Shown: positions 1 through 64,000, counted from the stretch's first letter. The stretch: 64,000 nucleotides of DNA from Armatimonadota bacterium (GCA_018268355.1 JAFDWR010000001.1:353797-417796), one strand, 5' to 3'. Numbers and translations: made by a program. The notes: a model not told the origin generated them from the letters alone.

Positions 1-1632
<1,632 letters not shown>

Positions 1633-1644
1633 AGGGTTTCTCGG

Positions 1645-1661
1645 GTGCCAATCGCTGGCAC
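1645..1661 (-). other. Small hairpin in the groES leader
   Basis: A perfect 6-bp inverted repeat (GTGCCA / TGGCAC, 5-nt loop) lies between CIRCE and the groES start codon. It would form a stem in the 5' untranslated mRNA. Any role in stability or translation is inference only. Confidence 0.4.
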
Positions 1662-1665
1662 TTTG

Positions 1666-1692
1666 TTAGCATTCTACCTCTTGGAGTGCTAA
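1666..1692 (-). promoter_or_regulatory. CIRCE operator of groESL
   Basis: On the plus strand the site reads TTAGCATTC, nine bases, then GAGTGCTAA. That is the CIRCE consensus (TTAGCACTC-N9-GAGTGCTAA) with one mismatch. On the minus strand a TAGAAT hexamer inside the element (plus 1671-1676) could be the -10 box, although no good -35 was found. The element sits about 34 bp upstream of groES, its usual place. HrcA is encoded at 59868-60902 in this window and is the expected repressor. Confidence 0.93.
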
Positions 1693-1714
1693 ATCATCGC
1701 AAGGTTTCAGCATG

Positions 1715-1747
1715 AAAAAGGCCTCTTGGCAGTGCTGCCAAGAGGCC
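1715..1747 (-). terminator. Intrinsic terminator of the first PEP-CTERM gene
   Basis: A perfect 13-bp stem (1720-1732 with 1735-1747) with a 2-nt centre is followed on the minus strand by five T. It lies 23 bp past the stop of the PEP-CTERM gene and just upstream of the CIRCE region, insulating groESL from read-through. Confidence 0.9.
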
Positions 1748-1770
1748 TGGAGTGGTGGTTTCGCTTTCGC

Positions 1771-2388
1771 TTACTTGCGGCGTCGGCGAATGAAGGCGGC
1801 GACGCCAAGGCCCATCACCGCGAGGGTGGCAGGCTCGGGGACCGGCTGGTGGTTGAACTCGAAGAGGGAAGTGCCAACAAAGCCAGGGGCGGTCGGCGCA
1901 ACCGACAGCGTGGATTGAACCGTGACGCGGTAGTTGTTCACGGCAGTGCTGAAGGCAAGGTTGCCGGTGATCGAGTAGCTCGTGCCCGGTCCCGGCGTGG
2001 TGTTGAAAGTTCCCGATGCGATGACCGGGTTACCGCCGCCGATCGCGTTGACGGTGACGATGTAGGAAGCCGAACCCGAACCGCTGACAACGCCCTGGAA
2101 AACGAGGCCGAGACCGTTCGAAGCGGGACCCGTGGCGGTGCTCACGTCGTAGCTGAACGATCGCGTGATCGAACCGGGAGCGTTGTTGAAGTAGTTCGAC
2201 GGGAAGAAGTCGATAAGGGGAGGCGCGGCAGCCGTCGTCGCCGGACCGCCAATGGTCAGGAACTCAGAACCAGCCTGGCCCTTCAGGAGCGGATCGCCGG
2301 TCGAAACCAGTCCACTGTAAATCAAAGCGTGCGCCGAACCCACGCAAGCGGCAAGCGCCGCAACGGCAACCCATCGAGTCGTCTTCAT
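1771..2388 (-). CDS. PEP-CTERM sorting-domain protein (paralog A)
   Basis: A secreted protein of 205 aa with a Sec signal peptide (hydrophobic residues 7-21 ending near AHA) and a C-terminal sorting signal: VPEP, a hydrophobic stretch of about 15 residues and a terminal RRRRK. PEP-CTERM tails are recognised by an exosortase (EpsH/XrtA type) in the inner membrane. No exosortase is in this window. The body is Gly/Ser/Thr-rich with no enzyme motif. It resembles the next gene: both have a Y-S-G/N-L start, an FLTIGGP or TLTVGGP motif, IDFFPS, and a QGVVSGSG motif. The ATG is preceded by AGGAGTG, a good ribosome site. The function of the body is unknown. Confidence 0.9.
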   Translation of the reverse strand: MKTTRWVAVAALAACVGSAHALIYSGLVSTGDPLLKGQAGSEFLTIGGPATTAAAPPLIDFFPSNYFNNAPGSITRSFSYDVSTATGPASNGLGLVFQGVVSGSGSASYIVTVNAIGGGNPVIASGTFNTTPGPGTSYSITGNLAFSTAVNNYRVTVQSTLSVAPTAPGFVGTSLFEFNHQPVPEPATLAVMGLGVAAFIRRRRK

Positions 2389-2520
2389 CTCTCACTCCTA
2401 TACACACACAAAGCGGGCGAACAACGATGGTTCACCCATTCAACGCCCACAGTGTACGCGATCTGTTCGAGAATGCCAACGAAAAGTGACCTGGTAACGC
2501 TACTGGAATGCTCCAGACAT

Positions 2521-2560
2521 AAAAAAGCTCCCCGCAGTTGCACTAGGCAACGGCGAGGAG
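2521..2560 (-). terminator. Intrinsic terminator of the second PEP-CTERM gene
   Basis: An imperfect inverted repeat (CTCCCCGCAGTTGC paired with GCAACGGCGAGGAG) is followed on the minus strand by six T. It starts about 15 bp beyond the stop of the upstream-lying PEP-CTERM gene. Confidence 0.75.
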
Positions 2561-2574
2561 ACTGAGGAGTTAGT

Positions 2575-3276
2575 TTACTTCGAGGCCTTGCGGCGTCGTC
2601 GAATGAGGGCGGCTGCGCCGAGTCCCATCACGGCGATCGTCGTGGGCTCAGGAACGGGCTGATGCGTCTGCTGAATCAGCGAGATACCAGCGAAGTCGAC
2701 GGTCGGGTTCCAGTTCGCGTTGACCTGAACGAAGAAGGTCTTCTTAATCTTGTAGCGCGACTGGGCGGGAACGACGGGAGCGTTGTCCACATAGCTGAAC
2801 GAGACGCCCGATCGGGTGAGCGAGCCTCGGTTGAGCTGGGTGGGGCCGGTGGCCGAGAACGAGTTGCTCATCGAACCAACGAGGACTTCGCTGTTGTTCG
2901 GGAGGATCGAATAGACGTCCTCTTGGACCGAAACGAAGCCGGAGCCGCTCACGACGCCCTGAACGACGATGCCGACCGCGCCGGTGGGCGTGTTCGACGT
3001 GTTCTGGACTTCATAGGTGAACGAGTAAAGCTGGAACGCTCGATTCGAACCGTCGCCGGCCATGATGTTGCCCGACGAAGGGAAGAAGTCGATCGTGAAG
3101 TTGGCGTTCGAGGCAGCGTTACCGATGCCAGGGCCACCCACGGTCAACGTCTGGGCGTTCGACTGGCCGGTCAGGCCGAGGTCGCCCGATGCGAGGTTGC
3201 TGTAAAAGAAAGCGTGCGAGACTGCGGCCGAGCTGAGCACGGTGGCAGCGAAAAATAACTTAGTGATGTTCCCCAT
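2575..3276 (-). CDS. PEP-CTERM sorting-domain protein (paralog B)
   Basis: A secreted protein of about 233 aa. The chosen start is the ATG giving MGNITKLFF, preceded by GAGGAG at good spacing; a longer in-frame start at 3318 has no such site. Residues 5-20 form a signal peptide ending SHA. The C-terminus has VPEP, a hydrophobic segment (GLGAAALI) and a basic tail RRRRKASK. It shares several body motifs with the adjacent PEP-CTERM gene (IDFFPSSG, QGVVSGSG, TLTVGGPG), which points to a local duplication. It probably is exported and anchored or released by an exosortase encoded elsewhere. No catalytic motif is seen. Confidence 0.9.
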   Translation of the reverse strand: MGNITKLFFAATVLSSAAVSHAFFYSNLASGDLGLTGQSNAQTLTVGGPGIGNAASNANFTIDFFPSSGNIMAGDGSNRAFQLYSFTYEVQNTSNTPTGAVGIVVQGVVSGSGFVSVQEDVYSILPNNSEVLVGSMSNSFSATGPTQLNRGSLTRSGVSFSYVDNAPVVPAQSRYKIKKTFFVQVNANWNPTVDFAGISLIQQTHQPVPEPTTIAVMGLGAAALIRRRRKASK

Positions 3277-3415
3277 TGTTCTCCTCACCTGAAAATGGCT
3301 CCGAAAAACCGGAACCAAAAATCAACCGAAACGGAATATCCACTCCGATCCAAATGCATTCTACAGGGTTTTCACGGAAGCGACAAGAAAAATGCCTGGT
3401 AACTTTACGGAATAT

Positions 3416-3745
3416 TCACATTTTTCTTGCGATCGACGTCACAAATTCCTCAACCGTTAAACGACTTGAGGCGCCAGCACGGCCATCCCGGACCTCAACC
3501 CCCTCTTCCGCAAGCCATTGAAGCTGCTCTAGACCGAGCTTGGCGTCCAGTTTGGAGATGAGCGGCGTGCCGTCCCGACCGATCACGCGCCACCAGGGAA
3601 GTCCGGCTGGACACTGATGCATGAACCGGCCCACGATCAGCCCCGAAATGGGGGTCTCGCAGCACGACCCGAGGTCGCCATAGCCGATCCATCGTCCGCG
3701 TGGAATCTGGGCGACGAGTTGGTAGAGGTTCTCTTGCGTTGTCAC
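3416..3745 (-). CDS. Alkyltransferase-like (ATL) DNA-binding protein, MGMT C-terminal fold
   Basis: A 109-aa protein with the DNA-binding domain of O6-alkylguanine-DNA alkyltransferases: IPRGRWIGYG corresponds to the family helix region, GLIVGRFMHQCP to the arginine-finger region, and LPWWRVIGRDG to the active-site loop. In MGMT the loop is PCHRV with the alkyl-accepting Cys. Here the position is Trp51 (PWWRV), as in ATL proteins, which bind alkylated guanine and recruit nucleotide excision repair rather than repairing it directly. The length fits ATLs, which lack the MGMT N-terminal domain. It overlaps the upstream serine hydrolase gene by 4 nt and is probably co-transcribed with it. Confidence 0.85.
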   Translation of the reverse strand: MTTQENLYQLVAQIPRGRWIGYGDLGSCCETPISGLIVGRFMHQCPAGLPWWRVIGRDGTPLISKLDAKLGLEQLQWLAEEGVEVRDGRAGASSRLTVEEFVTSIARKM

Positions 3746-4602
3746 GGCAGCACCTTCAAGAGTTCACGTGCGACGTCGGTGACAAGGGCTTCGTCGTCGC
3801 TTTTGCCCGAGGTGAAGATGGCGATCGTGAACTCGCGGCCATCCGGTAGCAGCCAATGAGCGACGTCGTGGCGAACTGTGGACGTCCAGCCCGCCTTTGA
3901 CCACAGCTTTGATCCCGCCGGCAGGGCAGCGCCGGAAAAGAACCGGACCTGAGTGAAGTCGTCACCCTTCGGGGCGGGGACTGGGCGTTCGAGCAGCCCC
4001 TTCGCCCAGGTGGCCTCGTTCGGCTTGATCCCCAGGTCGCTGGGCGCAGAGAGGACACGGTCAAGCAGCCAAGCGCAAAAGAGTGGAGAGAGGTGGTTGC
4101 CGTTCCCGCCGATCTGGCGAAAAACCTGCTCGCGGCCATACGGCCCCTCGTTGTAGGTTTTTTGGCAGGCGTTCTCTCCCGCAAAACCGAGGCCCACGAT
4201 CCAGCGGTTCACCGCGTTGCGGCGATCTTGCCACGCCTTGAATTCCTTTGGTGGTAGTTCGGGACCCGAGGTCGTGCCCGTGATCGCGTCGAGGACATAG
4301 CCGGTCGCGTCGTTGTTGCTCCGGATGATCATGTCCTCGGTCGCCCGCTTCCAATCCGCGCTCGGCTTTAGCCGCCCCGCTGAGATCTCCCGCGCGCCAT
4401 AGGCCAGGTAGACGAGCTTGACCACGCTCGCGGGATAAACCGCCTTGTCTCCATTCACTTGCCCGACTTTTCCGTTGCTGAGGACCACGATCTGTAGCTT
4501 GTCGCTCTCGATGCGCTTTGCTTCGACAAACATGGCATGCACCTTCCCAACGGCCTGCTGGAGGGCAGGGTCGGCGATGATGTTTGGAGGCAGCAGGAGC
4601 AT
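3742..4602 (-). CDS. Class A beta-lactamase-type serine hydrolase
   Basis: About 286 aa with the three penicillin-recognising motifs in order: SVVK near residue 59 (SxxK, nucleophile Ser), SNN near 95 (SDN-type), and KAGWTS near 245 (the KTG-like beta-strand). This fits the beta-lactamase/transpeptidase fold, but the Glu166-type omega-loop Glu is not obvious, so true beta-lactamase activity is uncertain. A D,D-peptidase or esterase is equally possible. The chosen ATG gives MLLLPPN; a TTG at 4659 would add 19 residues. Neither form shows a signal peptide, which is odd for a wall-active enzyme. The stop overlaps the ATL start by 4 nt. Confidence 0.8.
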   Translation of the reverse strand: MLLLPPNIIADPALQQAVGKVHAMFVEAKRIESDKLQIVVLSNGKVGQVNGDKAVYPASVVKLVYLAYGAREISAGRLKPSADWKRATEDMIIRSNNDATGYVLDAITGTTSGPELPPKEFKAWQDRRNAVNRWIVGLGFAGENACQKTYNEGPYGREQVFRQIGGNGNHLSPLFCAWLLDRVLSAPSDLGIKPNEATWAKGLLERPVPAPKGDDFTQVRFFSGAALPAGSKLWSKAGWTSTVRHDVAHWLLPDGREFTIAIFTSGKSDDEALVTDVARELLKVLP

Positions 4603-4680
4603 ATCAGTAGTGTAACGCTTCAATTCCCGGAATGAGTGCGGGGTAAAGAGCCTCCGCAAGCACGCCGATGATGTCTAGCG

Positions 4681-4863
4681 ATGACACTCTTTGTCGGACT
4701 AGGGATGATCCTCACCGTGGCGGTTATGGCCGTCATCAGCCACCAGGCGCCGGAGCTGGCGATGGATGAGGCGACCCACCCCGCGGCCCCAAGTCGAACC
4801 GAAGTGATTGAGCTTCAGTTCCCCATGGCTTCCGAAGCGGAAGACGTTCGCCGCGCGGCTTAA
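4681..4863 (+). CDS. Small single-pass membrane protein, hypothetical
   Basis: A 60-aa open frame with one hydrophobic segment (residues 3-20) and a polar, acidic tail. No homologous family is recognised and no clear ribosome site precedes the ATG. Two things make it credible. It fills the gap between two minus-strand genes, and a strong plus-strand intrinsic terminator lies 80 bp beyond its stop (4943-4978), inside the antisense lipoprotein gene, where it would otherwise have no purpose. Confidence 0.45.
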   Translation: MTLFVGLGMILTVAVMAVISHQAPELAMDEATHPAAPSRTEVIELQFPMASEAEDVRRAA

Positions 4864-5303
4864 CGAGGAGCTTCTGCCGTCGTGCTGATCCGGGAGAGTC
4901 GGATCGGATCGCCGGGCAAAAAGGAGCTTTGAAAAGACGCTGAACCGTCTTGTTGTCGTTTGACAACAAGCGGTTTTTGCCATTCTGGAGCGGCGTTTTT
5001 CGCGGGAAGGCCCGCGATTCGCTCTGGTGTCAGCTCAACTTCGCCATCCGTGCGCCGCGCTTGACCCTCAAACATCACGCCACCATCGATCAGCTCATAG
5101 CGGCCATCCGGGTGGATGATCAGCTTGACCGACTTGATCGTCTCTTCCGCACCGCCGTACTCGGGGTTGGCGATCTTGACGACCTGGCGCTTGCCGGTCC
5201 AGGTCCCGACCCAATCGCCGCTTGAAACGCAGCCAGCGAGTGAGCCAACCAAGGCTGCGACAACAAGTGCGCGGACCCTGTTGGGCGTCATAATTCGTTT
5301 CAT
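4860..5303 (-). CDS. Lipoprotein, hypothetical
   Basis: About 147 aa with a type II signal peptide: basic start MKRIMTPNRVR, hydrophobic stretch, then lipobox LAGC with Cys25 as the lipidation site. The mature part begins SSGDWVGTWTGKR and looks like a small beta-rich domain of the GTW lipocalin-like kind, but no family is certain. The ATG at 5303 is preferred because AGGGG lies 8 nt upstream; a GTG at 5312 and an ATG at 5291 are alternatives. The start codon overlaps the divergent purL start (CATG at 5301-5304), and its coding strand hides a plus-strand terminator. Confidence 0.7.
   Translation of the reverse strand: MKRIMTPNRVRALVVAALVGSLAGCVSSGDWVGTWTGKRQVVKIANPEYGGAEETIKSVKLIIHPDGRYELIDGGVMFEGQARRTDGEVELTPERIAGLPAKNAAPEWQKPLVVKRQQDGSASFQSSFLPGDPIRLSRISTTAEAPR
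4943..4978 (+). terminator. Plus-strand intrinsic terminator inside the antisense lipoprotein gene
   Basis: CTTGTTGTC (4949-4957) pairs perfectly with GACAACAAG (4962-4970) around a 4-nt loop, extended by AACCG/CGGTT with one bulged T. It is followed by TTTTT on the plus strand. It would end transcription from the small gene at 4681-4863, while still coding for a Gln/Lys/Arg-containing stretch of the lipoprotein on the other strand. Confidence 0.7.
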
Positions 5304-7569
5304 GTCTGCCACCCCTGCCGAAGTCTACACGTCGATGGGACTTCGTGAGTCGGAGTACCACGAAATCGTTCGGATGCTGCGGCGCGAGCCCACCAAGACC
5401 GAGCTCGGCATGTTCGCGGTGATGTGGAGCGAGCACTGTGGCTACAAGTACAGCCGACCGGTCCTCGCCGCCTTCAAGAAGTATAAGGAGGCGATGGAAG
5501 GGGCTGGACTCGAGAACGCTGGCGTCGTGGACATCGGCGACGGACTCGGGGTGACGATGAAGGTGGAGTCGCACAACCACCCATCGGCGGTGGAGCCCTA
5601 CCAAGGGGCGGCCACTGGTGTCGGCGGCATCATTCGCGACATCCTCACAATGGGAGCGCGGCCGATCGCATGCCTCAACTCCTTACGGTTCGGTCCGATC
5701 AACGCGGGGGCAGATGAATCCACCGTCATTGAGCGGAATCGCTACCTTTGCGAGCACGTCGTGGCGGGCATTGCGGGCTATGGCAACTGTGTTGGCGTTC
5801 CCACCGTCGCGGGCGAGGTCAGCTTCCACAAGAGCTACAGTGGCAACCCGCTTGTCAACGCAATGTGCGTCGGCATCCTGCCGCTCGACGAGGTCACGAC
5901 CGCCGCCGCCTCTGGCGCAGGCAACCCGGTCCTCTATCTCGGTTCGGCGACGGGGCGCGACGGCATCCACGGCGCGACCTTTGCGAGTGACACCCTCAGC
6001 GAAGACAGCAATGCCAACCGGCCGAACGTGCAAATCGGCGACCCGTTTGCGGAAAAACTCCTGATCGAAGCGACCCTCGAAGCCCTCCAGACCGGCGCGG
6101 TGGTCGCGATCCAGGACATGGGCGCGGCGGGCCTGACCTGCAGCACGATCGAGATGGCGGCAAAGGGCAACGTCGGGATGGATGTCGACCTCGACCTTGT
6201 CCCGATGCGCGAAGCCGACATGAGCGGCTACGAGCTGTTGCTCAGCGAGAGCCAAGAGCGAATGCTCGCGGTTGCGGAAAAGGGCAGGGAAGAGGAAGTC
6301 CTTTCCGTTTTCCGGAAGTGGGGGCTCAAGGCGGTCGTGATCGGGCACGTTGTGGACGAGCCGGTAGTCACTGTGCGGCGGCATGGCGAGGTCATCGCCT
6401 CGGTCGATCCTCGATTCCTCGCTGACCAGTGCCCGGTTTACACCATGGAGGCCGAGGTGCCCCACTACCACGTTCGCGCCGGGCAGTTTGATCCTTCCTC
6501 TCTTCCGCCGGTCAGCCTCAGCATCGCCCTTACGACGCTGCTCGCCTCACCGGAGCTATCGAGCAAGCGTTGGGTCTACCAGCAGTACGACCAGCAGGTC
6601 CAAACCCAGACCTCGGTCGTCGCCGGAGCCGCCGATGCCGCCGTCCTTTCGCCGCGCGGGACCAAGAAGGGCCTGAGCGCGAAGATCGACGGAAACTCGC
6701 GCTACACCTATCTCCACCCTCGCCGGGGCGGACGCCTTGCCGTCGCCGAGGCTGCGCGAAACGTCGCCTGCACGGGCGCGCTGCCCGTCGCCGCGACCGA
6801 TGGCCTCAACTTCGGCAGCCCCGAACAGCCCCACGTCTTCTGGCAGTTCCGCGAAGCAGTCTATGGCATCGCGGAAGCGGCGGAGATCCTGCAAACGCCG
6901 GTCATCTCGGGCAACGTGAGCTTCTATAACGAAACCGCCCGGGGCGAGGTCTTCCCGACTCCGCTCGTCGGCATCCTCGGCGTGATGGACGATGCGAGCG
7001 CGCGGCTCACGATGGCACCGACGGAAGGGGCCGGAAAGGTCCTCCTGGTCCAGATTCCGGGGTTGCACATCGAGCACGAAGGCCTCGGCGCGAGTAGCTA
7101 TCTCGCCCTCATGCACGACCGGGAAGAGGGTTATCCGGTTGACCCCGACCTCCAAGGCGAAGCTCGGCTGTGTCGCTTCCTGAACGAGGCGGCAAAGTCA
7201 CGGTTGATCACCGCCGCACACGACGTCAGCGAGGGCGGCATCCTCTTCGCCGCCGCAGAAAGTGCGATCACGGGGAACATTGGCCTCTCGATTTCACTCG
7301 AAGGTGGGAAGAGCGAGGCAGCAACTTGGTTTGCCGAGGTCCCCGGCCAGGTCCTGGTGTTTGTGCCAGATTCTTCGGCCGCCTTGCAGGATGGAAGCGA
7401 TCTTGCCTCCCTCGCTCAAAGCTACGAACTTGCAATCACCGAGACTGGAGCCTACGATCAATCGAACCTGCTTCGTGTTGAATCTAAGTTCGGCTCTGCA
7501 TCTTGGCCGGTTGAAGACCTCCGGCAGCTTTACCTGAATAGCCTAGAATCCGCCCTGAAGATGGGCTGA
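5302..7569 (+). CDS. purL: Phosphoribosylformylglycinamidine synthase subunit PurL
   Basis: The large subunit of the FGAM synthase used by bacteria with a three-part enzyme (PurL, PurS, PurQ). It performs step 4 of purine synthesis, converting FGAR, ATP and glutamine-derived ammonia to FGAM. At 755 aa it matches the short PurL class. Visible marks are MWSEHCGYKYS near residue 40, the ATP-binding VESHNHPSAVEPYQGAATGVGG region, and the repeated AIRS-type halves, with a second DGLNFGSPE block in the C-terminal half. Start ATG 5302 gives MSATPAEVYTSMGL; the upstream extension of the frame runs antisense through the lipoprotein gene and is not conserved-looking. PurS and PurQ are not in the window. 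Confidence 0.95.
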   Translation: MSATPAEVYTSMGLRESEYHEIVRMLRREPTKTELGMFAVMWSEHCGYKYSRPVLAAFKKYKEAMEGAGLENAGVVDIGDGLGVTMKVESHNHPSAVEPYQGAATGVGGIIRDILTMGARPIACLNSLRFGPINAGADESTVIERNRYLCEHVVAGIAGYGNCVGVPTVAGEVSFHKSYSGNPLVNAMCVGILPLDEVTTAAASGAGNPVLYLGSATGRDGIHGATFASDTLSEDSNANRPNVQIGDPFAEKLLIEATLEALQTGAVVAIQDMGAAGLTCSTIEMAAKGNVGMDVDLDLVPMREADMSGYELLLSESQERMLAVAEKGREEEVLSVFRKWGLKAVVIGHVVDEPVVTVRRHGEVIASVDPRFLADQCPVYTMEAEVPHYHVRAGQFDPSSLPPVSLSIALTTLLASPELSSKRWVYQQYDQQVQTQTSVVAGAADAAVLSPRGTKKGLSAKIDGNSRYTYLHPRRGGRLAVAEAARNVACTGALPVAATDGLNFGSPEQPHVFWQFREAVYGIAEAAEILQTPVISGNVSFYNETARGEVFPTPLVGILGVMDDASARLTMAPTEGAGKVLLVQIPGLHIEHEGLGASSYLALMHDREEGYPVDPDLQGEARLCRFLNEAAKSRLITAAHDVSEGGILFAAAESAITGNIGLSISLEGGKSEAATWFAEVPGQVLVFVPDSSAALQDGSDLASLAQSYELAITETGAYDQSNLLRVESKFGSASWPVEDLRQLYLNSLESALKMG

Positions 7570-7643
7570 ATCGGCTATAACAAAGGGATGCTGGCGGGAA
7601 ATGTCTCGTCGGGATGAGTTGTTTGTTCAGAAGGATAGGAATC

Positions 7644-9128
7644 ATGCAAATCAAGCGTTGGATGAAGCCTCTTTGGCTGATGGCGGTAGTGGCAGTGGCT
7701 GGATCAGCCCTCGCACAGACTCCGCCGAAGGTCACCGAAGAGGACGTCAAGTTTTCTCAGGCCGTCGTTGCGGCGGTCACTCAGTATCGGGCCGATAAGG
7801 ATGCCGATGCGGCTATTACTAAGCTCGAAGCGCTCTATAAGGAGCGACCGGCGAGCGCAGACACGGCGGGATGGCTCGGCTTCCTCTACCTGCAAAAGGG
7901 TCGAGCAGCAGATGCAATCCCCATGCTCAAGCAAGCCGTCGACGCCAAGCCCGATGATCTCGAGCTTCGCATCAACCTCGGTTCGGCTTACCTCCAGAAC
8001 ATGGATGCCGACAATGCCGAAGCGACCTTTAAGGCCGCCGATGCAAAGGCCGCGAACAACGCGACGATCAAGTACAACCTTGGCCTCGTCTACCTCGCGA
8101 AGAAGAATTACTCGGAAGCCGCCAATTGCTTCCGCATGTCGGCCTCGCTGAAGCCCGACGACGCCTACAGCTTCAACAACCTTGGCGTTGCTGAGGATGC
8201 AAGCGGACGCAACGAGCAGGCCGCCGAAGCCTTCATGAAGGCATCGGCCCTGAAGACCGATTCGGCTGTTTTCGCCAAGAATGCGGCTTCGTCGCTAATT
8301 CGAGCCGGTCGATGGGCGGATGCAATTCCGTACATCGAGCGCATGAAGACGGCCTCGCCGAGCGACCGATCGCTCGACCTCGTCCACGCCGAAGCGCTGA
8401 TGCGAACCGGCCGACGAGCCGAAGCTCGCGACATGTATGAGAAGGCCAAGGACCTCGCCGGTAACGACCGACGATTCTGGTTCAACCTCGGCGTCATGCG
8501 ACAGCAGAGCGGCGACACCGCGGGTGCTGAAGAGGCTTACCGAAAGGTCGCCGACATGAACGACCAGAACGACAGCCTTCGCGTCGACTCGCTGAAGAAC
8601 CTCGGCAGCATCCTTTTCAAGAAGGGTGATTACGCGAACGCTGCGCCGATCTTCGCTGAGCTGGTCAAGAACGGCGACAATCTCGCCGCCAAGAAGAACC
8701 TCGCCTCCTGCTACATCCTCACCGGAAACGCAGGCGAAGCGGTGCCCCTCTTCAAGGAGATCCTGAAGAAGGACCCGAGCGACGTCACCGCACGCGTCAA
8801 CCTTGCCAGCGCGCAGTGGAAGGCGGGCGAAGTCGAGAACGCCAAGAGCAACTTCATGGCCGCTCTCAAGCTCGATCCGCAGAATGCAGCCGCCCTCAAT
8901 GGCGTCGGCCTCATTCACCTTAAGAACAACAAGTACGCGGATGCCGAGCGAGCCTTCAAGGGCGCAATCGCCAGCAACGACAAGTTCGCTGCCGCTTACA
9001 ACAACCTCGCCGTCGTGATGGAGAAGCTGAACAAGAAGGCTTCCGCGCTGAACCTTCTTCGAAAGGCCAAGGCGCTCGATCCGAACTCGGCCGAGATTGA
9101 AGAGAACCTCAAGCGACTCGGCGGCTAA
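7644..9128 (+). CDS. Secreted TPR-repeat protein
   Basis: 494 aa beginning MQIKRWMKPLW, with a Sec signal peptide ending SALA-Q. The rest is made of consecutive 34-residue tetratricopeptide repeats, about eleven by eye. Typical repeat signatures are A-W-L-G-FLYLQKG, INLGSAYLQ, YNLGLVYLAKKNY, FNNLGVAEDASGR and YNNLAVVMEKLNKK. TPR solenoids act as protein-binding scaffolds, and export suggests a periplasmic or envelope role. The start is chosen for the GGATAGGA ribosome site; a start at 7614 would break the signal peptide. A strong bidirectional terminator follows. The binding partner is unknown. Confidence 0.85.
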   Translation: MQIKRWMKPLWLMAVVAVAGSALAQTPPKVTEEDVKFSQAVVAAVTQYRADKDADAAITKLEALYKERPASADTAGWLGFLYLQKGRAADAIPMLKQAVDAKPDDLELRINLGSAYLQNMDADNAEATFKAADAKAANNATIKYNLGLVYLAKKNYSEAANCFRMSASLKPDDAYSFNNLGVAEDASGRNEQAAEAFMKASALKTDSAVFAKNAASSLIRAGRWADAIPYIERMKTASPSDRSLDLVHAEALMRTGRRAEARDMYEKAKDLAGNDRRFWFNLGVMRQQSGDTAGAEEAYRKVADMNDQNDSLRVDSLKNLGSILFKKGDYANAAPIFAELVKNGDNLAAKKNLASCYILTGNAGEAVPLFKEILKKDPSDVTARVNLASAQWKAGEVENAKSNFMAALKLDPQNAAALNGVGLIHLKNNKYADAERAFKGAIASNDKFAAAYNNLAVVMEKLNKKASALNLLRKAKALDPNSAEIEENLKRLGG

Positions 9129-9148
9129 GCCGAAGCAAGCTTGATTTG

Positions 9149-9197
9149 CAAAAAGATCCGCCGCTTCCCCAAGGGGAGGAGCGGCGGATCGCTTTTT
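9149..9197. terminator. Bidirectional terminator between TPR gene and carboxypeptidase
   Basis: An 11-bp perfect stem (9155-9165 with 9180-9190) is extended internally by TCCCC/GGGGA. It is flanked by five A on the left and five T on the right, so it can stop transcripts from both converging genes. Confidence 0.93.
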
Positions 9198-9209
9198 GTC
9201 TGGACCGAC

Positions 9210-10688
9210 TTAGAGTCCGTAGATCGCCCGGTACTTGGCGGTGATGCCCGTTAGGTAGTCGGTCGGGTCGAGCGGCTTGCCGGTGAGCTTGAGAACGAGC
9301 TCCTTCGGTGCGTAGCGGCAGCCGTGCTGGTACATGTTCTCGCGGAGCCAGCCGTGGATCGTCGCGAAGTCGCCCTTGGCCATGAGCTCGTGGACATTGC
9401 CGATCTCCTTCTCCATCGCATTCCAGATCTGGTAGCTGAGGACGTTGCCCATCGAGTAAGTGGGGAAGTAGCCGATTGAACCCATCGACCAATGGACGTC
9501 CTGCAGGCAGCCCTGCGCGTCGTTCGGCGGCGTGATGCCGAGATACTGCTGGTACTTCGCGTTCCAGGCCTCCGGCATGTCCTTCACCTCTAGCGCACCG
9601 GTGAGCACGTCGCATTCGATCTCAAACCGGATGAGGACGTGCATGTTGTAGGTCATCTCATCGGCTTCGACCCGGATGAGGCTCGGCTCAACCTTGTTGA
9701 TGCCTCGATAGAACGTGTCGAGGTCCTTGTTCGCGAGAACCGGGAAGGCCTGTTGCAGCTTCGGAAGGAAGATCGACCAGAATTCGCGGCTTCGACCGAC
9801 GAGGTTCTCCCAGGTTCGGCTCTGGCTCTCGTGGAGACCGAGCGAAACACCGCCCTGGAGGAACGTGCGATCGAACGAGGCAGGCGAGCCTTGCTCATAC
9901 ATGCCGTGGCCAGCTTCGTGGAGCGACCCGAAGATCGCCGAGCCAAGGTACGGCTTGTATCGAGTCGTGAGCCGGACGTCCCCGACGCCAAAGGTCGTGC
10001 AGAACGGGTGGGGTGCCTCGTCTTGTCGGCCCCGCTCAAAGTCAAAGCCGATCTCCTTGACGATCGTCTCCGTGAACTTGCGCTGGGTGGGAATGTCCCA
10101 CTCGCCATAAAGCCAGCTGTCGTCCACCTCGGGAAGCTCCTTGATCGCGAGGATCAGGGGCGCTTGTTCGGCCTTCAGCGCGTCGAACATGCGTCGGCAG
10201 TCGGCGGCGGTGGAACCCTCTTCGTACTGGTCGAGAAGTGCGTCGTAGATGTGGTCGGTGTAGCCGAGGAGTTCGGCTTCTTCCCGCGCGATCTCGAACA
10301 TCCGGCTCAGGGTCGGGACGAACGACTTGAAGTTGTTCGAAGCCCGGGCGGCCACCCACTCGTTGTGGGCAATCGAGCTCAGGCGGCTCTTTTCGGCGAC
10401 AAGCGAAGCGGGGAACTTGGTCGCAAGGTCAAAGCGTCGCTTGATGACGCGGAGTTCGGCTTGGTCGATGTCGGTTTCCGGGCTCGCGGCGTCGATAAGG
10501 GACTTCGTCTTGTCGTCCACAAAGAGCTCGTGGGCCATGCGCGAGAGACAGCTGGTGTGCTCGGCGCGCGACTCGCTGCCACCCTCGGGCATGTAAGTCT
10601 GTTGGTCCCAATCAAGAACCGTGATGGCGTTGTGAAGTGCATGAACATCAGCTAGCCGTAAGCGGAGTTGTTCGAGTGCGGTGGGCAT
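9210..10688 (-). CDS. Metallo-carboxypeptidase, M32 family (Taq carboxypeptidase type)
   Basis: A cytosolic zinc carboxypeptidase that removes C-terminal residues from peptides. The protein is 492 aa, normal for M32 (about 500). The zinc site HEAGH is at residues 257-261, followed by the family motif GMYEQG. Other family marks are WDQQTYMPEGG near residue 27, the HPF motif near 217 and the C-terminal YxTG-like stretch (DYLTGITAKY). Start ATG 10688 gives MPTALEQL with GGTAGG upstream; a TTG six codons earlier is possible. It stands alone on the minus strand between convergent and divergent neighbours. Confidence 0.95.
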   Translation of the reverse strand: MPTALEQLRLRLADVHALHNAITVLDWDQQTYMPEGGSESRAEHTSCLSRMAHELFVDDKTKSLIDAASPETDIDQAELRVIKRRFDLATKFPASLVAEKSRLSSIAHNEWVAARASNNFKSFVPTLSRMFEIAREEAELLGYTDHIYDALLDQYEEGSTAADCRRMFDALKAEQAPLILAIKELPEVDDSWLYGEWDIPTQRKFTETIVKEIGFDFERGRQDEAPHPFCTTFGVGDVRLTTRYKPYLGSAIFGSLHEAGHGMYEQGSPASFDRTFLQGGVSLGLHESQSRTWENLVGRSREFWSIFLPKLQQAFPVLANKDLDTFYRGINKVEPSLIRVEADEMTYNMHVLIRFEIECDVLTGALEVKDMPEAWNAKYQQYLGITPPNDAQGCLQDVHWSMGSIGYFPTYSMGNVLSYQIWNAMEKEIGNVHELMAKGDFATIHGWLRENMYQHGCRYAPKELVLKLTGKPLDPTDYLTGITAKYRAIYGL

Positions 10689-10794
10689 GTCCAGAAGCCT
10701 ACCCAACCGCTTCCTGGGATTCTTCTTGGGCCTATGGACTCAGAAAACTTTAACCCACGCAACGGAAGAGATTGAAAATCTGTAAGATAGGTCC

Positions 10795-11196
10795 ATGAGA
10801 CACGGAAATTTCAAAAAGCTCCCGTGGTCCGACCCGATCTCTGGCGAGGGTTTGTACGTCTCTGAGCTCACCAATGATTCGGGCGACGTCGTCATTCGGG
10901 GCAAGTTCGAGATCCCCGCGGTGGCGCGGCTGACCCCCGAACAGGTTCAGTTCATGGAGACCTTCCTGCGGTGCCGCGGGATGTACAACCAAGTGGAGGC
11001 CGAGCTGGGCATCAGCTACCCAACCGTGAAGTCGCGCCTGGAGGCACTCCTGAAGGCGCTCGACCTCGAGCCGATCAAGGAATCGCCCAAAAAGGAGCGA
11101 CGGGACGACCGAGCCAAGGAGATTCTCGACCAACTGGAACGTGGTGAACTTTCAGCCGAAGAGGCAAAGGCAAAGATGAAGGAGTTGAAGTTTTGA
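10795..11196 (+). CDS. DUF2089 family HTH protein
   Basis: A 133-aa protein. The central region (about residues 45-85) reads as a helix-turn-helix: LTPEQVQFMETFLRCRG, then MYNQVEAELGISYPTVKSRL, which is the DUF2089 signature. It is followed by a charged helical tail (ERGELSAEEAKAKMKEL). DUF2089 proteins are predicted transcription regulators, often paired with the membrane-stress-type DUF4097 gene, as here. Its stop overlaps the next gene's TTG start by 4 nt, so the two are translated together. Regulation of its own operon is a plausible inference. Confidence 0.85.
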   Translation: MRHGNFKKLPWSDPISGEGLYVSELTNDSGDVVIRGKFEIPAVARLTPEQVQFMETFLRCRGMYNQVEAELGISYPTVKSRLEALLKALDLEPIKESPKKERRDDRAKEILDQLERGELSAEEAKAKMKELKF

Positions 11197-12377
11197 AAGA
11201 GAGCATTGAACGAGTGTTGCGATTGGTCCAAGAAGGCAAGCTGTCGCCCGAGGACGGTGCCGAGCTGATCGACGCCATGAAGAGCCAGGCCGAACCCGCC
11301 GCGGGCGAGCCTGCCAGTGGAGCCGCCGAACCTGCAGCAGAAACAGAGACGGGCGGAGAGAAGAAGCTGACCTGGGAGTCGCTCATCGACTCCATCGAGA
11401 AGCTAGGCCGCGAGCTTTCGACCAGCGTGGACTGGAAGAAGGTCGGCGAACAAGCGCGAACGAGCGTTGAAAAGGCGGCTGAGTACGTTAAGGCGGGCGT
11501 CGAGAAGATCGGCAAGATCGACATCGACTTCAGCGGCCCCTATGAAGCCAAGACGGTCGAGCTCCCGCTCTCGTTGCCGGACGGCAAGACCCTGCGCATC
11601 GAGAACGCTCGCGGCTCGACGAAGGTGAGCGGAAAGCAGCCCCTCGGCACGGTGAAGGCAACCGCGAAGTTCCGCGGCGGAACTCCCGAGGAGCGCAAGG
11701 AGCGCGCCTCTCGGTTCACCTTGATGATGGAGGAGAGCGATGGCGCGATCACCCTTCGCCAGGCCGATGAGTCGAACGTCGAAGTGGAGTTCGAGATTGG
11801 TCTTTCCGGCGATGCGACGCTGGATGTTCGCGGTGAATCGGGCGCAATCCAGATCGAGGACCTCGGTGGGTCGTTCACCGTCCGCTCGCGGTCAGGTGCG
11901 GTGCGGATGAACCGCTGCCGCGGCAATGCCGAGCTCCAGAACACGAGCGGCAACATCAACCTCGTTGACCACGAAGGCGAATCGATCCAGCTTGAGAGCA
12001 AGACGGGAAGCGTCAATGCTGAACAGGTGAAGGGCGCGCTCGTCGTTCGCAACGCGAGCGGCAGCATCCACCTCGTCGGGGTGGAACCCTCGTCGCTCAA
12101 TGCGGAGACGGTGGCGGGTTCGATCCATGCCGAGCTCCTCGGCAACCTCGAGGGCGTGAATTCGCTGCGCAGCGTGAGCGGCTCGACCCACGTCAAGGTC
12201 AGCGATACCGCCAACTGCCGGGTGACGATGAACTCGCTGCGTGGTGGCGTCGAGAACGGCCTCACCCTCACCGATGAGCTCCGTCAGGACCGGCGCATCT
12301 CCGGTCAGCTTGGCGAAGGAAAGGGCACCCTCGACATCAGCTCGGTGACGGGCAGCGTCCACGTCGGCCCGCGCTAA
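11193..12377 (+). CDS. DUF4097 beta-repeat protein
   Basis: 394 aa. An N-terminal short helical module (VLRLVQEGKLSPEDGAELIDAM, SHOCT/bacterial-CAP-like) is followed by an Ala/Glu-rich linker. From about residue 200 come repeating beta units of the form G-x-V/I-x-L/V-x-S-x-S-G (IEDLGGSFTVRSRSGAV, ELQNTSGNINLVD, QLESKTGSVNAEQ, LVVRNASGSIHLVG) typical of the DUF4097 right-handed beta solenoid. No signal peptide or membrane segment is visible. It starts at a TTG overlapping the DUF2089 stop. The pair looks like a regulator-effector unit, with function unknown. Confidence 0.82.
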   Translation: MKESIERVLRLVQEGKLSPEDGAELIDAMKSQAEPAAGEPASGAAEPAAETETGGEKKLTWESLIDSIEKLGRELSTSVDWKKVGEQARTSVEKAAEYVKAGVEKIGKIDIDFSGPYEAKTVELPLSLPDGKTLRIENARGSTKVSGKQPLGTVKATAKFRGGTPEERKERASRFTLMMEESDGAITLRQADESNVEVEFEIGLSGDATLDVRGESGAIQIEDLGGSFTVRSRSGAVRMNRCRGNAELQNTSGNINLVDHEGESIQLESKTGSVNAEQVKGALVVRNASGSIHLVGVEPSSLNAETVAGSIHAELLGNLEGVNSLRSVSGSTHVKVSDTANCRVTMNSLRGGVENGLTLTDELRQDRRISGQLGEGKGTLDISSVTGSVHVGPR

Positions 12378-12390
12378 CGGTGGCCGATGA

Positions 12391-12424
12391 ATGTGGTCAA
12401 GGCCTTACCAGGTCTTGACCACAT
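12391..12424. repeat. 11-bp inverted repeat at convergent gene ends
   Basis: ATGTGGTCAAG is repeated inverted as CTTGACCACAT, with a short GC-extended loop between. It covers the 3' end of the GYF gene. There is no T-run, so it is at most a weak terminator or an mRNA 3'-end stem. Confidence 0.6.
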
Positions 12425-13913
12425 CAAACATCTCGGTGAACGGCGGGTTGGTCCCGCTCGATTCCACCACCGACGATGAGAGCGCCCAGAAGGTGCCGTT
12501 GTGGTTGAAGTAAACCACCGTCCGCTTTCGGCGGACGCCGTCAATCGTGACCTTGAAGTTCCAGATGATGCCGTTGCGATAGGCTTCGGCTCCGGTCCGG
12601 AAGAAGACGGCTTCGTACTTTCGCACCGCGAGCTTCTTGAGTCTGGCTTCCTCCGATTTCATCATCGAGACGGGGTCCTTTTCACCGACGATGCGCTCGA
12701 CGACGAAGCTTGCCTTGCCATCGGGACTCTTGAAGGTCGTGAATGCTCCTCCTTCTGAGTTCAGATCGTCCGAACGCGACCAGCCGGACGGATAGAGGAT
12801 GGGCTGGCCCTCCACGTCGATGCTCATCATGCCGCTTGAGGCCGTTCCGCCGCCCTTGGCATCGCCCATCGCGGGCGGGCTGGGATTAGGCGTTGCGGTG
12901 GGCGACGGGGTTGCTGATGGCGTCGGAGTCGGGGTGGTCGTGGGGGTTGGAGTCGGCGGAGCCGCGTCGCCGCGCCGGATACGCTCGTAGTTCGGGGCAT
13001 TCAGCTTGACGGCGGCGTCGGTGATCGACATCATCGAGGCGTATTCTTCGGGGGTGACTAACTTGGTGGAAGAGTCGACACGAGAGACGATCTTTTGGGT
13101 TCCAAACCAAGTGTTCGGATCGGTCAGGAGGATCGTGTTCGCGGGTTGCTCGATTGCCGTCACCGACATGCCCGCAAAGCCTTCGGTGAAGGCGATCTTG
13201 CCGCCGTTGGGATGGACAGAGTAGAGAAAAGTGGAGTTCTTGACGTAGGGCATCACCGCCGAGTCCCAGTTGAGGAGCGGCATGGTGTCGTCGTTGTCGG
13301 CAAGGTACATCTGGATGCCAACGTTCAGCTGCTTTAGGTTGGAAATTTCTTCTTTGGCGAGACGCTCTTCGTTCGAATCGACCGGCGTTCCGCTCGGCGT
13401 GGCCGAAGGTGAGCTGGCGACCGTAACCGCCGGTGCGGCAGGCTCGGGGCCCTTGCGGAAGGCGAACCAGTAGATCGCAAATCCAAGCCCAACCACGCCG
13501 AGCGCGCCGAGGACTCCAACCCACTCGGGCACCTTCTTCTTGGCGGCAGGTGCGGCGGATGCAGGGCCCTCGGGAGGTGCGATTGGCGCAGGTGCGCTCA
13601 CACTTGGCGCGGCAACCTGAGGCGGGACTACAGGCGGGGTAACAGGCTCAAGTGAGACGGGCGGCGGCGGCGCAACCTCCTCGACGGGAGGAACGACGGG
13701 CGCAACGATGGCCGGCGGAACCACGGCGGCAGAAACAGGAGGCGGCGCAGGAATCGCGGGAACGAGGTCGTTCACCGTGCCACGCCATCCGCCCACCGAG
13801 GCAATCAGCTGATCTCCCCGCGCAATGCGACCTTCCTCGAGCCACGCCTTGATCGCTTCCTCGCTGGCGGGGCCATAGGTGTCGCCGGAACTAACCTGAA
13901 CGTAATACTCCAT
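12405..13913 (-). CDS. GYF-domain membrane protein with prepilin-like and C-terminal domains
   Basis: 502 aa in several parts. Residues 1-55 are a GYF_2 domain (YYVQVSSGDTYGPASEEAI, GWRGTV). Then come a Pro/Val-rich linker, one membrane helix near 135-152, and an extracytoplasmic region. Residues about 185-310 (EISNLKQLNVGIQMYLADNDD, PANTILLTDPNTW) resemble the soluble part of DUF1559/H-X9-DG prepilin-like proteins. A Thr/Pro-rich linker follows, then a C-terminal domain of about 130 aa (ILYPSGWSR, FKSPDGKASFVVE, FFRTGAEAYRNG) seen in protein-lipid/stress proteins. The order suggests a membrane sensor or assembly factor. It is convergent with the DUF4097 gene. Confidence 0.75.
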   Translation of the reverse strand: MEYYVQVSSGDTYGPASEEAIKAWLEEGRIARGDQLIASVGGWRGTVNDLVPAIPAPPPVSAAVVPPAIVAPVVPPVEEVAPPPPVSLEPVTPPVVPPQVAAPSVSAPAPIAPPEGPASAAPAAKKKVPEWVGVLGALGVVGLGFAIYWFAFRKGPEPAAPAVTVASSPSATPSGTPVDSNEERLAKEEISNLKQLNVGIQMYLADNDDTMPLLNWDSAVMPYVKNSTFLYSVHPNGGKIAFTEGFAGMSVTAIEQPANTILLTDPNTWFGTQKIVSRVDSSTKLVTPEEYASMMSITDAAVKLNAPNYERIRRGDAAPPTPTPTTTPTPTPSATPSPTATPNPSPPAMGDAKGGGTASSGMMSIDVEGQPILYPSGWSRSDDLNSEGGAFTTFKSPDGKASFVVERIVGEKDPVSMMKSEEARLKKLAVRKYEAVFFRTGAEAYRNGIIWNFKVTIDGVRRKRTVVYFNHNGTFWALSSSVVESSGTNPPFTEMFDVVKTW

Positions 13914-13951
13914 CGTCTTTCGCCCAAGTATGGGGTTTTAGGAGCCGGTGG

Positions 13952-15262
13952 TCAACCCCCGGTGCGACTGCGAAGCACCGAGCGGCGCTTGCGATCCAGA
14001 GGGCTAAGCGGCACATTGGTTTCCTCACGGAGGCGAATTGCGGTCGACATGTGCTGGGCGGCAACTTCCTCGTCCTCCAGGGCCAGGCCGAGATATTCGT
14101 GGCCTATGACCTGCCAACTCATGATCTGGTGAGCCTCGGAGAGGTGCAGGAGCTTCGTGCCGATCTTGATTCCCTCCGGGCTTGGACCGAGGCAGTACAT
14201 TTCGACAAAGTCGCACGCAAGTTCGAGTCGCCAGCTCTTGTGCTCGATTGCTCCCTGCCTGGCCCGCGAGACTTCGACCATTGCTTCGTCGAAGAGGCCA
14301 AGGCTCATCATGTACATCGCGCGGTGTACGGACCGGAACGCCGCTTCGAGCTCGTCGCCTTGTCCATCGGCAGCCTCCTCGGCGGATCGAAGGTTCTTAA
14401 ACCCGGCTTCGGTCGCGCCCATGACCATCATCGCGGACCCCGCCGCATGCTTGAAGCGGGCTTTGGCGAGCGGATCCTTGATGTGCTGAGCAAACAGAAA
14501 GCCGTTCCGGGCGTGCTGGACTGACAGCTCAAAGTTGCCAAGGTTGTGGGCGCAGAGCGACAGGTAGTAAAGCGACTCGATGATGAGTTGGTGGTCCGAC
14601 TGGGCCTCGCCATGCTCCAGGCCCAGTTCGAGCTTTCGATAGGCTGATCGCTGTTGGCCGAGGTAGTTGAGGGTAAGGCCGTGGTGGTGGAGCCCCCATC
14701 CGAGCATCGGGTGAGTGTTGGGGGCTCTCGCGATGGCGTGGCGCAGGATGCGGTCGAGGTCGCGGGGGCGGAGCGACTGCGCGAGGTTCGGCGTGATGCG
14801 GACCAGCTCCAGCGTCTTGCCGGGGTCGGATTCAAGCGACCATTCGAGCACCTGGCGAAAGGCATCGGTGGGTCCTGCCGCTTCGCTGTGGTCGACGAGG
14901 TCTTCAGGTTGGAACTCCAGCCGCTCCGAGATGTCCTTGATGAAGTCGGGGTCGCCATAGACCTTGAGTGGCCCGAGGGTGATCTTCACGGTCTCGCGGT
15001 CGGTTTCGATGACTTCCACATCACCAAAGGCATCGCGGATGTGGGCGAGGGCTTGGCGAAGGTTCACCCGCTGCTTTTCGCCCGGCATTTCAGGCCAAAG
15101 AGCCTGGGCGAGTTCGGTTCGCTCGTGGCGATAGTCGGGGTGCGAAGCGATCATGCCGAAGAGAACTCCCGCCTTTCGCGTTTTGAAGCGAACGGCGTTC
15201 CCTTCCGGATCGCGAACGGTCACCTCCCCCTCAGCGTGCTGAACTTCCCACGGTTTTTCCAT
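13952..15262 (-). CDS. SARP-like transcription regulator: winged helix plus TPR
   Basis: 436 aa. Residues about 8-95 match the OmpR/SARP-type winged helix used in transcription activators: VTVRDPEGNAVRFKTRKAGVLFGMI, HPDYRHERTELAQALWP and KQRVNLRQALAHIRDAFGD. The rest is helical with TPR-like units (YYLSLCAHNLGNFELSVQHARNG, HEYLGLALEDEEVAAQHM) resembling the bacterial transcriptional-activation (BTAD) and TPR regions. No ATPase domain is present. The gene is divergent from a two-gene unit at 15330. A perfect dyad overlaps its start codon and is a candidate operator. The target genes are inferred, not shown. Confidence 0.8.
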   Translation of the reverse strand: MEKPWEVQHAEGEVTVRDPEGNAVRFKTRKAGVLFGMIASHPDYRHERTELAQALWPEMPGEKQRVNLRQALAHIRDAFGDVEVIETDRETVKITLGPLKVYGDPDFIKDISERLEFQPEDLVDHSEAAGPTDAFRQVLEWSLESDPGKTLELVRITPNLAQSLRPRDLDRILRHAIARAPNTHPMLGWGLHHHGLTLNYLGQQRSAYRKLELGLEHGEAQSDHQLIIESLYYLSLCAHNLGNFELSVQHARNGFLFAQHIKDPLAKARFKHAAGSAMMVMGATEAGFKNLRSAEEAADGQGDELEAAFRSVHRAMYMMSLGLFDEAMVEVSRARQGAIEHKSWRLELACDFVEMYCLGPSPEGIKIGTKLLHLSEAHQIMSWQVIGHEYLGLALEDEEVAAQHMSTAIRLREETNVPLSPLDRKRRSVLRSRTGG

Positions 15263-15285
15263 TACAAGCCCGATTCAGTGTAATG
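15260..15285. promoter_or_regulatory. Perfect 7-bp dyad over the SARP start, candidate operator
   Basis: CATTACA (15260-15266), 12 bases, then TGTAATG (15279-15285). It lies in the only divergent gap between the SARP-like regulator and the gene pair starting at 15330, and includes the regulator's start codon. Function as an operator is inference. Confidence 0.45.
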
Positions 15286-15329
15286 CAGTTGGGGATTCGA
15301 CCGTTAAAGCGTAAAATAGGAGATCAGCG

Positions 15330-15740
15330 ATGCACCCACAAAAGCGATTGCAAGATCACCCGGGCGCTTGGTTCGGAATGTCGATCCAAGAAGGGATCAG
15401 GATTGCCGAGAAGATCACCTTGAGCTTCGGCCTCGATAGCATTGAGGGCCTCGGTACGGATTCGGACGGAGATTTCACGGTCGACGGTGAATATGATCCT
15501 TCAACCGAAAGTGTGATGCTGGTGAGGCGTTATACCTATTCTCCTAAGAATCCCAGCCAGGTTGGCTATCCTTTCATCTATCGGGGCAAATGGGATGGGT
15601 ACTGCGTTCACGGAAGGTGGATGATGAGTACCAACCCCGGACTCGGAGGCGAGTTCGAAATGTGGCCCGAGCAAGAGTCGGAGTTTGAAGAACAGATGAA
15701 AGAATATTCTCAGCAAATGCGAGAAGCGGTGGCACGTTGA
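15330..15740 (+). CDS. Hypothetical protein, acidic
   Basis: 136 aa with no signal peptide and no membrane segment. It contains alternating beta-like stretches (GDFTVDGEYDPSTESVMLVRRYTY, then a glycine/tryptophan motif YRGKWDGYCVHGRWM) and ends in a Glu-rich helical tail (EEQMKEYSQQM). The pattern suggests a small single-domain beta sandwich, but no family is recognised. AGGAG precedes the ATG. The stop overlaps the TTG start of the next gene by 4 nt, so the two are translationally coupled. The pair is divergent from the SARP-like regulator and may be its target. Confidence 0.7.
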   Translation: MHPQKRLQDHPGAWFGMSIQEGIRIAEKITLSFGLDSIEGLGTDSDGDFTVDGEYDPSTESVMLVRRYTYSPKNPSQVGYPFIYRGKWDGYCVHGRWMMSTNPGLGGEFEMWPEQESEFEEQMKEYSQQMREAVAR

Positions 15741-16378
15741 AACGAGCCCTCATGATCAGCTTGGCCCTGCTCGTAACAGCAAGCGCATTTTCCCAGGAAC
15801 CTGAATCAAGGAAATTTGGAAAATCGAACACACAAATTCTGGCTATGGGTGCGGAGAAGTGGCTTGAGTACTTCTACAAGCGCTCGGGAGGAATGTCTAC
15901 AGGTGAGACCAACGAGGCACTCGATGCTTACCGAAGCGCGGTGGCTTGGAGAAATGACGGCCTAATGGCCAAGTCCGCCAAGTTGAAGGGTCTCGTCTTG
16001 CCGATGCGAGCACCGCTGCACAACCTGGTGAACGACTCGATGCAGCTCACCTACGTGATGTCCGGCGGAGGTTCGATGTATTCCAACATCGCCGCAAGCC
16101 TTCATGTCACTGCCGAAGAGATGCTCTACGATGTTCTCCGGTCCAAGACCTCGTCGAAGGTGATCTCCGATAAGGTTATCGATGCTCGAATGGCGAAGCT
16201 CATCTCGGGTGCACTGAAGGAACCGATCGAAGAGATGAAGAATCTGGCCAAGAATTCGGCCGCATCGGCGCCCAAGTCGTTGGCCGCAGTTCGCAAAGCC
16301 GCAAGCGGCTGGTCGAAGTCGCAACGTAACCTTCTCAGCGGGTTCCTCTTCAACCTGATTGACCCTGAACCCAGGTAG
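15737..16378 (+). CDS. Secreted hypothetical protein
   Basis: 213 aa starting at a TTG that overlaps the preceding stop. A clear Sec signal peptide (MKRALMISLALLVTASAFS-QE) is present. The mature part is mainly helical and rich in Lys/Ala/Ser, with YFYKRSGGMSTGETNEALDAYRSA and NDSMQLTYVM motifs. No enzyme motif or known family is seen. It probably works in the envelope or periplasm with the product of the coupled upstream gene. trpA follows after 13 bp but with its own start, so read-through into trpA is likely. Confidence 0.72.
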   Translation: MKRALMISLALLVTASAFSQEPESRKFGKSNTQILAMGAEKWLEYFYKRSGGMSTGETNEALDAYRSAVAWRNDGLMAKSAKLKGLVLPMRAPLHNLVNDSMQLTYVMSGGGSMYSNIAASLHVTAEEMLYDVLRSKTSSKVISDKVIDARMAKLISGALKEPIEEMKNLAKNSAASAPKSLAAVRKAASGWSKSQRNLLSGFLFNLIDPEPR

Positions 16379-16391
16379 TCTTCAACGACCT

Positions 16392-17186
16392 ATGTCGACG
16401 ATCCAAGCTGCCTTTTCTGCCTGCCACGAACGGGGAGAGAAGGCACTTGTTGTATTTGTCACCGCCGGTGATCCTGATCTTGCCGAGCTGCCCGGCATCC
16501 TGGAAGCGCTCGAAGAAGGCGGCGCGGATGTCATCGAGATCGGCCTCCCCTTTAGCGACCCCATCGCCGACGGCCCTTCGATTCAGGCCTCTTCCCAGCG
16601 CGCCTTGGACCGCGGAGTGCGGCCCCTAGATGCGCTGAAGGTCCTCGCGAGCGCGAAGGGCAAGGTGCCGAGGATCGTGATGGGCTACATCAACACCGTC
16701 CTTCAGCCCGGCCTCGAATCCTTTGCCGACCAAGCCCTGGCCGCGGGTGTATCGGGGTCGATCCTTTGTGACGTCACTCCGGAAGAAGCGGGCGACTGGA
16801 TTGACGTGAGCCGGAACAAGGGCCTCGATACCGTTTTTCTTGCCGCTCCGACGTCGACCGATGCCAGGCTCGACCTCGTTGTCGAGCGCGGTCGAGGCTT
16901 CATCTATGCCGTTTCGCGGACCGGCGTGACGGGCAAGGGGCAACAGACCTTCGTTGAAGCCCGCGAACTCGTTTCACGGCTGAGAAGCCGCACGGACCTG
17001 CCCATTGCGGTAGGTTTTGGCATCAGCAAGCCCGACGATGTCCGCGCGGTGTGCGAGTTCGCCGACGGCGCGGTGGTGGGGAGCTTGATCGTTGACTTCC
17101 TCGCCGAGCACTGGAAGGGCGGCGCGGGTAGGGAAGAGCTCGTCGCCATGGTCCGCGACCTCAAAGCGGCGACTAAAGCGGTCTAG
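16392..17186 (+). CDS. trpA: Tryptophan synthase alpha subunit
   Basis: It cleaves indole-3-glycerol phosphate to indole, which passes through a tunnel to TrpB. 264 aa, a TIM barrel of normal length. The catalytic residues sit at Glu49 (DVIEIGLPFSDP) and Asp60 (ADGP), the same numbers as in Salmonella TrpA. The phosphate-binding end (VGFGISKPDD, GAVVGSLIV) is intact. The start ATG 16392 gives MSTIQAAF; a start at 16359 would overlap the previous gene and adds nothing conserved. No other trp genes are nearby, so it is separated from a trp operon here. Confidence 0.96.
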   Translation: MSTIQAAFSACHERGEKALVVFVTAGDPDLAELPGILEALEEGGADVIEIGLPFSDPIADGPSIQASSQRALDRGVRPLDALKVLASAKGKVPRIVMGYINTVLQPGLESFADQALAAGVSGSILCDVTPEEAGDWIDVSRNKGLDTVFLAAPTSTDARLDLVVERGRGFIYAVSRTGVTGKGQQTFVEARELVSRLRSRTDLPIAVGFGISKPDDVRAVCEFADGAVVGSLIVDFLAEHWKGGAGREELVAMVRDLKAATKAV

Positions 17187-17237
17187 CTAACCTTTCGCAG
17201 TTTTCTTGCCAATAACCTAACTTGAGGCGATTCAAAC

Positions 17238-17834
17238 ATGAATCTTGAAGTTGGGCAATTGGTTACTGTCGTCGTGCACCGCGATGTGTGGGCGCGACTC
17301 TTTACCGCAGAAGTGGTTTCTAACGAGCCCATGCGGCTGAAGGTCTTTGTCGACGAAATCTCGGCCGTCCACGATGGCGACCAGGCGTTGATCCTCGCCG
17401 ACCGGTCAGAAAAGCCGGGCAAGGCGCGCACGTCGATCAAGCAGGCATTCCAAGATGGCGACCATCTGATGGTCAATGTCGAGAACCTGGAATGGGAGTC
17501 GGAAGACCGACGACGCTACAAGCGATTTGACCTTCGAATCCCGATCGAGATGTCGGTGGTCTATGAAGACGACGGCGATGTGAACATCAAGGTCGTTCAA
17601 GGAACCAGCCGCGACATCAGCCTCGGCGGTGCGTGGATTGAGATCGAGTCCCCGCTTCCGAAGGACACGCTGGTCGAATTCCGAACCTGGGTCGGACCAG
17701 GCAAGATGGTCCGCTGTCTTTCACTCGTTGTGCACTGCAGCGAAGAGCGCGGCGGTATGGGCATCGAGTTTGTGAACTACCTCGAGAACAGCCTCGAAAC
17801 GCTGGAAGAAGCGTTCAACGAACAAGCGGCCTAA
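17238..17834 (+). CDS. PilZ-domain c-di-GMP effector
   Basis: 198 aa. The N-terminal half (1-85) has a YcgR-like flagellar-brake fold appearance (GQLVTVVVHRDVWARLF, DGDHLMVNVE). The PilZ domain follows with both c-di-GMP motifs intact: RxxxR at Arg92-Arg96 (RYKRF) and DxSxxG at Asp126-Gly131 (DISLGG). This predicts binding of cyclic di-GMP and a role in motility, pili or surface behaviour. It stands alone. Its stop shares 4 nt with the convergent dapF stop. Confidence 0.9.
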   Translation: MNLEVGQLVTVVVHRDVWARLFTAEVVSNEPMRLKVFVDEISAVHDGDQALILADRSEKPGKARTSIKQAFQDGDHLMVNVENLEWESEDRRRYKRFDLRIPIEMSVVYEDDGDVNIKVVQGTSRDISLGGAWIEIESPLPKDTLVEFRTWVGPGKMVRCLSLVVHCSEERGGMGIEFVNYLENSLETLEEAFNEQAA

Positions 17835-18604
17835 GCCAGCGGCCAAGTCCCAACAAAAACGAACTCAGCGGGCCCGGTCATCAAGACTGGGCCCGCTTCT
17901 TTGATTTCGACCTGGAGAATGCCGCCGGGTAGATGGACCGCGGTTTGTCGTTCGAGCCGGCCGGTCGCCACTCCGGCGGCAACGACGGCGCAAGCTCCTG
18001 ATCCGCAGGCGAGGGTGATGCCTGCGCCGCGTTCAAAGGTGGTCTGGCGGACTTCGCCAGGGCCAAGGACCTCGGCAAAGTGGACGTTGACGCCTTCGGG
18101 GAAGTGCTCGTGAGTCTGATAGCGATGGCCGAGCTTGATGAGCTGGTCTTGGGCGGGCGCGGGACCAAAGAAGACGACGTGAGGATTACCAATCGAAACT
18201 TCGGTCGCGGAGCCTTCGGGCGTTGGGGCATCGATCCAAGGGCCGACGCTTGCCGAACCCATCTCCACCGTGACCTGGTCGCCATCGGTATGCACGGCGA
18301 CGGTCCGCTCATCGAGGCGGACAATGCCGCGTGACCGGATCCAGTCGCGCTGGCGAGCGAAAAGGGTGGCGCAGCGGAGGCCGTTGCCGCACATGCCGCT
18401 GCGGCTGCCGTCGGGGTTCCACATCTCCATGCGGATGCTGTCTTGCTCTAGCGGGGTGACGAGCAGAACGCCGTCGGAGCCGACGCCAAACCGCCGGTCA
18501 CAAAGGGCCTGGACGGCGGTCGAATCGGGACTGGCCGGCACAACCGTGCCATCGAGAATGACGAAGTCATTCCCGAGTCCATGCCACTTCTCGAATGGAA
18601 TCAC
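17831..18604 (-). CDS. dapF: Diaminopimelate epimerase
   Basis: It converts LL- to meso-diaminopimelate for lysine and peptidoglycan. 257 aa. Both active-site cysteines are present: Cys72 in MCGNGLRC and Cys200 in ACGSGACA, acting as the two acid/base thiols. The N-terminus ([11 protein letters not shown]) is the family signature. It is the last gene of a run in which hfq overlaps its start by 4 nt, and its stop is interleaved with the convergent PilZ gene, leaving no room for a terminator. Confidence 0.96.
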
Positions 18605-18858
18605 TCCTCGTGGTGCTCGCCGTCACGCTCGCCCGGCCGGTACTGACCGACCGCCTTGGCGGGAACGACGCTCGCAATCGCGTGTTTATACACGAGTTGC
18701 GTCGGTTTGCCCGGTGCATCAAGAAGCACCGTAAAGGCATCAAAACCACGAACCTGGCCGCGCAGCTGAACGCTGTTCGTAAGGTAGATCGTCACGCCGA
18801 CCCCTTCCTTGCGCACCTGATTCAAAAACATATCTTGGAGATTAATCGCCTTGCCCAT
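18601..18858 (-). CDS. hfq: RNA chaperone Hfq
   Basis: A hexameric Sm-like RNA-binding protein that pairs small RNAs with mRNAs. 85 aa from the ATG giving [16 protein letters not shown], which aligns with family starts; a start 10 codons earlier is less likely. Sm1 ([19 protein letters not shown]) and Sm2 with YKHAI are intact, and a short charged tail ends HHEE. It lies directly after miaA, overlapping its end by 17 nt, the same order as in Proteobacteria, and overlaps dapF by 4 nt. Confidence 0.95.
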
Positions 18859-19780
18859 ATTCAGCAGAATCCTTTTCGTTCTGTTCATTCCGTCGAAGCC
18901 AGCTTTCCGCCAACTTTCGAACTGATCCGTCCGGTTCTACGGTCATGACCTCAAGGTTTGGTTCCGCCCTGAGCCAAGATCGCTGCCGCTTTGCATATTG
19001 CCGAGTCTCGATTTCAATCTGAGTGAGAGCCTCGCTGAGCTCCTCCTCACCTGAAATCACGTTCCAGATTCTGCGATATCCAATCGCGCGAAAACCCGGT
19101 GCGCTTAGGTCGTAACCCATCGCCCGGAGGTTTTCGACCTCGCGAACCCAACCATTTTGCACCATTTTTGAAATACGCGTATGAATTCGAAGATTCAAAT
19201 CGTCGACCGATCTCGATAGGGCGAGCTTGTGGATCGAAAATGGCGGAATTTGGATTTTCAGGGCGTCGGTAGGGGTGGCGAGCCGCTCCAGCGCGCGCCG
19301 AACGCGCACCGGGTTTCGCAGATCGGTCTTGGCCGCCACCTCGGGAGCCTGGCCTTGAAGCTCCATGACCAACGATTCGAGGCCTTCGGAGCGCTCTCGG
19401 GCTTCCAATTCCTGCCGGAAGCTGGGATCGGGCGCGGCCATCATGTCGGTGTAGCCCTCGGTCAGCGCTCGGATGTACAGGCCGGTCCCGCCGACAAGGA
19501 CGACGCTTTGCGTGCGCGCGAAGCACGCCTCGAGGATAGGGATCGCGGCCTGAATCCACGCCCCAACCCCGAAATCCTCGTCGGGTTGGATCAAATCAAG
19601 AAGTTGGTACCGGGAGGGGTCCTCAGGCTTGGCGGTGCCGATGTCGAGCCCACGATACACCTGAAACGCGTCGGCATTGACAAGTTGAGCACCGAGCCGG
19701 TCGGCTAGGTGCTCAGCAAAGTCGGATTTTCCCGATCCCGTCGGTCCCATCACCGCGATGAGTTGCGGGACCCGGTTCAC
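18842..19780 (-). CDS. miaA: tRNA dimethylallyltransferase MiaA
   Basis: It adds a dimethylallyl group to A37 of tRNAs reading codons that start with U, the first step to ms2i6A. 312 aa with the P-loop [10 protein letters not shown] at about residue 12, the substrate motif [28 protein letters not shown], and the C-terminal region ([13 protein letters not shown]) typical of the family. It starts 4 bp after the apt stop and its 3' end overlaps hfq. It uses DMAPP, made in part by IspH, encoded at 54.3 kb. Confidence 0.96.
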
Positions 19781-19784
19781 GGCC

Positions 19785-20306
19785 TTAGAACTCGAGAAGA
19801 GCTTTCACCGGAAGACCGAGCAGGACTTCTCGACCCTTCAGGAACGAAAGCTCGATCATAAAGCCACAACCGCAAACCTGGCCGCCGAGTCGTTCGATGA
19901 GCCGTTGGGCCGCGGCGGCAGTACCACCGGTGGCAAGGAGGTCGTCGACGATGTAAGCCTTCTGGCCGGGCTTGATCGCATCGACGTGCATCTCCACCGT
20001 GTTGGTACCGTACTCCAGAGCGTACTCCTCGGTGATCTTGTCGAACGGGAGCTTGCCGAGCTTGCGGGTCATCGCAAAGGGAAGGTCGAGCTCAAGCGCG
20101 ATCGGGCAGCCGAAGACGAAGCCGCGGCTTTCGATGCCGACGATGACTTCCGCGCCACAAGCCTTGGCGTCCTGCGCCATCAGCTGGATGACTTCCTTGA
20201 ACGCCTTGGGGTCCTCAAGGACGGGCGTGATGTCCTTAAAGAGGATTCCCGGCTTAGGGAAATCGGGCACATCGCGAATCAACGAAGCGGCAAGCAGTTC
20301 GGCCAT
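19785..20306 (-). CDS. apt: Adenine phosphoribosyltransferase
   Basis: Salvages adenine to AMP with PRPP in the cytosol. 173 aa, normal length. The start IRDVPDFPKPGILFKDITP is the family signature, followed by GIESRGFVFG and the PRPP loop VDDLLATGGTA near residue 120. It sits between an ArgC-like gene (29-bp gap) and miaA (4 bp), in the same direction, and probably shares their transcript. Confidence 0.96.
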   Translation of the reverse strand: MAELLAASLIRDVPDFPKPGILFKDITPVLEDPKAFKEVIQLMAQDAKACGAEVIVGIESRGFVFGCPIALELDLPFAMTRKLGKLPFDKITEEYALEYGTNTVEMHVDAIKPGQKAYIVDDLLATGGTAAAAQRLIERLGGQVCGCGFMIELSFLKGREVLLGLPVKALLEF

Positions 20307-20335
20307 GTCGGCGATAGGATACCAGCAAGGGTGGT

Positions 20336-21076
20336 CTACAGCACCGCTGACAGGTTCGCCGGGATTCCAAAGGATTCCTCGCAGCCGATCATCACGTTAA
20401 AGGCATGCACGATGCCCGCCGCACCGACCTTGCCCTCATGGTCGGCCAGCACGTCGATGCGAAAAAGGCTGATCGGGTCGTCGGGCGTGATCCTCAGGCG
20501 ATAGATCGCACCGGGTTTCCCTTTCACTTCGCTCGCGTCGAGCTCGTCGGAATGGACCTCGCGGACGAAAAACGACCGGCCAAAGGCCTCCTCATAAAGG
20601 TCATCGAGGTCTTCTAGCCGCTCCGGGGTCCGGATCTCGGCGAGGGCAGAGATGCCCGCGTAAGACCGGTCGACATCCTCGTTCATCTCGGTGAAGATCG
20701 TCATCGACTCAAACTCGCCGAGCGTGCCAAGGGTGTCACCGACAAACTCCTTATGGCCGGCCTCGGGCGTGATGTTCGACATCGAGCTGGGTGGTTCGAC
20801 GATGAGGCCCGCGCGAACCAGAGGTCCGATCGCGATCGCATGCAAGATGGCAAGCGGCCCCGGCCAACCAAACGTCGTGGCGCAAACCATCGGGTTGTTG
20901 TCGATCATCTCGACGAGGCCATAGGCGTCGCCGTCCACGCCAAGCTGGATGGAGCGGTGCCAATCGCCCTGCGACCAGGTCAGAAGGTGCTCACCGGTCG
21001 TCACTTCGCCGACGAGGGGATGGCCGCGCAAGAGGGATGCGACCTGGGGGGAAGAAGTCGCAACCTGGGAAATCAA
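20336..21076 (-). CDS. ArgC/Asd dimerisation-domain-like protein without a visible NAD-binding domain
   Basis: 246 aa. The C-terminal stretch GAAGIVHAFNVMIGCEESFGIP resembles the ArgC motif KGAAGQAVQNLNLMLGLDE-type. The earlier PLVRAGLIVEPPSS and SYAGISALAEIRTPE segments sit where ArgC has PLLKAGLI and AYN-HRHTPEI. The first 50 residues contain no GxxGxxG nucleotide loop. A Cys (Cys65, VCATTFG) lies near the expected catalytic position, but the surrounding NPGC signature is absent. It may be a degenerate semialdehyde-dehydrogenase relative with a non-catalytic or scaffold role. The start overlaps the preceding gene's stop by 4 nt. The function is unknown. Confidence 0.5.
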   Translation of the reverse strand: MISQVATSSPQVASLLRGHPLVGEVTTGEHLLTWSQGDWHRSIQLGVDGDAYGLVEMIDNNPMVCATTFGWPGPLAILHAIAIGPLVRAGLIVEPPSSMSNITPEAGHKEFVGDTLGTLGEFESMTIFTEMNEDVDRSYAGISALAEIRTPERLEDLDDLYEEAFGRSFFVREVHSDELDASEVKGKPGAIYRLRITPDDPISLFRIDVLADHEGKVGAAGIVHAFNVMIGCEESFGIPANLSAVL

Positions 21077-21735
21077 AGCCGGATAACCTCAAGGCGCATG
21101 CGGGACTGCGACTCCTTTCGCATTCCGTTTGCCTGCTGAATCTTGATGACGGGCATCTCGAAGACCGTGTAGTCCGGGAGGCCATCATCGACGCGAATGA
21201 AGGCGGCGCCGGTGGCCATTGCCGCCCCGCGAACGCTGAGCTTCAATTCGGCGACCTTGCGGCCCTTCCGCGTGGTGATTCGGACGAAGGTGAAGGTGAC
21301 TTCGGCCTTTTGCTCGCGCCCGAGGTCGAAGGGCGCCTTCCACGACTTGCCGAGCGGGACGGGGTTGAGCGGGTAGAAGCCACTGAGCGGGCCCATCGTC
21401 GCGATGCCACTCACGGGAGTCATGCGCGTGTCGAGAACGCCATCGACCTCTTTGTAGTCCTCGAGCTTCTTGCCGTTCATCGTGATCGGCCCCTGGGCAT
21501 AGCTCAAGCGGAACCGGTCGCCCGACCGGCTGATGATGCGCATGGAAACCGGCGCTTTGATCGACTGCTGGGGGTCGCCCGCAATCTTCACGATCTCCTT
21601 GGCAGTGGTGATGAAGTTGTACTTCTTGCCCACGGTGGGCTTCACCCGGATCGTGTAGCCCGACTTGCCGAGGGTGACCTGTCCGACCCCAAGCAGCGGC
21701 AACCCGGCGAGAAGAAGACTAGCCCTTGTTCGCAT
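21073..21735 (-). CDS. Secreted hypothetical protein, beta-rich family
   Basis: About 220 aa from MRTRASLLLAGLPLLGVGQ, which gives a signal peptide; a longer in-frame start at 21840 only adds an Arg/Ser-rich antisense-like stretch. The mature region starts TIRVKPTVGKKYNFITT and continues with alternating strands, MRIISRSGDRFRLSY, a PVPLGKSW motif, and an ending RMRLEVIRL. The architecture (K-x-G-x-x-Y start, a central P-x-x-I/L-G motif) resembles the two secreted genes at 61030 and 61647. No catalytic residues are seen. It overlaps kdpD-N by 17 nt and the ArgC-like gene by 4 nt. Confidence 0.6.
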   Translation of the reverse strand: MRTRASLLLAGLPLLGVGQVTLGKSGYTIRVKPTVGKKYNFITTAKEIVKIAGDPQQSIKAPVSMRIISRSGDRFRLSYAQGPITMNGKKLEDYKEVDGVLDTRMTPVSGIATMGPLSGFYPLNPVPLGKSWKAPFDLGREQKAEVTFTFVRITTRKGRKVAELKLSVRGAAMATGAAFIRVDDGLPDYTVFEMPVIKIQQANGMRKESQSRMRLEVIRL

Positions 21736-22780
21736 CGAGTGCCACAACCATGATGTCAATGCTAGCGAGCTGCCGCACGAGGTCGTTGATGATCGAGCCC
21801 TTGAGAACCGCTCCGAGTCCCGACTTCGTCGAGTGGCCAATCACAAGCTGGGTGATGGAATTCTCCTTCGCAAAGCGGACGATCTCGTCGGCGGCGTCGC
21901 CGTGAAGGGTCTTCGTCGGCATGCCGAGCCGCTCCGCGAGGGTGAAGTCGTCGCGAATCAGCTTGCGCGTGGCTTCGTCGGCGGCCTTTTCTTCGACAAA
22001 GACCACCACCGCGTCGGCGTGGACGCGCTGGGAAAGTCGCCAGCCCTTGCGCACCAGCCGCAGGGAAGAGCGGGTCGGCGAAAGGCAGATCATCACGCGG
22101 TCCTGGGTCGCCCAAGGTCGCTCCACCCGGGATCGCTTCATGTATTCCTGCACGTCCTGGTCGACTCGGCCCGCAACCTCGCGCAGGGCAAGCTCGCGGA
22201 GCGCGCTCAGCGCGCCTTCTTCAAACCACTTGAGGTGCTTCGTGCTGCGCGTGGCGTCGAGAGAAACGTCGCCGCGGTTAAAGCGGTTGATGAGTGCGGT
22301 CGGCGTGACGTCGACCATTTCGATCTCTTCGGCTTCGCGCAGAACGCGGTCGGGAACGGTGTCCTCGACCTTAAGGCCGGTGATCTCGCGAATCTTGTCG
22401 TTGAGGCTCTCCACGTGGCGAACGTCCATCGTCGAGATGACATTGATTCCCGCATCGAGGAGTCGCTCGACTTCCACCCACCGCGCACGCTGACCATCGG
22501 CGGCATAGAGCGGGTCAACAAGGACCGCATCAGGCTTGCGCTGAATGATCGCTTCCAAGTCCATCGCGGGAAGGCCTGCGCCTTCGAGCGTCGGAACGCA
22601 CTCGAACGACGACAGCTGCCCCTCGAGCGCTTCGCGGCCACGAGTTTCGACCACGCCGACCACGACATCTTGGCCGCGGCTCTTGCGTCGAAGCCCTTCG
22701 TCGAGCATCGCATAGGTCTTTCCGACTCCCGGGGCATAGCCCAGGAAGATCTTGTGTTTTCCGCGTTCAGTTTCAGGCAT
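21719..22780 (-). CDS. KdpD N-terminal sensor plus USP domain, no kinase
   Basis: 353 aa. Residues 1-215 match the cytoplasmic KdpD sensor domain: Walker A GYAPGVGKTY at 14-23, DVVVGVVETRGR, STMDVRHVESLND and TPTALINRFNRGD. Residues about 225-350 are a universal-stress-protein domain ending VIGHSTKSGLGAVLKGSIINDLVR. Full KdpD (about 900 aa) adds four membrane helices and a histidine kinase; both are missing here and no kdpFABC genes are nearby. Such short forms exist in other phyla. It overlaps the response regulator by 8 nt, so it probably feeds a signal to the HK-RR pair. Confidence 0.9.
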   Translation of the reverse strand: MPETERGKHKIFLGYAPGVGKTYAMLDEGLRRKSRGQDVVVGVVETRGREALEGQLSSFECVPTLEGAGLPAMDLEAIIQRKPDAVLVDPLYAADGQRARWVEVERLLDAGINVISTMDVRHVESLNDKIREITGLKVEDTVPDRVLREAEEIEMVDVTPTALINRFNRGDVSLDATRSTKHLKWFEEGALSALRELALREVAGRVDQDVQEYMKRSRVERPWATQDRVMICLSPTRSSLRLVRKGWRLSQRVHADAVVVFVEEKAADEATRKLIRDDFTLAERLGMPTKTLHGDAADEIVRFAKENSITQLVIGHSTKSGLGAVLKGSIINDLVRQLASIDIMVVALDANKG

Positions 22781-23540
22781 GGTCGTTCGATAGGGTGACG
22801 GTCAGCATCTGGTCAATCCAGTGCAGATTCGCGTCGGTCAGGTCGGTGATCGTGATGGACTTTTGGTCCGGAAGCGCGCTGTATCGCCAGAGGTGGTCGG
22901 CGAGGTGCTCTTCGGCGAGGCTGCGCCAGAAGCTTTCGCCTCCGGGCACGCTCTCAATGTCCGCTCGTGCGTAAACGAGCTCAATCGTGTAAGCGGGGAT
23001 GATGACGACGACGTCCTTCTCCTCGCCGTTCGGCGTTTGGACGCGGAAGGTGAACTCCAGGTCGTCCTCTTGCTCGTGGTGGGGCTGGGGCACAAATTCG
23101 AAGCTGTATCCGTTGATGTTCGTGCGGGTGAATTCGCGGCAGATGTCGCCGATTGGTACCGCGGAGCGGCGGGAAACCGGACGGTCGAGCGCCTTGGTTA
23201 CTGCTTGGCGAAGAGTGTCCGCGCTGAACGGCTTCTTGAGGAAGTCGCTCGCCCCCGCTTGAATGGTCTCGAGCGCGAGATCAATCGTTCCGTGGGCGGT
23301 GGCCAGAATGATCCGCTGGTCAGACTTGATCTTGTAGATTTCGGCCTGGACCTCGGTGCCGCTGAGGCCGGGCATCCGCTGGTCCAGCAGGACGAGGTCA
23401 AAGTTGGTGTCCTTACGGAAGAGCTCAAGACCCTCGGTTCCGTTTTCCGCGACCGAAACGGTGTGACCCGCGTGTTCCAGGGTCAGTCGGACCATCAGTC
23501 GAATATTAGGTTCGTCGTCAATGATGAGGATGCGACTCAA
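22773..23540 (-). CDS. Response regulator with unknown output domain
   Basis: 255 aa. The receiver domain (1-122) has the acidic pair Asp8/Asp9, phospho-acceptor Asp53 (LLDQRMPG), a Thr in ATAHG and Lys in LKKPF. The C-terminal 125 residues have no helix-turn-helix. They contain GYSFEFVPQPHHEQEDDLEFTFRV, TPNGEEKDVVVIIPAYTIELVY and a helical end HWIDQMLTVTL, a pattern I cannot assign. It therefore probably acts by protein interaction and not by DNA binding. It lies between the histidine kinase (27-bp gap) and the KdpD-N gene (8-nt overlap). Confidence 0.88.
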   Translation of the reverse strand: MSRILIIDDEPNIRLMVRLTLEHAGHTVSVAENGTEGLELFRKDTNFDLVLLDQRMPGLSGTEVQAEIYKIKSDQRIILATAHGTIDLALETIQAGASDFLKKPFSADTLRQAVTKALDRPVSRRSAVPIGDICREFTRTNINGYSFEFVPQPHHEQEDDLEFTFRVQTPNGEEKDVVVIIPAYTIELVYARADIESVPGGESFWRSLAEEHLADHLWRYSALPDQKSITITDLTDANLHWIDQMLTVTLSNDHA

Positions 23541-23567
23541 ATCACTTCTCTCCAGGAGGAACGGGGC

Positions 23568-25418
23568 TTAATCAGCGGCCAAGGCGAAGGTGAACTTAGA
23601 ACCCTCTCCCACTTGGCTCTCAACCTTAATTTCTGAGCCGTGGGCAACCACGATGGCCTGACTGATGGGGAGCCCGAGACCCGCACCTCCACCCGTTGCG
23701 CCCGGAACCTGAACAAACCGTTCAAAGATCTTCGGCAGGTAATCGGCTGGGATGCCTTGGCCCGTATCCTCAACCCAAAAGCGTACTTGATTCGACTCCC
23801 GCTCTGCACGAATCTTAACCGTTCCACCGCTTGGGGTATGCCGGACGGCGTTGGCGGCAAGGTTGGTGAGCACGCGGGTGATCTGGGTGGCATCGGCGCG
23901 CACCATGGGGAGGTCGGGCTCGACTTCGGTGCTGAACTGCACCGACTTCATCTCGGCCGTCCCCCGTACGCTCGCAAACGCGCCTTGGACGAGCTCCTGC
24001 GGCGAGACGCGGGCAAAGCGGGGCGGCGAGCTGCCCGCTTCGAGCTTGGAGAGGTCGAGCAGCTCCTGCATGAGCCGTTCGAGCCTCGCGAGGTCCTCCT
24101 TTTGGGCCTCGATGACCTGCTTTTGAGTGGGATTGAGGTCGCCCGCCGCGCCTTCGAGGAGGATCTGGCTACTCAGCAAGAGCGAGGTGACCGGCGTTCG
24201 CAGTTCGTGACTCGCGACGGCGATGAACTCGGTCTTGAGGCGGTCGACTTCGCGTAGGTGGGTGATGTCTTCAAGCACGACGACCGCGCCGAGGATTTCG
24301 TCGAGTTCGCCATGCATCGGGGTGGCGCGGAGTCGATAGATTCGTTCGGCTCCCTTCGCGCCGATCGGGACCAGGTTGGTTTCGTCGTCTTCGGCCTTCG
24401 TCTTCTCGCCGCGGACCGATTGGAGGATCGCGCTGACAATGCGCGAGTCGCCCACACTTTCGATCACGGGATCGCGCGGAGCAGCGGGGGAAGAGCCAAA
24501 CAAGCCTTCCGCCGCGCGGTTGAACTTCACGATCTTGCCCTCGCGGTCGGCGATGATGACGGGGTCATAAAGGCTCGCCAGCGCAGCGGAGGTCAACGCT
24601 TCCGCGACCTGCAACCGCTCGGCTTCCTTCTTTCGCACCTCGTTCAGCCGCTTGGCCATGACGCTGAAGTTCTGGGCGAGGATTCCGATTTCGTCGCGTC
24701 GCCGCGTGCGAATCTTCACGTCGTAGTTACCGTCGCCAATCGCTTCCGCCTGTTCGGCGAGCTCCTTCAAGGGCCGAAGGGCATAGATGACGTAATAGCG
24801 AGCGAGGACGATTGCCACGATGAGGCTGATCACGACCGCAACGACCGCGATGGTCCGCGCGCTCTGGGATTCTTCGACGATCTTCCGGTTCGCCTCGCTC
24901 ACCGCCTCTTGGGCACGAACGACGAGGACACCGACGAGCTTCGACGCCTCGCGGTGGGCCGGATCGATGTCGGTCTGGACGATGAGGCGCCTTGCCTCGC
25001 GATCTTTGGCCCGGAAGGCTCGAAGGATGGACTGGTTAAACCGCTCGACCCCCTCTTTGGCGTCGTTGAAGGCCTGGCTGACCGAGGAATCGAGGTTCGG
25101 CTCCGCTTCCTTGGCCGCGAGGGTGAACCGCTTGGTCTCGTCCATGTGCATCGTACGCGCCACGTCGAGGTCTTCGGCGAGGAGCCGGTCGAGCACCGCT
25201 CCCTGTCGCTCGATGCTCGTGCGCATCGTCTGGGCGAGGAGGGTGGCCTGGAGGTTCTTTTGCACGCCTCGGTCGAGGTTTCGCAGCAAGCTGATGAAAA
25301 GCGTGAGGACGATCGCAAGGGCAATCGTCATGACCGCGACCAACGCCAGGTGACTGGTCAGGAGCTGAACGCGTAGGTTCAAAACTCGGCTCAGCGTGGA
25401 TCGGCCTTTCACCGCCAA
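23568..25418 (-). CDS. Membrane sensor histidine kinase (HAMP-PAS-HisKA-HATPase)
   Basis: 616 aa. Two membrane helices (about 20-42 and 188-207) flank a helical periplasmic sensor domain of about 145 aa. Then come HAMP (about 207-260), PAS (about 275-385), the H box ASHELRTPVTSLL near 400 and a HATPase domain with N box NLAANAVRHTPSGG, G1 VEDTGQGIP and G2 GAGLGLPIS. All catalytic motifs are intact. The start is a TTG (or GTG at 25412), 16 bp from the divergent redoxin start. It heads the operon with the response regulator and KdpD-N, so it is the likely phosphodonor. Confidence 0.93.
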   Translation of the reverse strand: MAVKGRSTLSRVLNLRVQLLTSHLALVAVMTIALAIVLTLFISLLRNLDRGVQKNLQATLLAQTMRTSIERQGAVLDRLLAEDLDVARTMHMDETKRFTLAAKEAEPNLDSSVSQAFNDAKEGVERFNQSILRAFRAKDREARRLIVQTDIDPAHREASKLVGVLVVRAQEAVSEANRKIVEESQSARTIAVVAVVISLIVAIVLARYYVIYALRPLKELAEQAEAIGDGNYDVKIRTRRRDEIGILAQNFSVMAKRLNEVRKKEAERLQVAEALTSAALASLYDPVIIADREGKIVKFNRAAEGLFGSSPAAPRDPVIESVGDSRIVSAILQSVRGEKTKAEDDETNLVPIGAKGAERIYRLRATPMHGELDEILGAVVVLEDITHLREVDRLKTEFIAVASHELRTPVTSLLLSSQILLEGAAGDLNPTQKQVIEAQKEDLARLERLMQELLDLSKLEAGSSPPRFARVSPQELVQGAFASVRGTAEMKSVQFSTEVEPDLPMVRADATQITRVLTNLAANAVRHTPSGGTVKIRAERESNQVRFWVEDTGQGIPADYLPKIFERFVQVPGATGGGAGLGLPISQAIVVAHGSEIKVESQVGEGSKFTFALAAD

Positions 25419-25434
25419 AGGGTACCATCAGGGG

Positions 25435-26103
25435 GTGAAGCTATCCACTTTGACTATCCCTCTTGGCGTGCTCCTGTTCGCGGCCGGCGGCTACATGATG
25501 GTCAAGGCGCGGAACTTCCAGCAGGAGAATAGCGACTCCCAGGCAAGCCGTTCGATTGACCTCAATCAGTGGGACAAGCCGAAGCACCCAGTGAACGACG
25601 CGATGCGCGATGCCGCGCGGCTGATGTCGACCAAACTAGCCCCCGACGTGACGTTGAAGTCGTATCTGGACCAAGACGTCCGGCTCGGTGGCTATGAGAA
25701 GCCGCAGTTCGTGCTCTTCATCCTCTGGCAATGCCCTTGCTCGATCGACGCTCAGCCGATCATGAACGACCTCTCCAAGCAGTTCAAGGGGAAGGTGGAC
25801 TTCGTCGGCGTCATCAACAAGCCAGTGGCCCAAGCCAAGGAGTGGCGCGACCTCTATCAGATGCCGTTCCCGACCCTTGCCGACCCCGACAAGGCTGCGA
25901 TTCATGCCTATGGCATCAAGCAATCGGTGTACAGCACGCTCGTGAGCAAGGGCCGCATCATCAAGGTTTGGCCCGGCTATTCAAAGCGCATTCTGGAGGA
26001 CATCAACCAGACGCTGGCGGCGGAAATTGGCGAGAAAGCTCGACCGTTTGACCCGAAGTACGCTCCGAAGGAAGACACGAGCGGTTGCTACTTCGACGAG
26101 TGA
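25435..26103 (+). CDS. Membrane-anchored thioredoxin-fold redoxin
   Basis: 222 aa from a GTG start with CAGGG just upstream. One N-terminal membrane anchor (about 5-22) is followed by an AhpC/TSA-like thioredoxin fold on the outer face (QFVLFILWQCPCSIDAQPI, DFVGVINK, FPTLADPDKAAIHAYGI). The active site has Cys100-Pro-Cys102 where thioredoxins have CxxC and peroxiredoxins one Cys. A further Cys is near the C-terminus (SGCYFDE, about 218). It may be a thiol oxidoreductase or peroxiredoxin in the periplasm. It is divergent from the histidine kinase, with only 16 bp between the starts. Confidence 0.78.
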   Translation: MKLSTLTIPLGVLLFAAGGYMMVKARNFQQENSDSQASRSIDLNQWDKPKHPVNDAMRDAARLMSTKLAPDVTLKSYLDQDVRLGGYEKPQFVLFILWQCPCSIDAQPIMNDLSKQFKGKVDFVGVINKPVAQAKEWRDLYQMPFPTLADPDKAAIHAYGIKQSVYSTLVSKGRIIKVWPGYSKRILEDINQTLAAEIGEKARPFDPKYAPKEDTSGCYFDE

Positions 26104-26127
26104 GTGGCGCGAGGGTCAGACACGAAT

Positions 26128-26203
26128 TGGCCCGGACGAAGGGACTCGAACCCCCAACCCTCAGATCCGAAGTCTGATGCTCTATCCATTGAGCTACGTC
26201 CGG
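26128..26203 (-). tRNA. tRNA-Arg (UCG anticodon)
   Basis: 76 nt folding into a full cloverleaf: acceptor CCGGACG/CGTCCGG, T8-A9, D-stem GCTC/GAGC, anticodon stem TCAGA/TCTGA with loop CTTCGGA (anticodon TCG, reading CGN Arg codons), T-arm with TTCGAGT, discriminator G and an encoded CCA end. The C1-G72 pair is less usual for this tRNA but the stem is perfect. Confidence 0.95.
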
Positions 26204-26246
26204 GCGCGGCGTTGATTGTACCCAAGCCGTCTTTGCGTGCAAGGGG

Positions 26247-26684
26247 TCAGTGCGGGTCGGGCCGAACGATCTTGCGAATTTTTAGCCAGTGGTCAAACTC
26301 GGGCTGCCAGCCGCTCAGGTTCATCCCAAGCGCCATCACAAAGGCCATCGAAAGCCCGAACGCATAGGATTGGATCAGCTTTAGGCCTCGTTCTTGAACG
26401 GATCGGTGTCGGAGCGTCGCGAGTTGGAAGCCGATGCCCAAGACAAACCAGACCAGCCATGCAACGAACCAGATCGCGAGAAACGTGAAGGTCGTCCCAT
26501 CGGTGAGGTCAACGAGAATCGAAAACGCGAACGGCGCTGCGCTGTGGAACGCCTTGAGGATCACCCAGAACCGGAGCCACTTGGGGCTGAGCCGGTTCAC
26601 CGGCCAAACCGCAAAGAGTATGATGTCCGCCAGGATGCAAAGCCCAATTCCGGTGAGCAACTCTCGAAGCTGAAGCGGCATCAT
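26247..26684 (-). CDS. Small four-helix membrane protein, hypothetical
   Basis: 145 aa beginning MMPLQLRELLTG. Four hydrophobic segments are visible: about 10-30, 40-60, 66-90 and 105-125, with basic residues between (RHRSVQERG). The frame extends far upstream antisense to the GAF kinase, but that part has no membrane character and is not taken as coding. No family is recognised and no ribosome site is obvious. It is divergent from the GAF histidine kinase (54 bp between starts). Confidence 0.65.
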   Translation of the reverse strand: MMPLQLRELLTGIGLCILADIILFAVWPVNRLSPKWLRFWVILKAFHSAAPFAFSILVDLTDGTTFTFLAIWFVAWLVWFVLGIGFQLATLRHRSVQERGLKLIQSYAFGLSMAFVMALGMNLSGWQPEFDHWLKIRKIVRPDPH

Positions 26685-26738
26685 GATACGAATCACATCA
26701 ACTTGGCGCGAAAGCCACGAGTTCCAGACCCACCCGCA

Positions 26739-28454
26739 ATGAACCCAAGCCTTTGGACCCGCTTGCTCGAGACCGTCGTTCGCGAGACCTCGGTTTACAA
26801 CGCCCTTCAGGTGGTCATTGAACTTGCCGCGGAGATGACGGGCAGCCGCAACGTTCTCCTCGCGCTCCTCGACGAAGAGCAAGGCGTCCTCAACCTCACC
26901 AACTATCACGGCGAGGATATGAAGGGGAACATTGAAGAGACGATGCAAGTGGCGACCGGAAAGGGAAGCGGCATTGTGGGTTACGTCGCTGCGACCGGGC
27001 GCACGTTTGAGAGTGGCGACGTGGAGCGCGACCCTCGCTACCGGAAGCTCTTTGCCTCGACGAAGTCGGAGATTGCCGCCCCGATCATGGATTCGGCGGA
27101 GCGCGTTTTGGGCGTTCTGAACTGCGAGACCGACCGGCTGAACGCCTATGAGGACAAGCACCGCGAGATCATCCGCGCCTGCTCGGCGGTGGTGTCGATG
27201 GTCCTCAACCGCGAAGAGAGCCGCCAACGAGAAGAAGCCCTCATCCAGATTGGCAACGCGCTTGATCACGCGCTCACCGAAGACGCCCTGATCCATGAAG
27301 TCATCGTCGTCGCGGAGGACGTCCTGCGGTTCCAGGCCGCCTCGCTCTTCCTTCTTGATCCGGAGAACGACACCTTCGTGCTTCGCGGCTCAGTGGGACG
27401 GCTGAAGTCGCAGATCGGCGAGATTCGGTACCGTCGCGGTGAGGGCTGCACGGGCTGGGTCTGCGACACGGGGCAGCCCCTCATGCTCAACGACCCCCTG
27501 AGCGACCCCCGATGGCGCGGACTCCACATCGAGTTCCCGAGCGAGCAGATCGCGAGCTTCCTCTGCGTCCCCATCGTCTCGCGCGGCAAATCGATCGGCG
27601 CGATTCGGGTGCTCCGGCGGGTCACCGACAACCAATATCTCGACAATCGGTTTGTCGATGCCGACCTCCGGCTCCTTTCTGCGGTCGCCGACCAGGTCTC
27701 GTCGGGACTGGAGAACCTGCGCAACGTCGAAAAGATCATCCGCAGCGAGCGCATGATCGCTTGGGGCGAGCTGAGCGCAAAGTCGTCCCACATGATCGGC
27801 AACCGCGTTTTTGCCCTCAAGGGCGACGTGAATGAGCTCGGCTACCTGGTCCGACAGAAGGAGGTGAACCCCGAGGAGCTGCGCTCGCTGCAGAAGAGCC
27901 TGGAGGTCAACCTTTCACGCATCGAGGAGATCCTGCAGGACTTCCGCGACTTCGTCTCCGCAACCCAGCTCAACCGCGTCGCGGTGGACCTCAACCACCT
28001 CGTCCAGGACACCGTCAACGAGGTGTTTCCCAAGCGATCCAGGGTCACGCTCGACCTGCGCCTCGTCGGCGAGGAGCTCTGGGTGCAGGCCGACGCCCGG
28101 AAGCTGGTCCGCGCGATCAGCGAACTCGTGGAGAACTCGCTCAGCTGGTCCGAGTCTGGCACGCTGCGCATCCAAACCTCGTCGGTGGACCGGAGCGCAT
28201 ACGCGGTTACGCGTCGAAGCCGCGCCCGCAAGTTTGCCCAGCTCGAAATCCACGACTCAGGTCCTGGCGTCCCGGAAGAAGAGAAGCAGCGCATCTTCGA
28301 ACCGTTCTTCTCGGGCCGCGTGAAGGGCATGGGTCTTGGCCTTGCGATTGTCAAGGGCATCGTCGATGCACACGGTGGGGAAGTCTTTGAAGCCGGTACC
28401 CACGGCGAAGGTGCAAACTTTGTGATTCTGCTCCCGCTTGTGGATCGTCCATAA
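26739..28454 (+). CDS. Cytosolic GAF-GAF histidine kinase
   Basis: 571 aa from MNPSLWTRLLETVV; no membrane segment is present. Two GAF domains (about 10-155, with GIVGYVAATG and LGVLNCET; about 175-325, with GWVCDTGQPL and LCVPIVSRG) are followed by a dimerisation helix with the H box SSHMIGNRVFALKG near 350. The HATPase domain has LVENSLSW (N box), DSGPGVP (G1), EPFFSGR and GMGLGLAIVKG (G2). The H box is atypical, as the usual HEIRNPL is absent. No response regulator is adjacent. It precedes a secreted protein, tsaB and murB on the same strand. Confidence 0.9.
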   Translation: MNPSLWTRLLETVVRETSVYNALQVVIELAAEMTGSRNVLLALLDEEQGVLNLTNYHGEDMKGNIEETMQVATGKGSGIVGYVAATGRTFESGDVERDPRYRKLFASTKSEIAAPIMDSAERVLGVLNCETDRLNAYEDKHREIIRACSAVVSMVLNREESRQREEALIQIGNALDHALTEDALIHEVIVVAEDVLRFQAASLFLLDPENDTFVLRGSVGRLKSQIGEIRYRRGEGCTGWVCDTGQPLMLNDPLSDPRWRGLHIEFPSEQIASFLCVPIVSRGKSIGAIRVLRRVTDNQYLDNRFVDADLRLLSAVADQVSSGLENLRNVEKIIRSERMIAWGELSAKSSHMIGNRVFALKGDVNELGYLVRQKEVNPEELRSLQKSLEVNLSRIEEILQDFRDFVSATQLNRVAVDLNHLVQDTVNEVFPKRSRVTLDLRLVGEELWVQADARKLVRAISELVENSLSWSESGTLRIQTSSVDRSAYAVTRRSRARKFAQLEIHDSGPGVPEEEKQRIFEPFFSGRVKGMGLGLAIVKGIVDAHGGEVFEAGTHGEGANFVILLPLVDRP

Positions 28455-28468
28455 TCGGAAACACGATC

Positions 28469-29536
28469 ATGATGGTTGCACTTCTCCTCGCCGGCCTCTT
28501 GCAGAACTCACAGGGCCTCAAAACCCAGCGGATCGACCTTGAGGCGATTGGCCTCAGCTTCGATGCGCCGGTGACCTGGAAGCTCTCCAAGAAGAAGATC
28601 AAGAAGGAGATGATCTACACGCTGACCCTGCCGGGTCAAACGAAGACCGGCCAGGTCGTGATCTCCCCCACCACCCTCAGCCAAGACAAGGCGGAGTGGA
28701 TGAGCTCGCTCAAGATGCTCTGGGAGACCAACAAGGACGAGAACATCACCCAGGCCGAAGAAGAGATTCTCGGCGTTCCGCTCCTCGTGACGAAGGCGAA
28801 CTACTACCGCCGATCAGAATTTCGGACCAAGGTGAACGGCCTGCTTTACGCGAACACGCCGCGCCTGATGGTTTACAACATGGACTGCCTCGACGTCGAC
28901 TTTTCGACCGTTGACAAGGCATGGCGCGATTCGCTCCAGACCCTGCGCCCGTTCCGCGCCGAGCAAAAGCTCGAGCCCTATGACCCTGCTCGGGCCCCCA
29001 AGATTGACCCCAAGAACCCTGAGCTCCTTCCGGTGAAGCCGCCGCAGGTTGTTACCGTTAGCGAGATGAATTCGATCTCGAAGCCGGTCCTCGCTCCGAA
29101 GAAGGTTGATCTCAAGATTGCCAACCGCAACGTGAGCTTCCACTTCCCGGCCGACTGGACGGGCGCGGTGGAGACCGATGGTAGCGTCAAGCTCACCCAC
29201 AAGGACAGTGGTTCGGTACAGATCAGCCTCTTTTCGACCCTGGACAGCGAGCCGGTGGATCGTGCCCTCGCCAGCGCGGCCGCGAAGGGCCTCGAAGAGT
29301 TTGAGAAGGTCACCCAGCGCATTGACGGCGATCCCGTCTTGAACCGCGCCGCCGCGTTCCAGGCATGGGTCTGGCGAGACGGCTCGACGAAGTCGGGACC
29401 GCTTCACGTCGGCGAAGGTGTCGTGTTGAAGGGTGACTTCTATGCGGTGATCCGCTTCCGCTCGACTGCGAAGGTGGCCGACCGGAGACTCTTGACCGAC
29501 CTCCTTGAGGCGGCCAGCATCGAAGTCCAGCCGTGA
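28469..29536 (+). CDS. Secreted hypothetical protein with two similar domains
   Basis: 355 aa starting MMVALLLAGLLQNSQG, a short signal peptide. The N-terminal domain (about 20-160: LSFDAPVTWKLSKK, VVISPTTLSQD, GLLYANTPRLMVY) and the C-terminal domain (about 215-355: VSFHFPADWTGAVE, VQISLFSTLD, GDFYAVIRFRST) look like two copies of the same PsbP-like fold. A Pro/Lys-rich linker joins them. No known enzyme motif is present. The stop overlaps the GTG of tsaB by 4 nt. The function is unknown. Confidence 0.72.
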   Translation: MMVALLLAGLLQNSQGLKTQRIDLEAIGLSFDAPVTWKLSKKKIKKEMIYTLTLPGQTKTGQVVISPTTLSQDKAEWMSSLKMLWETNKDENITQAEEEILGVPLLVTKANYYRRSEFRTKVNGLLYANTPRLMVYNMDCLDVDFSTVDKAWRDSLQTLRPFRAEQKLEPYDPARAPKIDPKNPELLPVKPPQVVTVSEMNSISKPVLAPKKVDLKIANRNVSFHFPADWTGAVETDGSVKLTHKDSGSVQISLFSTLDSEPVDRALASAAAKGLEEFEKVTQRIDGDPVLNRAAAFQAWVWRDGSTKSGPLHVGEGVVLKGDFYAVIRFRSTAKVADRRLLTDLLEAASIEVQP

Positions 29537-30093
29537 TTCTCGGGTTCAGCACATCGTCGGAGTGGACGAGCACCGCGCTGTTTACGCCGGATGGTCACAT
29601 GGTCGATTCGGAGATCGAGCATGCGCCTCGCCGTGCGAGCGAGACGATTTGGGTTCAAACCGAGCGAATTCTCGCTCGGGTTGGGGTCGAACTGCAGGGT
29701 ATCACCGGCCTGATGGCCGATACCGGTCCTGGTAGTTTTACGGGGGTGCGCGTCGGGGTGGTTTTTGCGAAGACGCTCGCGTTTCTGAGCGGCGTCCGGT
29801 GTGCCGGTGCAACCGCGTTCGATCTCATTTCCCCGGGCGCGCTGGTCTCGTTTCCATCCAAGAAGGGCGAGTTTTACGTTCGGGAAATCGGGCAAGACCT
29901 CCGCGTCCAGACTGATTTCCCGGCGGATGCAGTTGGGTTTGGCCCAGGGGTGGCGGAGCCGACCTACCCTTCGGCCGCACGGTTTGGCGACGTCTTTTCT
30001 CGCCTGAACTGGGTGGCCCCGGAGGCTTTCCTGCCCGAATACGTTCTGCCGCCGAGCATTTCACTCCCCAAGAGGCCCTTCCGCCATGTTTGA
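29533..30093 (+). CDS. tsaB: tRNA t6A37 biosynthesis protein TsaB
   Basis: The partner of TsaD and TsaE in making N6-threonylcarbamoyl-adenosine at position 37 of ANN-decoding tRNAs. 186 aa, slightly short for the family (about 220). The ASKHA-fold signature ADTGPGSFTGVRVGV is intact, and the N-terminus ILGFSTSSEW is typical. Start GTG 29533 overlaps the previous stop by 4 nt, and its own stop overlaps murB by 8 nt, so it is tightly coupled. TsaD and TsaE are not in the window. Confidence 0.88.
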   Translation: MILGFSTSSEWTSTALFTPDGHMVDSEIEHAPRRASETIWVQTERILARVGVELQGITGLMADTGPGSFTGVRVGVVFAKTLAFLSGVRCAGATAFDLISPGALVSFPSKKGEFYVREIGQDLRVQTDFPADAVGFGPGVAEPTYPSAARFGDVFSRLNWVAPEAFLPEYVLPPSISLPKRPFRHV

Positions 30094-31054
30094 ACCCAAG
30101 GACCTTGTCGAAGGGGTGCCGATTTCGTATCAGCAGCCGCTCCACACGCTCACCACGTTGCGCGCGGGTGGCTCCGCCGAAATGTTCTCGGTCGCCAAGA
30201 CGGGCGACGAACTCGCGGCGGCGATCGCCCTCGCCCATCGCCGAGATTGGCCGCTCACGATCCTCGGCGGCGGCAGCAACATGCTGCCAAGCGACGACGG
30301 AGTGCCGGGGCTGGTCGTCATGAACCTGGCTCGGACGATCAAGATGCTCCCTGGCGATCAGATCTTTGCCGAGACTGGCTGCTGGATTCAGGATGTGTTC
30401 CTCTTTGCCGCCCAACGCGGCCTGAAGGGCCTGGAGTACGCGGTGGGCATTCCGGGGACGCTCGGTGGCGCGCTGGTCTCCAACGCGGGCGCTTATCGCA
30501 GCAACGTCTCGTCGGTGGTGACCGAACTCGACGTGGTCGAGCGCGGCGAGCGCAAGATGACCGACGCGAGCATCATGGGCTTTGCCTATCGCGATAGCGT
30601 CCTGAGAAAGGAGAACCCGCCCAAGCTTGGCGTCATCAGCGTCGTTCTGCAACTCTCGGCCGCGCCCCGCAAGGCGATCCTCGATGACGCGCGGAACTAC
30701 CAACGTCAACGAATCAGCAAGCAACCTGCCCCCGCGAGCGCGGGTAGTTTCTTTAAGAACGTGGAGGATTTCGAATTCGCCCAGCAGTTCACCGACCTCA
30801 ACGAGGGCATGCGCGCCAACGGCGTGGTCCCGGCGGGCTACCTTATCGAGAAGGCGGGTTTGAAGGGATTTCGGCTCGGCGGGGCCATGCTCGGTGCTCG
30901 CCACGCCAACTTCATCCTCAACGTCGGCGCGGCATCCGCGTTTGAAATTCGGCGGCTGGCGCAGTACACCAAGGGCGTGGTGGAAGAAAAGTTTGGCCGC
31001 CGGCTGGAAGAAGAGGTGCTCTACCTCGGCGACTGGAGTCGATTCACCCTCTAG
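30086..31054 (+). CDS. murB: UDP-N-acetylenolpyruvoylglucosamine reductase
   Basis: An FAD enzyme that reduces the enolpyruvyl group to lactyl, giving UDP-MurNAc for peptidoglycan. 322 aa. FAD-binding motifs ILGGGSNML and GIPGTLGGALVSNAGAY, the Tyr-Arg motif FAYRDS, and the Ser-containing active-site loop ASAGSFFKN are all present. It follows tsaB with an 8-nt overlap. The 3' end overlaps a convergent minus-strand gene by 11 nt. Confidence 0.95.
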   Translation: MFEPKDLVEGVPISYQQPLHTLTTLRAGGSAEMFSVAKTGDELAAAIALAHRRDWPLTILGGGSNMLPSDDGVPGLVVMNLARTIKMLPGDQIFAETGCWIQDVFLFAAQRGLKGLEYAVGIPGTLGGALVSNAGAYRSNVSSVVTELDVVERGERKMTDASIMGFAYRDSVLRKENPPKLGVISVVLQLSAAPRKAILDDARNYQRQRISKQPAPASAGSFFKNVEDFEFAQQFTDLNEGMRANGVVPAGYLIEKAGLKGFRLGGAMLGARHANFILNVGAASAFEIRRLAQYTKGVVEEKFGRRLEEEVLYLGDWSRFTL

Positions 31055-31346
31055 CCGAAAGGTTGGTGGGGATCACGCCGCTACGGGCAAGCGCGAGGGC
31101 CGACGTGTAGGCCACCGTCGCAAAAAGGCTAAAGACCAGGAAGGTGTACATCCACGTGAGGATGCGCAGGCCGTGCTTGCGGGCAAAGCGGTTCTGGCGA
31201 AGGTGGTTCTCGTAGGCCGCTCGCCGCTTGGGCGTGTTCTTCTTCTCCAGCCATTGGCGCGGGAAGGCCTTGATGCGCGGCAGCCGCATGAACCTGAGCA
31301 TAAGGCCCCAAGTCATCTTTGCTAGCCACTGTGCCACCCAAATCAT
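31044..31346 (-). CDS. Small membrane protein, hypothetical
   Basis: 100 aa starting MIWVAQWLAKMTW. The middle is basic and soluble-looking (RRAAYENHLRQNRFARKH), and residues about 63-88 form one membrane helix (WMYTFLVFSLFATVAYTSALAL). An ATG ten codons later is possible. The gene overlaps the convergent murB end by 11 nt and its start is 17 bp from the divergent PAP2 gene. No family is recognised. Confidence 0.55.
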   Translation of the reverse strand: MIWVAQWLAKMTWGLMLRFMRLPRIKAFPRQWLEKKNTPKRRAAYENHLRQNRFARKHGLRILTWMYTFLVFSLFATVAYTSALALARSGVIPTNLSARG

Positions 31347-31362
31347 CGACTAAACTTCCGGT

Positions 31363-31929
31363 ATGAATCCGATGGACCGGTCCATCTTCTACGCCATCAA
31401 TCGTGGACCCGATGGGCTCGATGGGTTCCTGTCCATCTTTAGCGTCGGAATAAACTCGTGGTTCCTCCGCGTACCCTTGCTGGTTCTCTTTATTGGACTC
31501 CTTTGGGTGGCGGGGAAGTTCCGGCGGGCGGCGGTCCTTGCGATCCTCGCTTGGCCGCTCACCGACTTCACCTGTAGCCTGCTCAAGAAGAGCATCGAGT
31601 TCCACCGGCCCTGGGTCGACCTTACGGATACGATCTATCGATGGGGCAAGGTTGGCGGTTCGCTCAGCGGCACCGCAAGCTCCCACGCAGGCAACATGGC
31701 AGCGGTCGCAACGACGTTTTGGCTCTGTCTTGGACCCAAGTGGGGCATCCCTTGGGCCGTTGTCGCCCTGCTGACCGGATGGAGCCGGGTTTACGGCGGA
31801 CACCATTTTCCCAGCCAGGTGCTCTTCGGGTGGCTCGTCGGAACCGGGATCGCACTTTTGGTTCACTTCGTGGCCAAGAAGATCATCGCGAGCCGCTCGC
31901 CAGAAGTGCCTGCCCCTGAACTTCCATGA
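31363..31929 (+). CDS. PAP2-family membrane phosphatase
   Basis: 188 aa with about five membrane helices. The PAP2 motifs appear in order: KKSIEFHRP (KxxxxxxRP), ASSH (normally PSGH) and SRVYGGHHFPSQ (normally SRxxxxxHxxxD). The catalytic His of motif 3 is kept, but the last Asp is Gln. Family members dephosphorylate undecaprenyl or other lipid phosphates at the outer membrane face. The stop overlaps the M50B gene start by 4 nt (ATGA). Confidence 0.85.
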   Translation: MNPMDRSIFYAINRGPDGLDGFLSIFSVGINSWFLRVPLLVLFIGLLWVAGKFRRAAVLAILAWPLTDFTCSLLKKSIEFHRPWVDLTDTIYRWGKVGGSLSGTASSHAGNMAAVATTFWLCLGPKWGIPWAVVALLTGWSRVYGGHHFPSQVLFGWLVGTGIALLVHFVAKKIIASRSPEVPAPELP

Positions 31930-32582
31930 AGCGCCGCATTGACCCTGTTCTTGCCGCTTCCTTGGTGCTCGCCTTGCTCACGCTCTGTGTCCCGTTTGTG
32001 CGTGTGGTGCTGCTACCCGTCGAATTCTTGAACACGCTGGTCCACGAGTTTTGTCACGCGACAATGGCCGTGCTCACCGGCGGCCACGTCATTGGGGTCT
32101 CGATCGAATCTGATACGAGCGGTCTCACACTTACCCAGGGCGGTATTTCGTTCCTGATCTCGATTGCGGGATATCTTGGCGCATCAGGTCTTGGATCGGC
32201 GATCCTTGCCTCCAGCCACAAGCCATCCGCCAAGTGGTGGCTGGGCGGGCTCGCGGTCTCGATAGGCCTCGGCTCGGTGATGTGGATGAAGTGGTCGCTT
32301 CTTTCGATCGGCCTTGTCATCCTCTGGGTCGCGCTCCTCGGCTATGCGGCTAGCCAACCTTGGGCAGGGGCGGCGGCGACCTTTGTGGGAGTCCAGCTTG
32401 CGTTCAACGCGGTGCGCAGCGCGGTTGACCTGATCAACCTTAGCCGGTTCGTCCCGAGTGACGCTCTGAACGCGAGCAAGGCAACCTTCTTGCCGCCTGT
32501 GGTCCACAGCCTGGTGTGGGCAGGACTTTCAATCCTGTGGGCAGGGCTCGCGCTTCGCGCAAGAGCTAAGAGCCAGGCTTAA
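31926..32582 (+). CDS. M50B-type membrane metalloprotease-like protein
   Basis: 218 aa with five or six membrane helices. Helix 2 carries HEFCH (VHEFCHATMAVLTGG), the zinc motif placed as in the Peptidase_M50B family, and a later GYLGASGLGSA stretch. A second-motif Asp of site-2 proteases is not obvious, so peptidase activity is likely but not sure. It is coupled to PAP2 by 4 nt. Its stop interleaves with the convergent GerM gene. Confidence 0.8.
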   Translation: MKRRIDPVLAASLVLALLTLCVPFVRVVLLPVEFLNTLVHEFCHATMAVLTGGHVIGVSIESDTSGLTLTQGGISFLISIAGYLGASGLGSAILASSHKPSAKWWLGGLAVSIGLGSVMWMKWSLLSIGLVILWVALLGYAASQPWAGAAATFVGVQLAFNAVRSAVDLINLSRFVPSDALNASKATFLPPVVHSLVWAGLSILWAGLALRARAKSQA

Positions 32583-33214
32583 GGCATCGGGTCGACGGGC
32601 TGCTCTTTGCTCGTCGTGCGGATGACATCAAGCGGCTCGGTCGTGTCGACGCTCCCAAGGCTATCGAGCGGCTTCCCGCTCACCATCAGCAGGATCTTGT
32701 CCACGTCGTCAAACTGACCCAGCGCCATGCGAAGGCCGGTGAGAATCGTCTGCTCGTCGATGGTTCCGTAGGTCTTGTTGAAGGCCTCGTTGAACTCAAT
32801 CACCGCAGTTCGGTCGCGCATGCTGATCGACATCGCCTTGGCGCCCTTCGGCACGATGTTGCTGCTGCTGAGAAACTCATTGACCGCGGAAAGGCGAGCA
32901 TCTTCACCCGATGGGTCGAGCTTGTGCTTGCGCGACTTCATCTTGAGCTGGCCCTTGTCATCCACCTCGGGCACGGGCACCATGATCTGGCGGCCATCCT
33001 GCGGGTCGCCACCCGTTTTGCCGATGGTGGTCTCCTTCTGGCCGGGGACGCCCTGCAACGGCTCATTCCGTTGAAGCGGGGTATCGAGGGGCTTCACCGG
33101 AAGAGGCGGAGGGGTCGAACGGATGTAGGTGGCGAGGGCAACCAAGCCAAGAGCGCCCACTCCGATGAGCGTAAAACCGATGCGCGTGTTCTTCACTGTT
33201 TTATTTGTCGCCAA
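32579..33214 (-). CDS. GerMN-domain membrane protein
   Basis: 211 aa. One membrane helix near 12-30 is followed by a Pro-rich linker and a GerMN domain (about 100-190: LSAVNEFLSSSNIVPKG, AVIEFNEAFNKTYGT, EQTILTGLRMALGQF, KILLMVSGKPLDSLG). In spore formers GerM acts with cell-wall remodelling; outside them the domain is common in envelope lipoproteins. It begins inside the amidase gene (14-nt overlap), which supports a shared cell-wall role. Confidence 0.87.
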   Translation of the reverse strand: MATNKTVKNTRIGFTLIGVGALGLVALATYIRSTPPPLPVKPLDTPLQRNEPLQGVPGQKETTIGKTGGDPQDGRQIMVPVPEVDDKGQLKMKSRKHKLDPSGEDARLSAVNEFLSSSNIVPKGAKAMSISMRDRTAVIEFNEAFNKTYGTIDEQTILTGLRMALGQFDDVDKILLMVSGKPLDSLGSVDTTEPLDVIRTTSKEQPVDPMP

Positions 33215-34949
33215 GATAGACCTTCAGTCCTCGTACGATGGATGCAGAAATGGCTTGATGGAAGTCGGATTGGATCATGCGGCGAACGTCGTTTCGGTTC
33301 GAGATGAACCCGCACTCGATGAGAACGCCGGGCATGTTCGTATTCCTGAGGACGGCAAAACCGCTGTCATAGATCCTTGTGTCGGACCAGACGCCAATGC
33401 TTGGCAGCTCGCTCGTCTTCTTGATTTCGCTCTGCAAGCATTCGGCCAGGAGCTGGGCGATGGGGTTCTTTCCGTGATAGAAGGTGATCGTTCCACGGGC
33501 CGTGCTCGTCGCACTCGTCTGGTTGATGTGGATGGAAATAAAGAGGTCGGCTCGGTTGCGGTTCGCGATGTTCGCACGCTCGGAAAGCGAGATGAAGACG
33601 TCGCTCTTGCGCGTCATGATGACGGTTGCGCCTTCGGCGGCGAGGGATTCCGCTGTCCTCGTTCCAATCAGAAGCGTGAGGTCCTTCTCGCGAGTACCGT
33701 TACCCACTGCACCGGTGTCGTGACCACCATGACCAGGGTCAACAACCACGATCTTGCCCGCGAGCCGGCCATTGCCAACCGCCGGACGGATGAGATTCAA
33801 AACCAGCGTCGAACCCGCGACCGAAAGCTCCGCGCCAAGCGGCCGCTCGAGGTCAAGCGCAACAATCGCATCGATGCCTTCTTGGCGGAAGGAGACCGAC
33901 GTGACGTTGTCACTTGCGGGGGCAGGAAGCTCACGCGAGGTCGAATTCGGGAAGACGATCTCGATGCGGCTCGGATCCGGACGACGAATGCGGGGCGTGT
34001 TTGGATAGCCGCCGGGGGCAAAGAAGGTGACCTTGGTCGTCGCGCCGCTGTCCGCGATGTTCATCCGGGTTAGCAGGATCTGCCCAGGACCGGAGGGAAT
34101 GACCGTGTTGTTCGTCGGCGGGGTGACCATGCCGGCGGGGACTTCGTTCTCGTCAACGTCGTCGCCTTGGACCGTGCCTCCTGCGCCGTTGTTCTTTTGG
34201 GTGGAAGGAACAATGATCGGGTCGGCGGCCTTACCGGCGACGGGCTTGGGAGTCGGGTTCGGCTTCGCCGTGCTCGGGTTGAGCTTCGGTGGATTGGCGG
34301 GCTGGGTGCTCACCGAGGGCTCGGCATCGATGCCCGAGAGGTCCATGGAATAGGTCGTGTTCGGCTCGATCGAATCGGGGATGCTCAGCGAAGGTGAGCG
34401 TTGCTCCAGGGTGATTCGAACGGTGCCGTCGGCAACTTGCTGAATCTTGGTTCGACCTTCGAGGCGAAGTCCGGTTCCCGGCATGAGCCGCGCGCCACTG
34501 ATTTCGATCATCGTGCGCTCGGCCGTCTGGATCACCTTCGGCTTCACCGGGAGGAGGGAGTTGATCTGAAGGCGGTTCTTCTCAAGGATGACGGTTTGGA
34601 GCGGGCTATAGACGGCGTAGACGTTGGTGCCGCGTCGCCACGAACCTTCGATTCCAAAGGCATCGAGAACCGAGGTGAGCGGAACCGCGTTGGTTCCCGC
34701 AAAGACCCTCATGCCAAGGCGGGCTTGGCGACCCATGAATTTGACGGTAGCCATGCCGTCTTGCTCCTGGCACGACCATCCGGCTTCGCGGAGGACGGAA
34801 GGAGAGACGTAGCATTCGTCACCAACACGCCAAACATTGGCGCGCTGGGCTGGCCGACATGTAAAGATCCACTCTGCAGCGCGAATCTGCGCGGGGGCAG
34901 ATACCGCCAGTGCCATCCATGGCGCGAGGACCGTTAGAATTCGCTTCAT
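33201..34949 (-). CDS. N-acetylmuramoyl-L-alanine amidase (AMIN + Amidase_3)
   Basis: 582 aa with a signal peptide (MKRILTVLAPWMALAVSAPA). A copper-amine-oxidase-N-like region (about 20-110) and an AMIN-like domain (about 125-210) are followed by a Thr/Pro/Asn-rich linker, a second AMIN-like domain (about 295-385) and Amidase_3 (about 400-580). The zinc ligands and catalytic Glu are visible: DPGHGGHDTG, REKDLT, SIHIN and LIECGFISN. The enzyme cuts the amide between MurNAc and the stem peptide in the periplasm, as AmiC does in cell separation. The start is at 34949; an ATG six codons upstream is possible. Confidence 0.93.
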   Translation of the reverse strand: MKRILTVLAPWMALAVSAPAQIRAAEWIFTCRPAQRANVWRVGDECYVSPSVLREAGWSCQEQDGMATVKFMGRQARLGMRVFAGTNAVPLTSVLDAFGIEGSWRRGTNVYAVYSPLQTVILEKNRLQINSLLPVKPKVIQTAERTMIEISGARLMPGTGLRLEGRTKIQQVADGTVRITLEQRSPSLSIPDSIEPNTTYSMDLSGIDAEPSVSTQPANPPKLNPSTAKPNPTPKPVAGKAADPIIVPSTQKNNGAGGTVQGDDVDENEVPAGMVTPPTNNTVIPSGPGQILLTRMNIADSGATTKVTFFAPGGYPNTPRIRRPDPSRIEIVFPNSTSRELPAPASDNVTSVSFRQEGIDAIVALDLERPLGAELSVAGSTLVLNLIRPAVGNGRLAGKIVVVDPGHGGHDTGAVGNGTREKDLTLLIGTRTAESLAAEGATVIMTRKSDVFISLSERANIANRNRADLFISIHINQTSATSTARGTITFYHGKNPIAQLLAECLQSEIKKTSELPSIGVWSDTRIYDSGFAVLRNTNMPGVLIECGFISNRNDVRRMIQSDFHQAISASIVRGLKVYLGDK

Positions 34950-35041
34950 GCGCACGGTAGCCAGCATTGTATCAGTAATTCCATCATAATAGGCTTCTGC
35001 TGGGAAAATACCGGGTTTTTGAACCTAAAGTTCCCGGTCGA

Positions 35042-35116
35042 GGGCGGTTAGCTCAGCGGTAGAGCGGCTCGTTTACACCGAGCGGGTCGGGGGTTCGAAT
35101 CCCTCACCGCCCACCA
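35042..35116 (+). tRNA. tRNA-Val (UAC anticodon)
   Basis: 75 nt, complete cloverleaf: acceptor GGGCGGT/ACCGCCC, D-stem GCTC/GAGC, anticodon stem GCTCG/CGAGC with loop TTTACAC (anticodon TAC), T-loop TTCGAAT and encoded ACCA end. Its 3' 13 nt overlap the convergent protein gene that ends at 35104. Confidence 0.97.
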
Positions 35117-36480
35117 CTTTTCAGCTTCTCGGCGACCTCGCAGACGTCGCTGCAGGTGTCGTATTGCATCTCCTCCAACCAGTCGGACACGTCATAGTCG
35201 TGGTCGTCGACCAGCTCCTCCAAAGCGTAGCCGCGGCAGGCGCCGCAGCCGGTGTTCTCGTAGACCCAAACGAGGGCGCGAATCGCGGCCTCTTGCGGCA
35301 GATGTTTCGCCATGTCTCGGAATGCAAAGGTGACGGAGTGCTCCTCCTGTTGACTGCCCGTGTTGCCGAGAACGAACTCGGTTGCAGCAGGTAGGAGGAG
35401 ATCGAGGTCCTCGGGCAAGACCGACTTCGTGAGCGATTCGATCCCCACCGCAAAGTCGTCTTCGTCTTGGACGAGTTCGAGCCCGAGCTCGCGGATGGCG
35501 GGGTCGTTGATCTCCTCAAGGACATCCTCGAAGCAACAAGGATGGAACCCCGAACGGACCCGTGCGATGAGTTCGCTCAGGGGGAGCGGGAATCCACGCT
35601 TCTCGATGACTTCAAACAGCTTTATCGCGGTTTCCCAATCCTCTTCAACAAGCCAACGACGGGCGACCTCAAGGTGATCCTCTTCCGTGAGCATTGGTGC
35701 TGCTTGGGGAACTAATCGCCTGGGGACGATGCCCGCGAGGAGGTCGGCCAGTACTCCCTTGTCCGAGGGAACATAGACCGGACGCGGCTCGCGCACGAAG
35801 GTGCGCTGAAACTCTTCTTTTGCCTTGTCCCGGGCGGCTTCTAACCGGGCGAGTAGATCACGGGGAACGTCTTTGAAGTCTTTATTCTCCGGTCCAAGGT
35901 CTTCATCCAGCTTCCAATAGTTGCCCACCGTGATCACCTCGTCCGCGTGCTCGGCGAGCCAAATGATCCCGCGAGGGATGTAGTAGCTGAGCTCGTAGAA
36001 GGCGTCTTCGTTCGACTTTCGGACGTAGTCGGTGAGCTCATCGAAGGCCCAGTCCTGGCCCTTCTTTGAGAGGTAGACGAGGGCTTCGACGTAGCTTTCG
36101 AGCGCTTGAGGCTCGTTTTCGGCGACCAGCTTCTGGAGGTGGGCGAGTGAGCGATCGTCGCCACTCTCCGCGAAAACGGCAAGGGTGCGAAATCGGAGCG
36201 TCCGGTCCTTTTCGACCATCTCCTCTTCCTCAAATTCGGCCTCGATCAGAGCGTCGCGCAGCTGCTCGCGTATCCCCGCGCGCGTGGCAAGTTCGATGTT
36301 GAACCGTCCCGCGAAGCATCCAAACTGGCGGTCGAGCCGATAGTCGTTCAGCGAGTAGTGGATGATCTCATCCTTGTAGTCCTGCGGGACGTCGGGGTTT
36401 GTAACGAGCACGGCGCGTCCGTGCCCCGCCCGCACCCACAGGCGATAAACATCCAGCGGCGGCAGGCTGGGGGCGATCAA
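35104..36480 (-). CDS. Helical-repeat (HEAT-like) hypothetical protein
   Basis: 458 aa, cytosolic, strongly acidic and helical. It shows irregular repeats that look HEAT/ARM-like (RTLAVFAESGDDRSLAHLQKLVAE, ESYVEALVYLSKKGQDWAFDELTDY, EEAAIRALVWVYENTGC). Several cysteine pairs occur in the C-terminal part (CCFED, CGAC, CSDVC). No catalytic motif or family is recognised. It follows the aldehyde dehydrogenase region only by position: its start overlaps that gene's stop by 4 nt, so it is translationally coupled at the end of the hydroxyproline operon. Its stop codon lies inside the tRNA-Val gene on the other strand. Confidence 0.65.
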   Translation of the reverse strand: MIAPSLPPLDVYRLWVRAGHGRAVLVTNPDVPQDYKDEIIHYSLNDYRLDRQFGCFAGRFNIELATRAGIREQLRDALIEAEFEEEEMVEKDRTLRFRTLAVFAESGDDRSLAHLQKLVAENEPQALESYVEALVYLSKKGQDWAFDELTDYVRKSNEDAFYELSYYIPRGIIWLAEHADEVITVGNYWKLDEDLGPENKDFKDVPRDLLARLEAARDKAKEEFQRTFVREPRPVYVPSDKGVLADLLAGIVPRRLVPQAAPMLTEEDHLEVARRWLVEEDWETAIKLFEVIEKRGFPLPLSELIARVRSGFHPCCFEDVLEEINDPAIRELGLELVQDEDDFAVGIESLTKSVLPEDLDLLLPAATEFVLGNTGSQQEEHSVTFAFRDMAKHLPQEAAIRALVWVYENTGCGACRGYALEELVDDHDYDVSDWLEEMQYDTCSDVCEVAEKLKSGGR

Positions 36481-37865
36481 TCGACCTCGCTAGGCTCGTT
36501 CTGGACGCAAACCGGGCGAAGCCAGCGCTCGATCGCGGTCATCCCGACCGACGTGAACCGGCTGTCGGTGGTCGCGGGGAAGGGGCCGCCGTGGACCATG
36601 GCGGGGCTGACCTCGACTCCGGTGGGGAAGCCGTCGAAGACCACCCGCCCCACGCGGCGCTTCAGGACCGGAACCAACGAGTGTCCGGCCGTTGCCCCGA
36701 GAAGTGTGGCGGTCAGCTGGCCCGGCATGGAACCCGCGAATTCGAGCATCTCGGCCTCGTCGCGGCAGGTCACGACGACACCGCACGGACCGAAGACCTC
36801 CTCAAAGAGCTCGGCACCCTCCGACGGCGTTGCACTGTAGAGGCGTGCCTGGGGACCCTCGGCGAGCAGCCGAACCCCTTCTGCCGAGGACAAGCGGCAC
36901 AGGCCCGCCTCATAGGCCGCGGCGATTCCAGCCGAGAGCATCGTTGCCTCTCCGGACGTGGAAACCAGCCGCGATATCTCCGCGACAAACGCGCTGAACC
37001 CGGGCGAATCCACCCCGACGAGGAGGCCGGGATTGGTGCAGAACTGGCCCGCGCCGAGGGTGAGCGAGGCCACATAGCCGGCCGCATTTGACTCGGTCTG
37101 CCCCGGCGGCAAGGCAAAGACGGGATTGACGCTGCCCATCTCCGCGAAAACGGGAATCGGTTCCGGGCGATTCGCCCCCAGCCGAAAGAGAGCCAAACCC
37201 GCGCGCTGGGACCCCGTGAAGCCGACCGCAGCGACATTCAGGTCGGTCACCAGCCACTCGCCGACTTCGGCTCCGCCATGCACGCGCTGAACGGCGTCGC
37301 CAAAGGCCGAAGCGAGCGCGCCAAACACCATCTCGCTGGTCCCAGGATGGAGCGGATGGACCTTCACGACCACCGGGCAGCCCGCCGCGAGGGCGCTGGC
37401 GGTATCACCACCGGCGACGGAAAACGCGAGCGGGAAGTTGCTCGCTCCAAAGACCGCGACCACGCCAATCGGGTGCTTCTCCAGCCTCAGGGAGGGCAGC
37501 GGAAGGGGCGCACGATTGGGGTTGCCGGGCAGCGAAAGCGAGTCAAGCACGCCACTCGATTCGATGTGATCGGCAAAGGCGCGGAGCTGGCCGCAAGTCC
37601 GGGCTCGCTCACCCGTGAGACGCGCCACGGGTAGCCCGGATTCAAGGTGGGCCATTTCGATGAGCGCATCGCCCAAGGCTTCAATCGCAGCGGCGGCATC
37701 GCGTAGCTTCTGCGCCCGTGTGGCGACGTCCGAAAGGCTCGCCCAGGTGCTCGGGGAATTCGCTAATGAGCACGCGCGCTCGACGTCGGCTTGGGTGGCG
37801 ATGGGGTACTCGCCGGGGAGGCGCTCGCCGGTCGCGGGGTTGAGGGCAAAGTAGGTTTCAGACAT
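36477..37865 (-). CDS. 2,5-dioxovalerate (alpha-ketoglutarate semialdehyde) dehydrogenase
   Basis: 462 aa, ALDH superfamily. The catalytic Cys276 (GAGQFCTNPG) and general-base Glu242 (AEMGSVNP) are in place, with the NAD(P) motif GFTGSQRAG. ASNFPLAFSVAGGDTASALAAGCPVVVK is the signature of the KGSADH subfamily. The enzyme oxidises alpha-ketoglutarate semialdehyde to 2-oxoglutarate, the last step of hydroxyproline (and some sugar acid) breakdown. It is somewhat short for the family. The upstream FAD enzyme overlaps its start by 8 nt. Confidence 0.88.
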   Translation of the reverse strand: MSETYFALNPATGERLPGEYPIATQADVERACSLANSPSTWASLSDVATRAQKLRDAAAAIEALGDALIEMAHLESGLPVARLTGERARTCGQLRAFADHIESSGVLDSLSLPGNPNRAPLPLPSLRLEKHPIGVVAVFGASNFPLAFSVAGGDTASALAAGCPVVVKVHPLHPGTSEMVFGALASAFGDAVQRVHGGAEVGEWLVTDLNVAAVGFTGSQRAGLALFRLGANRPEPIPVFAEMGSVNPVFALPPGQTESNAAGYVASLTLGAGQFCTNPGLLVGVDSPGFSAFVAEISRLVSTSGEATMLSAGIAAAYEAGLCRLSSAEGVRLLAEGPQARLYSATPSEGAELFEEVFGPCGVVVTCRDEAEMLEFAGSMPGQLTATLLGATAGHSLVPVLKRRVGRVVFDGFPTGVEVSPAMVHGGPFPATTDSRFTSVGMTAIERWLRPVCVQNEPSEVD

Positions 37866-39096
37866 AGCGGAGGGGATCGAGGAGGGAGAGGTCGAGGGAG
37901 GGCTTTTCGCCCGAAATTAGTTCGGCCATGAGCTGGCCGGAGATGGGTCCTAGGCTCAGCCCCATCATGCCATGCCCGCTGGATAAGTACAAGTCGTCGG
38001 CAACCTTCCCAAGGTAGGGAAGGCCATCTGGCGAGCAGGGCCGGGAACCTTGCCAAATCTGAGTGTTGTCGAAGAGGGTGGGCGGCGCGGAGGGAAAGAC
38101 ATCGAAGACGCCCCGCTTGATCCCTTCGTAACGCTGTGGGTCGACGGTGCCGACCTTGCCACCGAGGATCATGGTGCCGGTGACGCGGAGCCCGGTCTGC
38201 ATCGGGGTAATCGCCACCCGGTGGTCGGCAAGGAGGGCGCAACGGCGCGGCGCGAGGGGCGAATCGGGGATCGTGGTGCCATAGCCATGTCCGGCGACAA
38301 GGGGCAACTTTTTGCCGGTTGCCATCTGGAGGAGGTCGCGGGTTTCCACGCCTCCCGCGAGGACCCAAGTGTCGCCCTCAATCGGGCCTGACGTCGTTTC
38401 GACCGCCCTGATCTTGCCGCCTTGGTCCTTGACGAAGCCCTTCACGTTGGTCGCGGTGATCACTTCGACCTGGCCACGAAGGGCGGAAAGGACCGCGCTC
38501 GGCGTGATCCAGGCATCGTCCTCAAAGATGACGCCGCCCACCGCGCGGATGGGAGTAGCGGGGTCGTAAACGTCGAGCGATTGGGCGTCAAAGCGCTTAA
38601 TCCGAAGTCCGAGCGATTCGGCGTGGTCGGCGAGTTCGAGCTCTTCGTGCAGGGTTTCCGCCTTGCTACAAAGGACGGCGAGGCCGCGCGGTGTGTAGCC
38701 GAGAGGGCCCAGGGTCGTCTCCCAATGGGCGTAGATCTCCTTGGAACGCAGGTTCAGGTCGCGCAGAAGGAACTTCGTGCGTTCGACGTGCTTGCGGTTG
38801 GCGCGCAAGGCGAACCGGGCCATCCAGCCGTAAAGCGAAAGGTCGGTGCCGAAGCGAAAGCCGAAAGGGCTACCCCTCCGCAGGCTCATCTTGAGGCCCT
38901 TCCACACCATCCCCGGCGCAGCAAGGGGAACGAAGTGGCTCGGCACGATCATGCCCGCGTTGCCGGTCGAGGTCAGGGTCGCGGTGTCATCGGGGCGGCG
39001 GCGTTCGAGGACGACCACGTCGACCCCGCGCTGCTTGAGGGCATAGGCGGTGCTCAGCCCGATGATCCCGCCGCCGACAATGACGATTCGGCTCAT
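37858..39096 (-). CDS. FAD-dependent D-amino-acid / D-hydroxyproline dehydrogenase
   Basis: 412 aa of the DadA/LhpB type. The N-terminus IVIVGGGIIGLSTAYALKQRG is the FAD-binding Rossmann motif, and the C-terminal GKVADDLYLSSGHGMMGLSLGPISGQL is the family flavin-clamp region. In this context (next to a DapA-family deaminase and a ketoglutarate semialdehyde dehydrogenase) the likely reaction is oxidation of cis-4-hydroxy-D-proline to pyrroline-4-hydroxy-2-carboxylate. It overlaps the deaminase by 4 nt. D-alanine or D-proline oxidation remains possible. Confidence 0.85.
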   Translation of the reverse strand: MSRIVIVGGGIIGLSTAYALKQRGVDVVVLERRRPDDTATLTSTGNAGMIVPSHFVPLAAPGMVWKGLKMSLRRGSPFGFRFGTDLSLYGWMARFALRANRKHVERTKFLLRDLNLRSKEIYAHWETTLGPLGYTPRGLAVLCSKAETLHEELELADHAESLGLRIKRFDAQSLDVYDPATPIRAVGGVIFEDDAWITPSAVLSALRGQVEVITATNVKGFVKDQGGKIRAVETTSGPIEGDTWVLAGGVETRDLLQMATGKKLPLVAGHGYGTTIPDSPLAPRRCALLADHRVAITPMQTGLRVTGTMILGGKVGTVDPQRYEGIKRGVFDVFPSAPPTLFDNTQIWQGSRPCSPDGLPYLGKVADDLYLSSGHGMMGLSLGPISGQLMAELISGEKPSLDLSLLDPLRYV

Positions 39097-40004
39097 CGAG
39101 AAAGCGCGCCGACCATGGCCCTTCGAGCCTCCGCTTCTTCAAGAACCATGTGGACGTGAGCTCGCTCCTCCTTGGAGAGCGGAAGCCTCGGCGGGCGAAC
39201 GGTTTCGCTTCCCATCCCGCGAAGCTGGATGGCGAGCTTGATCTGCTGGACAAACTTACGGCCGATATCGAGGCGAAGCAGCGGCGAGAACCAGCGGTAG
39301 AGGTCGCGGGCCTCTTCCCAGTTTCCGCCCATCATGAGATCCCAGAGTGCGGCATTCTCATCGGGATAAGCGAGGGCCATGCCCGCGATCCAGCCCTTCG
39401 CGCCGAGAATCGTGCATTCCAGGGCAAGGTCATCGACGCCCGCCATCAGCACATAACGATCACCGACCGCATTAGCAAGCTGCGTGAAGCGGCGGGTGTC
39501 TCCGCTCGATTCCTTGATCGCGACGATGTTGCTTTGGTCGCTCAAAACCTTGAAGTCCTCGGGCGTGAGGTCGACGTGGTAGCCGATCGGGTTGTTGTAG
39601 GCGATAAACGGCAGGTCGGTGCTTCGCGCGACGTTCATGAAGTGGGCATGGGCCTCTTCGCGGTCGGCGTGATAGACCATCGCGGGCATGAGCATGAAGC
39701 CGTGGACGCCGGCCCTTTCGGCCGCCGCGACATAGTCAATCGCCTGGTGCCAGCCGTATTCGGCGACGCCAGAAATGACGGGAACCCGGCCCTTGGCGAC
39801 CTCGAGCGCGCAGCGCAGCACCTGGAGCTTCTCCTCGCGGTTCAGGGCGACGTTCTCGCCCAGCGATCCAAGCATGACGAGGCCGTGGACCCCCGAACCG
39901 ATCATGCGCTCAATGTGGTCAGCGGTTGCGTCGAGATCAAGGCTGTGATCCGGGCGGAACTGGGTCGTCATCGCGGGATAAACGCCGTGAAAGTCAGGCT
40001 TCAT
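39093..40004 (-). CDS. DapA-family lyase, probable pyrroline-4-hydroxy-2-carboxylate deaminase
   Basis: 303 aa TIM-barrel aldolase of the DHDPS/NAL family. Schiff-base Lys164 (VAIKESSGD) and catalytic Tyr136 (FIAYNNP) are present, and the start of the barrel HGVYPAMTTQF is typical. The adjacent D-hydroxyproline-type dehydrogenase and KGSA dehydrogenase point to LhpC/HypD-like deamination of Pyr4H2C to alpha-ketoglutarate semialdehyde, in preference to lysine synthesis. It is the first gene of this minus-strand operon. The divergent BMP transporter starts 53 bp away. Confidence 0.82.
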   Translation of the reverse strand: MKPDFHGVYPAMTTQFRPDHSLDLDATADHIERMIGSGVHGLVMLGSLGENVALNREEKLQVLRCALEVAKGRVPVISGVAEYGWHQAIDYVAAAERAGVHGFMLMPAMVYHADREEAHAHFMNVARSTDLPFIAYNNPIGYHVDLTPEDFKVLSDQSNIVAIKESSGDTRRFTQLANAVGDRYVLMAGVDDLALECTILGAKGWIAGMALAYPDENAALWDLMMGGNWEEARDLYRWFSPLLRLDIGRKFVQQIKLAIQLRGMGSETVRPPRLPLSKEERAHVHMVLEEAEARRAMVGALSR

Positions 40005-40057
40005 TGGAACTTAGTTTACGCGAGCGGAATCACGGTTGGATCACGTATAACAGGTGC

Positions 40058-41077
40058 ATGAAACCGCTCGCCATACTCGCTGGCCTCCTTGCCCTTTCGC
40101 TCGTCGGATGCAAGGGCGATTCGACCAATACCACCGGGACCGCCGGTGGCGAACAGCCCGGCAAAGGCGGCGCGTCGAAGTCGATCAAAGTTGCTTTGTT
40201 GACGCCGGGACCGGTCAGCGATTCGGGATGGAACGCGATGGCTTATGAAGGCCTCGTCGCGATCAAGAACGAGCAGGGCGCGACCGTCCAAAACCAGGAA
40301 GCAGCGGGTGAAGGCCAGATCAAGGACGCCATGCGGCAGTACGCCCAGGATGGCTACAACCTCGTGATTGGCCATGGGTTTGAATACAACGGGGTCGCCA
40401 AGGAGATTGCCGCCGACTTTCCGAACACCGCGTTTGTAAGCAGCTCGGGCGCGCAATCGGGTCCGAACTTCGGTGCCTTCCGCTTCTACCTTGAGCAGGG
40501 CTTCTACCTCGCGGGCATGATGGCTGCGGGTATGAGCAAGACGGGCGTGGTCGCCGTCGTCGGACTCGACGTGCCCTCGATCCGCTCAACGTTCAAGGGC
40601 TTCATCGCAGGCGCGAAGGCGGTTCGCCCCGATATCAAGATTGTCGAGAAGTACGTTCCGCTTCCCGGAACCGACATCGCCGCTTACAAGCAATCGACGC
40701 TTGCTGCGATTGACGAGAAGGCCGACTTCATCATGCACCAGGCCAACCAGGGCGCCCAGGCCGTGTTTGATGCCGCGAAGGAGAAGGGCGTGCTTTGCTT
40801 TGGCGCGAACGCCAACCAGAACAACAACCCGAGCGGCGTGGTCATCGCGAGCGCGGTCATTATCGCCAAGCCCGCCTTCCTTGACCTCGCGAAAGAAGTC
40901 GCGGAAGGGAAGTACAAGGGCCGGGTTCAGCTCTTTGGCATGGACAAGGGCGCGATCGACTTCGTCGTGAATCCCGCGATGGCAGACAAGGTGCCAGGAG
41001 AGCTGATGTCGAAGATCCAGCAAGCCCGCACGGAGATTGCCACCGGCAAGCTCGTGGTTCCGAAGGACGAATTCTGA
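40058..41077 (+). CDS. BMP-family ABC substrate-binding lipoprotein
   Basis: 339 aa. A lipoprotein signal with lipobox LVGC (Cys at about 18) is followed by a Gly/Ser-rich tether and the Bmp/Med/PnrA fold (IKVALLTPGPVSDSGWNAMAYEGL, GVVAVVGLDVPSIRSTFKGFIAGAK, FIMHQANQGAQAVFDAAKEKG). Family members bind nucleosides such as guanosine and inosine; the ligand here is inferred. It is the first gene of a six-gene coupled operon with the ATPase, two permeases, a pterin synthase and an SDR. Confidence 0.92.
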   Translation: MKPLAILAGLLALSLVGCKGDSTNTTGTAGGEQPGKGGASKSIKVALLTPGPVSDSGWNAMAYEGLVAIKNEQGATVQNQEAAGEGQIKDAMRQYAQDGYNLVIGHGFEYNGVAKEIAADFPNTAFVSSSGAQSGPNFGAFRFYLEQGFYLAGMMAAGMSKTGVVAVVGLDVPSIRSTFKGFIAGAKAVRPDIKIVEKYVPLPGTDIAAYKQSTLAAIDEKADFIMHQANQGAQAVFDAAKEKGVLCFGANANQNNNPSGVVIASAVIIAKPAFLDLAKEVAEGKYKGRVQLFGMDKGAIDFVVNPAMADKVPGELMSKIQQARTEIATGKLVVPKDEF

Positions 41078-41084
41078 GGCCACG

Positions 41085-42506
41085 TTGAGCGAACTTGTCG
41101 TCAAGGGCGTCCGCAAGACGTACGGCTCGCTGGTCGCCCTCGACGATTTCTCGGCGACCTTTCGGCCGGGCGAGATCCACGCCATCCTCGGTGAAAACGG
41201 AGCGGGCAAATCGACGCTCGTCAGCATCCTTTCCGGATTTGTGACCCCCGACCAGGGCGGGGTTTCGCTGGGCAGTCGGGACCTGCCGCTCGGACAACCG
41301 ACCCGCGTGCGCCAGCTTGGCGTCTCGATGGTCCACCAGCATTTCGCCCTCGTCCCCGCGATGACGGTGGAGGAGAACTTTGCCCTTGACCGCCTGTGGT
41401 CTTCGAAGGGTCTCTTGAACCTTAGCGAACTCGCTGGGCCCGCGCTTGAACTCGCTGAGCGACTGGATTGGGCAGTCGAACCGAAGGCTCGCGTTGCCGA
41501 CCTTCCGGTCGGCGTTCGTCAGCGGGTTGAGATCCTCAAGGCCCTCGTCGGGAATGCGCCCGTGATCATCCTCGACGAGCCGACCGCGGTCCTCTCCGCT
41601 GAGGAAGTCGAAGACCTCTTCCGCGTGCTGCGCTCGCTGCGCGATGAAGGGAAGGTCGTCCTCCTGATCGCCCACAAGCTCGACGAGGTGCTCTCCGTTG
41701 CCGACCGGTTCACCGTGCTGCGGCGGGGCAAGTGGATCACCACTGCCGACCGGGGCGACGTGACCAAGGAGCAGCTAGTTCAGTGGATGATCGGCGATCA
41801 ACTGAACATCGAGCCCGCAGGCCGCAAGCTCGGGGAGAACGTGGTTTGCGCTCTTCGCAAGGTGAAAGCCAACGACGAGACCGGCGTTTTGCGCTTGACG
41901 GTGGACGATCTTGAGGTTCGCGCGGGTGAGATTTTTGGGATCGGTGGTGTGGATGGCAACGGCCAAAAGGAGCTTGCCGAAGTCCTTGTTGGCATCACCG
42001 CGCCGGTTGCGGGGACGCGGGAGGGCGACCCCAGCGTCGCCTACATCCCCCAGGATCGCCAGCGCGAGGGCCTTGTCCTCGACCTCAGCATCGTGGACAA
42101 CATCTCGTTTGAGCGGACGTCGCTGGTTGGCTTTGCGATCGACAACCCGAAGGCGCGCCGCCGACTGGCGACGGAGTTGATCGAGCGGTATTCGATCAAG
42201 GTTTCGGAGGCCGAAGGCCCCGTGAAGTCGCTCAGCGGCGGAAACCAACAGAAGGTCGTCGTCGCCCGCGAGCTCAACACCAAGCGCGATCTGATCGTCG
42301 CGGTCAACCCGACGCGCGGCCTCGACTTCCGCGCCGCCGCCTTCGTGCATTCTTCGCTCCTCGCCGCTCGCGAGGCGGGCAGCGCGGTCGTTCTCATCAC
42401 CGCCGACCTTGATGAGCTTCGGGAGCTCAGCGACCGAGTTGGGTTCCTTTCGGGCGGTGGCCTCAAGCTCGGCGGTGATGCCTCCGCGATGTTGGAGGGG
42501 CATTGA
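41085..42506 (+). CDS. ABC importer ATPase with two domains (YufO/NupA type)
   Basis: 473 aa. A TTG start at 41085 is chosen because GAGG lies 6 nt upstream and it gives the family N-terminus LSELVVKGVRKTYG. Domain 1 has Walker A GENGAGKS, Q-loop HQHF and Walker B ILDEP. Domain 2 has the usual degenerate Walker A (GVDGNGQ), signature SLSGGNQQK and NPTRGLDF. This two-domain layout is that of sugar/nucleoside importers. It lies 8 bp after the binding-protein gene and overlaps the first permease by 4 nt. Confidence 0.94.
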   Translation: MSELVVKGVRKTYGSLVALDDFSATFRPGEIHAILGENGAGKSTLVSILSGFVTPDQGGVSLGSRDLPLGQPTRVRQLGVSMVHQHFALVPAMTVEENFALDRLWSSKGLLNLSELAGPALELAERLDWAVEPKARVADLPVGVRQRVEILKALVGNAPVIILDEPTAVLSAEEVEDLFRVLRSLRDEGKVVLLIAHKLDEVLSVADRFTVLRRGKWITTADRGDVTKEQLVQWMIGDQLNIEPAGRKLGENVVCALRKVKANDETGVLRLTVDDLEVRAGEIFGIGGVDGNGQKELAEVLVGITAPVAGTREGDPSVAYIPQDRQREGLVLDLSIVDNISFERTSLVGFAIDNPKARRRLATELIERYSIKVSEAEGPVKSLSGGNQQKVVVARELNTKRDLIVAVNPTRGLDFRAAAFVHSSLLAAREAGSAVVLITADLDELRELSDRVGFLSGGGLKLGGDASAMLEGH

Positions 42507-43522
42507 AGCGGGCCGCTCTTCTCGTTGGCTCGCTCCTCGTGATCCTCGGGGTCACGCTCGCCGTTTTGGGCCTGCCGGTTTTTGAAAGCATGAAGCTGCT
42601 GTTTACGGGGGCGTTCGGTTCTAGCCGTGGCCTCGACAGCACGCTGACAAAGATGACGCCGCTCCTGCTCGTTGGTCTCGGAGTGGTCGTCGCCTGGCGG
42701 GCAGGGGTTTACAACGTCGGCGGGGAAGGGCAGTTTGTGATCGGCGGTCTGGCCGCCGCGACGGTGGCGGCCTTACTCGGCAAGAACCCGAGTGGCGTCA
42801 TGCAGGTCGTCGTCCTTGCCGGCGGGATGCTCGGCGGTGCGGCTTGGGGCTGGATTGCAGGGTGGCTCTCCCACCGGCGAAGGGTGGACGTTGTCATCTC
42901 GACGATCCTCCTGAACTTCATTGCGATCTTCCTGCTCCAGGGCCTCATTGCGGGCGCGCTGAGGGACCCCGAGGTTAATCTGCCCCAGTCGGCACGGCTC
43001 GAAGACAGCCTGCGGCTCATGCGGTTCACCCGGCAGGGCGACCTCCACCTTGGATTCATCGTCGCCCTCTTCGGCGCTGCGGCCTTGTGGTTCTTGCTCA
43101 ATCGAACGACGCTCGGCTTCAAGCTCAAGCTCGTGGGAGCGAATCCGCTTCTTGTCCGGGCCCAGCGGCTCAATGCCGACCGACTCCGGACTTTCGCGAT
43201 CAGCCTTTCGGGGGCACTTTGCGGCCTCGCCGGTGCGGTTGAATTCGCGGGCGTCAACCATCGGCTCGGCCAGTCGTTCAACCAGAACTGGGGCTTCCTC
43301 GCGATACCGGTTGCCGTGCTTGGCGGGCTGAACCCGATTGGAACTGCCTTTGCCGCACTCTATTTTGCCGCCGTTCTGGCGGGGGCGAGGAATCTCGGCG
43401 GCTTCAGCCAAAATGGGGCGGCCATCGTCGCGATTGTTCAGGCGATTGCTGTTCTCGGGTTCATGGCGGTCAATCAGTGGCTTTCGCGTCGGCGCGAGGC
43501 CGTCCGGGAGGTTGCGGAATGA
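42503..43522 (+). CDS. ABC importer permease 1 (YufP/NupP type)
   Basis: 339 aa, about nine membrane helices. The motif AWRAGVYNVGGEGQFVIGG is the BPD_transp_2 signature, and TTLGFKLKLVGANP is the cytoplasmic coupling loop. Start TTG overlaps the ATPase stop by 4 nt, and its stop overlaps the next permease by 4 nt. With its neighbour it forms the heterodimeric channel for the ligand bound by the BMP lipoprotein. Confidence 0.93.
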   Translation: MKRAALLVGSLLVILGVTLAVLGLPVFESMKLLFTGAFGSSRGLDSTLTKMTPLLLVGLGVVVAWRAGVYNVGGEGQFVIGGLAAATVAALLGKNPSGVMQVVVLAGGMLGGAAWGWIAGWLSHRRRVDVVISTILLNFIAIFLLQGLIAGALRDPEVNLPQSARLEDSLRLMRFTRQGDLHLGFIVALFGAAALWFLLNRTTLGFKLKLVGANPLLVRAQRLNADRLRTFAISLSGALCGLAGAVEFAGVNHRLGQSFNQNWGFLAIPVAVLGGLNPIGTAFAALYFAAVLAGARNLGGFSQNGAAIVAIVQAIAVLGFMAVNQWLSRRREAVREVAE

Positions 43523-44385
43523 TCGCCACCATCCTCCTGTTCTCGGTGCCGCTCATCCTCGCCGCGATGGGCGAAGTCGTTGGGCAACGCGCGGGCATGA
43601 TCGACATCGGCCAGGAAGGGAAGATCCTCATCGGTGCATTCGTCGGATTCATCGTCGCGAAGATCACTGGCAGCTTGATCGTGGGCTACGCCCTCGCCGT
43701 GGTCGCGGGGGTTGCGCTCGGTTGTCTCTCAACCTGGTTCACCGCAAAGCTCCAACTCGACCAAGTTGTCGTCGGAACCGCGCTCAACCTGCTCGCGCTC
43801 GGAGCCACGTCGATTGCCTTCCGCATCTATGTCGGCGACTCCGGAAAGCTCCTCTCGATCGACAAGGCCCCCGCCCTTTTTGGCCTTGACCCCGTGGTGT
43901 ATCTCGCCATCCTTTCGCCTGCGGTGATCTGGTTCGTGTTGATGAAGACGAGCTGGGGCCTCAGCGTCCGCGCAAGCGGCGAGTATCCACCGGCAGTTGA
44001 GGCGGCAGGAATTAGCGTCATCCGTCGGCGGTTCGAGGCTGCGATGCTTGCGGGGGGCATGAGTGGCCTTGCGGGAGCGGCCCTCAGCATCGCCTTGTCG
44101 GGTTCGCTCGGCGAGGGCATGAGCGCAGGCCGTGGATTCCTTGCGATTGCGGTGGTGACGTTTGGCCGGTGGCGCGCGCCTTGGGTGGCGGGAGCCGCGC
44201 TGCTCATCGGCGTAATCGACGCGGTGCAGTACCGATTCCAAGGCCAGGCCATCTTAGGGTTCAAGCCGCCCCTCCAGCTTTGGCAAGCCTTGCCTTACCT
44301 CGGGGCGCTTCTGATTCTCTTTGCGCTCGGGAGAGGAGCGGGTGCGCCGGCGGCCCTTGGTCGAGCGTATAACAAGGAGCGATGA
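43519..44385 (+). CDS. ABC importer permease 2 (YufQ/NupQ type)
   Basis: 288 aa, about eight membrane helices. It carries VGQRAGMIDIGQEGKILIGAF, the family signature, and KTSWGLSVRASGEYPPAVEAAG, the coupling loop with the ATPase. The start ATG 43519 (ATGA overlap with permease 1) gives the membrane N-terminus; a start at 43477 is inside permease 1. Its stop overlaps the pterin-synthase gene by 4 nt, so a metabolic enzyme is translationally coupled to the importer. Confidence 0.93.
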   Translation: MIATILLFSVPLILAAMGEVVGQRAGMIDIGQEGKILIGAFVGFIVAKITGSLIVGYALAVVAGVALGCLSTWFTAKLQLDQVVVGTALNLLALGATSIAFRIYVGDSGKLLSIDKAPALFGLDPVVYLAILSPAVIWFVLMKTSWGLSVRASGEYPPAVEAAGISVIRRRFEAAMLAGGMSGLAGAALSIALSGSLGEGMSAGRGFLAIAVVTFGRWRAPWVAGAALLIGVIDAVQYRFQGQAILGFKPPLQLWQALPYLGALLILFALGRGAGAPAALGRAYNKER

Positions 44386-45221
44386 GTACCTCTCCCATCC
44401 GGCTGGTCCGCCGAATCCGCTTTTCGAGCGGTCACCGATATTGGGATGTCGCCAAATCGGAGGCCGAGAATCGGGCCAAGTACGGCCGGTGGGCGTCGCC
44501 CTTCAACCACGGCCACAACTATGTCCTAGACGTTGGCGTGGAAGGGATGCTCGACCCTCGAACCGGGATGGTGGTGAACATCAAGCGGGTTGATGACGTC
44601 CTCAAGGACCACATCGTTGCCCAGTTCGACCAGAAGAGCATCAACGACGAGGTGGAGGCGTTCAAGTCGAAGTCGGTCACCCTGGAGAACCTTCTCACCT
44701 ACTTCGGGGCGATCCTCACCCAGCCCGGCGTTTTGCCGCCCCAAGTTCAGCTCGCCACCTTGCGACTCGAAGAAACTCACGACCTGTATGGCGAATGGAG
44801 CCTCAGCACAAACACCATGACCTTAACTCGATCCTATGAATTTGCCGCCGCCCACCGGCTCCACGTTCCCCAGCTCAGCGAGGAGGAGAACGTCCGGCTC
44901 TTTGGCAAGTGCAACCACATCAGCGGCCACGGTCACAACTACATCCTTGAGGTCTCTGTGAGCGGCGAAGTGGATCCTCTGACCGGCATGATGGTCGACC
45001 TGATGGAGCTGGACCGGATCGTGAACGAGGAGATCGTAGACCGGTACGACCACAAGTTCCTCAACATCGACATCCCCGAGTTCAAGGAGTCGCCGACGAC
45101 GAGCGAGTGCATTGCCCAAGAGGTTTTCAACCGCCTCGATCGCGCGCTGCCGGTGAGGCTCAGCCGGGTGCGACTGTTTGAGACCGCGCGCAGCTACTTT
45201 GAAGTGGAGAGCGCCTCGTGA
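44382..45221 (+). CDS. Tandem 6-pyruvoyl-tetrahydropterin synthase/QueD protein, N-domain degenerate
   Basis: 279 aa made of two fused PTPS domains. The C-terminal one is complete: zinc His158, His183 and His185 (FAAAHRL, GHGHNY), catalytic Cys177 (KCNHIS), Asp223-His224 (RYDHK) and C-terminal Glu267. The N-terminal one keeps the zinc His18/His43/His45 (SSGHRYW, NHGHNY). But the Cys position is Trp37, and Asp-His is Asp83-Gln84, so it should be inactive. Family reactions are dihydroneopterin triphosphate to PTP (pterin synthesis) or to 6-carboxy-THP (queuosine). The gene is coupled to the permease upstream and to the SDR downstream. Confidence 0.9.
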   Translation: MSTSPIRLVRRIRFSSGHRYWDVAKSEAENRAKYGRWASPFNHGHNYVLDVGVEGMLDPRTGMVVNIKRVDDVLKDHIVAQFDQKSINDEVEAFKSKSVTLENLLTYFGAILTQPGVLPPQVQLATLRLEETHDLYGEWSLSTNTMTLTRSYEFAAAHRLHVPQLSEEENVRLFGKCNHISGHGHNYILEVSVSGEVDPLTGMMVDLMELDRIVNEEIVDRYDHKFLNIDIPEFKESPTTSECIAQEVFNRLDRALPVRLSRVRLFETARSYFEVESAS

Positions 45222-45919
45222 CCGTCCGCGCCATTGTCACGGGTGCTTCGAGCGGTATCGGCCGCGAGACCGCGGTTGCCCTTTCGGCGGCGGGAATCGA
45301 AACCGTCCTCGTCGCGCGTCGCCGCGATGCCCTCCTCGAGACCGCCGCGCGTTGCCCCGCGCCCCATCAGCTTTTTGTCGCGGACCTGGCCAAGCCAGGA
45401 TCAGAAGTCGAGGTCGTGGACTACGCCCAATCGCTCGGTGAGGGCGTGAAGCCAGTCCTCATCAATGCGGCAGGGATGGCCGAATTTGGATCGATTGAGG
45501 CCTTGACCGCCGATTCGCTCCAAAGGCAGATTGAAATCAACCTGCTCGCCCCCGCTCGGCTGTGCCATGAGGTGCTGCCCTGGATGCTCAAAGAGGGCAG
45601 CGGGCACATTGTGAACGTCCTCAGCGTAGTCGCCAGCCAGCCGCTCCCGAACACTGGTGCCTATGCGGCGGCGAAGGCGGGACTGCTGATGTTTGGCAAG
45701 GTCCTCTCGGCGGAAGTCCGTCGCAAGGGAATTCTGGTCACGTCGGTGCTGCCCGGTGCGGTGGACACCCCGATTTGGGATGCAATGGACTTCAAGCCAA
45801 ACCGAGCCGACATGATTCCGTCGAGCATGGTCGCCGAAGCCATCGTGCAGGCCGTTCTCGCTGGGCCCAAGATGGCGGTGGATGAACTCCACCTGATGCC
45901 GCCGAAAGGCTTACTTTGA
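45218..45919 (+). CDS. Short-chain dehydrogenase/reductase
   Basis: 233 aa, classical SDR. The cofactor loop TGASSGIGRE, the NAAG motif (INAAGMAEFG), Ser in NVLSVVAS, and YAAAK (Tyr-x-x-x-Lys) are complete. The family includes sepiapterin reductase, and the coupling to a PTPS-type gene (GTGA overlap) makes a pterin reductase role plausible, as in tetrahydrobiopterin synthesis, though sequence alone does not prove it. It ends the importer-pterin operon and overlaps a convergent lipoprotein gene by 9 nt. Confidence 0.85.
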   Translation: MTVRAIVTGASSGIGRETAVALSAAGIETVLVARRRDALLETAARCPAPHQLFVADLAKPGSEVEVVDYAQSLGEGVKPVLINAAGMAEFGSIEALTADSLQRQIEINLLAPARLCHEVLPWMLKEGSGHIVNVLSVVASQPLPNTGAYAAAKAGLLMFGKVLSAEVRRKGILVTSVLPGAVDTPIWDAMDFKPNRADMIPSSMVAEAIVQAVLAGPKMAVDELHLMPPKGLL

Positions 45920-46366
45920 GCCGATGATGTTCACGCGGCCACGGCGAGTGATTCCGTCATAGCGAAGGCTGCCCGCGTTGACGACTTCCATCCAGATGGC
46001 GTCGTTCGAAACCTTGGCGGCGGGCTTGCCCACAAAGTCGGCCTTGAACCGGATCTCCCACTTGTGCTTGGGCACCTCTTGGAGGAGGTCAAACAGCTTG
46101 GTGCCGTCGACCGCAATGAACTTACCGAGCTTGGCCTTGTCGGTCATCCAGTCGGGCAACTTCTTCGACGAGAACTCGGGGATGACCGCCTTGGGGTCAT
46201 CGAGTTTCGCATTCCAAATCTGGTTGAGCAGGACAAGGTCGTCGTAGACGAGGCCATTGTCGGGCGCGAGGGTCACGTCCTCCTTGTTGATCCCTTTCGG
46301 CAAGGGCTTCGGTTCAAACGAATCGCCGCAACCGCCGAGGATCACGAGGCCGAGTAGGGCAGGCAT
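45911..46366 (-). CDS. Lipoprotein, hypothetical
   Basis: About 151 aa from MPALLGLVILGGCGDS, with lipobox LGGC. The mature part starts SFEPKPLPKGINKED and has two segments rich in Asp/Lys (LFDLLQEVPKHKWEIRFKADFVG) with no family seen. A TTG about 10 codons upstream would add a basic N-terminus and is a fair alternative start. It is convergent with the SDR (9-nt overlap) and divergent from ftsZ. Confidence 0.68.
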   Translation of the reverse strand: MPALLGLVILGGCGDSFEPKPLPKGINKEDVTLAPDNGLVYDDLVLLNQIWNAKLDDPKAVIPEFSSKKLPDWMTDKAKLGKFIAVDGTKLFDLLQEVPKHKWEIRFKADFVGKPAAKVSNDAIWMEVVNAGSLRYDGITRRGRVNIIGSK

Positions 46367-46537
46367 TGACCAGGGTTTTGTACGAAAATTGAACAACGTT
46401 TTCTGTCCTCGGGCCACTAAAGTGCTAGAATTCGGTTTCGAGTGGAGCCATCGGTCTCTCCGAGTTCCCATGCCCAGATTGATTATGCAGGATCATCTCG
46501 GCGCATGTTCGGCGCGGGCATGGCTAGGTTTTGGACC

Positions 46538-47719
46538 ATGAATAACACGAATGCGACCATTAAGGTGATCGGCGTTGGTGGCGGCGGATCAAACGCTGTC
46601 CGACGAATGATCGAGAGCGGCATCCAAGGCGTTGAGTTCATCGCCATGAACACCGATGCGCAGAGCCTGGGCGACCATCCCGCCACCAAAAAGGTTCAGA
46701 TCGGTGGCAACCTCACCCGCGGACTGGGTGCAGGCGGTAACCCTGAGACCGGCAAGGCGGCCGCAGAAGAAAGCAAGGCCGAGATCCGAAAGAACCTCGA
46801 GGGCGCGGACATGGTCTTCATCACCGCTGGTATGGGCGGCGGAACCGGAACCGGTGCTGCTCCCGTTGTGGCCGACCTCGCTCGCGAAGTGGGCGCGCTT
46901 ACCGTTGCCGTCGTGACCCGACCCTTCACCTTTGAAGGTCCGCGACGCGCGCGACTTGCTGAGCACGGCGTCACCTCCCTCATGGGCCGCGTCGACACGA
47001 TCATCACGATTCCGAATGATCGCCTCATGAGCGTGGTCGAGAAGAAGACGACCCTCGTCGATGCATTCCGCGTCGCCGACGACGTTCTTCGACAAGGCGT
47101 TCAGGGCATCAGCGACATCATCACGATTCCCGGCCTCATCAACGTCGACTTTGCCGACGTTCGTGCGGTCATGGACAATGCCGGTCCCGCCCTCATGGGC
47201 ATCGGTTACGGCGTTGGCGAGCAGCGCGCGCTCCAAGCTGCCCAAACCGCGACCAATTCGCCGCTCCTTGAGCAGACGATCCACGGTGCGAAGGGACTCC
47301 TCGTGAACCTCACCACCGGCGAGGACTTCACGCTTGCCGAGGCCAACGAGGCAATGGGCTACATCCAAGAGCTCTGCGACGCCAACGACGCCAACATCTT
47401 CTTTGGCCAGGTCACCGACCCGAGCCTGGATGGTGCGGTCCGCGTCACCGTTCTTGCCACCGGATTCAACCCCTACAGCAGCGAAGGCCGAAAGGTCGCC
47501 GCCGCGACGTTTGCCGCCCCGGTTGCCGAAGTGGCCAAGCCAGTCGCCGAAGCTGAGCCGGTTGCACCCGTAACTCCCGCCCGCGATCGCGATGAGATCA
47601 TCACCGACGCGCCGAAGGGCATGGGTCGAAACACCCCGGTTGACGTGAACACCGTTTACGAAGAGACCGACCTCGACATCCCGAGCTTCATCCGCGAGCA
47701 CAAGGGTCGAAGCGTCTAA
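46538..47719 (+). CDS. ftsZ: Cell division protein FtsZ
   Basis: The tubulin-like GTPase that forms the division ring. 393-394 aa from [12 protein letters not shown]. The GTP signature GGGTGTG ([13 protein letters not shown]) and the T7 loop [11 protein letters not shown] are intact, and the C-terminal binding peptide [12 protein letters not shown] is present. The linker is Pro/Ala-rich ([13 protein letters not shown]). A start 6 codons upstream is possible. It stands alone: no ftsA, ftsQ or mur cluster is adjacent. A TAGAAT hexamer lies about 107 bp upstream but without a clear -35. Confidence 0.97.
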
Positions 47720-47736
47720 GGGAACAAGAGACACAA

Positions 47737-47782
47737 AAAGAGGGCACGGCTTCCAGAAGGATGCCGTGCCCTTTCTCTTTTC
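47737..47782. terminator. Bidirectional terminator after ftsZ
   Basis: GGGCACGGC (47742-47750) pairs with GCCGTGCCC (47763-47771), a perfect 9-bp stem. There is a T-rich tail (TTTCTCTTTT) on the plus strand and CTTTTTGTG on the minus strand. It can stop ftsZ and the small minus-strand gene that ends at 47789. Confidence 0.9.
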
Positions 47783-47788
47783 TTGACT

Positions 47789-47968
47789 TTACCGGAGTGA
47801 ACGGCGGTTCCAAGGCAATGCCTTGCCGCCCGTGACGAGGTTCACCACCACAAAGGCGATGAGCGCGAGCACCGCGATCTTAATCGCAAGACCCACGACC
47901 CAAGCAAGAACGTAGTAAGCCACCACGGCTCCCACAAGGATCATTCCGACGCGAACGGCATTGGACAT
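47789..47968 (-). CDS. 59-aa membrane protein, hypothetical
   Basis: MSNAVRVGMILVGAVVAYYV begins a nearly all-hydrophobic protein with two predicted helices (about 6-26 and 28-45), then GGKALPWNRRSLR, a basic tail. It fills the gap between ftsZ and khpA with terminators on both sides. The ribosome site is weak. It resembles small envelope or holin-like peptides only in general shape. No function is assigned. Confidence 0.6.
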   Translation of the reverse strand: MSNAVRVGMILVGAVVAYYVLAWVVGLAIKIAVLALIAFVVVNLVTGGKALPWNRRSLR

Positions 47969-48028
47969 ACAACTACTCTAACGCCATTTGGGGGCCAATG
48001 GTGTCTTCATAGGCCAAAGGACACAAAG

Positions 48029-48063
48029 CAAAACGGCTCCAGTGGTTCTCACTGAAGCCGTTT
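48029..48063 (-). terminator. Probable terminator after khpA
   Basis: AAACGGCT-C-CAGTG pairs with CACTG-A-AGCCGTTT across a 5-nt loop. On the minus strand it is followed by TTTTGCTTTG, a weak U-run. It ends the ffh-rpsP-khpA unit. Confidence 0.65.
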
Positions 48064-48085
48064 CAGAAGCTTTGCAGGGTTGGCT

Positions 48086-48325
48086 TTAGTCGGTGACGAC
48101 TTTGACCATCGCCCGCTCTTTGTCCTTGCTGGCAACTGCGCTGACCACGGTTCGGATGGCGGCGACGACTCGTCCGCTCTTTCCGATGATCTTGCCCACG
48201 TCGTTTGGATCTGCGTGGACAAAGTAGGTGCGAGAAGTCCCTTCGGTCTCCTCTTCAATCTCAATCGCGCCCGGGTTTTCGACCACGGCCTTGATCAAGG
48301 ATTCAACGAATTCGCGCTGGCTCAT
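48086..48325 (-). CDS. khpA: KH-domain RNA-binding protein KhpA
   Basis: 79 aa, a single type II KH domain with the GxxG loop GKIIGKSGR. It is the YlqC/KhpA family, which binds RNA with KhpB and affects small-RNA and cell-shape functions. It follows rpsP with a 4-nt overlap, the usual gene order, but here a terminator, not rimM-trmD, follows. Confidence 0.93.
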   Translation of the reverse strand: MSQREFVESLIKAVVENPGAIEIEEETEGTSRTYFVHADPNDVGKIIGKSGRVVAAIRTVVSAVASKDKERAMVKVVTD

Positions 48326-48675
48326 TCTGCGTCGTCCGACTTCTTGTCGACCGCGGTGGGCTTGCTGATCGCAGCCGTTCGCTTGTCGAGGAACTTGTAG
48401 CTCTTCTTGGCCGCAGGGCGGTCGGCGAAGAACTTTTCGAGAATTCCGAGCTGGTTCAGAAGGACGGCCGTCGTTTCGGTCGGCTGGGCTCCTTCCTTGA
48501 GCCAGTGGAGCGCTCGCTCTTCATTGATGGTGACGAGCTTGGGCTGGGCCACGGGATCGTACTGACCAATCGTCTCCACGAAGGCACCGTTGCGGCCTGC
48601 CGTGCTCTTGGCCACGACCACTCGGTAAAAAGGTCGGCCTTTCGTGCCGATGCGTCGAAGTCGAATTTTAACCAT
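48322..48675 (-). CDS. rpsP: 30S ribosomal protein S16
   Basis: 117 aa from MVKIRLRRIGTKGRPFYRVVVA, the family N-terminus. It carries GAFVETIGQYDP and RALHWLKEGAQPT, then a Lys/Ala tail longer than in E. coli (82 aa). The start at 48675 is chosen because the upstream extension is not S16-like. It sits between ffh and khpA. Confidence 0.97.
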   Translation of the reverse strand: MVKIRLRRIGTKGRPFYRVVVAKSTAGRNGAFVETIGQYDPVAQPKLVTINEERALHWLKEGAQPTETTAVLLNQLGILEKFFADRPAAKKSYKFLDKRTAAISKPTAVDKKSDDAE

Positions 48676-48805
48676 ACTTGAGTCGTTTCTTCCTAATTCG
48701 GTTTGGGTCAGAGGATGCGCAGTTAGGACGTCCCGCGCCAATCCAGAACTATACCTCAAACAACCGTGAGGTCAACTTTCTCTTCCCGGAACCGGATTTT
48801 TAGGC

Positions 48806-50203
48806 TTAGTTCAGCTTGCCGTCGTCGTTCCGGTCGCCCTTTTTCTTCTTCTGGTCGTTCCAGAATCGGCGGCGCGGATCGAACTTCCTCATCTTCTTCT
48901 GCATCGAGCCCATCTGCTTCATGCCTCGGCGCATTTCGTTGAGCTGCTTGATGAGCGCGTTGACGTCTTCCACCTGGGTTCCGCTGCCCCGTGCGATTCG
49001 CTTACGACGGGAAGAGTTGATGAGGTCGGGGTTCTTGCGTTCGCGCGGCGTCATCGACTGGATGATCGCCTTGATGCGGTCGAGCTTTCGCTCATCGACC
49101 TGGTCGAGCGCCTCCTCGGGAATTTGGTGAGCAAGGCCCGGGATCATGCCAAGGACCTTCTTGAACGGCCCCATCTTTCGCATCATGCCGAACATGCTCA
49201 GCATCATGTCGAAGTCCATGTCGCCGCGCATCGCGCGCTGCTCCATGCTCGCGACTTCCTCTTCGTTGCCCGCGACGGCGTTCTGCATCGTGTCGATGAG
49301 CGCCAGCACGTCGCCCATGCCAAGGATTCTCTCGGCCACGCGAACGGGGTCAAAGAGGTCGAGGGTCTCGACCTGTTCGCCCATACCAAGGAATCGAACC
49401 GGCACGCCGGTCGCGGCACGAACGGAAAGCACCGCACCACCGCGGGTGTCGCCATCCATCTTCGTGAAGATCGCGCCCGTGATCTCAACCTTGGCGCGGA
49501 ACGCCTCCGCAACGTTGACCGACTCTTGACCCGTCGTGGAGTCGAGCACCAAGAAGGCCTCGTTGGGCTTCACGGTTCGGGCGATGTTGCCGAGCTCGGC
49601 CATGAGGGCATCGTCCACCGTCGTTCGACCAGCGGTGTCGACGATGAGAACGTCGTTCATCAGGTACTTGCAGCGCGCAAGGGCCTCTTGGGCGGTCTTG
49701 ACGGGATCGCCTCCTGGCTGACCGGCGAAAACGGGAACGCCGATCTGTTCGCCGAGCACTTCAAGCTGCTTGATCGCGGCAGGGCGCTGGAGGTCACAGG
49801 CGGCCAGCATCGGCTTCTTGCCTTGGCTGATCAGCCATCGGGCGAGCTTGGCCGTCGTCGTGGTCTTACCGGAACCCTGGAGGCCGCACATGAGGATCAC
49901 CGTCGGCGGCTGAGGGCCGTAGTTGAACTTGGTGGCCTCGGTTCCGAGGATGTCAACAAGGGCGTCGCGGACGATCTTGATGATCGTCTGGTCGGGGGTG
50001 AGCGACTGGATGACGTCGGAGCCGACAAGCTGCTCCTTGACCGTCGCCATGAACGACTTCACGACGAGCAAGTTGACGTCGGCTTCAAGCAGGGCAACGC
50101 GGATTTCGCGAAGAACGGCATCAACATCCGCTTCGGTCAGCCGGCCCTTGCGCCGGAAGCTGCCGAACATGTTGGTCAAGCGTCTGCCCAGCGTGTCGAA
50201 CAT
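48806..50203 (-). CDS. ffh: Signal recognition particle protein Ffh
   Basis: The GTPase that targets nascent membrane proteins to the SecYEG translocon with 4.5S RNA. 465 aa with the N domain (MFDTLGRRLTNMFGSFR), G1 GLQGSGKTTTTAKLA, VDTAGR (G3), TKMDGD (G4), and a Met-rich M domain (NEMRRGMKQMGSMQKKMRKF). It is the first gene of the ffh-rpsP-khpA unit. The SRP RNA gene was not found in the window. Confidence 0.97.
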   Translation of the reverse strand: MFDTLGRRLTNMFGSFRRKGRLTEADVDAVLREIRVALLEADVNLLVVKSFMATVKEQLVGSDVIQSLTPDQTIIKIVRDALVDILGTEATKFNYGPQPPTVILMCGLQGSGKTTTTAKLARWLISQGKKPMLAACDLQRPAAIKQLEVLGEQIGVPVFAGQPGGDPVKTAQEALARCKYLMNDVLIVDTAGRTTVDDALMAELGNIARTVKPNEAFLVLDSTTGQESVNVAEAFRAKVEITGAIFTKMDGDTRGGAVLSVRAATGVPVRFLGMGEQVETLDLFDPVRVAERILGMGDVLALIDTMQNAVAGNEEEVASMEQRAMRGDMDFDMMLSMFGMMRKMGPFKKVLGMIPGLAHQIPEEALDQVDERKLDRIKAIIQSMTPRERKNPDLINSSRRKRIARGSGTQVEDVNALIKQLNEMRRGMKQMGSMQKKMRKFDPRRRFWNDQKKKKGDRNDDGKLN

Positions 50204-50330
50204 GGTGTGAAGGATACCTTGGGTTCAAACGCTAGCCCGGGACCAAAAAATATCAAAAAAACTGCGCCAAATGGCCTAATTCCGTGACCAAAAACGACCC
50301 AAGACGTTTCTTATAGATAGGAGGGCCGAC

Positions 50331-50525
50331 ATGAAAACGAACCAGAAGAATGGGGCAGGAGTACCGATGATGCTATTCCTCACCGGCGCAGCCTTGGGCG
50401 TCTACCTTGCAATCAAGAAGACCCAGGAGAAGCAGACGGTGGGCCAGCGATTGGACTCTGTGATCGACGCATGCCAAGACTCGATCTCAAAGCTCGAACA
50501 GCGAATCTCACGAGCCGCTTCCTAA
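50331..50525 (+). CDS. 64-aa membrane-anchored protein, hypothetical
   Basis: MKTNQKNGAGVPMMLFLTGAA begins a small protein with one membrane helix (about 12-28) and a polar coiled-coil-like helix (QTVGQRLDSVIDACQDSISKLEQR). AGGAGG precedes the ATG at good distance. It resembles YtxH-like small stress proteins in layout, but the match is only general. gltX follows after 37 bp. Confidence 0.72.
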   Translation: MKTNQKNGAGVPMMLFLTGAALGVYLAIKKTQEKQTVGQRLDSVIDACQDSISKLEQRISRAAS

Positions 50526-50562
50526 TCCGGATTCAAGCCTCGCGGGTACCCTAGACGGACCG

Positions 50563-52122
50563 ATGTCCGTCCGCGTCCGCTTTGCTCCCAGCCCAACAGG
50601 TCTCCTCCACATCGGTGCCTTGCGCACCGTCCTGTTTGACTTCGTGTTTGCCGCTCGCCATGGCGGAACCAACATCCTGCGGATCGAAGACACCGATCGC
50701 GAGCGGTACAACCCCGAATCGGAGGCTGAGTTCATTGAGACCCTCGCCTGGGTCGGCATTACGTTCCAAGAAGGCCCCCACGTCGGCGGTCCCCACGGCC
50801 CGTACCGCCAAAGCGAGCGAAAGGAAGCCGGGATCTACGCCAAGTGGATTCAGGTCCTTCTGGAGAAGGGCCATGCCTATAAGGCTTTTGAAACCAAGGA
50901 AGAACTCGACGAGATGCGCGAGTTCCAGCAGGTGAACAAGCAGCCGACCGGCTACTTTGGCGGCAACTGGCGCGACGCCTCGCCCGAGAAGGTCGCCGAG
51001 GCCGAAGCGGCAGGGAAGCCCTACGTCATCCGGCAGCGCATCCCCCGCGACCGAAAGGTTGTCACTGAAGATTTCATCCGTGGGCGCGTCGAGTTTGACT
51101 CGAACACACTGCCTGATCCCGTCCTCATCAAGGCAGACGGCATGCCGACCTATCACTTCGCGGCGATGGTCGATGACCACCTCATGGAGATCACCCACGT
51201 CCTGCGCGGCGAGGAGTGGATCAGCTCTTTCCCCTATCACTGGGTGCTGTTTGAGCAGTTCGGTTGGACCCCGCCGGTGTTCGTGCATTGCCCGGTCATC
51301 GTGGGCACCGATGGCAAAAAGCTCAGCAAGCGTCACGGCGCAACCCGGGTTCTCGACTACGCGGCTCAGGGTTACTTGAAGGGCTCGCTGAAGAACTTCA
51401 TCGCGCTCATCGGTTGGTCTCCGGGCGACGATCGCGAGCTGCTGACCGAAGCCGAACTGATTGCCTCCTTCAGCCTCGAAGGACTGCAACCTTCTCCGGG
51501 CCGATTCGATATCGAGAAGTTGAAGTGGATCAACGGCAATGAGATCCGCTCCATGAGCCCGGATGCGTGCCTCGGCGCCCTGCTGGATTACATCAACACG
51601 CCCTACACCCGGGAATATTGGGAGGCGTTCGTTGATGAGAACCCGATGCCGAACAAACCGCCGATTGATGGCAAGCAGATTTGGGCACGCCTCGACCGCG
51701 TCCGGGCGGCGGCGGCGCAAGACCGCGAGTATCTGACCAAGGCGATTGCCGAAGAGCAGGCTCGCGTCACGACGCTCGCCGACTTTGGTGAGGCGGTTGA
51801 GTTTTTCCTCCTCGAAGAGCCGCCGATGGATGCCAAGGCAGTGGAGAAGTGGTTTGGCCAGAGCCACGTTCCTGCCCTGCTCGATACCATTGAAGCGGCA
51901 GTGAAGGCGAATCCGAACCTGGACATCGACGGCTTCCAAGAGCTGCTGATTGGTTTCCAGACCGAGCAAGGCTTCGAAAAGCTAGGCCCGGTGGTCCACC
52001 CAACGCGCGTTGCTCTCACCGGCAAGACGTTCGGGCCTGGACTCTACCAGTTGATGGCGATTCTAGGGCCGGACCGAATCCTTGCCCGGCTTGCCCGCGC
52101 GAGAACGCTGCTTACTTCTTGA
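50563..52122 (+). CDS. gltX: Glutamyl-tRNA synthetase
   Basis: Charges tRNA-Glu with glutamate using ATP. 519 aa, class I fold. The HIGH-type motif SPTGLLHIGALR is at about residue 10-22 and the KMSKS-type loop KKLSKRHGATR at about 250. IEDTDRERY, DDHLMEITHVLRGEEWISS and a helical anticodon-binding C-terminal half are canonical. It is convergent with proline dehydrogenase, overlapping by 11 nt. Confidence 0.97.
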   Translation: MSVRVRFAPSPTGLLHIGALRTVLFDFVFAARHGGTNILRIEDTDRERYNPESEAEFIETLAWVGITFQEGPHVGGPHGPYRQSERKEAGIYAKWIQVLLEKGHAYKAFETKEELDEMREFQQVNKQPTGYFGGNWRDASPEKVAEAEAAGKPYVIRQRIPRDRKVVTEDFIRGRVEFDSNTLPDPVLIKADGMPTYHFAAMVDDHLMEITHVLRGEEWISSFPYHWVLFEQFGWTPPVFVHCPVIVGTDGKKLSKRHGATRVLDYAAQGYLKGSLKNFIALIGWSPGDDRELLTEAELIASFSLEGLQPSPGRFDIEKLKWINGNEIRSMSPDACLGALLDYINTPYTREYWEAFVDENPMPNKPPIDGKQIWARLDRVRAAAAQDREYLTKAIAEEQARVTTLADFGEAVEFFLLEEPPMDAKAVEKWFGQSHVPALLDTIEAAVKANPNLDIDGFQELLIGFQTEQGFEKLGPVVHPTRVALTGKTFGPGLYQLMAILGPDRILARLARARTLLTS

Positions 52123-53071
52123 ACATCGCCTTCAGGATGAAGAAAGCGTTGGCGGGGCGTTCGGCGAGCCGCCGCGTGAAGTAGGGGTACCAAGCGTCGC
52201 CGAACGGAACATAGACCCGGACGTTGTAACCCTGCTTGGTCAGGTTCTCCTGGAGGTCGCGGCGGATGCCATAGAGCATTTGGAATTCAAAGCTCGCGCG
52301 GTCGATCTTCTCGGACTCGACGAAGCTCTGCAGCTCCTTGATGATCTTCTCGTCGTGGGTGGCAATCGCGGGATAGTGGCCCGCCTTCAAGAGTCGCTTT
52401 GCCTGCTGGACGTATTGCTCATCGACCTTTGCCTTCTCGGGGAAAGCGACGGTGGCGGGTTCAAGGTAAGCACCCTTAACCAGGCGGACGCGCGCGCCGA
52501 GTTCGATCATGTGGTCAACGTCGTCGTCCGTTCGGTGGAGGTAGCTCTGGAGGACGGTTCCCGTTGATCCATGCTCGCGGAAGACCTGCGAGACGATGTC
52601 GATCGTGCGCTGGGTGTACTCGCTGGCTTCCATGTCCACGCGGACGAAGCTGTTGTGGGCTTTGGCCCGCTCCACCACTTCGACGTAGTTCTTGATCGCA
52701 AAATCGGTGCCTTGGTCAAGGCCACATTGGGTGAGCTTGATCGAGATGTTGGTGGCTTCGAGCGGCCCAAACGGGGTTTGGACGTCGCGCGGGGCCTTGC
52801 TCGCCGGGCTTGCCGCGATGGCATCGAGCATGCGCAGGTATTCGGCCTTAGCTTGGAGCGCTTCTGCCTCGGACTTGGTGTTTTCGCCAAGGTAGTCGAG
52901 GGTCACGAAGATGCCGTGATTGATCTCGGTTTGGCAGGGGACGAGCGCCTCTTCGAGAGTGTCACCCGCGATGAAACGCTTGACGAGAGGGCGAAATAGG
53001 AAGGTCTTCCTCACGAGCCATTGAACCGGCTTCGTTGCCGAGGTCTTGAGGATCAAGTTGCGCATTAGCAT
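52112..53071 (-). CDS. putA: Proline dehydrogenase (ProDH)
   Basis: An FAD enzyme that oxidises L-proline to pyrroline-5-carboxylate at the inner membrane. 319 aa, the monofunctional short form. It shows the TIM-barrel stretches NISIKLTQCGLD, VRVDMEASEYTQ, RLVKGAYLEP, ATHDEKIIKE, FEFQMLYGIR and the substrate/flavin loop YVPFGDAWYPYFTRRLAERP. The P5C dehydrogenase part of bifunctional PutA is absent and not found nearby. Start at 53071 or two codons later. It overlaps the gltX 3' end by 11 nt. Confidence 0.92.
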   Translation of the reverse strand: MLMRNLILKTSATKPVQWLVRKTFLFRPLVKRFIAGDTLEEALVPCQTEINHGIFVTLDYLGENTKSEAEALQAKAEYLRMLDAIAASPASKAPRDVQTPFGPLEATNISIKLTQCGLDQGTDFAIKNYVEVVERAKAHNSFVRVDMEASEYTQRTIDIVSQVFREHGSTGTVLQSYLHRTDDDVDHMIELGARVRLVKGAYLEPATVAFPEKAKVDEQYVQQAKRLLKAGHYPAIATHDEKIIKELQSFVESEKIDRASFEFQMLYGIRRDLQENLTKQGYNVRVYVPFGDAWYPYFTRRLAERPANAFFILKAMFKK

Positions 53072-53123
53072 CGTTGCTTTGCTGATTCTACTCGTGATGA
53101 GATATCCTCATCTCCAGAGAACT

Positions 53124-53636
53124 ATGGCGAGGACAACTTGTGAGCATTGCGGTAAGTCGATCCTGCCAAATGACAAGTTCTGCTCGGGCTGTGGGGCGAC
53201 CCTAGCCGTCGCCGCACCAAAGCCGGAAGCACCGCAGGAAGTCCCTTGCGCCTTTCACCCCAATGCGCTCACGCTCCTGGCCTGCGGGAAGTGCTCAAAG
53301 CCGATCTGCGTGGACTGTCTCCGCCACACGAGCGCGGGGATGCGATGCCCTGAATGTGCGGGTGAAATGTTCCCGCAAGGCGCGCCGCAACCTGGCTTTG
53401 ACGGACAAAGCGGCTACTACCGGGACTCCGGGTCCGAACCCGTTGAACGAACGCCGTATCAGCCGATCAAGCCGGGCAATGGTTGGCGCACGTTCACCAT
53501 CGTGATCTCGGTCGTTTGGGTCCTTGCACTCATCGCCAGGCTCGTCCAGTACTACACCCAATCGGACGAAAAACCGAAACCGGATGGGGTGAAGCCGCCA
53601 CCCGGCATGACCCGCGACGGAAGGTCGATGGATTAA
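53124..53636 (+). CDS. Zinc-ribbon and B-box-like membrane protein
   Basis: 170 aa. Residues 1-25 form a zinc ribbon (CEHCGKS, CSGCGAT). Residues about 42-85 form a second cysteine/histidine cluster (CAFHPNALTLLACGKCSKPICVDCL, CPEC) like the B-box/double-zinc module of bacterial membrane proteins. One membrane helix follows at about 128-148 (RTFTIVISVVWVLALIARL), then a polar tail. ATG 53124 is chosen; an upstream extension would place a hydrophobic stretch out of context. It is followed by the ankyrin gene after 2 bp. Confidence 0.8.
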   Translation: MARTTCEHCGKSILPNDKFCSGCGATLAVAAPKPEAPQEVPCAFHPNALTLLACGKCSKPICVDCLRHTSAGMRCPECAGEMFPQGAPQPGFDGQSGYYRDSGSEPVERTPYQPIKPGNGWRTFTIVISVVWVLALIARLVQYYTQSDEKPKPDGVKPPPGMTRDGRSMD

Positions 53637-53638
53637 CG

Positions 53639-54289
53639 ATGAAGGAGTTTTTCGACGCCATTAAAGTGGGGCAAGCCGAGATCGTCGACCAGATCCTCGA
53701 CGCCCATCCCAGCCTTGCCTCTGCCGTCAATGAGGGCGGGACCACCGCTGTCCAACTTGCCCAATACTTTGGCCACCACGCGCTCGGCAAGGCGATCGCA
53801 GCGCGGGTGAAGGACCTCGATATCTTCTCCGCATCGGTCATTGGCGACGTGGACCGAGTGGTGGCGGTGCTTGAATCCGCACCCCACCAAATCGATGCGC
53901 TTTCCCGTGATGGAGGGAGGCCGCTCGCATTTGCCGCCTATTTCGGGCACGAAGCGCTCGCCGTACAGTTGCTGAAGCGCGGCGCGAGCACGACGGCGTC
54001 TTCGGCGGGCTTCGGTGGTGTCCAGGCGATTCATGCCGCTGTCGCGGGTCGGGTCGCGGGGATCGTCAGCGCGATCCTCAAACAAGGGTGCGATGTGAAC
54101 GCCGCGCAAGCGGGCGGATTCACCGCGCTCCACGGCGCGGCCCAGAATGGCGACTTGGCGATTGTTCAGATGCTTCTCGCCGCCGGCGCGGACCCCACTC
54201 TTGCCACCGAAGACGGCCAGACCGCGCTCGACCTTGCCAGAGAATCCGGCCATGAGGCCGTGGTCGAGCTGCTCTCCAGCGTAAACTAG
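53639..54289 (+). CDS. Ankyrin-repeat protein
   Basis: 216 aa with about five ankyrin units (TTAVQLAQYFGHHALGKAI, GRPLAFAAYFGHEALAVQLLKRGA, QAIHAAVAGRVAGIVSAILKQGCD, FTALHGAAQNGDLAIVQMLLAAGADP, QTALDLARESGHEAVVELL). Cytosolic, with no signal peptide. Ankyrins bind other proteins; no partner is shown. It lies 2 bp after the zinc-ribbon gene and 4 bp before ispH, so a common transcript is likely. Confidence 0.9.
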   Translation: MKEFFDAIKVGQAEIVDQILDAHPSLASAVNEGGTTAVQLAQYFGHHALGKAIAARVKDLDIFSASVIGDVDRVVAVLESAPHQIDALSRDGGRPLAFAAYFGHEALAVQLLKRGASTTASSAGFGGVQAIHAAVAGRVAGIVSAILKQGCDVNAAQAGGFTALHGAAQNGDLAIVQMLLAAGADPTLATEDGQTALDLARESGHEAVVELLSSVN

Positions 54290-54293
54290 GCAA

Positions 54294-55241
54294 GTGGAGA
54301 AGATTCTGCTCGCCGCTCCTCGAGGCTTCTGCGCCGGAGTTGCCTATGCCATCGAGGTCGTCGACCTCGCGCTGAAGATTCACGGGGCTCCGCTCTACGT
54401 TCGCCATGCGATCGTCCACAACGAGCACGTCGTGAAGAGCTTCGAGAGCCGCGGCGTCATTTTCGTCGAAGATCTCAACGAGGTCCCGGTCGGCCTTCCG
54501 ATTGTCTTCTCGGCCCACGGCGTTGCGCCCGCCGTTCGGCAGCTCGCCGCCGAAAGGAATCTGACGATCATCGACGCAACCTGCCCCCTCGTCACCAAGG
54601 TCCACAACGAGGCAAGGCGGTTTGCAAACAAGAACACACTGATGGTCTACATCGGCCACCGCGGCCACGTGGAGGCAGAAGGCACGATGGGTGAGGCTCC
54701 GGACCGCATGATTCTCGTCGAAACCCCGGAAGACGCTGAGAATCTCGAACTCCCCGAGCACGATGCCCTCGCCGTCCTTACCCAGACCACGCTGAGCGTC
54801 GAAGAGGTCAACGAAACCCTCGCCGTGCTTCGCCGCAGGTTCCCGCACCTCATCACGCCAGAAAAGGGCGACATTTGCTACGCCACGACCAACCGGCAAC
54901 AAGCAATTCGCCGCATTACGCCGCAGTGCGACCTCGTCCTCGTCGTCGGATCACAGACCAGCAGCAATTCAAACCGACTACGCGAAGTTGCCGAGAGCCT
55001 TGGCATCAAGAGCTACCTCATCATGGGGCCCGACGACCTTCGCGACGAGTGGTTCGAGGGCGTCCGAACGGTGGGCCTTTCCAGTGGTGCCTCGACACCG
55101 GAAGAACTCTTTGAATCCGTCCTCGGCGCGCTCCTGCAGCGCTCACCAGAGGCACAGGTTGAGACCATCGTTGACGTGGAGGAGACGATGAACTTCCAAC
55201 CCTCTCGGCAACTCATCAATCTGGCGATGGCGAAGAGTTGA
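54294..55241 (+). CDS. ispH: 4-hydroxy-3-methylbut-2-enyl diphosphate reductase
   Basis: The last step of the MEP pathway, making IPP and DMAPP. 315 aa from a GTG start. The three cysteines that hold the iron-sulfur cluster are present: Cys13 (GFCAGV), Cys in DATCPLV near 101 and Cys in GDICYAT near 197. The active-site Glu/His loop (IGHRGHVEAEG) and SSNSNRL are in place. DMAPP also feeds MiaA. It overlaps the MFS gene by 4 nt. Confidence 0.96.
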   Translation: MEKILLAAPRGFCAGVAYAIEVVDLALKIHGAPLYVRHAIVHNEHVVKSFESRGVIFVEDLNEVPVGLPIVFSAHGVAPAVRQLAAERNLTIIDATCPLVTKVHNEARRFANKNTLMVYIGHRGHVEAEGTMGEAPDRMILVETPEDAENLELPEHDALAVLTQTTLSVEEVNETLAVLRRRFPHLITPEKGDICYATTNRQQAIRRITPQCDLVLVVGSQTSSNSNRLREVAESLGIKSYLIMGPDDLRDEWFEGVRTVGLSSGASTPEELFESVLGALLQRSPEAQVETIVDVEETMNFQPSRQLINLAMAKS

Positions 55242-56437
55242 ACCGAATCGTCCTCGTCGTTCTTGCCGTCTTCTGCGATCTCGCGGGGTTCGGCATGGCC
55301 TTTCCCGACATCGCTCTGCGACTGCGGGGGTATGGCCTGTCCCAGTCCATTGCAGGACTGATCCTCGCCTCCTACTTCGTCGCTCAGTTCATCGTTTCGC
55401 CCCATTGGGGTCGGCTCAGCGACCGCATCGGGCGCCGACCGGTCGCCGTGACGTGCACCGCGATCAGCGCGCTGTCGATGATCGTCTACGCGTTCTCAAG
55501 GAGCTTTGAGTGGATTCTCGCGAGCCGAATCCTCGCCGGTGTCGCGGCGGCCAACATCAGCGTGGTGCAGGCTTACTTTGCCGACGTTTCGAGTCCCGAA
55601 CAGCGGACGGCGGCGATGGGGAAGATCGGCGCGGCGGTCTCGGCGGGCCTCATCGGCGGCCCCGCGATCGGTGGCTTCCTCGCCACGAACGGCAGTCCCC
55701 TGTTGCTTGGGCTCGTTGCCGGTGGACTGTCGACGCTTGGGGCGCTGTTCCTTTGGTTCGGCTTGCCGAGCGCGCCCAAGGTCTCCGAAGCAGAGGAAGA
55801 GAGACCGAAGGGCCGATTCCTCGATTTCAGACTCCTCAAAGACGTTCCGCGATTGCCGGGGTTGTTCGCCTTGGCGGTGCTATCGTGGTTTTCACTGGCA
55901 TGTCTTGAGGGCACGTTCGTGCCGCTTCTCAACCAGATGTTCGACTGGCCCAAGGAGTTCTTTGGGGTCGCTTTTGATGCCCGGAAGGTCGGCGGAGCGG
56001 CGTTTGGCTACGAATCGTTGATCGCGGTCATCCTTCAGGTGTTCTTAGTGCCGAGGCTGGCGGCCAAGAAGTCAGGGCGAACCTTCCTGTTCGTGGGCTA
56101 CACCTTGATGGGGATCGGCCTCGTTCTGACCCCATATGCGCCTGAGATTTGGATCCTCTTCCTTTTCAGCACGGTGTATGCGTTCGGGCAATCGATTGCC
56201 AATCCGACGATCAACGCCACGGTGAGCCACATTGTCCCCGACCATCGGCAAGGCGAGGTGTTTGGCCTCATGCAAGGCGCGAGGAGCCTTGGATTCTGGA
56301 TCGGTCCGCTTCTGGGCGGCTTCCTTTTTGACCTCCGGCCTTCCTACCCGTATCTGCTGGCGGGACTGGTCTGCATGGCCGCGGCGATTGGGGTGAGCGT
56401 GATCGTTGGACGCCACGCTCACCGGTCGTCGGCCTAA
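55238..56437 (+). CDS. Major facilitator superfamily transporter
   Basis: 399 aa with 12 predicted membrane helices. The motif A loop GRLSDRIGRRPVAV between helices 2 and 3 is intact and points to a drug/H+ antiporter-like MFS (TetA-type). The start TTG overlaps the ispH stop by 4 nt. The substrate is unknown. Its stop is interleaved with the convergent DUF1501 gene (4 nt). Confidence 0.9.
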   Translation: MNRIVLVVLAVFCDLAGFGMAFPDIALRLRGYGLSQSIAGLILASYFVAQFIVSPHWGRLSDRIGRRPVAVTCTAISALSMIVYAFSRSFEWILASRILAGVAAANISVVQAYFADVSSPEQRTAAMGKIGAAVSAGLIGGPAIGGFLATNGSPLLLGLVAGGLSTLGALFLWFGLPSAPKVSEAEEERPKGRFLDFRLLKDVPRLPGLFALAVLSWFSLACLEGTFVPLLNQMFDWPKEFFGVAFDARKVGGAAFGYESLIAVILQVFLVPRLAAKKSGRTFLFVGYTLMGIGLVLTPYAPEIWILFLFSTVYAFGQSIANPTINATVSHIVPDHRQGEVFGLMQGARSLGFWIGPLLGGFLFDLRPSYPYLLAGLVCMAAAIGVSVIVGRHAHRSSA

Positions 56438-57732
56438 AGGACGATGCCGCGCGGAGTCGGCGTGTAGTTCGGCAGGATTGTGCCCAGATTTGCCCCGTTA
56501 CCAAGGCGGTTCGCGATGACTTCCGCAAGGACGTCGCGGTGGTCAATCTTGATCGCCAAGTCTTGACCTTGATAGAGATTGGCCGCCGAAAGGCCGGGCC
56601 AGCCGTTGGTGTGCACGAGGCCACCATTAACGTTGCCGCCCATGAGAAGCATCACGTTGCCATGGCCATGGTCCGTGCCTGCACTTGAATTCTCGCGAAC
56701 GGTGCGCCCGAACTCACTCATGATGACGGTGGTGACATTCCCGAAACGGCCCTGACCCACGAGGTCCTCGTAGAACGCCCGCAGTGCATTTCCAAGCTGG
56801 GCCATGTTGTTGGCCATGGTCCCCGTCGTGGCACCTTGGTTGCTGTGCGTGTCCCAGCCTCCCATGTCGATGGCGATGGCCTCGACACCAACATCTGCCT
56901 TGATCAGAGCGGCCGTCATTCGGAGCGAATTACCCATCGTCGTGCTTGGATAGGCCATCGTTCCCGAGGAAGTGTAGGTTGAGAAACCAATCGTGCCGAG
57001 GAGGTCGATCGTTGCTTGCGTATTGATCGCCGCCGCTTGGAGCATGGCTTGCTCGTTCGCGTATTGCTGGCTGAGCCATGCTCTCCGTGCGGCCCGTGTC
57101 GTGGAGTCACCATCAATGTTGAAGTTGGATGGATCGGGCACGGGAACGCTGAGGGGCCCTCCTGCAAGGGTTTGCTGGAGACCAAAGCTCATACCAAGGC
57201 CGCGCAACGGGGCACCGCTTCGCATCGGTTGCGACGTCGCCAAGTGTCTACCCAGCCATCCGGTCGAGATCGAGGCATCCTGGGGCTTGCCGACTTCCAT
57301 ATAGCGCTGCGCATCGAAATGCGAGCGGGACGGATCGGTCGAACCCGTGGCATGGACAATAGCAAGTCCACGGTTCAAAAAGATCTCATAGAGGAGCGCC
57401 AAAGATCCGGGAAGTGCAAAGAACCCATCGAGGTCAATCGACGTGGTCCCCCGGGAGCCATTCCGGCGCGGAGGAGCGACCGCGATGTTGGGTCGGTGAG
57501 TGTAGAGCGCGGAATCACCATAAGGGACGCAGACGCTCAGTCCGTCGCAGCCGCCGCGCAGATAGATCTGAACGATGACGTCGCGGTTGGAGACAAAGTC
57601 GTTCGCGAGGACGACCTTGGGAAGCCAGTCGGGAATCGCAAGGCTCATCAGGCCGAACGCACCCGCGCCAAGAACTTGGCGTCGGCTCAGTTCGTTGTAC
57701 TCGTTGCACGCATTTTTATCAAACTGACTCAT
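56434..57732 (-). CDS. DUF1501 family Tat-exported protein
   Basis: 432 aa. The twin-arginine signal SRRQVLGAGAFGLMSLAIP (about residues 16-35) predicts export of a folded protein. The body shows the alkaline-phosphatase-like sulfatase-fold traits of DUF1501: IVQIYLRGGCDGLSVCVPYG near 50, HATGSTDPSRSHFDAQRYME near 135, DMGGWDTHSNQG near 300 and MSEFGRTVRENSSAGTDHGHGN near 360. It pairs with the adjacent DUF1800 gene, the usual arrangement. The function is not known. Confidence 0.93.
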   Translation of the reverse strand: MSQFDKNACNEYNELSRRQVLGAGAFGLMSLAIPDWLPKVVLANDFVSNRDVIVQIYLRGGCDGLSVCVPYGDSALYTHRPNIAVAPPRRNGSRGTTSIDLDGFFALPGSLALLYEIFLNRGLAIVHATGSTDPSRSHFDAQRYMEVGKPQDASISTGWLGRHLATSQPMRSGAPLRGLGMSFGLQQTLAGGPLSVPVPDPSNFNIDGDSTTRAARRAWLSQQYANEQAMLQAAAINTQATIDLLGTIGFSTYTSSGTMAYPSTTMGNSLRMTAALIKADVGVEAIAIDMGGWDTHSNQGATTGTMANNMAQLGNALRAFYEDLVGQGRFGNVTTVIMSEFGRTVRENSSAGTDHGHGNVMLLMGGNVNGGLVHTNGWPGLSAANLYQGQDLAIKIDHRDVLAEVIANRLGNGANLGTILPNYTPTPRGIVL

Positions 57733-57735
57733 GGC

Positions 57736-59265
57736 TTACACCCACTGAAACTCCGGAAGATTGAGGGCGAGGCCAAACGCGTCGCGAATCTTCGCCGCGC
57801 TGGGCACGCCGGTGCCGAGATAGGTTGCAAGGGCGGTGACCCTCGCTGCAGGCAACGAGCCCTGGAACAGGAGCTGGTTGATCCGCTGGGCGATGGCATT
57901 CGCCGTCGTCAGGCCAGTGACGAGACTGGTGACATTCGACGTGATGCCCGAAATGGCCAGACTGCCGGTTTGTGTAACTCGGAAGCCGAAGTTCCACCGC
58001 GGCAGCAGGAGGCCAACCCAGTAGCCATAGGCGTCCGGGTAGCCATTGGGCGGTGACCAATTGTAGGGAATGTGTCCGGCAAGCCGGAGCTGAGTTCCTC
58101 GGAGGGTGTTGAAGTTGGTTACCGTCGCCCGAACGGCGCGGATTCCGCTCACCATCAGGTGCAGGGGCCGCTTGTACTTCGGTGCCGCCGCCATGACGTT
58201 TTGGCGAGTCAGGATCGCACCAAGAATTGTACGGATGTCGCCGTTCGAGCTCACCCATGCGTCCATCACGGGCGCAAGGGCGGCCTGGCTGGGCGTGTAG
58301 TCAAGGAAGTAGCGGAAGAGCTTGGTGCATACGAATTGGATCGTGCTCGGGTGGTTCGCCAGGATGTCGAGGAGGCGATTGCCGTCGTTCTGCCCCTGGT
58401 TCGCCGGGAAGGCGACCCCGAGAATGGTCTTCGCGGTCTGGTCGTGGAGGGCGTTGTTGTATCGGAACTTTCCACGGTTCACGCCATCCGCGCTCGACGA
58501 GTAGTAAGTCCATCCAGACAGAGCCTTCGCCGCCGCGAGAACGTCCGCCTGGGTGTAGCCGCCGTTCACGCCGAGCGTGTGGAGCTCCATGAGCTCGCGA
58601 GCGTAGTTCTGGTTCGGAGACCGACCATTCGAGGCGTTGCTACTCGCATTGTCGAGGTAGATCAGCATCGCGGGCGATGTTGCCGACTTCTGAAGCAAAT
58701 TCCGGAAATTGGTCATCGCCGCTGTTCGAATCGCATCGCGATCATTGATCGCCTTGTGGAAGGATGCCTTGTTCTGATCGATATTGAAGTGGTCGGTCCA
58801 GAACTCCACGACCCGCTCGAGTAGCTGTCGCTTCGAGAAAACGGCTCGAAAGAGCATCGCCTCCGCGGTCTCGCGCATCGGTAGGCCCGTATCGGTGAGG
58901 GCGTAGTACTGATACGGCTCCATCGAGAGGGTGGTAAACCCCGAGATCATCGCGAGGACACTCGAATCGTCGATCTGCTCGAAGCTCAGATGGTATTCGA
59001 GATACTTTTCGAATCCAAGCGTTCGAGCAAGGGCGAACTCCTCGTCATTGACCCCGAACGTGATGCGTTGGACAAGTTTGTAGAGAACCGCATCTTCGCC
59101 CGAGAGGCCTGCGGTGGATTGTCCTGCCGCGGGAGCCGCCGCACCCGTAAGTGCAGTGATGCCCATGGCCGCCGCGAGCAGATCGCGACGGGACTTTCCC
59201 TTTATTGGAAGTTGCGCAGATTCCGGAACGTCGACGAGGGTTTGGGAGGAAGATAATTCAACCAT
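57736..59265 (-). CDS. DUF1800 family Tat-exported protein
   Basis: 509 aa. The Tat signal KSRRDLLAAAMG is near residue 24. Hallmarks of DUF1800 are VQRITFGVNDEEFALARTLG near 67, FWTDHFNIDQNK near 160, YLDNASSNASNGRSPNQNYARELMELHTLGVN near 205, and GWTYYSS. It is followed 3 bp later by DUF1501 and probably forms one secreted unit with it. Both are common together in environmental bacteria, with unknown biochemical role. Confidence 0.93.
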   Translation of the reverse strand: MVELSSSQTLVDVPESAQLPIKGKSRRDLLAAAMGITALTGAAAPAAGQSTAGLSGEDAVLYKLVQRITFGVNDEEFALARTLGFEKYLEYHLSFEQIDDSSVLAMISGFTTLSMEPYQYYALTDTGLPMRETAEAMLFRAVFSKRQLLERVVEFWTDHFNIDQNKASFHKAINDRDAIRTAAMTNFRNLLQKSATSPAMLIYLDNASSNASNGRSPNQNYARELMELHTLGVNGGYTQADVLAAAKALSGWTYYSSSADGVNRGKFRYNNALHDQTAKTILGVAFPANQGQNDGNRLLDILANHPSTIQFVCTKLFRYFLDYTPSQAALAPVMDAWVSSNGDIRTILGAILTRQNVMAAAPKYKRPLHLMVSGIRAVRATVTNFNTLRGTQLRLAGHIPYNWSPPNGYPDAYGYWVGLLLPRWNFGFRVTQTGSLAISGITSNVTSLVTGLTTANAIAQRINQLLFQGSLPAARVTALATYLGTGVPSAAKIRDAFGLALNLPEFQWV

Positions 59266-59329
59266 GATCCTAGACCGCCGACCTGCATCTTACGTCAGGT
59301 CCGCAAAATTACCAAGTTAAAACTTTCAT

Positions 59330-59519
59330 GGGGACTTAGACCTAGCTGGAACTCTGCTTCAGGAATCTCCCGTACGCTCTGATGAGTTCCATCATCGCGG
59401 TGATTAACCCGCGACGGGATTTCAGTGAAGGCACTTGATTCCAGACGGTCAAGGCCGCTAGCCCTCACCTGAGGGAGTCGCCTAAACTGCCGAATGCGAG
59501 AGGTTCGGCAGTTTTTTTT
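59330..59519 (+). ncRNA. Candidate structured RNA or leader upstream of TMEM14 gene
   Basis: The 276-bp gap between DUF1800 and the TMEM14 gene has no protein reading frame worth keeping. It has dense self-complementarity: GGAACTC (59348-59354)/GAGTTCC (59384-59390), CGCGG/CCGCG (59396-59413), CCCTC/GAGGG (59462-59475), CTAGC/GCTAG (59342-59461), GGAATC/GATTCC (59362-59442). It ends in an intrinsic terminator 22 bp before the next start codon. This fits either a small RNA or a transcription-attenuating leader (riboswitch-like). No known class is recognised. Confidence 0.45.
59487..59519 (+). terminator. Intrinsic terminator before the TMEM14 gene
   Basis: CTGCCGAA (59487-59494) pairs with TTCGGCAG (59504-59511) and is followed by eight T. 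It does not follow any plus-strand protein gene, so it must end an RNA that starts in the 59266-59486 gap or regulate read-through into 59542. Confidence 0.93.
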
Positions 59520-59541
59520 CTTTGGGTACCCTCGAAGGGAG

Positions 59542-59871
59542 ATGAAGCCACTTTCCATCGCCGTGATCGCCTATGGCGTGATCATGATCGGCCTCGGCCT
59601 CCTTGCTTACTTCGATAAGGGAAGCATCATGTCGCTCGTGGGCGGCGGCGCGATTGGCCTCCTCGCGGTTGCGGGTGGATTCGTCGCCAAGTCGAACCCG
59701 ATGGTTGGCTATGGCATGGCCGCGCTGGCGGCGGTCGCTGCGCTCGGTCGCTTTGCACCGGTCGTGATCAAGGAAGGGAAGATCTGGCCCGCCGGTGTCA
59801 TCACCGCGCTTTCTGCGCTGTCGCTTATCGCCTTGGTCGTCGGTCACTTCACCGACAAGAAGCCAAGCTAA
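59542..59871 (+). CDS. TMEM14 family membrane protein
   Basis: 109 aa, four membrane helices, starting MKPLSIAVIAYGVIMIG. GGGSIMSLVGGG-type glycine pattern (KGSIMSLVGGGAIGLLAVAGG) fits the TMEM14/UPF0136 family of small membrane proteins of unknown transport role. AAGGGAG precedes the ATG. An upstream start at 59494 would place coding over the terminator and is rejected. The stop interleaves with the convergent hrcA gene (4 nt). Confidence 0.85.
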   Translation: MKPLSIAVIAYGVIMIGLGLLAYFDKGSIMSLVGGGAIGLLAVAGGFVAKSNPMVGYGMAALAAVAALGRFAPVVIKEGKIWPAGVITALSALSLIALVVGHFTDKKPS

Positions 59872-60902
59872 CGCTGGCCGAGGAACTGGGTCAGCGCCGC
59901 GCTCAAGGTTGAGGCGGTGTAGTCCACGACGGCGAGGCCCTCGTCGTAGCGCATGCGGGTTGGACCGGCGATGCCGATGACCCCGACCTCCTCCTCACCA
60001 ATCTTGACGCTCCCGCGGATATAGCTGAAGGGCCAAAGCCGCTCGGCGCGGTTTTCCTTACCGATCGTCACGCGGATGCTGTCGGTTGCCGAACTCTGGA
60101 GAACTTCGCTCAGCGCGGTCTTATCAAAGAGGTTCTCGAGGTGGGTTGCGCCGGTTGAGCGGTCGCGCGAGAATTCCGGCTGGCCGACCACGAACTCCTC
60201 ACCTTCGACGATGACTTGGCCACGGGTGAGGTCCTTCGAGATCGACTTGGTTGCCTGGGTGAGGTGGGCAAAGAGTTGGGATGCCGGCGAATCACCAGCG
60301 GTGGCGGGCCGCATCCGGGAAAGCGCGACGAGGGTCTTGCCAACGAGCTCCTTGTTGAGCTGCTCGTTCACCACCCCAATGTCGTGAATATCAATCGCCA
60401 CCGGCGGATCGATCATCCGGTTCTCGACGTGGCCATTGCTCATCACGAGGACGAAGACCGCCTGCTTCGGACCCAGCGCAGAGAGGATCGCGGTGCGCAG
60501 GGTGACGTTGGCATTGCGCGTGATCATCGCAACGCCAAGCTGGCGCGTCATCACGGCGAGCAACTGGGTCGTGCCCCGGAGGAGGGTTTCGAGCGCGGTT
60601 CCGTCTTGGGTTAGGCGGCGGACCGACGACTTCGCAGCGGATGAAGGCGTTGTTGCCGAGGAAAGCTCGTCGACGTAGACGCGGTAGCCGAGGTCGCTCG
60701 GAATGCGTCCTGCCGAGGTGTGGGGCTGCTCCAGGTAGCCCAGGTCGAGAAGCTCGGAAAGCTCGTTGCGAACGGTGGCCGACTTTACGCCGAGCGAATA
60801 CTTCTGAACAAGCAGGCTAGAGCCGACAGGTTCTGCCGCCTCGACATACTCCAGCACAAGGGCATGAAGGATCGCCTTTTTTCTTGTATCCAGCTCTGAC
60901 AT
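59868..60902 (-). CDS. hrcA: Heat-inducible repressor HrcA
   Basis: Represses groESL and dnaK operons by binding CIRCE; GroEL controls its activity. 344 aa. The N-terminal winged helix reads KAILHALVLEYVEAAEPVGS, SLGVKSATVRNELSELLDLGYLEQPHTSAGRIPSDLGYR, the family signature. The C-terminal dimerisation region ends GPTRMRYDEGLAVVDYTASTLSAAL. It stands apart from any grpE-dnaK-dnaJ cluster and has no CIRCE in front. The operator in this window is at 1666-1692. Confidence 0.96.
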   Translation of the reverse strand: MSELDTRKKAILHALVLEYVEAAEPVGSSLLVQKYSLGVKSATVRNELSELLDLGYLEQPHTSAGRIPSDLGYRVYVDELSSATTPSSAAKSSVRRLTQDGTALETLLRGTTQLLAVMTRQLGVAMITRNANVTLRTAILSALGPKQAVFVLVMSNGHVENRMIDPPVAIDIHDIGVVNEQLNKELVGKTLVALSRMRPATAGDSPASQLFAHLTQATKSISKDLTRGQVIVEGEEFVVGQPEFSRDRSTGATHLENLFDKTALSEVLQSSATDSIRVTIGKENRAERLWPFSYIRGSVKIGEEEVGVIGIAGPTRMRYDEGLAVVDYTASTLSAALTQFLGQR

Positions 60903-61029
60903 CAGCTCGTCTATCTATTTTGGACGAAGCCAACGCGATCTCCGCTTCTTTTCCAGCAGGGCATTGGTCCCGAAAGAAGGAATCCCGGGAATCTGTTCAG
61001 GCAGGTGTGTGTAATCTAGAGTTGAAACT

Positions 61030-61650
61030 ATGAAGAAGATTTCCCTTCTCGTCGTCGGTGGTTTGGCACTTGCCTCGCTTGGCTCGGCCCAATCCACGTT
61101 CACTTTTAAGCCCAAGTACAAGGCCGGTCAAACCGAGACCTACGTGATCACCACCTCGATGGGCGGGAAGGGCGCCGCTGGATCCATGAACATGTCGATG
61201 ACCCGAAAGGTGCTTCGCATCATGAAGAACGGCGACATGGAGATGGAGGTCAGCACCTCGGCACCGAACATCGGCGGCAACGCGATGGGCAAAGGAAGCA
61301 AGATGAAGATCACGACCGATGCCTATGGCCAACCCAAGGGTGGAGCCGCATCGGGCATGGACTTCTCCGCAACCAACGCCTTCCCGAAGCGCCCGATCAA
61401 GATCGGCGAAGTGATCCCCTTCAAGACGAAGACCGTGCAGGGTGAAACCCAAGGCACGATCAAGCTGGTGAGCATCGCCGGTGGGATTGCCCGATTCGCG
61501 CTTTCGTCGACGATCAAGCAACAAAGCATGTCGATGAAGATGAACGGCACGATGATCATGACCACCAACTCGGTGCTCAAGTCGATGGATGCCGACGTTA
61601 CCGGTGGCCCAATGGGCCCGATCCACGTCCGAATGGAGCTCAAATCATGA
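61030..61650 (+). CDS. Secreted hypothetical protein, beta-rich family (paralog 1)
   Basis: 206 aa with signal peptide MKKISLLVVGGLALASLGSA. The mature part starts TFKPKYKAGQTETYVITT and has repeated Met/Gly/Ser-rich strands (KGAAGSMNMSMTRKVLRI), then RPIKIGEVIPF. Its layout is like the next gene and the gene at 21073-21735. No active-site motif. The stop overlaps the following gene by 4 nt (ATGA). Confidence 0.75.
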   Translation: MKKISLLVVGGLALASLGSAQSTFTFKPKYKAGQTETYVITTSMGGKGAAGSMNMSMTRKVLRIMKNGDMEMEVSTSAPNIGGNAMGKGSKMKITTDAYGQPKGGAASGMDFSATNAFPKRPIKIGEVIPFKTKTVQGETQGTIKLVSIAGGIARFALSSTIKQQSMSMKMNGTMIMTTNSVLKSMDADVTGGPMGPIHVRMELKS

Positions 61651-62321
61651 TGGTCACCCCGATTCTTTGTTCACTCCTCCTGAGCCGCGCAACCCTGCCT
61701 CAGGACACCGTCACCTGGTCGCGCACTTGGGTCAAGGACAGCAAGGCTTCCTATGACGTCAAGATGGAGATCAAAGGCCAATTCGAAGTCATCGTCGGCA
61801 TGTCGATGACTCAGAAGGTGCTCGAAGTCTTCGACAAGGGCGAAGCCATGCTGGAAACCTCAATTGACAAGTTTGAGGTGACCGTGATGGGCAACAGCGT
61901 CCCCGCGCCTGCCCCGCCCACGACCAAGTCGCGCGTCGACATGTACGGCAACTCGGTCGAGAAGAAGACCGGCAATCGAAACGGCCTGCCTGCGTTCTGG
62001 AACACGCTGTCGATGGACATCCTCACTGCCGATTTCACGGTGGGAACGAAGAAGGAATTCGAGCGCGAAGATAAGAACGCGAAGACGAAGTCGAAGGGAT
62101 GGGTCAAGTTCGCTTCCCTCGAGAAGGGCGTTGCAACCGTCGAGTACGACGTCTATGTGACTTCGCCGGATTCGGAAAAGCCCTTCCACGTCGTTGGATC
62201 CAACACGATCAACGCGACGAATGGCAGCCTGATCAAGGCCGAAGGCACCGTCACCGATCCGCCCAAGATGCAGAACATGGAATTTGAATCGATCAAGTTC
62301 CAGCTCACGCTCAAGCAGTAA
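61647..62321 (+). CDS. Secreted hypothetical protein, beta-rich family (paralog 2)
   Basis: 224 aa starting MMVTPILCSLLLSRATLPQ, a short signal-like N-terminus. Regions MTQKVLEVFDKGEAMLETSIDKFE and DFTVGTKKEF parallel MTRKVLRIMKNGDMEMEVST and RPIKIGEVIPF in the upstream gene, so the pair looks like a duplication. No enzyme motif. It is coupled to the upstream gene by 4 nt and ended by the terminator at 62329-62366. Confidence 0.75.
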   Translation: MMVTPILCSLLLSRATLPQDTVTWSRTWVKDSKASYDVKMEIKGQFEVIVGMSMTQKVLEVFDKGEAMLETSIDKFEVTVMGNSVPAPAPPTTKSRVDMYGNSVEKKTGNRNGLPAFWNTLSMDILTADFTVGTKKEFEREDKNAKTKSKGWVKFASLEKGVATVEYDVYVTSPDSEKPFHVVGSNTINATNGSLIKAEGTVTDPPKMQNMEFESIKFQLTLKQ

Positions 62322-62328
62322 GAAGCCA

Positions 62329-62366
62329 AACGGGCCAGGGGTTGGATGTTCCGCCCCTGGCCCGTT
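62329..62366. terminator. Terminator-like hairpin between secreted gene and ppa
   Basis: AACGGGCCAGGGG (62329-62341) pairs perfectly with CCCCTGGCCCGTT (62354-62366) around a 12-nt loop. The T-runs on each side are short (TTCTTG and TTTGGCTTCTT), so strength is uncertain, but the position suits both converging genes. Confidence 0.8.
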
Positions 62367-62384
62367 CTTGTGTCTGCCGACTGA

Positions 62385-62894
62385 TTACTTGTCGAGACGG
62401 AAGTCTTGGATGAGCTTCAAGGCGTGATCGACGCCGCTCCACTTGCCAACTTCAACTTCCTTGTCTTCGAGTGCCTTATAGACCTCGAAGAAGTGGATGA
62501 TTTCCTTAAGCGTGTGTGGGTTCACGCGCTCAATCGAGTCACGGTAGCCGTAGCGCGGATCGCGGGTAGAGACGCAGAGGATCTTCTCGTCGGGGCCCTT
62601 GTCGTCCTTCATCTCAAGAACGCCAATCGGCTTCGCCTCGACCATACAGCCGGGGAAGGTTGGATGCGAGATCAGAACAAGGCAGTCGAGCGGGTCGCCA
62701 TCCAGATACTTGGTCTGCGGGATGTAGCCGTAGTCAAACGGATAGAACAGCGGCGAGTAGAGAACGCGGTCGAGTTTGACGATTCCGGTTTCGGCATCGA
62801 CCTCGTACTTGTTCGTGCTCCCGCGCGGGATTTCGATGATCGTGTTGATGACCTGAGGAGCATTGGGGCCAATGACGGCGTGTCGAATCGACAT
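62385..62894 (-). CDS. ppa: Inorganic pyrophosphatase (soluble, family I)
   Basis: Hydrolyses pyrophosphate to two phosphates and so drives biosynthesis. 169 aa. The core motifs NKYEVDAETG, the DGDPLDCLVL metal site (Asp triad), and the FYPFDYGYIPQT stretch are typical of the family, and EVEVGKWSGVD lies near the C-terminus. It stands alone on the minus strand, with the kinase divergent. Confidence 0.95.
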   Translation of the reverse strand: MSIRHAVIGPNAPQVINTIIEIPRGSTNKYEVDAETGIVKLDRVLYSPLFYPFDYGYIPQTKYLDGDPLDCLVLISHPTFPGCMVEAKPIGVLEMKDDKGPDEKILCVSTRDPRYGYRDSIERVNPHTLKEIIHFFEVYKALEDKEVEVGKWSGVDHALKLIQDFRLDK

Positions 62895-62955
62895 AGGAAC
62901 CCAGATGGTACCGAAATTGGCGTATCCTTGAGGGCAGAGCAGGGCACGAAAAGGG

Positions 62956-64000
62956 ATGGAGCAACCAGAACCGCTAAGTCACGGCGCGATCATCGGCGAT
63001 CGATTTGAGGTCCACAAAGAGATTGGCCGCGGCGGGTTTGGCGTCGTCTATCTGGTCGAAGACCGACTTCGTGGCGACTTTGCGGTCATGAAGGAGCTCG
63101 CGCCGCCCGGCGCAAAGCGACTCGCCGACGGCTCGCTCACCCTCGAACACCTTGGTCCGGAGGCCAGCCTCCGGCTTCGACAGCGATTCGTCGAAGAGGG
63201 TCAGAACCTTGCCCGAGTCCGCCTGCGCGGTGTCGTCGGCTACCGGACGACCGTCCATGAGCAAGGCGCGGCCTATCTCTGCACCGATTACTATGAAGGC
63301 GCGAAAACGCTGGACACAATCCTTGCCGAGCGATCCCGACTCACGTGGGGCGAAGGGATGGAGCTGCTCGATCAGCTTGTCGAAACCCTCGAGGGTGTCC
63401 ATGCGCGCGGTCTGCTTCATCGCGACCTGAAGCCCTCCAATATTCTCGTCACGAGTCTGGGCGAGGCGATGCTGATCGACTTTGGTGCTGCACGCGAGTG
63501 GCATTGCGATCGCGACAAGTCCAAAACCGTCACGTTCACGCCCGCCTATGCGCCGCCGGAGCAGATGAGCGATTCGGCCAAGCGCAGCCCGGCTACCGAC
63601 ATCTATTCCCTCTGCGCGACGATGTGGCATGCCTGGGTAGGTGGTCCGCCCCCGACCCCCGCTGAACGGCTCAGCGGAATCGCCCTGCCGAGGCTCTCGG
63701 ACCTTCTCCCGGAGGCCGATCCAATGATTTGCAAGGCAATCGAGCAAGGGCTTTCGCTCCAGATGGGCGAGCGGCCCGCGTCGGTGGCGATCTTCAAGGA
63801 GATGCTCGCCTCCGAGAACGTGCTCAAGGTTCCCGTGCGACTGAGCGAGATCAACACGCTCCTCACGAACCTGCGCGAACTTCGCCTCGACCGGCGCCTT
63901 TGCCCGGGGTGCCAAAACAGCATCCTCGACCGCGTCCATCCGATCAAGAAGAACCGCTGTCCGGTCTGCCGCGCCGGCTTCATCCGAAAGCGCGAGTTCG
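62956..64000 (+). CDS. Serine/threonine protein kinase, 3' end cut by window edge
   Basis: 348 codons are visible with no stop. It starts MEQPEPLSHGAIIGDRFEV with AAAGGG upstream. Kinase motifs in order: glycine loop IGRGGFGVVY, Lys of AVMKEL, HRDLKPSNIL (catalytic loop), LIDFGAAR (DFG), YAPPEQ (APE-type) and DIYSLCATMW. The domain covers about residues 15-290. A cysteine-rich piece follows near 315 (CPGC, CPVC), a likely zinc ribbon. No membrane helix appears before the edge. Regulatory C-terminal domains may follow outside the window. Confidence 0.93.
   Translation, partial: MEQPEPLSHGAIIGDRFEVHKEIGRGGFGVVYLVEDRLRGDFAVMKELAPPGAKRLADGSLTLEHLGPEASLRLRQRFVEEGQNLARVRLRGVVGYRTTVHEQGAAYLCTDYYEGAKTLDTILAERSRLTWGEGMELLDQLVETLEGVHARGLLHRDLKPSNILVTSLGEAMLIDFGAAREWHCDRDKSKTVTFTPAYAPPEQMSDSAKRSPATDIYSLCATMWHAWVGGPPPTPAERLSGIALPRLSDLLPEADPMICKAIEQGLSLQMGERPASVAIFKEMLASENVLKVPVRLSEINTLLTNLRELRLDRRLCPGCQNSILDRVHPIKKNRCPVCRAGFIRKREF

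Follow-up and report, generated by a model that had tools for sequence, protein, structure and literature searches.

Within the window, a 64,000-nt stretch of DNA from an Armatimonadota bacterium whose genome assembly (2.7 Mb) is 97.7% complete, six consecutive genes on the plus strand (40058-45919) encode a BMP-family lipoprotein, an ABC ATPase, two permeases, a two-domain 6-pyruvoyl-tetrahydropterin synthase (PTPS) and an SDR:

40058..41077, + strand: BMP-family substrate-binding lipoprotein, 339 aa, candidate pterin receptor (PF02608, Bmp, 1.3e-46; lipobox Cys18)
41085..42506, + strand: ABC transporter ATPase with two nucleotide-binding domains, TTG start (PF00005, ABC_tran, two stretches)
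42503..43522, + strand: ABC permease 1, TTG start (PF02653, BPD_transp_2, 5.6e-39)
43519..44385, + strand: ABC permease 2, ATG start (PF02653, BPD_transp_2, 5.9e-29)
44382..45221, + strand: tandem two-domain 6-pyruvoyl-tetrahydropterin synthase, 279 aa (PF01242, PTPS, two stretches, 1.9e-55)
45218..45919, + strand: SDR, sepiapterin-reductase-like, 233 aa (PF00106, adh_short, 3.3e-41)

The original prediction described these genes as joined by an 8-bp gap or 4-nt overlaps. The overlaps are correct, namely TTGA at 42503-42506 (ATPase/permease 1), ATGA at 43519-43522 (permease 1/permease 2), ATGA at 44382-44385 (permease 2/PTPS) and GTGA at 45218-45221 (PTPS/SDR, the latter ending at 45919), whereas the gap between the TGA stop codon of the lipoprotein gene (41075-41077) and the TTG start of the ATPase gene (41085) is 7 nt when read from the DNA. 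No riboswitch or other RNA element preceding the operon was detected with Rfam in this stretch of the window (E up to 0.5), and the same search of nine related loci revealed no RNA element except two tRNAs.

On the minus strand, a divergent trio of genes with overlapping ends (36477-40004) encodes a DHDPS-family protein, a D-amino-acid-dehydrogenase-like flavoprotein and an aldehyde dehydrogenase, a combination that resembles hydroxyproline catabolism. On the other side, a small lipoprotein-like gene without Pfam or NCBIfam match (45911-46471, minus strand) converges on the SDR gene and overlaps its end by 9 bases; ftsZ is next, at 46442.

Conservation of gene order among relatives

The operon was compared with 121 related genomes, in which f1 is the window's own Armatimonadota family. 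The tandem PTPS as a query matches 108 of the 121, some of these matches being short single-domain PTPS genes only, and a two-domain PTPS gene is present in 67 of the 73 f1 genomes. Among the other 66 f1 genomes with a tandem PTPS, several of whose contigs stop inside the operon, permease 2 lies directly upstream of the tandem PTPS in the same direction in 60 and all four transporter genes are upstream in 46, while the SDR directly follows in 34 and is not adjoining in 32. Start codons allowing a 1-, 4- or 8-nt overlap were found at most junctions (ATPase/permease 1, 55/62; permease/permease, 48/65; permease 2/PTPS, 42/68; PTPS/SDR, 26/35), and the internal junctions in f1 and in f5, a family of the same order, are overlaps of 1-8 nt. 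The f5 operon reads BMP-ATPase-permease-permease-PTPS-FolE-SDR, with FolE inserted between the tandem PTPS and the SDR, and in families f9, f11, f16 and f20 the tandem PTPS likewise adjoins the transporter, or at least some of its genes, with FolE next in most cases. Gene order is conserved in f1 and f5, so that the refuting case named in the original prediction, a gene order not kept among relatives, did not arise, and the operon layout is not due to chance. The earlier view that transporter and pterin genes form one unit is borne out by the order kept in these relatives, as is the remark that the arrangement has no standard name: none was found for a BMP-ABC-PTPS-SDR operon.

One genome (G107; locus L067, G107:C12:9000-23000, positions 4801-10182) has the order BMP-ATPase-permease-permease-FolE with no tandem PTPS; its BMP protein belongs to the pocket type of the operon-linked BMPs described below, and a phenylalanine hydroxylase is encoded elsewhere in the genome. 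Since it precedes FolE here without a tandem PTPS, the transporter goes with pterin genes at large more than with PTPS as such. This arrangement, together with a junction kept across several families, makes it very unlikely that transporter and pterin genes adjoin merely through shared ancestry without working together, even though some relatives keep one part only and one has a 3.9-kb insertion between the two parts. The former are genomes of f2, an order-level relative, which retain the tandem PTPS and phenylalanine hydroxylase without the BMP transporter, and G010, which also lacks the transporter; because both do without it, tetrahydrobiopterin (BH4) synthesis does not depend on the transporter. 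In addition, phenylalanine hydroxylase-SDR-PTPS is the gene order in a planctomycete, and an SDR-PTPS pair occurs in a gammaproteobacterium; neither has the transporter nearby, and a BMP search of these two genomes, carried out without a positive control, gave no match.

The pterin enzymes and the rest of the pathway

The tandem PTPS carries, in its C-terminal domain, C177, HGH at 183-185, D223-H224 and E267, and with them the CxxxxxHGH signature of PTPS-II, which differs from CxxxHGH in QueD (PTPS-I) and ExxHGH in PTPS-III (PMC5041015). C177 and H183-G184-H185 are invariant (67/67 and 26/26), and H158, C177, H183, H185, D223, H224 and E267 are all invariant in the 67 f1 members; the catalytic Asp/His pair and the pterin-anchoring Glu were also identified by alignment to rat PTPS. 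The catalytic triad and Zn ligands of this domain are intact. Neither CxxxHGH nor ExxHGH is present in either domain, the residues before HGH being CNHISG in the C-terminal and WASPFN in the N-terminal one. The N-terminal domain (44382-44810) lacks the catalytic Cys (position 37 is W) and has, in the window, D-Q for D-H. It is probably a structural or binding-only site, and the preservation of its Zn histidines H18, H43 and H45 and of E131 in 67/67 despite the loss of Cys and His suggests a retained binding or regulatory role.

Sequence comparison places PTPS of rat, human and a nematode nearest among solved structures (9.6e-33 to 1.5e-26, the best being rat PTPS 1b66 at 9.6e-33), well before QueD (3.4e-12), and the AlphaFold model (pLDDT 90.6) contains two complete T-folds. 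A dual-domain bacterial PTPS in BH4 synthesis has reportedly been described, according to the title of Kong et al. 2006 (doi 10.1016/j.febslet.2006.08.006). The two-domain architecture is common to that bacterial BH4 synthesis and the operon in the window, and therefore the fusion itself is not new; passages of PMC5041015 and PMC3546692 cite the report.

A role of the tandem PTPS in queuosine (as QueD) or folate (as PTPS-III) synthesis instead of BH4 synthesis is highly improbable. The window's own genome does contain QueC (G000:C4:273053-273691) and HPPK, a separate single-domain PTPS-family gene was not found in it, and the QueD model TIGR03367 also matches the tandem protein; however, the PTPS-II signature and the animal PTPS structures point elsewhere, and the SDR and phenylalanine hydroxylase suit BH4. 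Moreover, a single-domain PTPS exists in most f1 genomes besides the tandem gene, which argues that the latter is not simply QueD. A separate QueD was found neither in the window's genome nor in most f5 genomes; it may have been missed, or another enzyme may fill this step.

The SDR has a TGX3GXG motif (TGASSGIG) and the residues S136, Y149, K153 and W187, which are present in 44/44. Family-level SDR models leave its substrate undecided. The best PDB match of its C-terminal, catalytic half, running to the C-terminus, is 2bd0, the sepiapterin reductase of Chlorobium tepidum, in which W187 aligns with W196, presumably the active-site Trp of that enzyme. Judged by its catalytic residues, the SDR fits a sepiapterin-reductase-like protein closest to the Chlorobium enzyme. 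A pteridine reductase of the PTR1/PruA type was considered and ruled out, the motif TGX3RXG of such enzymes (PMC13259868) being absent and replaced by TGX3GXG. With CxxxxxHGH in the PTPS and a catalytic half nearest to sepiapterin reductase in the SDR, the two enzymes agree with the biopterin-type synthesis that had been suggested.

Other pathway genes are present in the same genome, which encodes FolE2 (above the NCBIfam cut-off and outside the operon), phenylalanine 4-monooxygenase (also above the cut-off) and pterin-4a-carbinolamine dehydratase. GTP cyclohydrolase I, whose presence had been named as a check, is thus represented by FolE2, whereas the classical FolE was not found in this genome or across the whole f1 family. 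FolE and FolE2 are mostly mutually exclusive in the order, f5 having FolE in the operon without FolE2 and f1 having FolE2. With FolE2, phenylalanine hydroxylase and the dehydratase encoded outside the operon, the genome appears to have all that is needed to make a BH4-type pterin de novo. Rather than a 7-deazapurine, a BH4-type pterin is the most probable product, considering the CxxxxxHGH instead of CxxxHGH signature, the separate single-domain PTPS in most f1 genomes, and the presence of phenylalanine hydroxylase and dehydratase; of the two products first proposed, the biopterin-like one is thus preferred to the 7-deazapurine.

With regard to users of the cofactor, nitric oxide synthase, a possible second one, is absent from all 121 genomes, and phenylalanine hydroxylase was not found in genus g9 (G008 and G036) and several other classes despite the presence of the operon or the tandem PTPS. 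As neither enzyme was found there, a further pterin user is likely in these organisms. Both g9 genomes have the full transporter-PTPS-SDR operon with no aromatic amino acid hydroxylase detected.

The possibility that the BMP transporter replaces FolE was also considered and ruled out, as FolE-bearing f5 genomes have both and f1 has FolE2. In three genomes (G009, which is 100% complete, G040 and G060) the tandem PTPS, phenylalanine hydroxylase and HPPK are present and neither FolE nor FolE2 was found; if this absence is real, these organisms would rely on pterin import and provide the best natural test cases. Two reduced genomes of 1.5 Mb in genus g29 (G028 and G047) are missing PTPS, FolE, FolE2, phenylalanine hydroxylase, pterin dehydratase and HPPK altogether.

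The BMP lipoprotein and its likely cargo

Both the PF02608 fold and a lipobox are present in the BMP lipoprotein, whose pocket residues are W58, H106-G107-F108-E109-Y110, H227-Q228, N251 and I268, a pattern invariant in 51/51 family members. When the BMPs were aligned jointly, 62 that are operon-linked or of the same type showed W58, H106-G107-x-E109-Y110 and N251, and position 268 was I or, in rare cases, V, L or S. The nucleoside pocket of the BmpA family is built from stacking Phe27 and Phe176 and ribose-binding Asp98, Asp225 and Lys242 (PMC13325309). In nearly all operon-linked BMPs, N251 and I268 replace Asp225 and Lys242, and W58 and a G/N/D loop take the places of Phe27 and Phe176, whereas the second BMP of the same genome (L089) retains F, D and K, as other-type BMPs do. 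Only two divergent BMPs (L150 and L152) are intermediate between the pocket types.

Nucleosides had been named as one possible cargo, and import of a purine nucleoside such as guanosine, which would feed GTP and hence pterin synthesis, is in keeping with the mostly nucleoside-binding BMP members of known structure and with the GTP-using FolE inside the operon in several relatives. Such a cargo is nevertheless disfavoured and very unlikely, because the operon protein has other residues where Asp and Lys would bind ribose and Phe would stack on the nucleobase, and the separate BMP of the same genome keeps all three (PMC13325309). The transporter is probably not a nucleoside importer.

The AlphaFold model of the lipoprotein (pLDDT 84.7) was compared by Foldseek, in which the nearest folds were those of guanine-bound AtzT and guanosine-bound Lbp, and riboflavin-bound RfuA was matched as well. 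Of the guanine contacts of AtzT, Asn220 is kept, Tyr45 is replaced by Trp, Ser97 by Gly, Glu165 by Ser and Asn218 by Gln, and Trp194 is variable. This partial agreement makes both a nucleoside and plain guanine improbable as the ligand. Guanine has the 2-amino-4-oxo-pyrimidine face of pterins. Considering this common face and the pterin gene neighbours, a pterin is the most economical guess, and we favour a pterin or pterin precursor as the cargo that the importer would carry.

Import of another N-heterocycle (a guanine-like base, a 7-deazapurine, riboflavin or a B6 vitamer) by a transporter that shares the operon for co-regulation is unlikely. It would accord with the binding of guanine and 2-hydroxyatrazine by AtzT, the top fold match (PMC6834077), with the same fold in the riboflavin-binding RfuA, and with the nearest NCBIfam models, which describe a putative B6 ABC transporter. 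However, these models lie far below their cut-offs (103.5/400, 338.5/670, 167.9/400 and 143.6/465 bits), including the nearest model of permease 1, which is that for permease 2 of the putative B6 transporter; Glu165 and Trp194 of AtzT are not kept; and the presence of QueC implies that 7-deazapurines are probably made rather than imported.

Proposed role and comparison with known systems

Taken together, we propose, with a probability of roughly 0.5 and slightly better than even, that the operon makes a BH4-type cofactor and couples its synthesis to an ABC importer for unconjugated pterin. The proposal is built on direct observations of gene content, conserved order, catalytic residues, the other pathway genes and a BMP protein that no longer has the nucleoside pocket. 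FolE2, encoded elsewhere, would convert GTP to dihydroneopterin triphosphate, from which the C-terminal domain of the tandem PTPS would form 6-pyruvoyl-tetrahydropterin; the SDR would then reduce the side chain, as in sepiapterin reductase, to give the BH4-type pterin. Phenylalanine 4-hydroxylase would use this pterin and pterin-4a-carbinolamine dehydratase would recycle it. The BMP lipoprotein may bind pterin in the periplasm, and the ATPase and two permeases may bring it in, probably for recapture of leaked cofactor or salvage from neighbours; the SDR may additionally reduce an imported sepiapterin-like form. What we infer are the enzymatic activities, which product is formed and with which stereochemistry, and most of all the ligand that is transported. 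The more specific idea that the BMP-ABC system is a dedicated bacterial importer of unconjugated (reduced) pterins, hard-wired to BH4 synthesis, is put forward tentatively, at a little under even odds; if true, it would add a new class of ligands to those of BMP proteins and explain, by an ABC system, how pterins get across the bacterial inner membrane.

Tetrahydrobiopterin is best known as a cofactor from animals, and BH4-type synthesis is usually regarded as rare in bacteria; here it would be a core trait of a whole bacterial family. With the bacterial BH4 synthesis known from cyanobacteria and Chlorobium, which relies on PTPS-II and sepiapterin reductase, the operon has the CxxxxxHGH signature and a 2bd0-like SDR in common, but differs in the translational coupling of its genes to those of an ABC importer and in its first enzyme, FolE2, which is encoded elsewhere. 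The nucleoside importers PnrA, BmpA-D and Lbp share with the operon the fold of the lipoprotein and the set of one double ATPase with two permeases, whereas the operon BMP has Asn, Ile and Trp in place of the ribose-binding Asp, Lys and stacking Phe, and a new invariant HGxEY. AtzT (guanine/2-hydroxyatrazine, 6pi5), the best fold match, likewise lacks the nucleoside-type Lys and has Asn at 220, but its Glu165 and Trp194 are not kept in the operon protein, and we know of no linkage of AtzT to pterin genes. In the spirochete riboflavin importer RfuABCD, RfuA (4iil) is a BMP-type lipoprotein that binds a pteridine-related ring; its likeness to the operon BMP is one of fold, with 20% identity over it.

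A search of the open literature, subscription journals aside, found no paper on biopterin in Armatimonadota or on pterin uptake by a BMP transporter. According to a 2026 review, bacteria excrete and take up pterins, whose amounts are greater outside than inside the cells, by a membrane crossing route that is not known, and no efflux system has been identified (PMC13259868). PruA-PruR-DcpA signalling involves a pterin that functions in the periplasm and whose passage through the inner membrane is unexplained (PMC13259868); PruR is a sulfite-oxidase-like protein and not a BMP, and PruA has TGX3RXG where the SDR of the window has TGX3GXG. The BMP protein of the operon is a small soluble receptor that is directly testable, and the loss of its nucleoside-binding residues makes the importer a candidate for the missing route of pterin uptake in bacteria.
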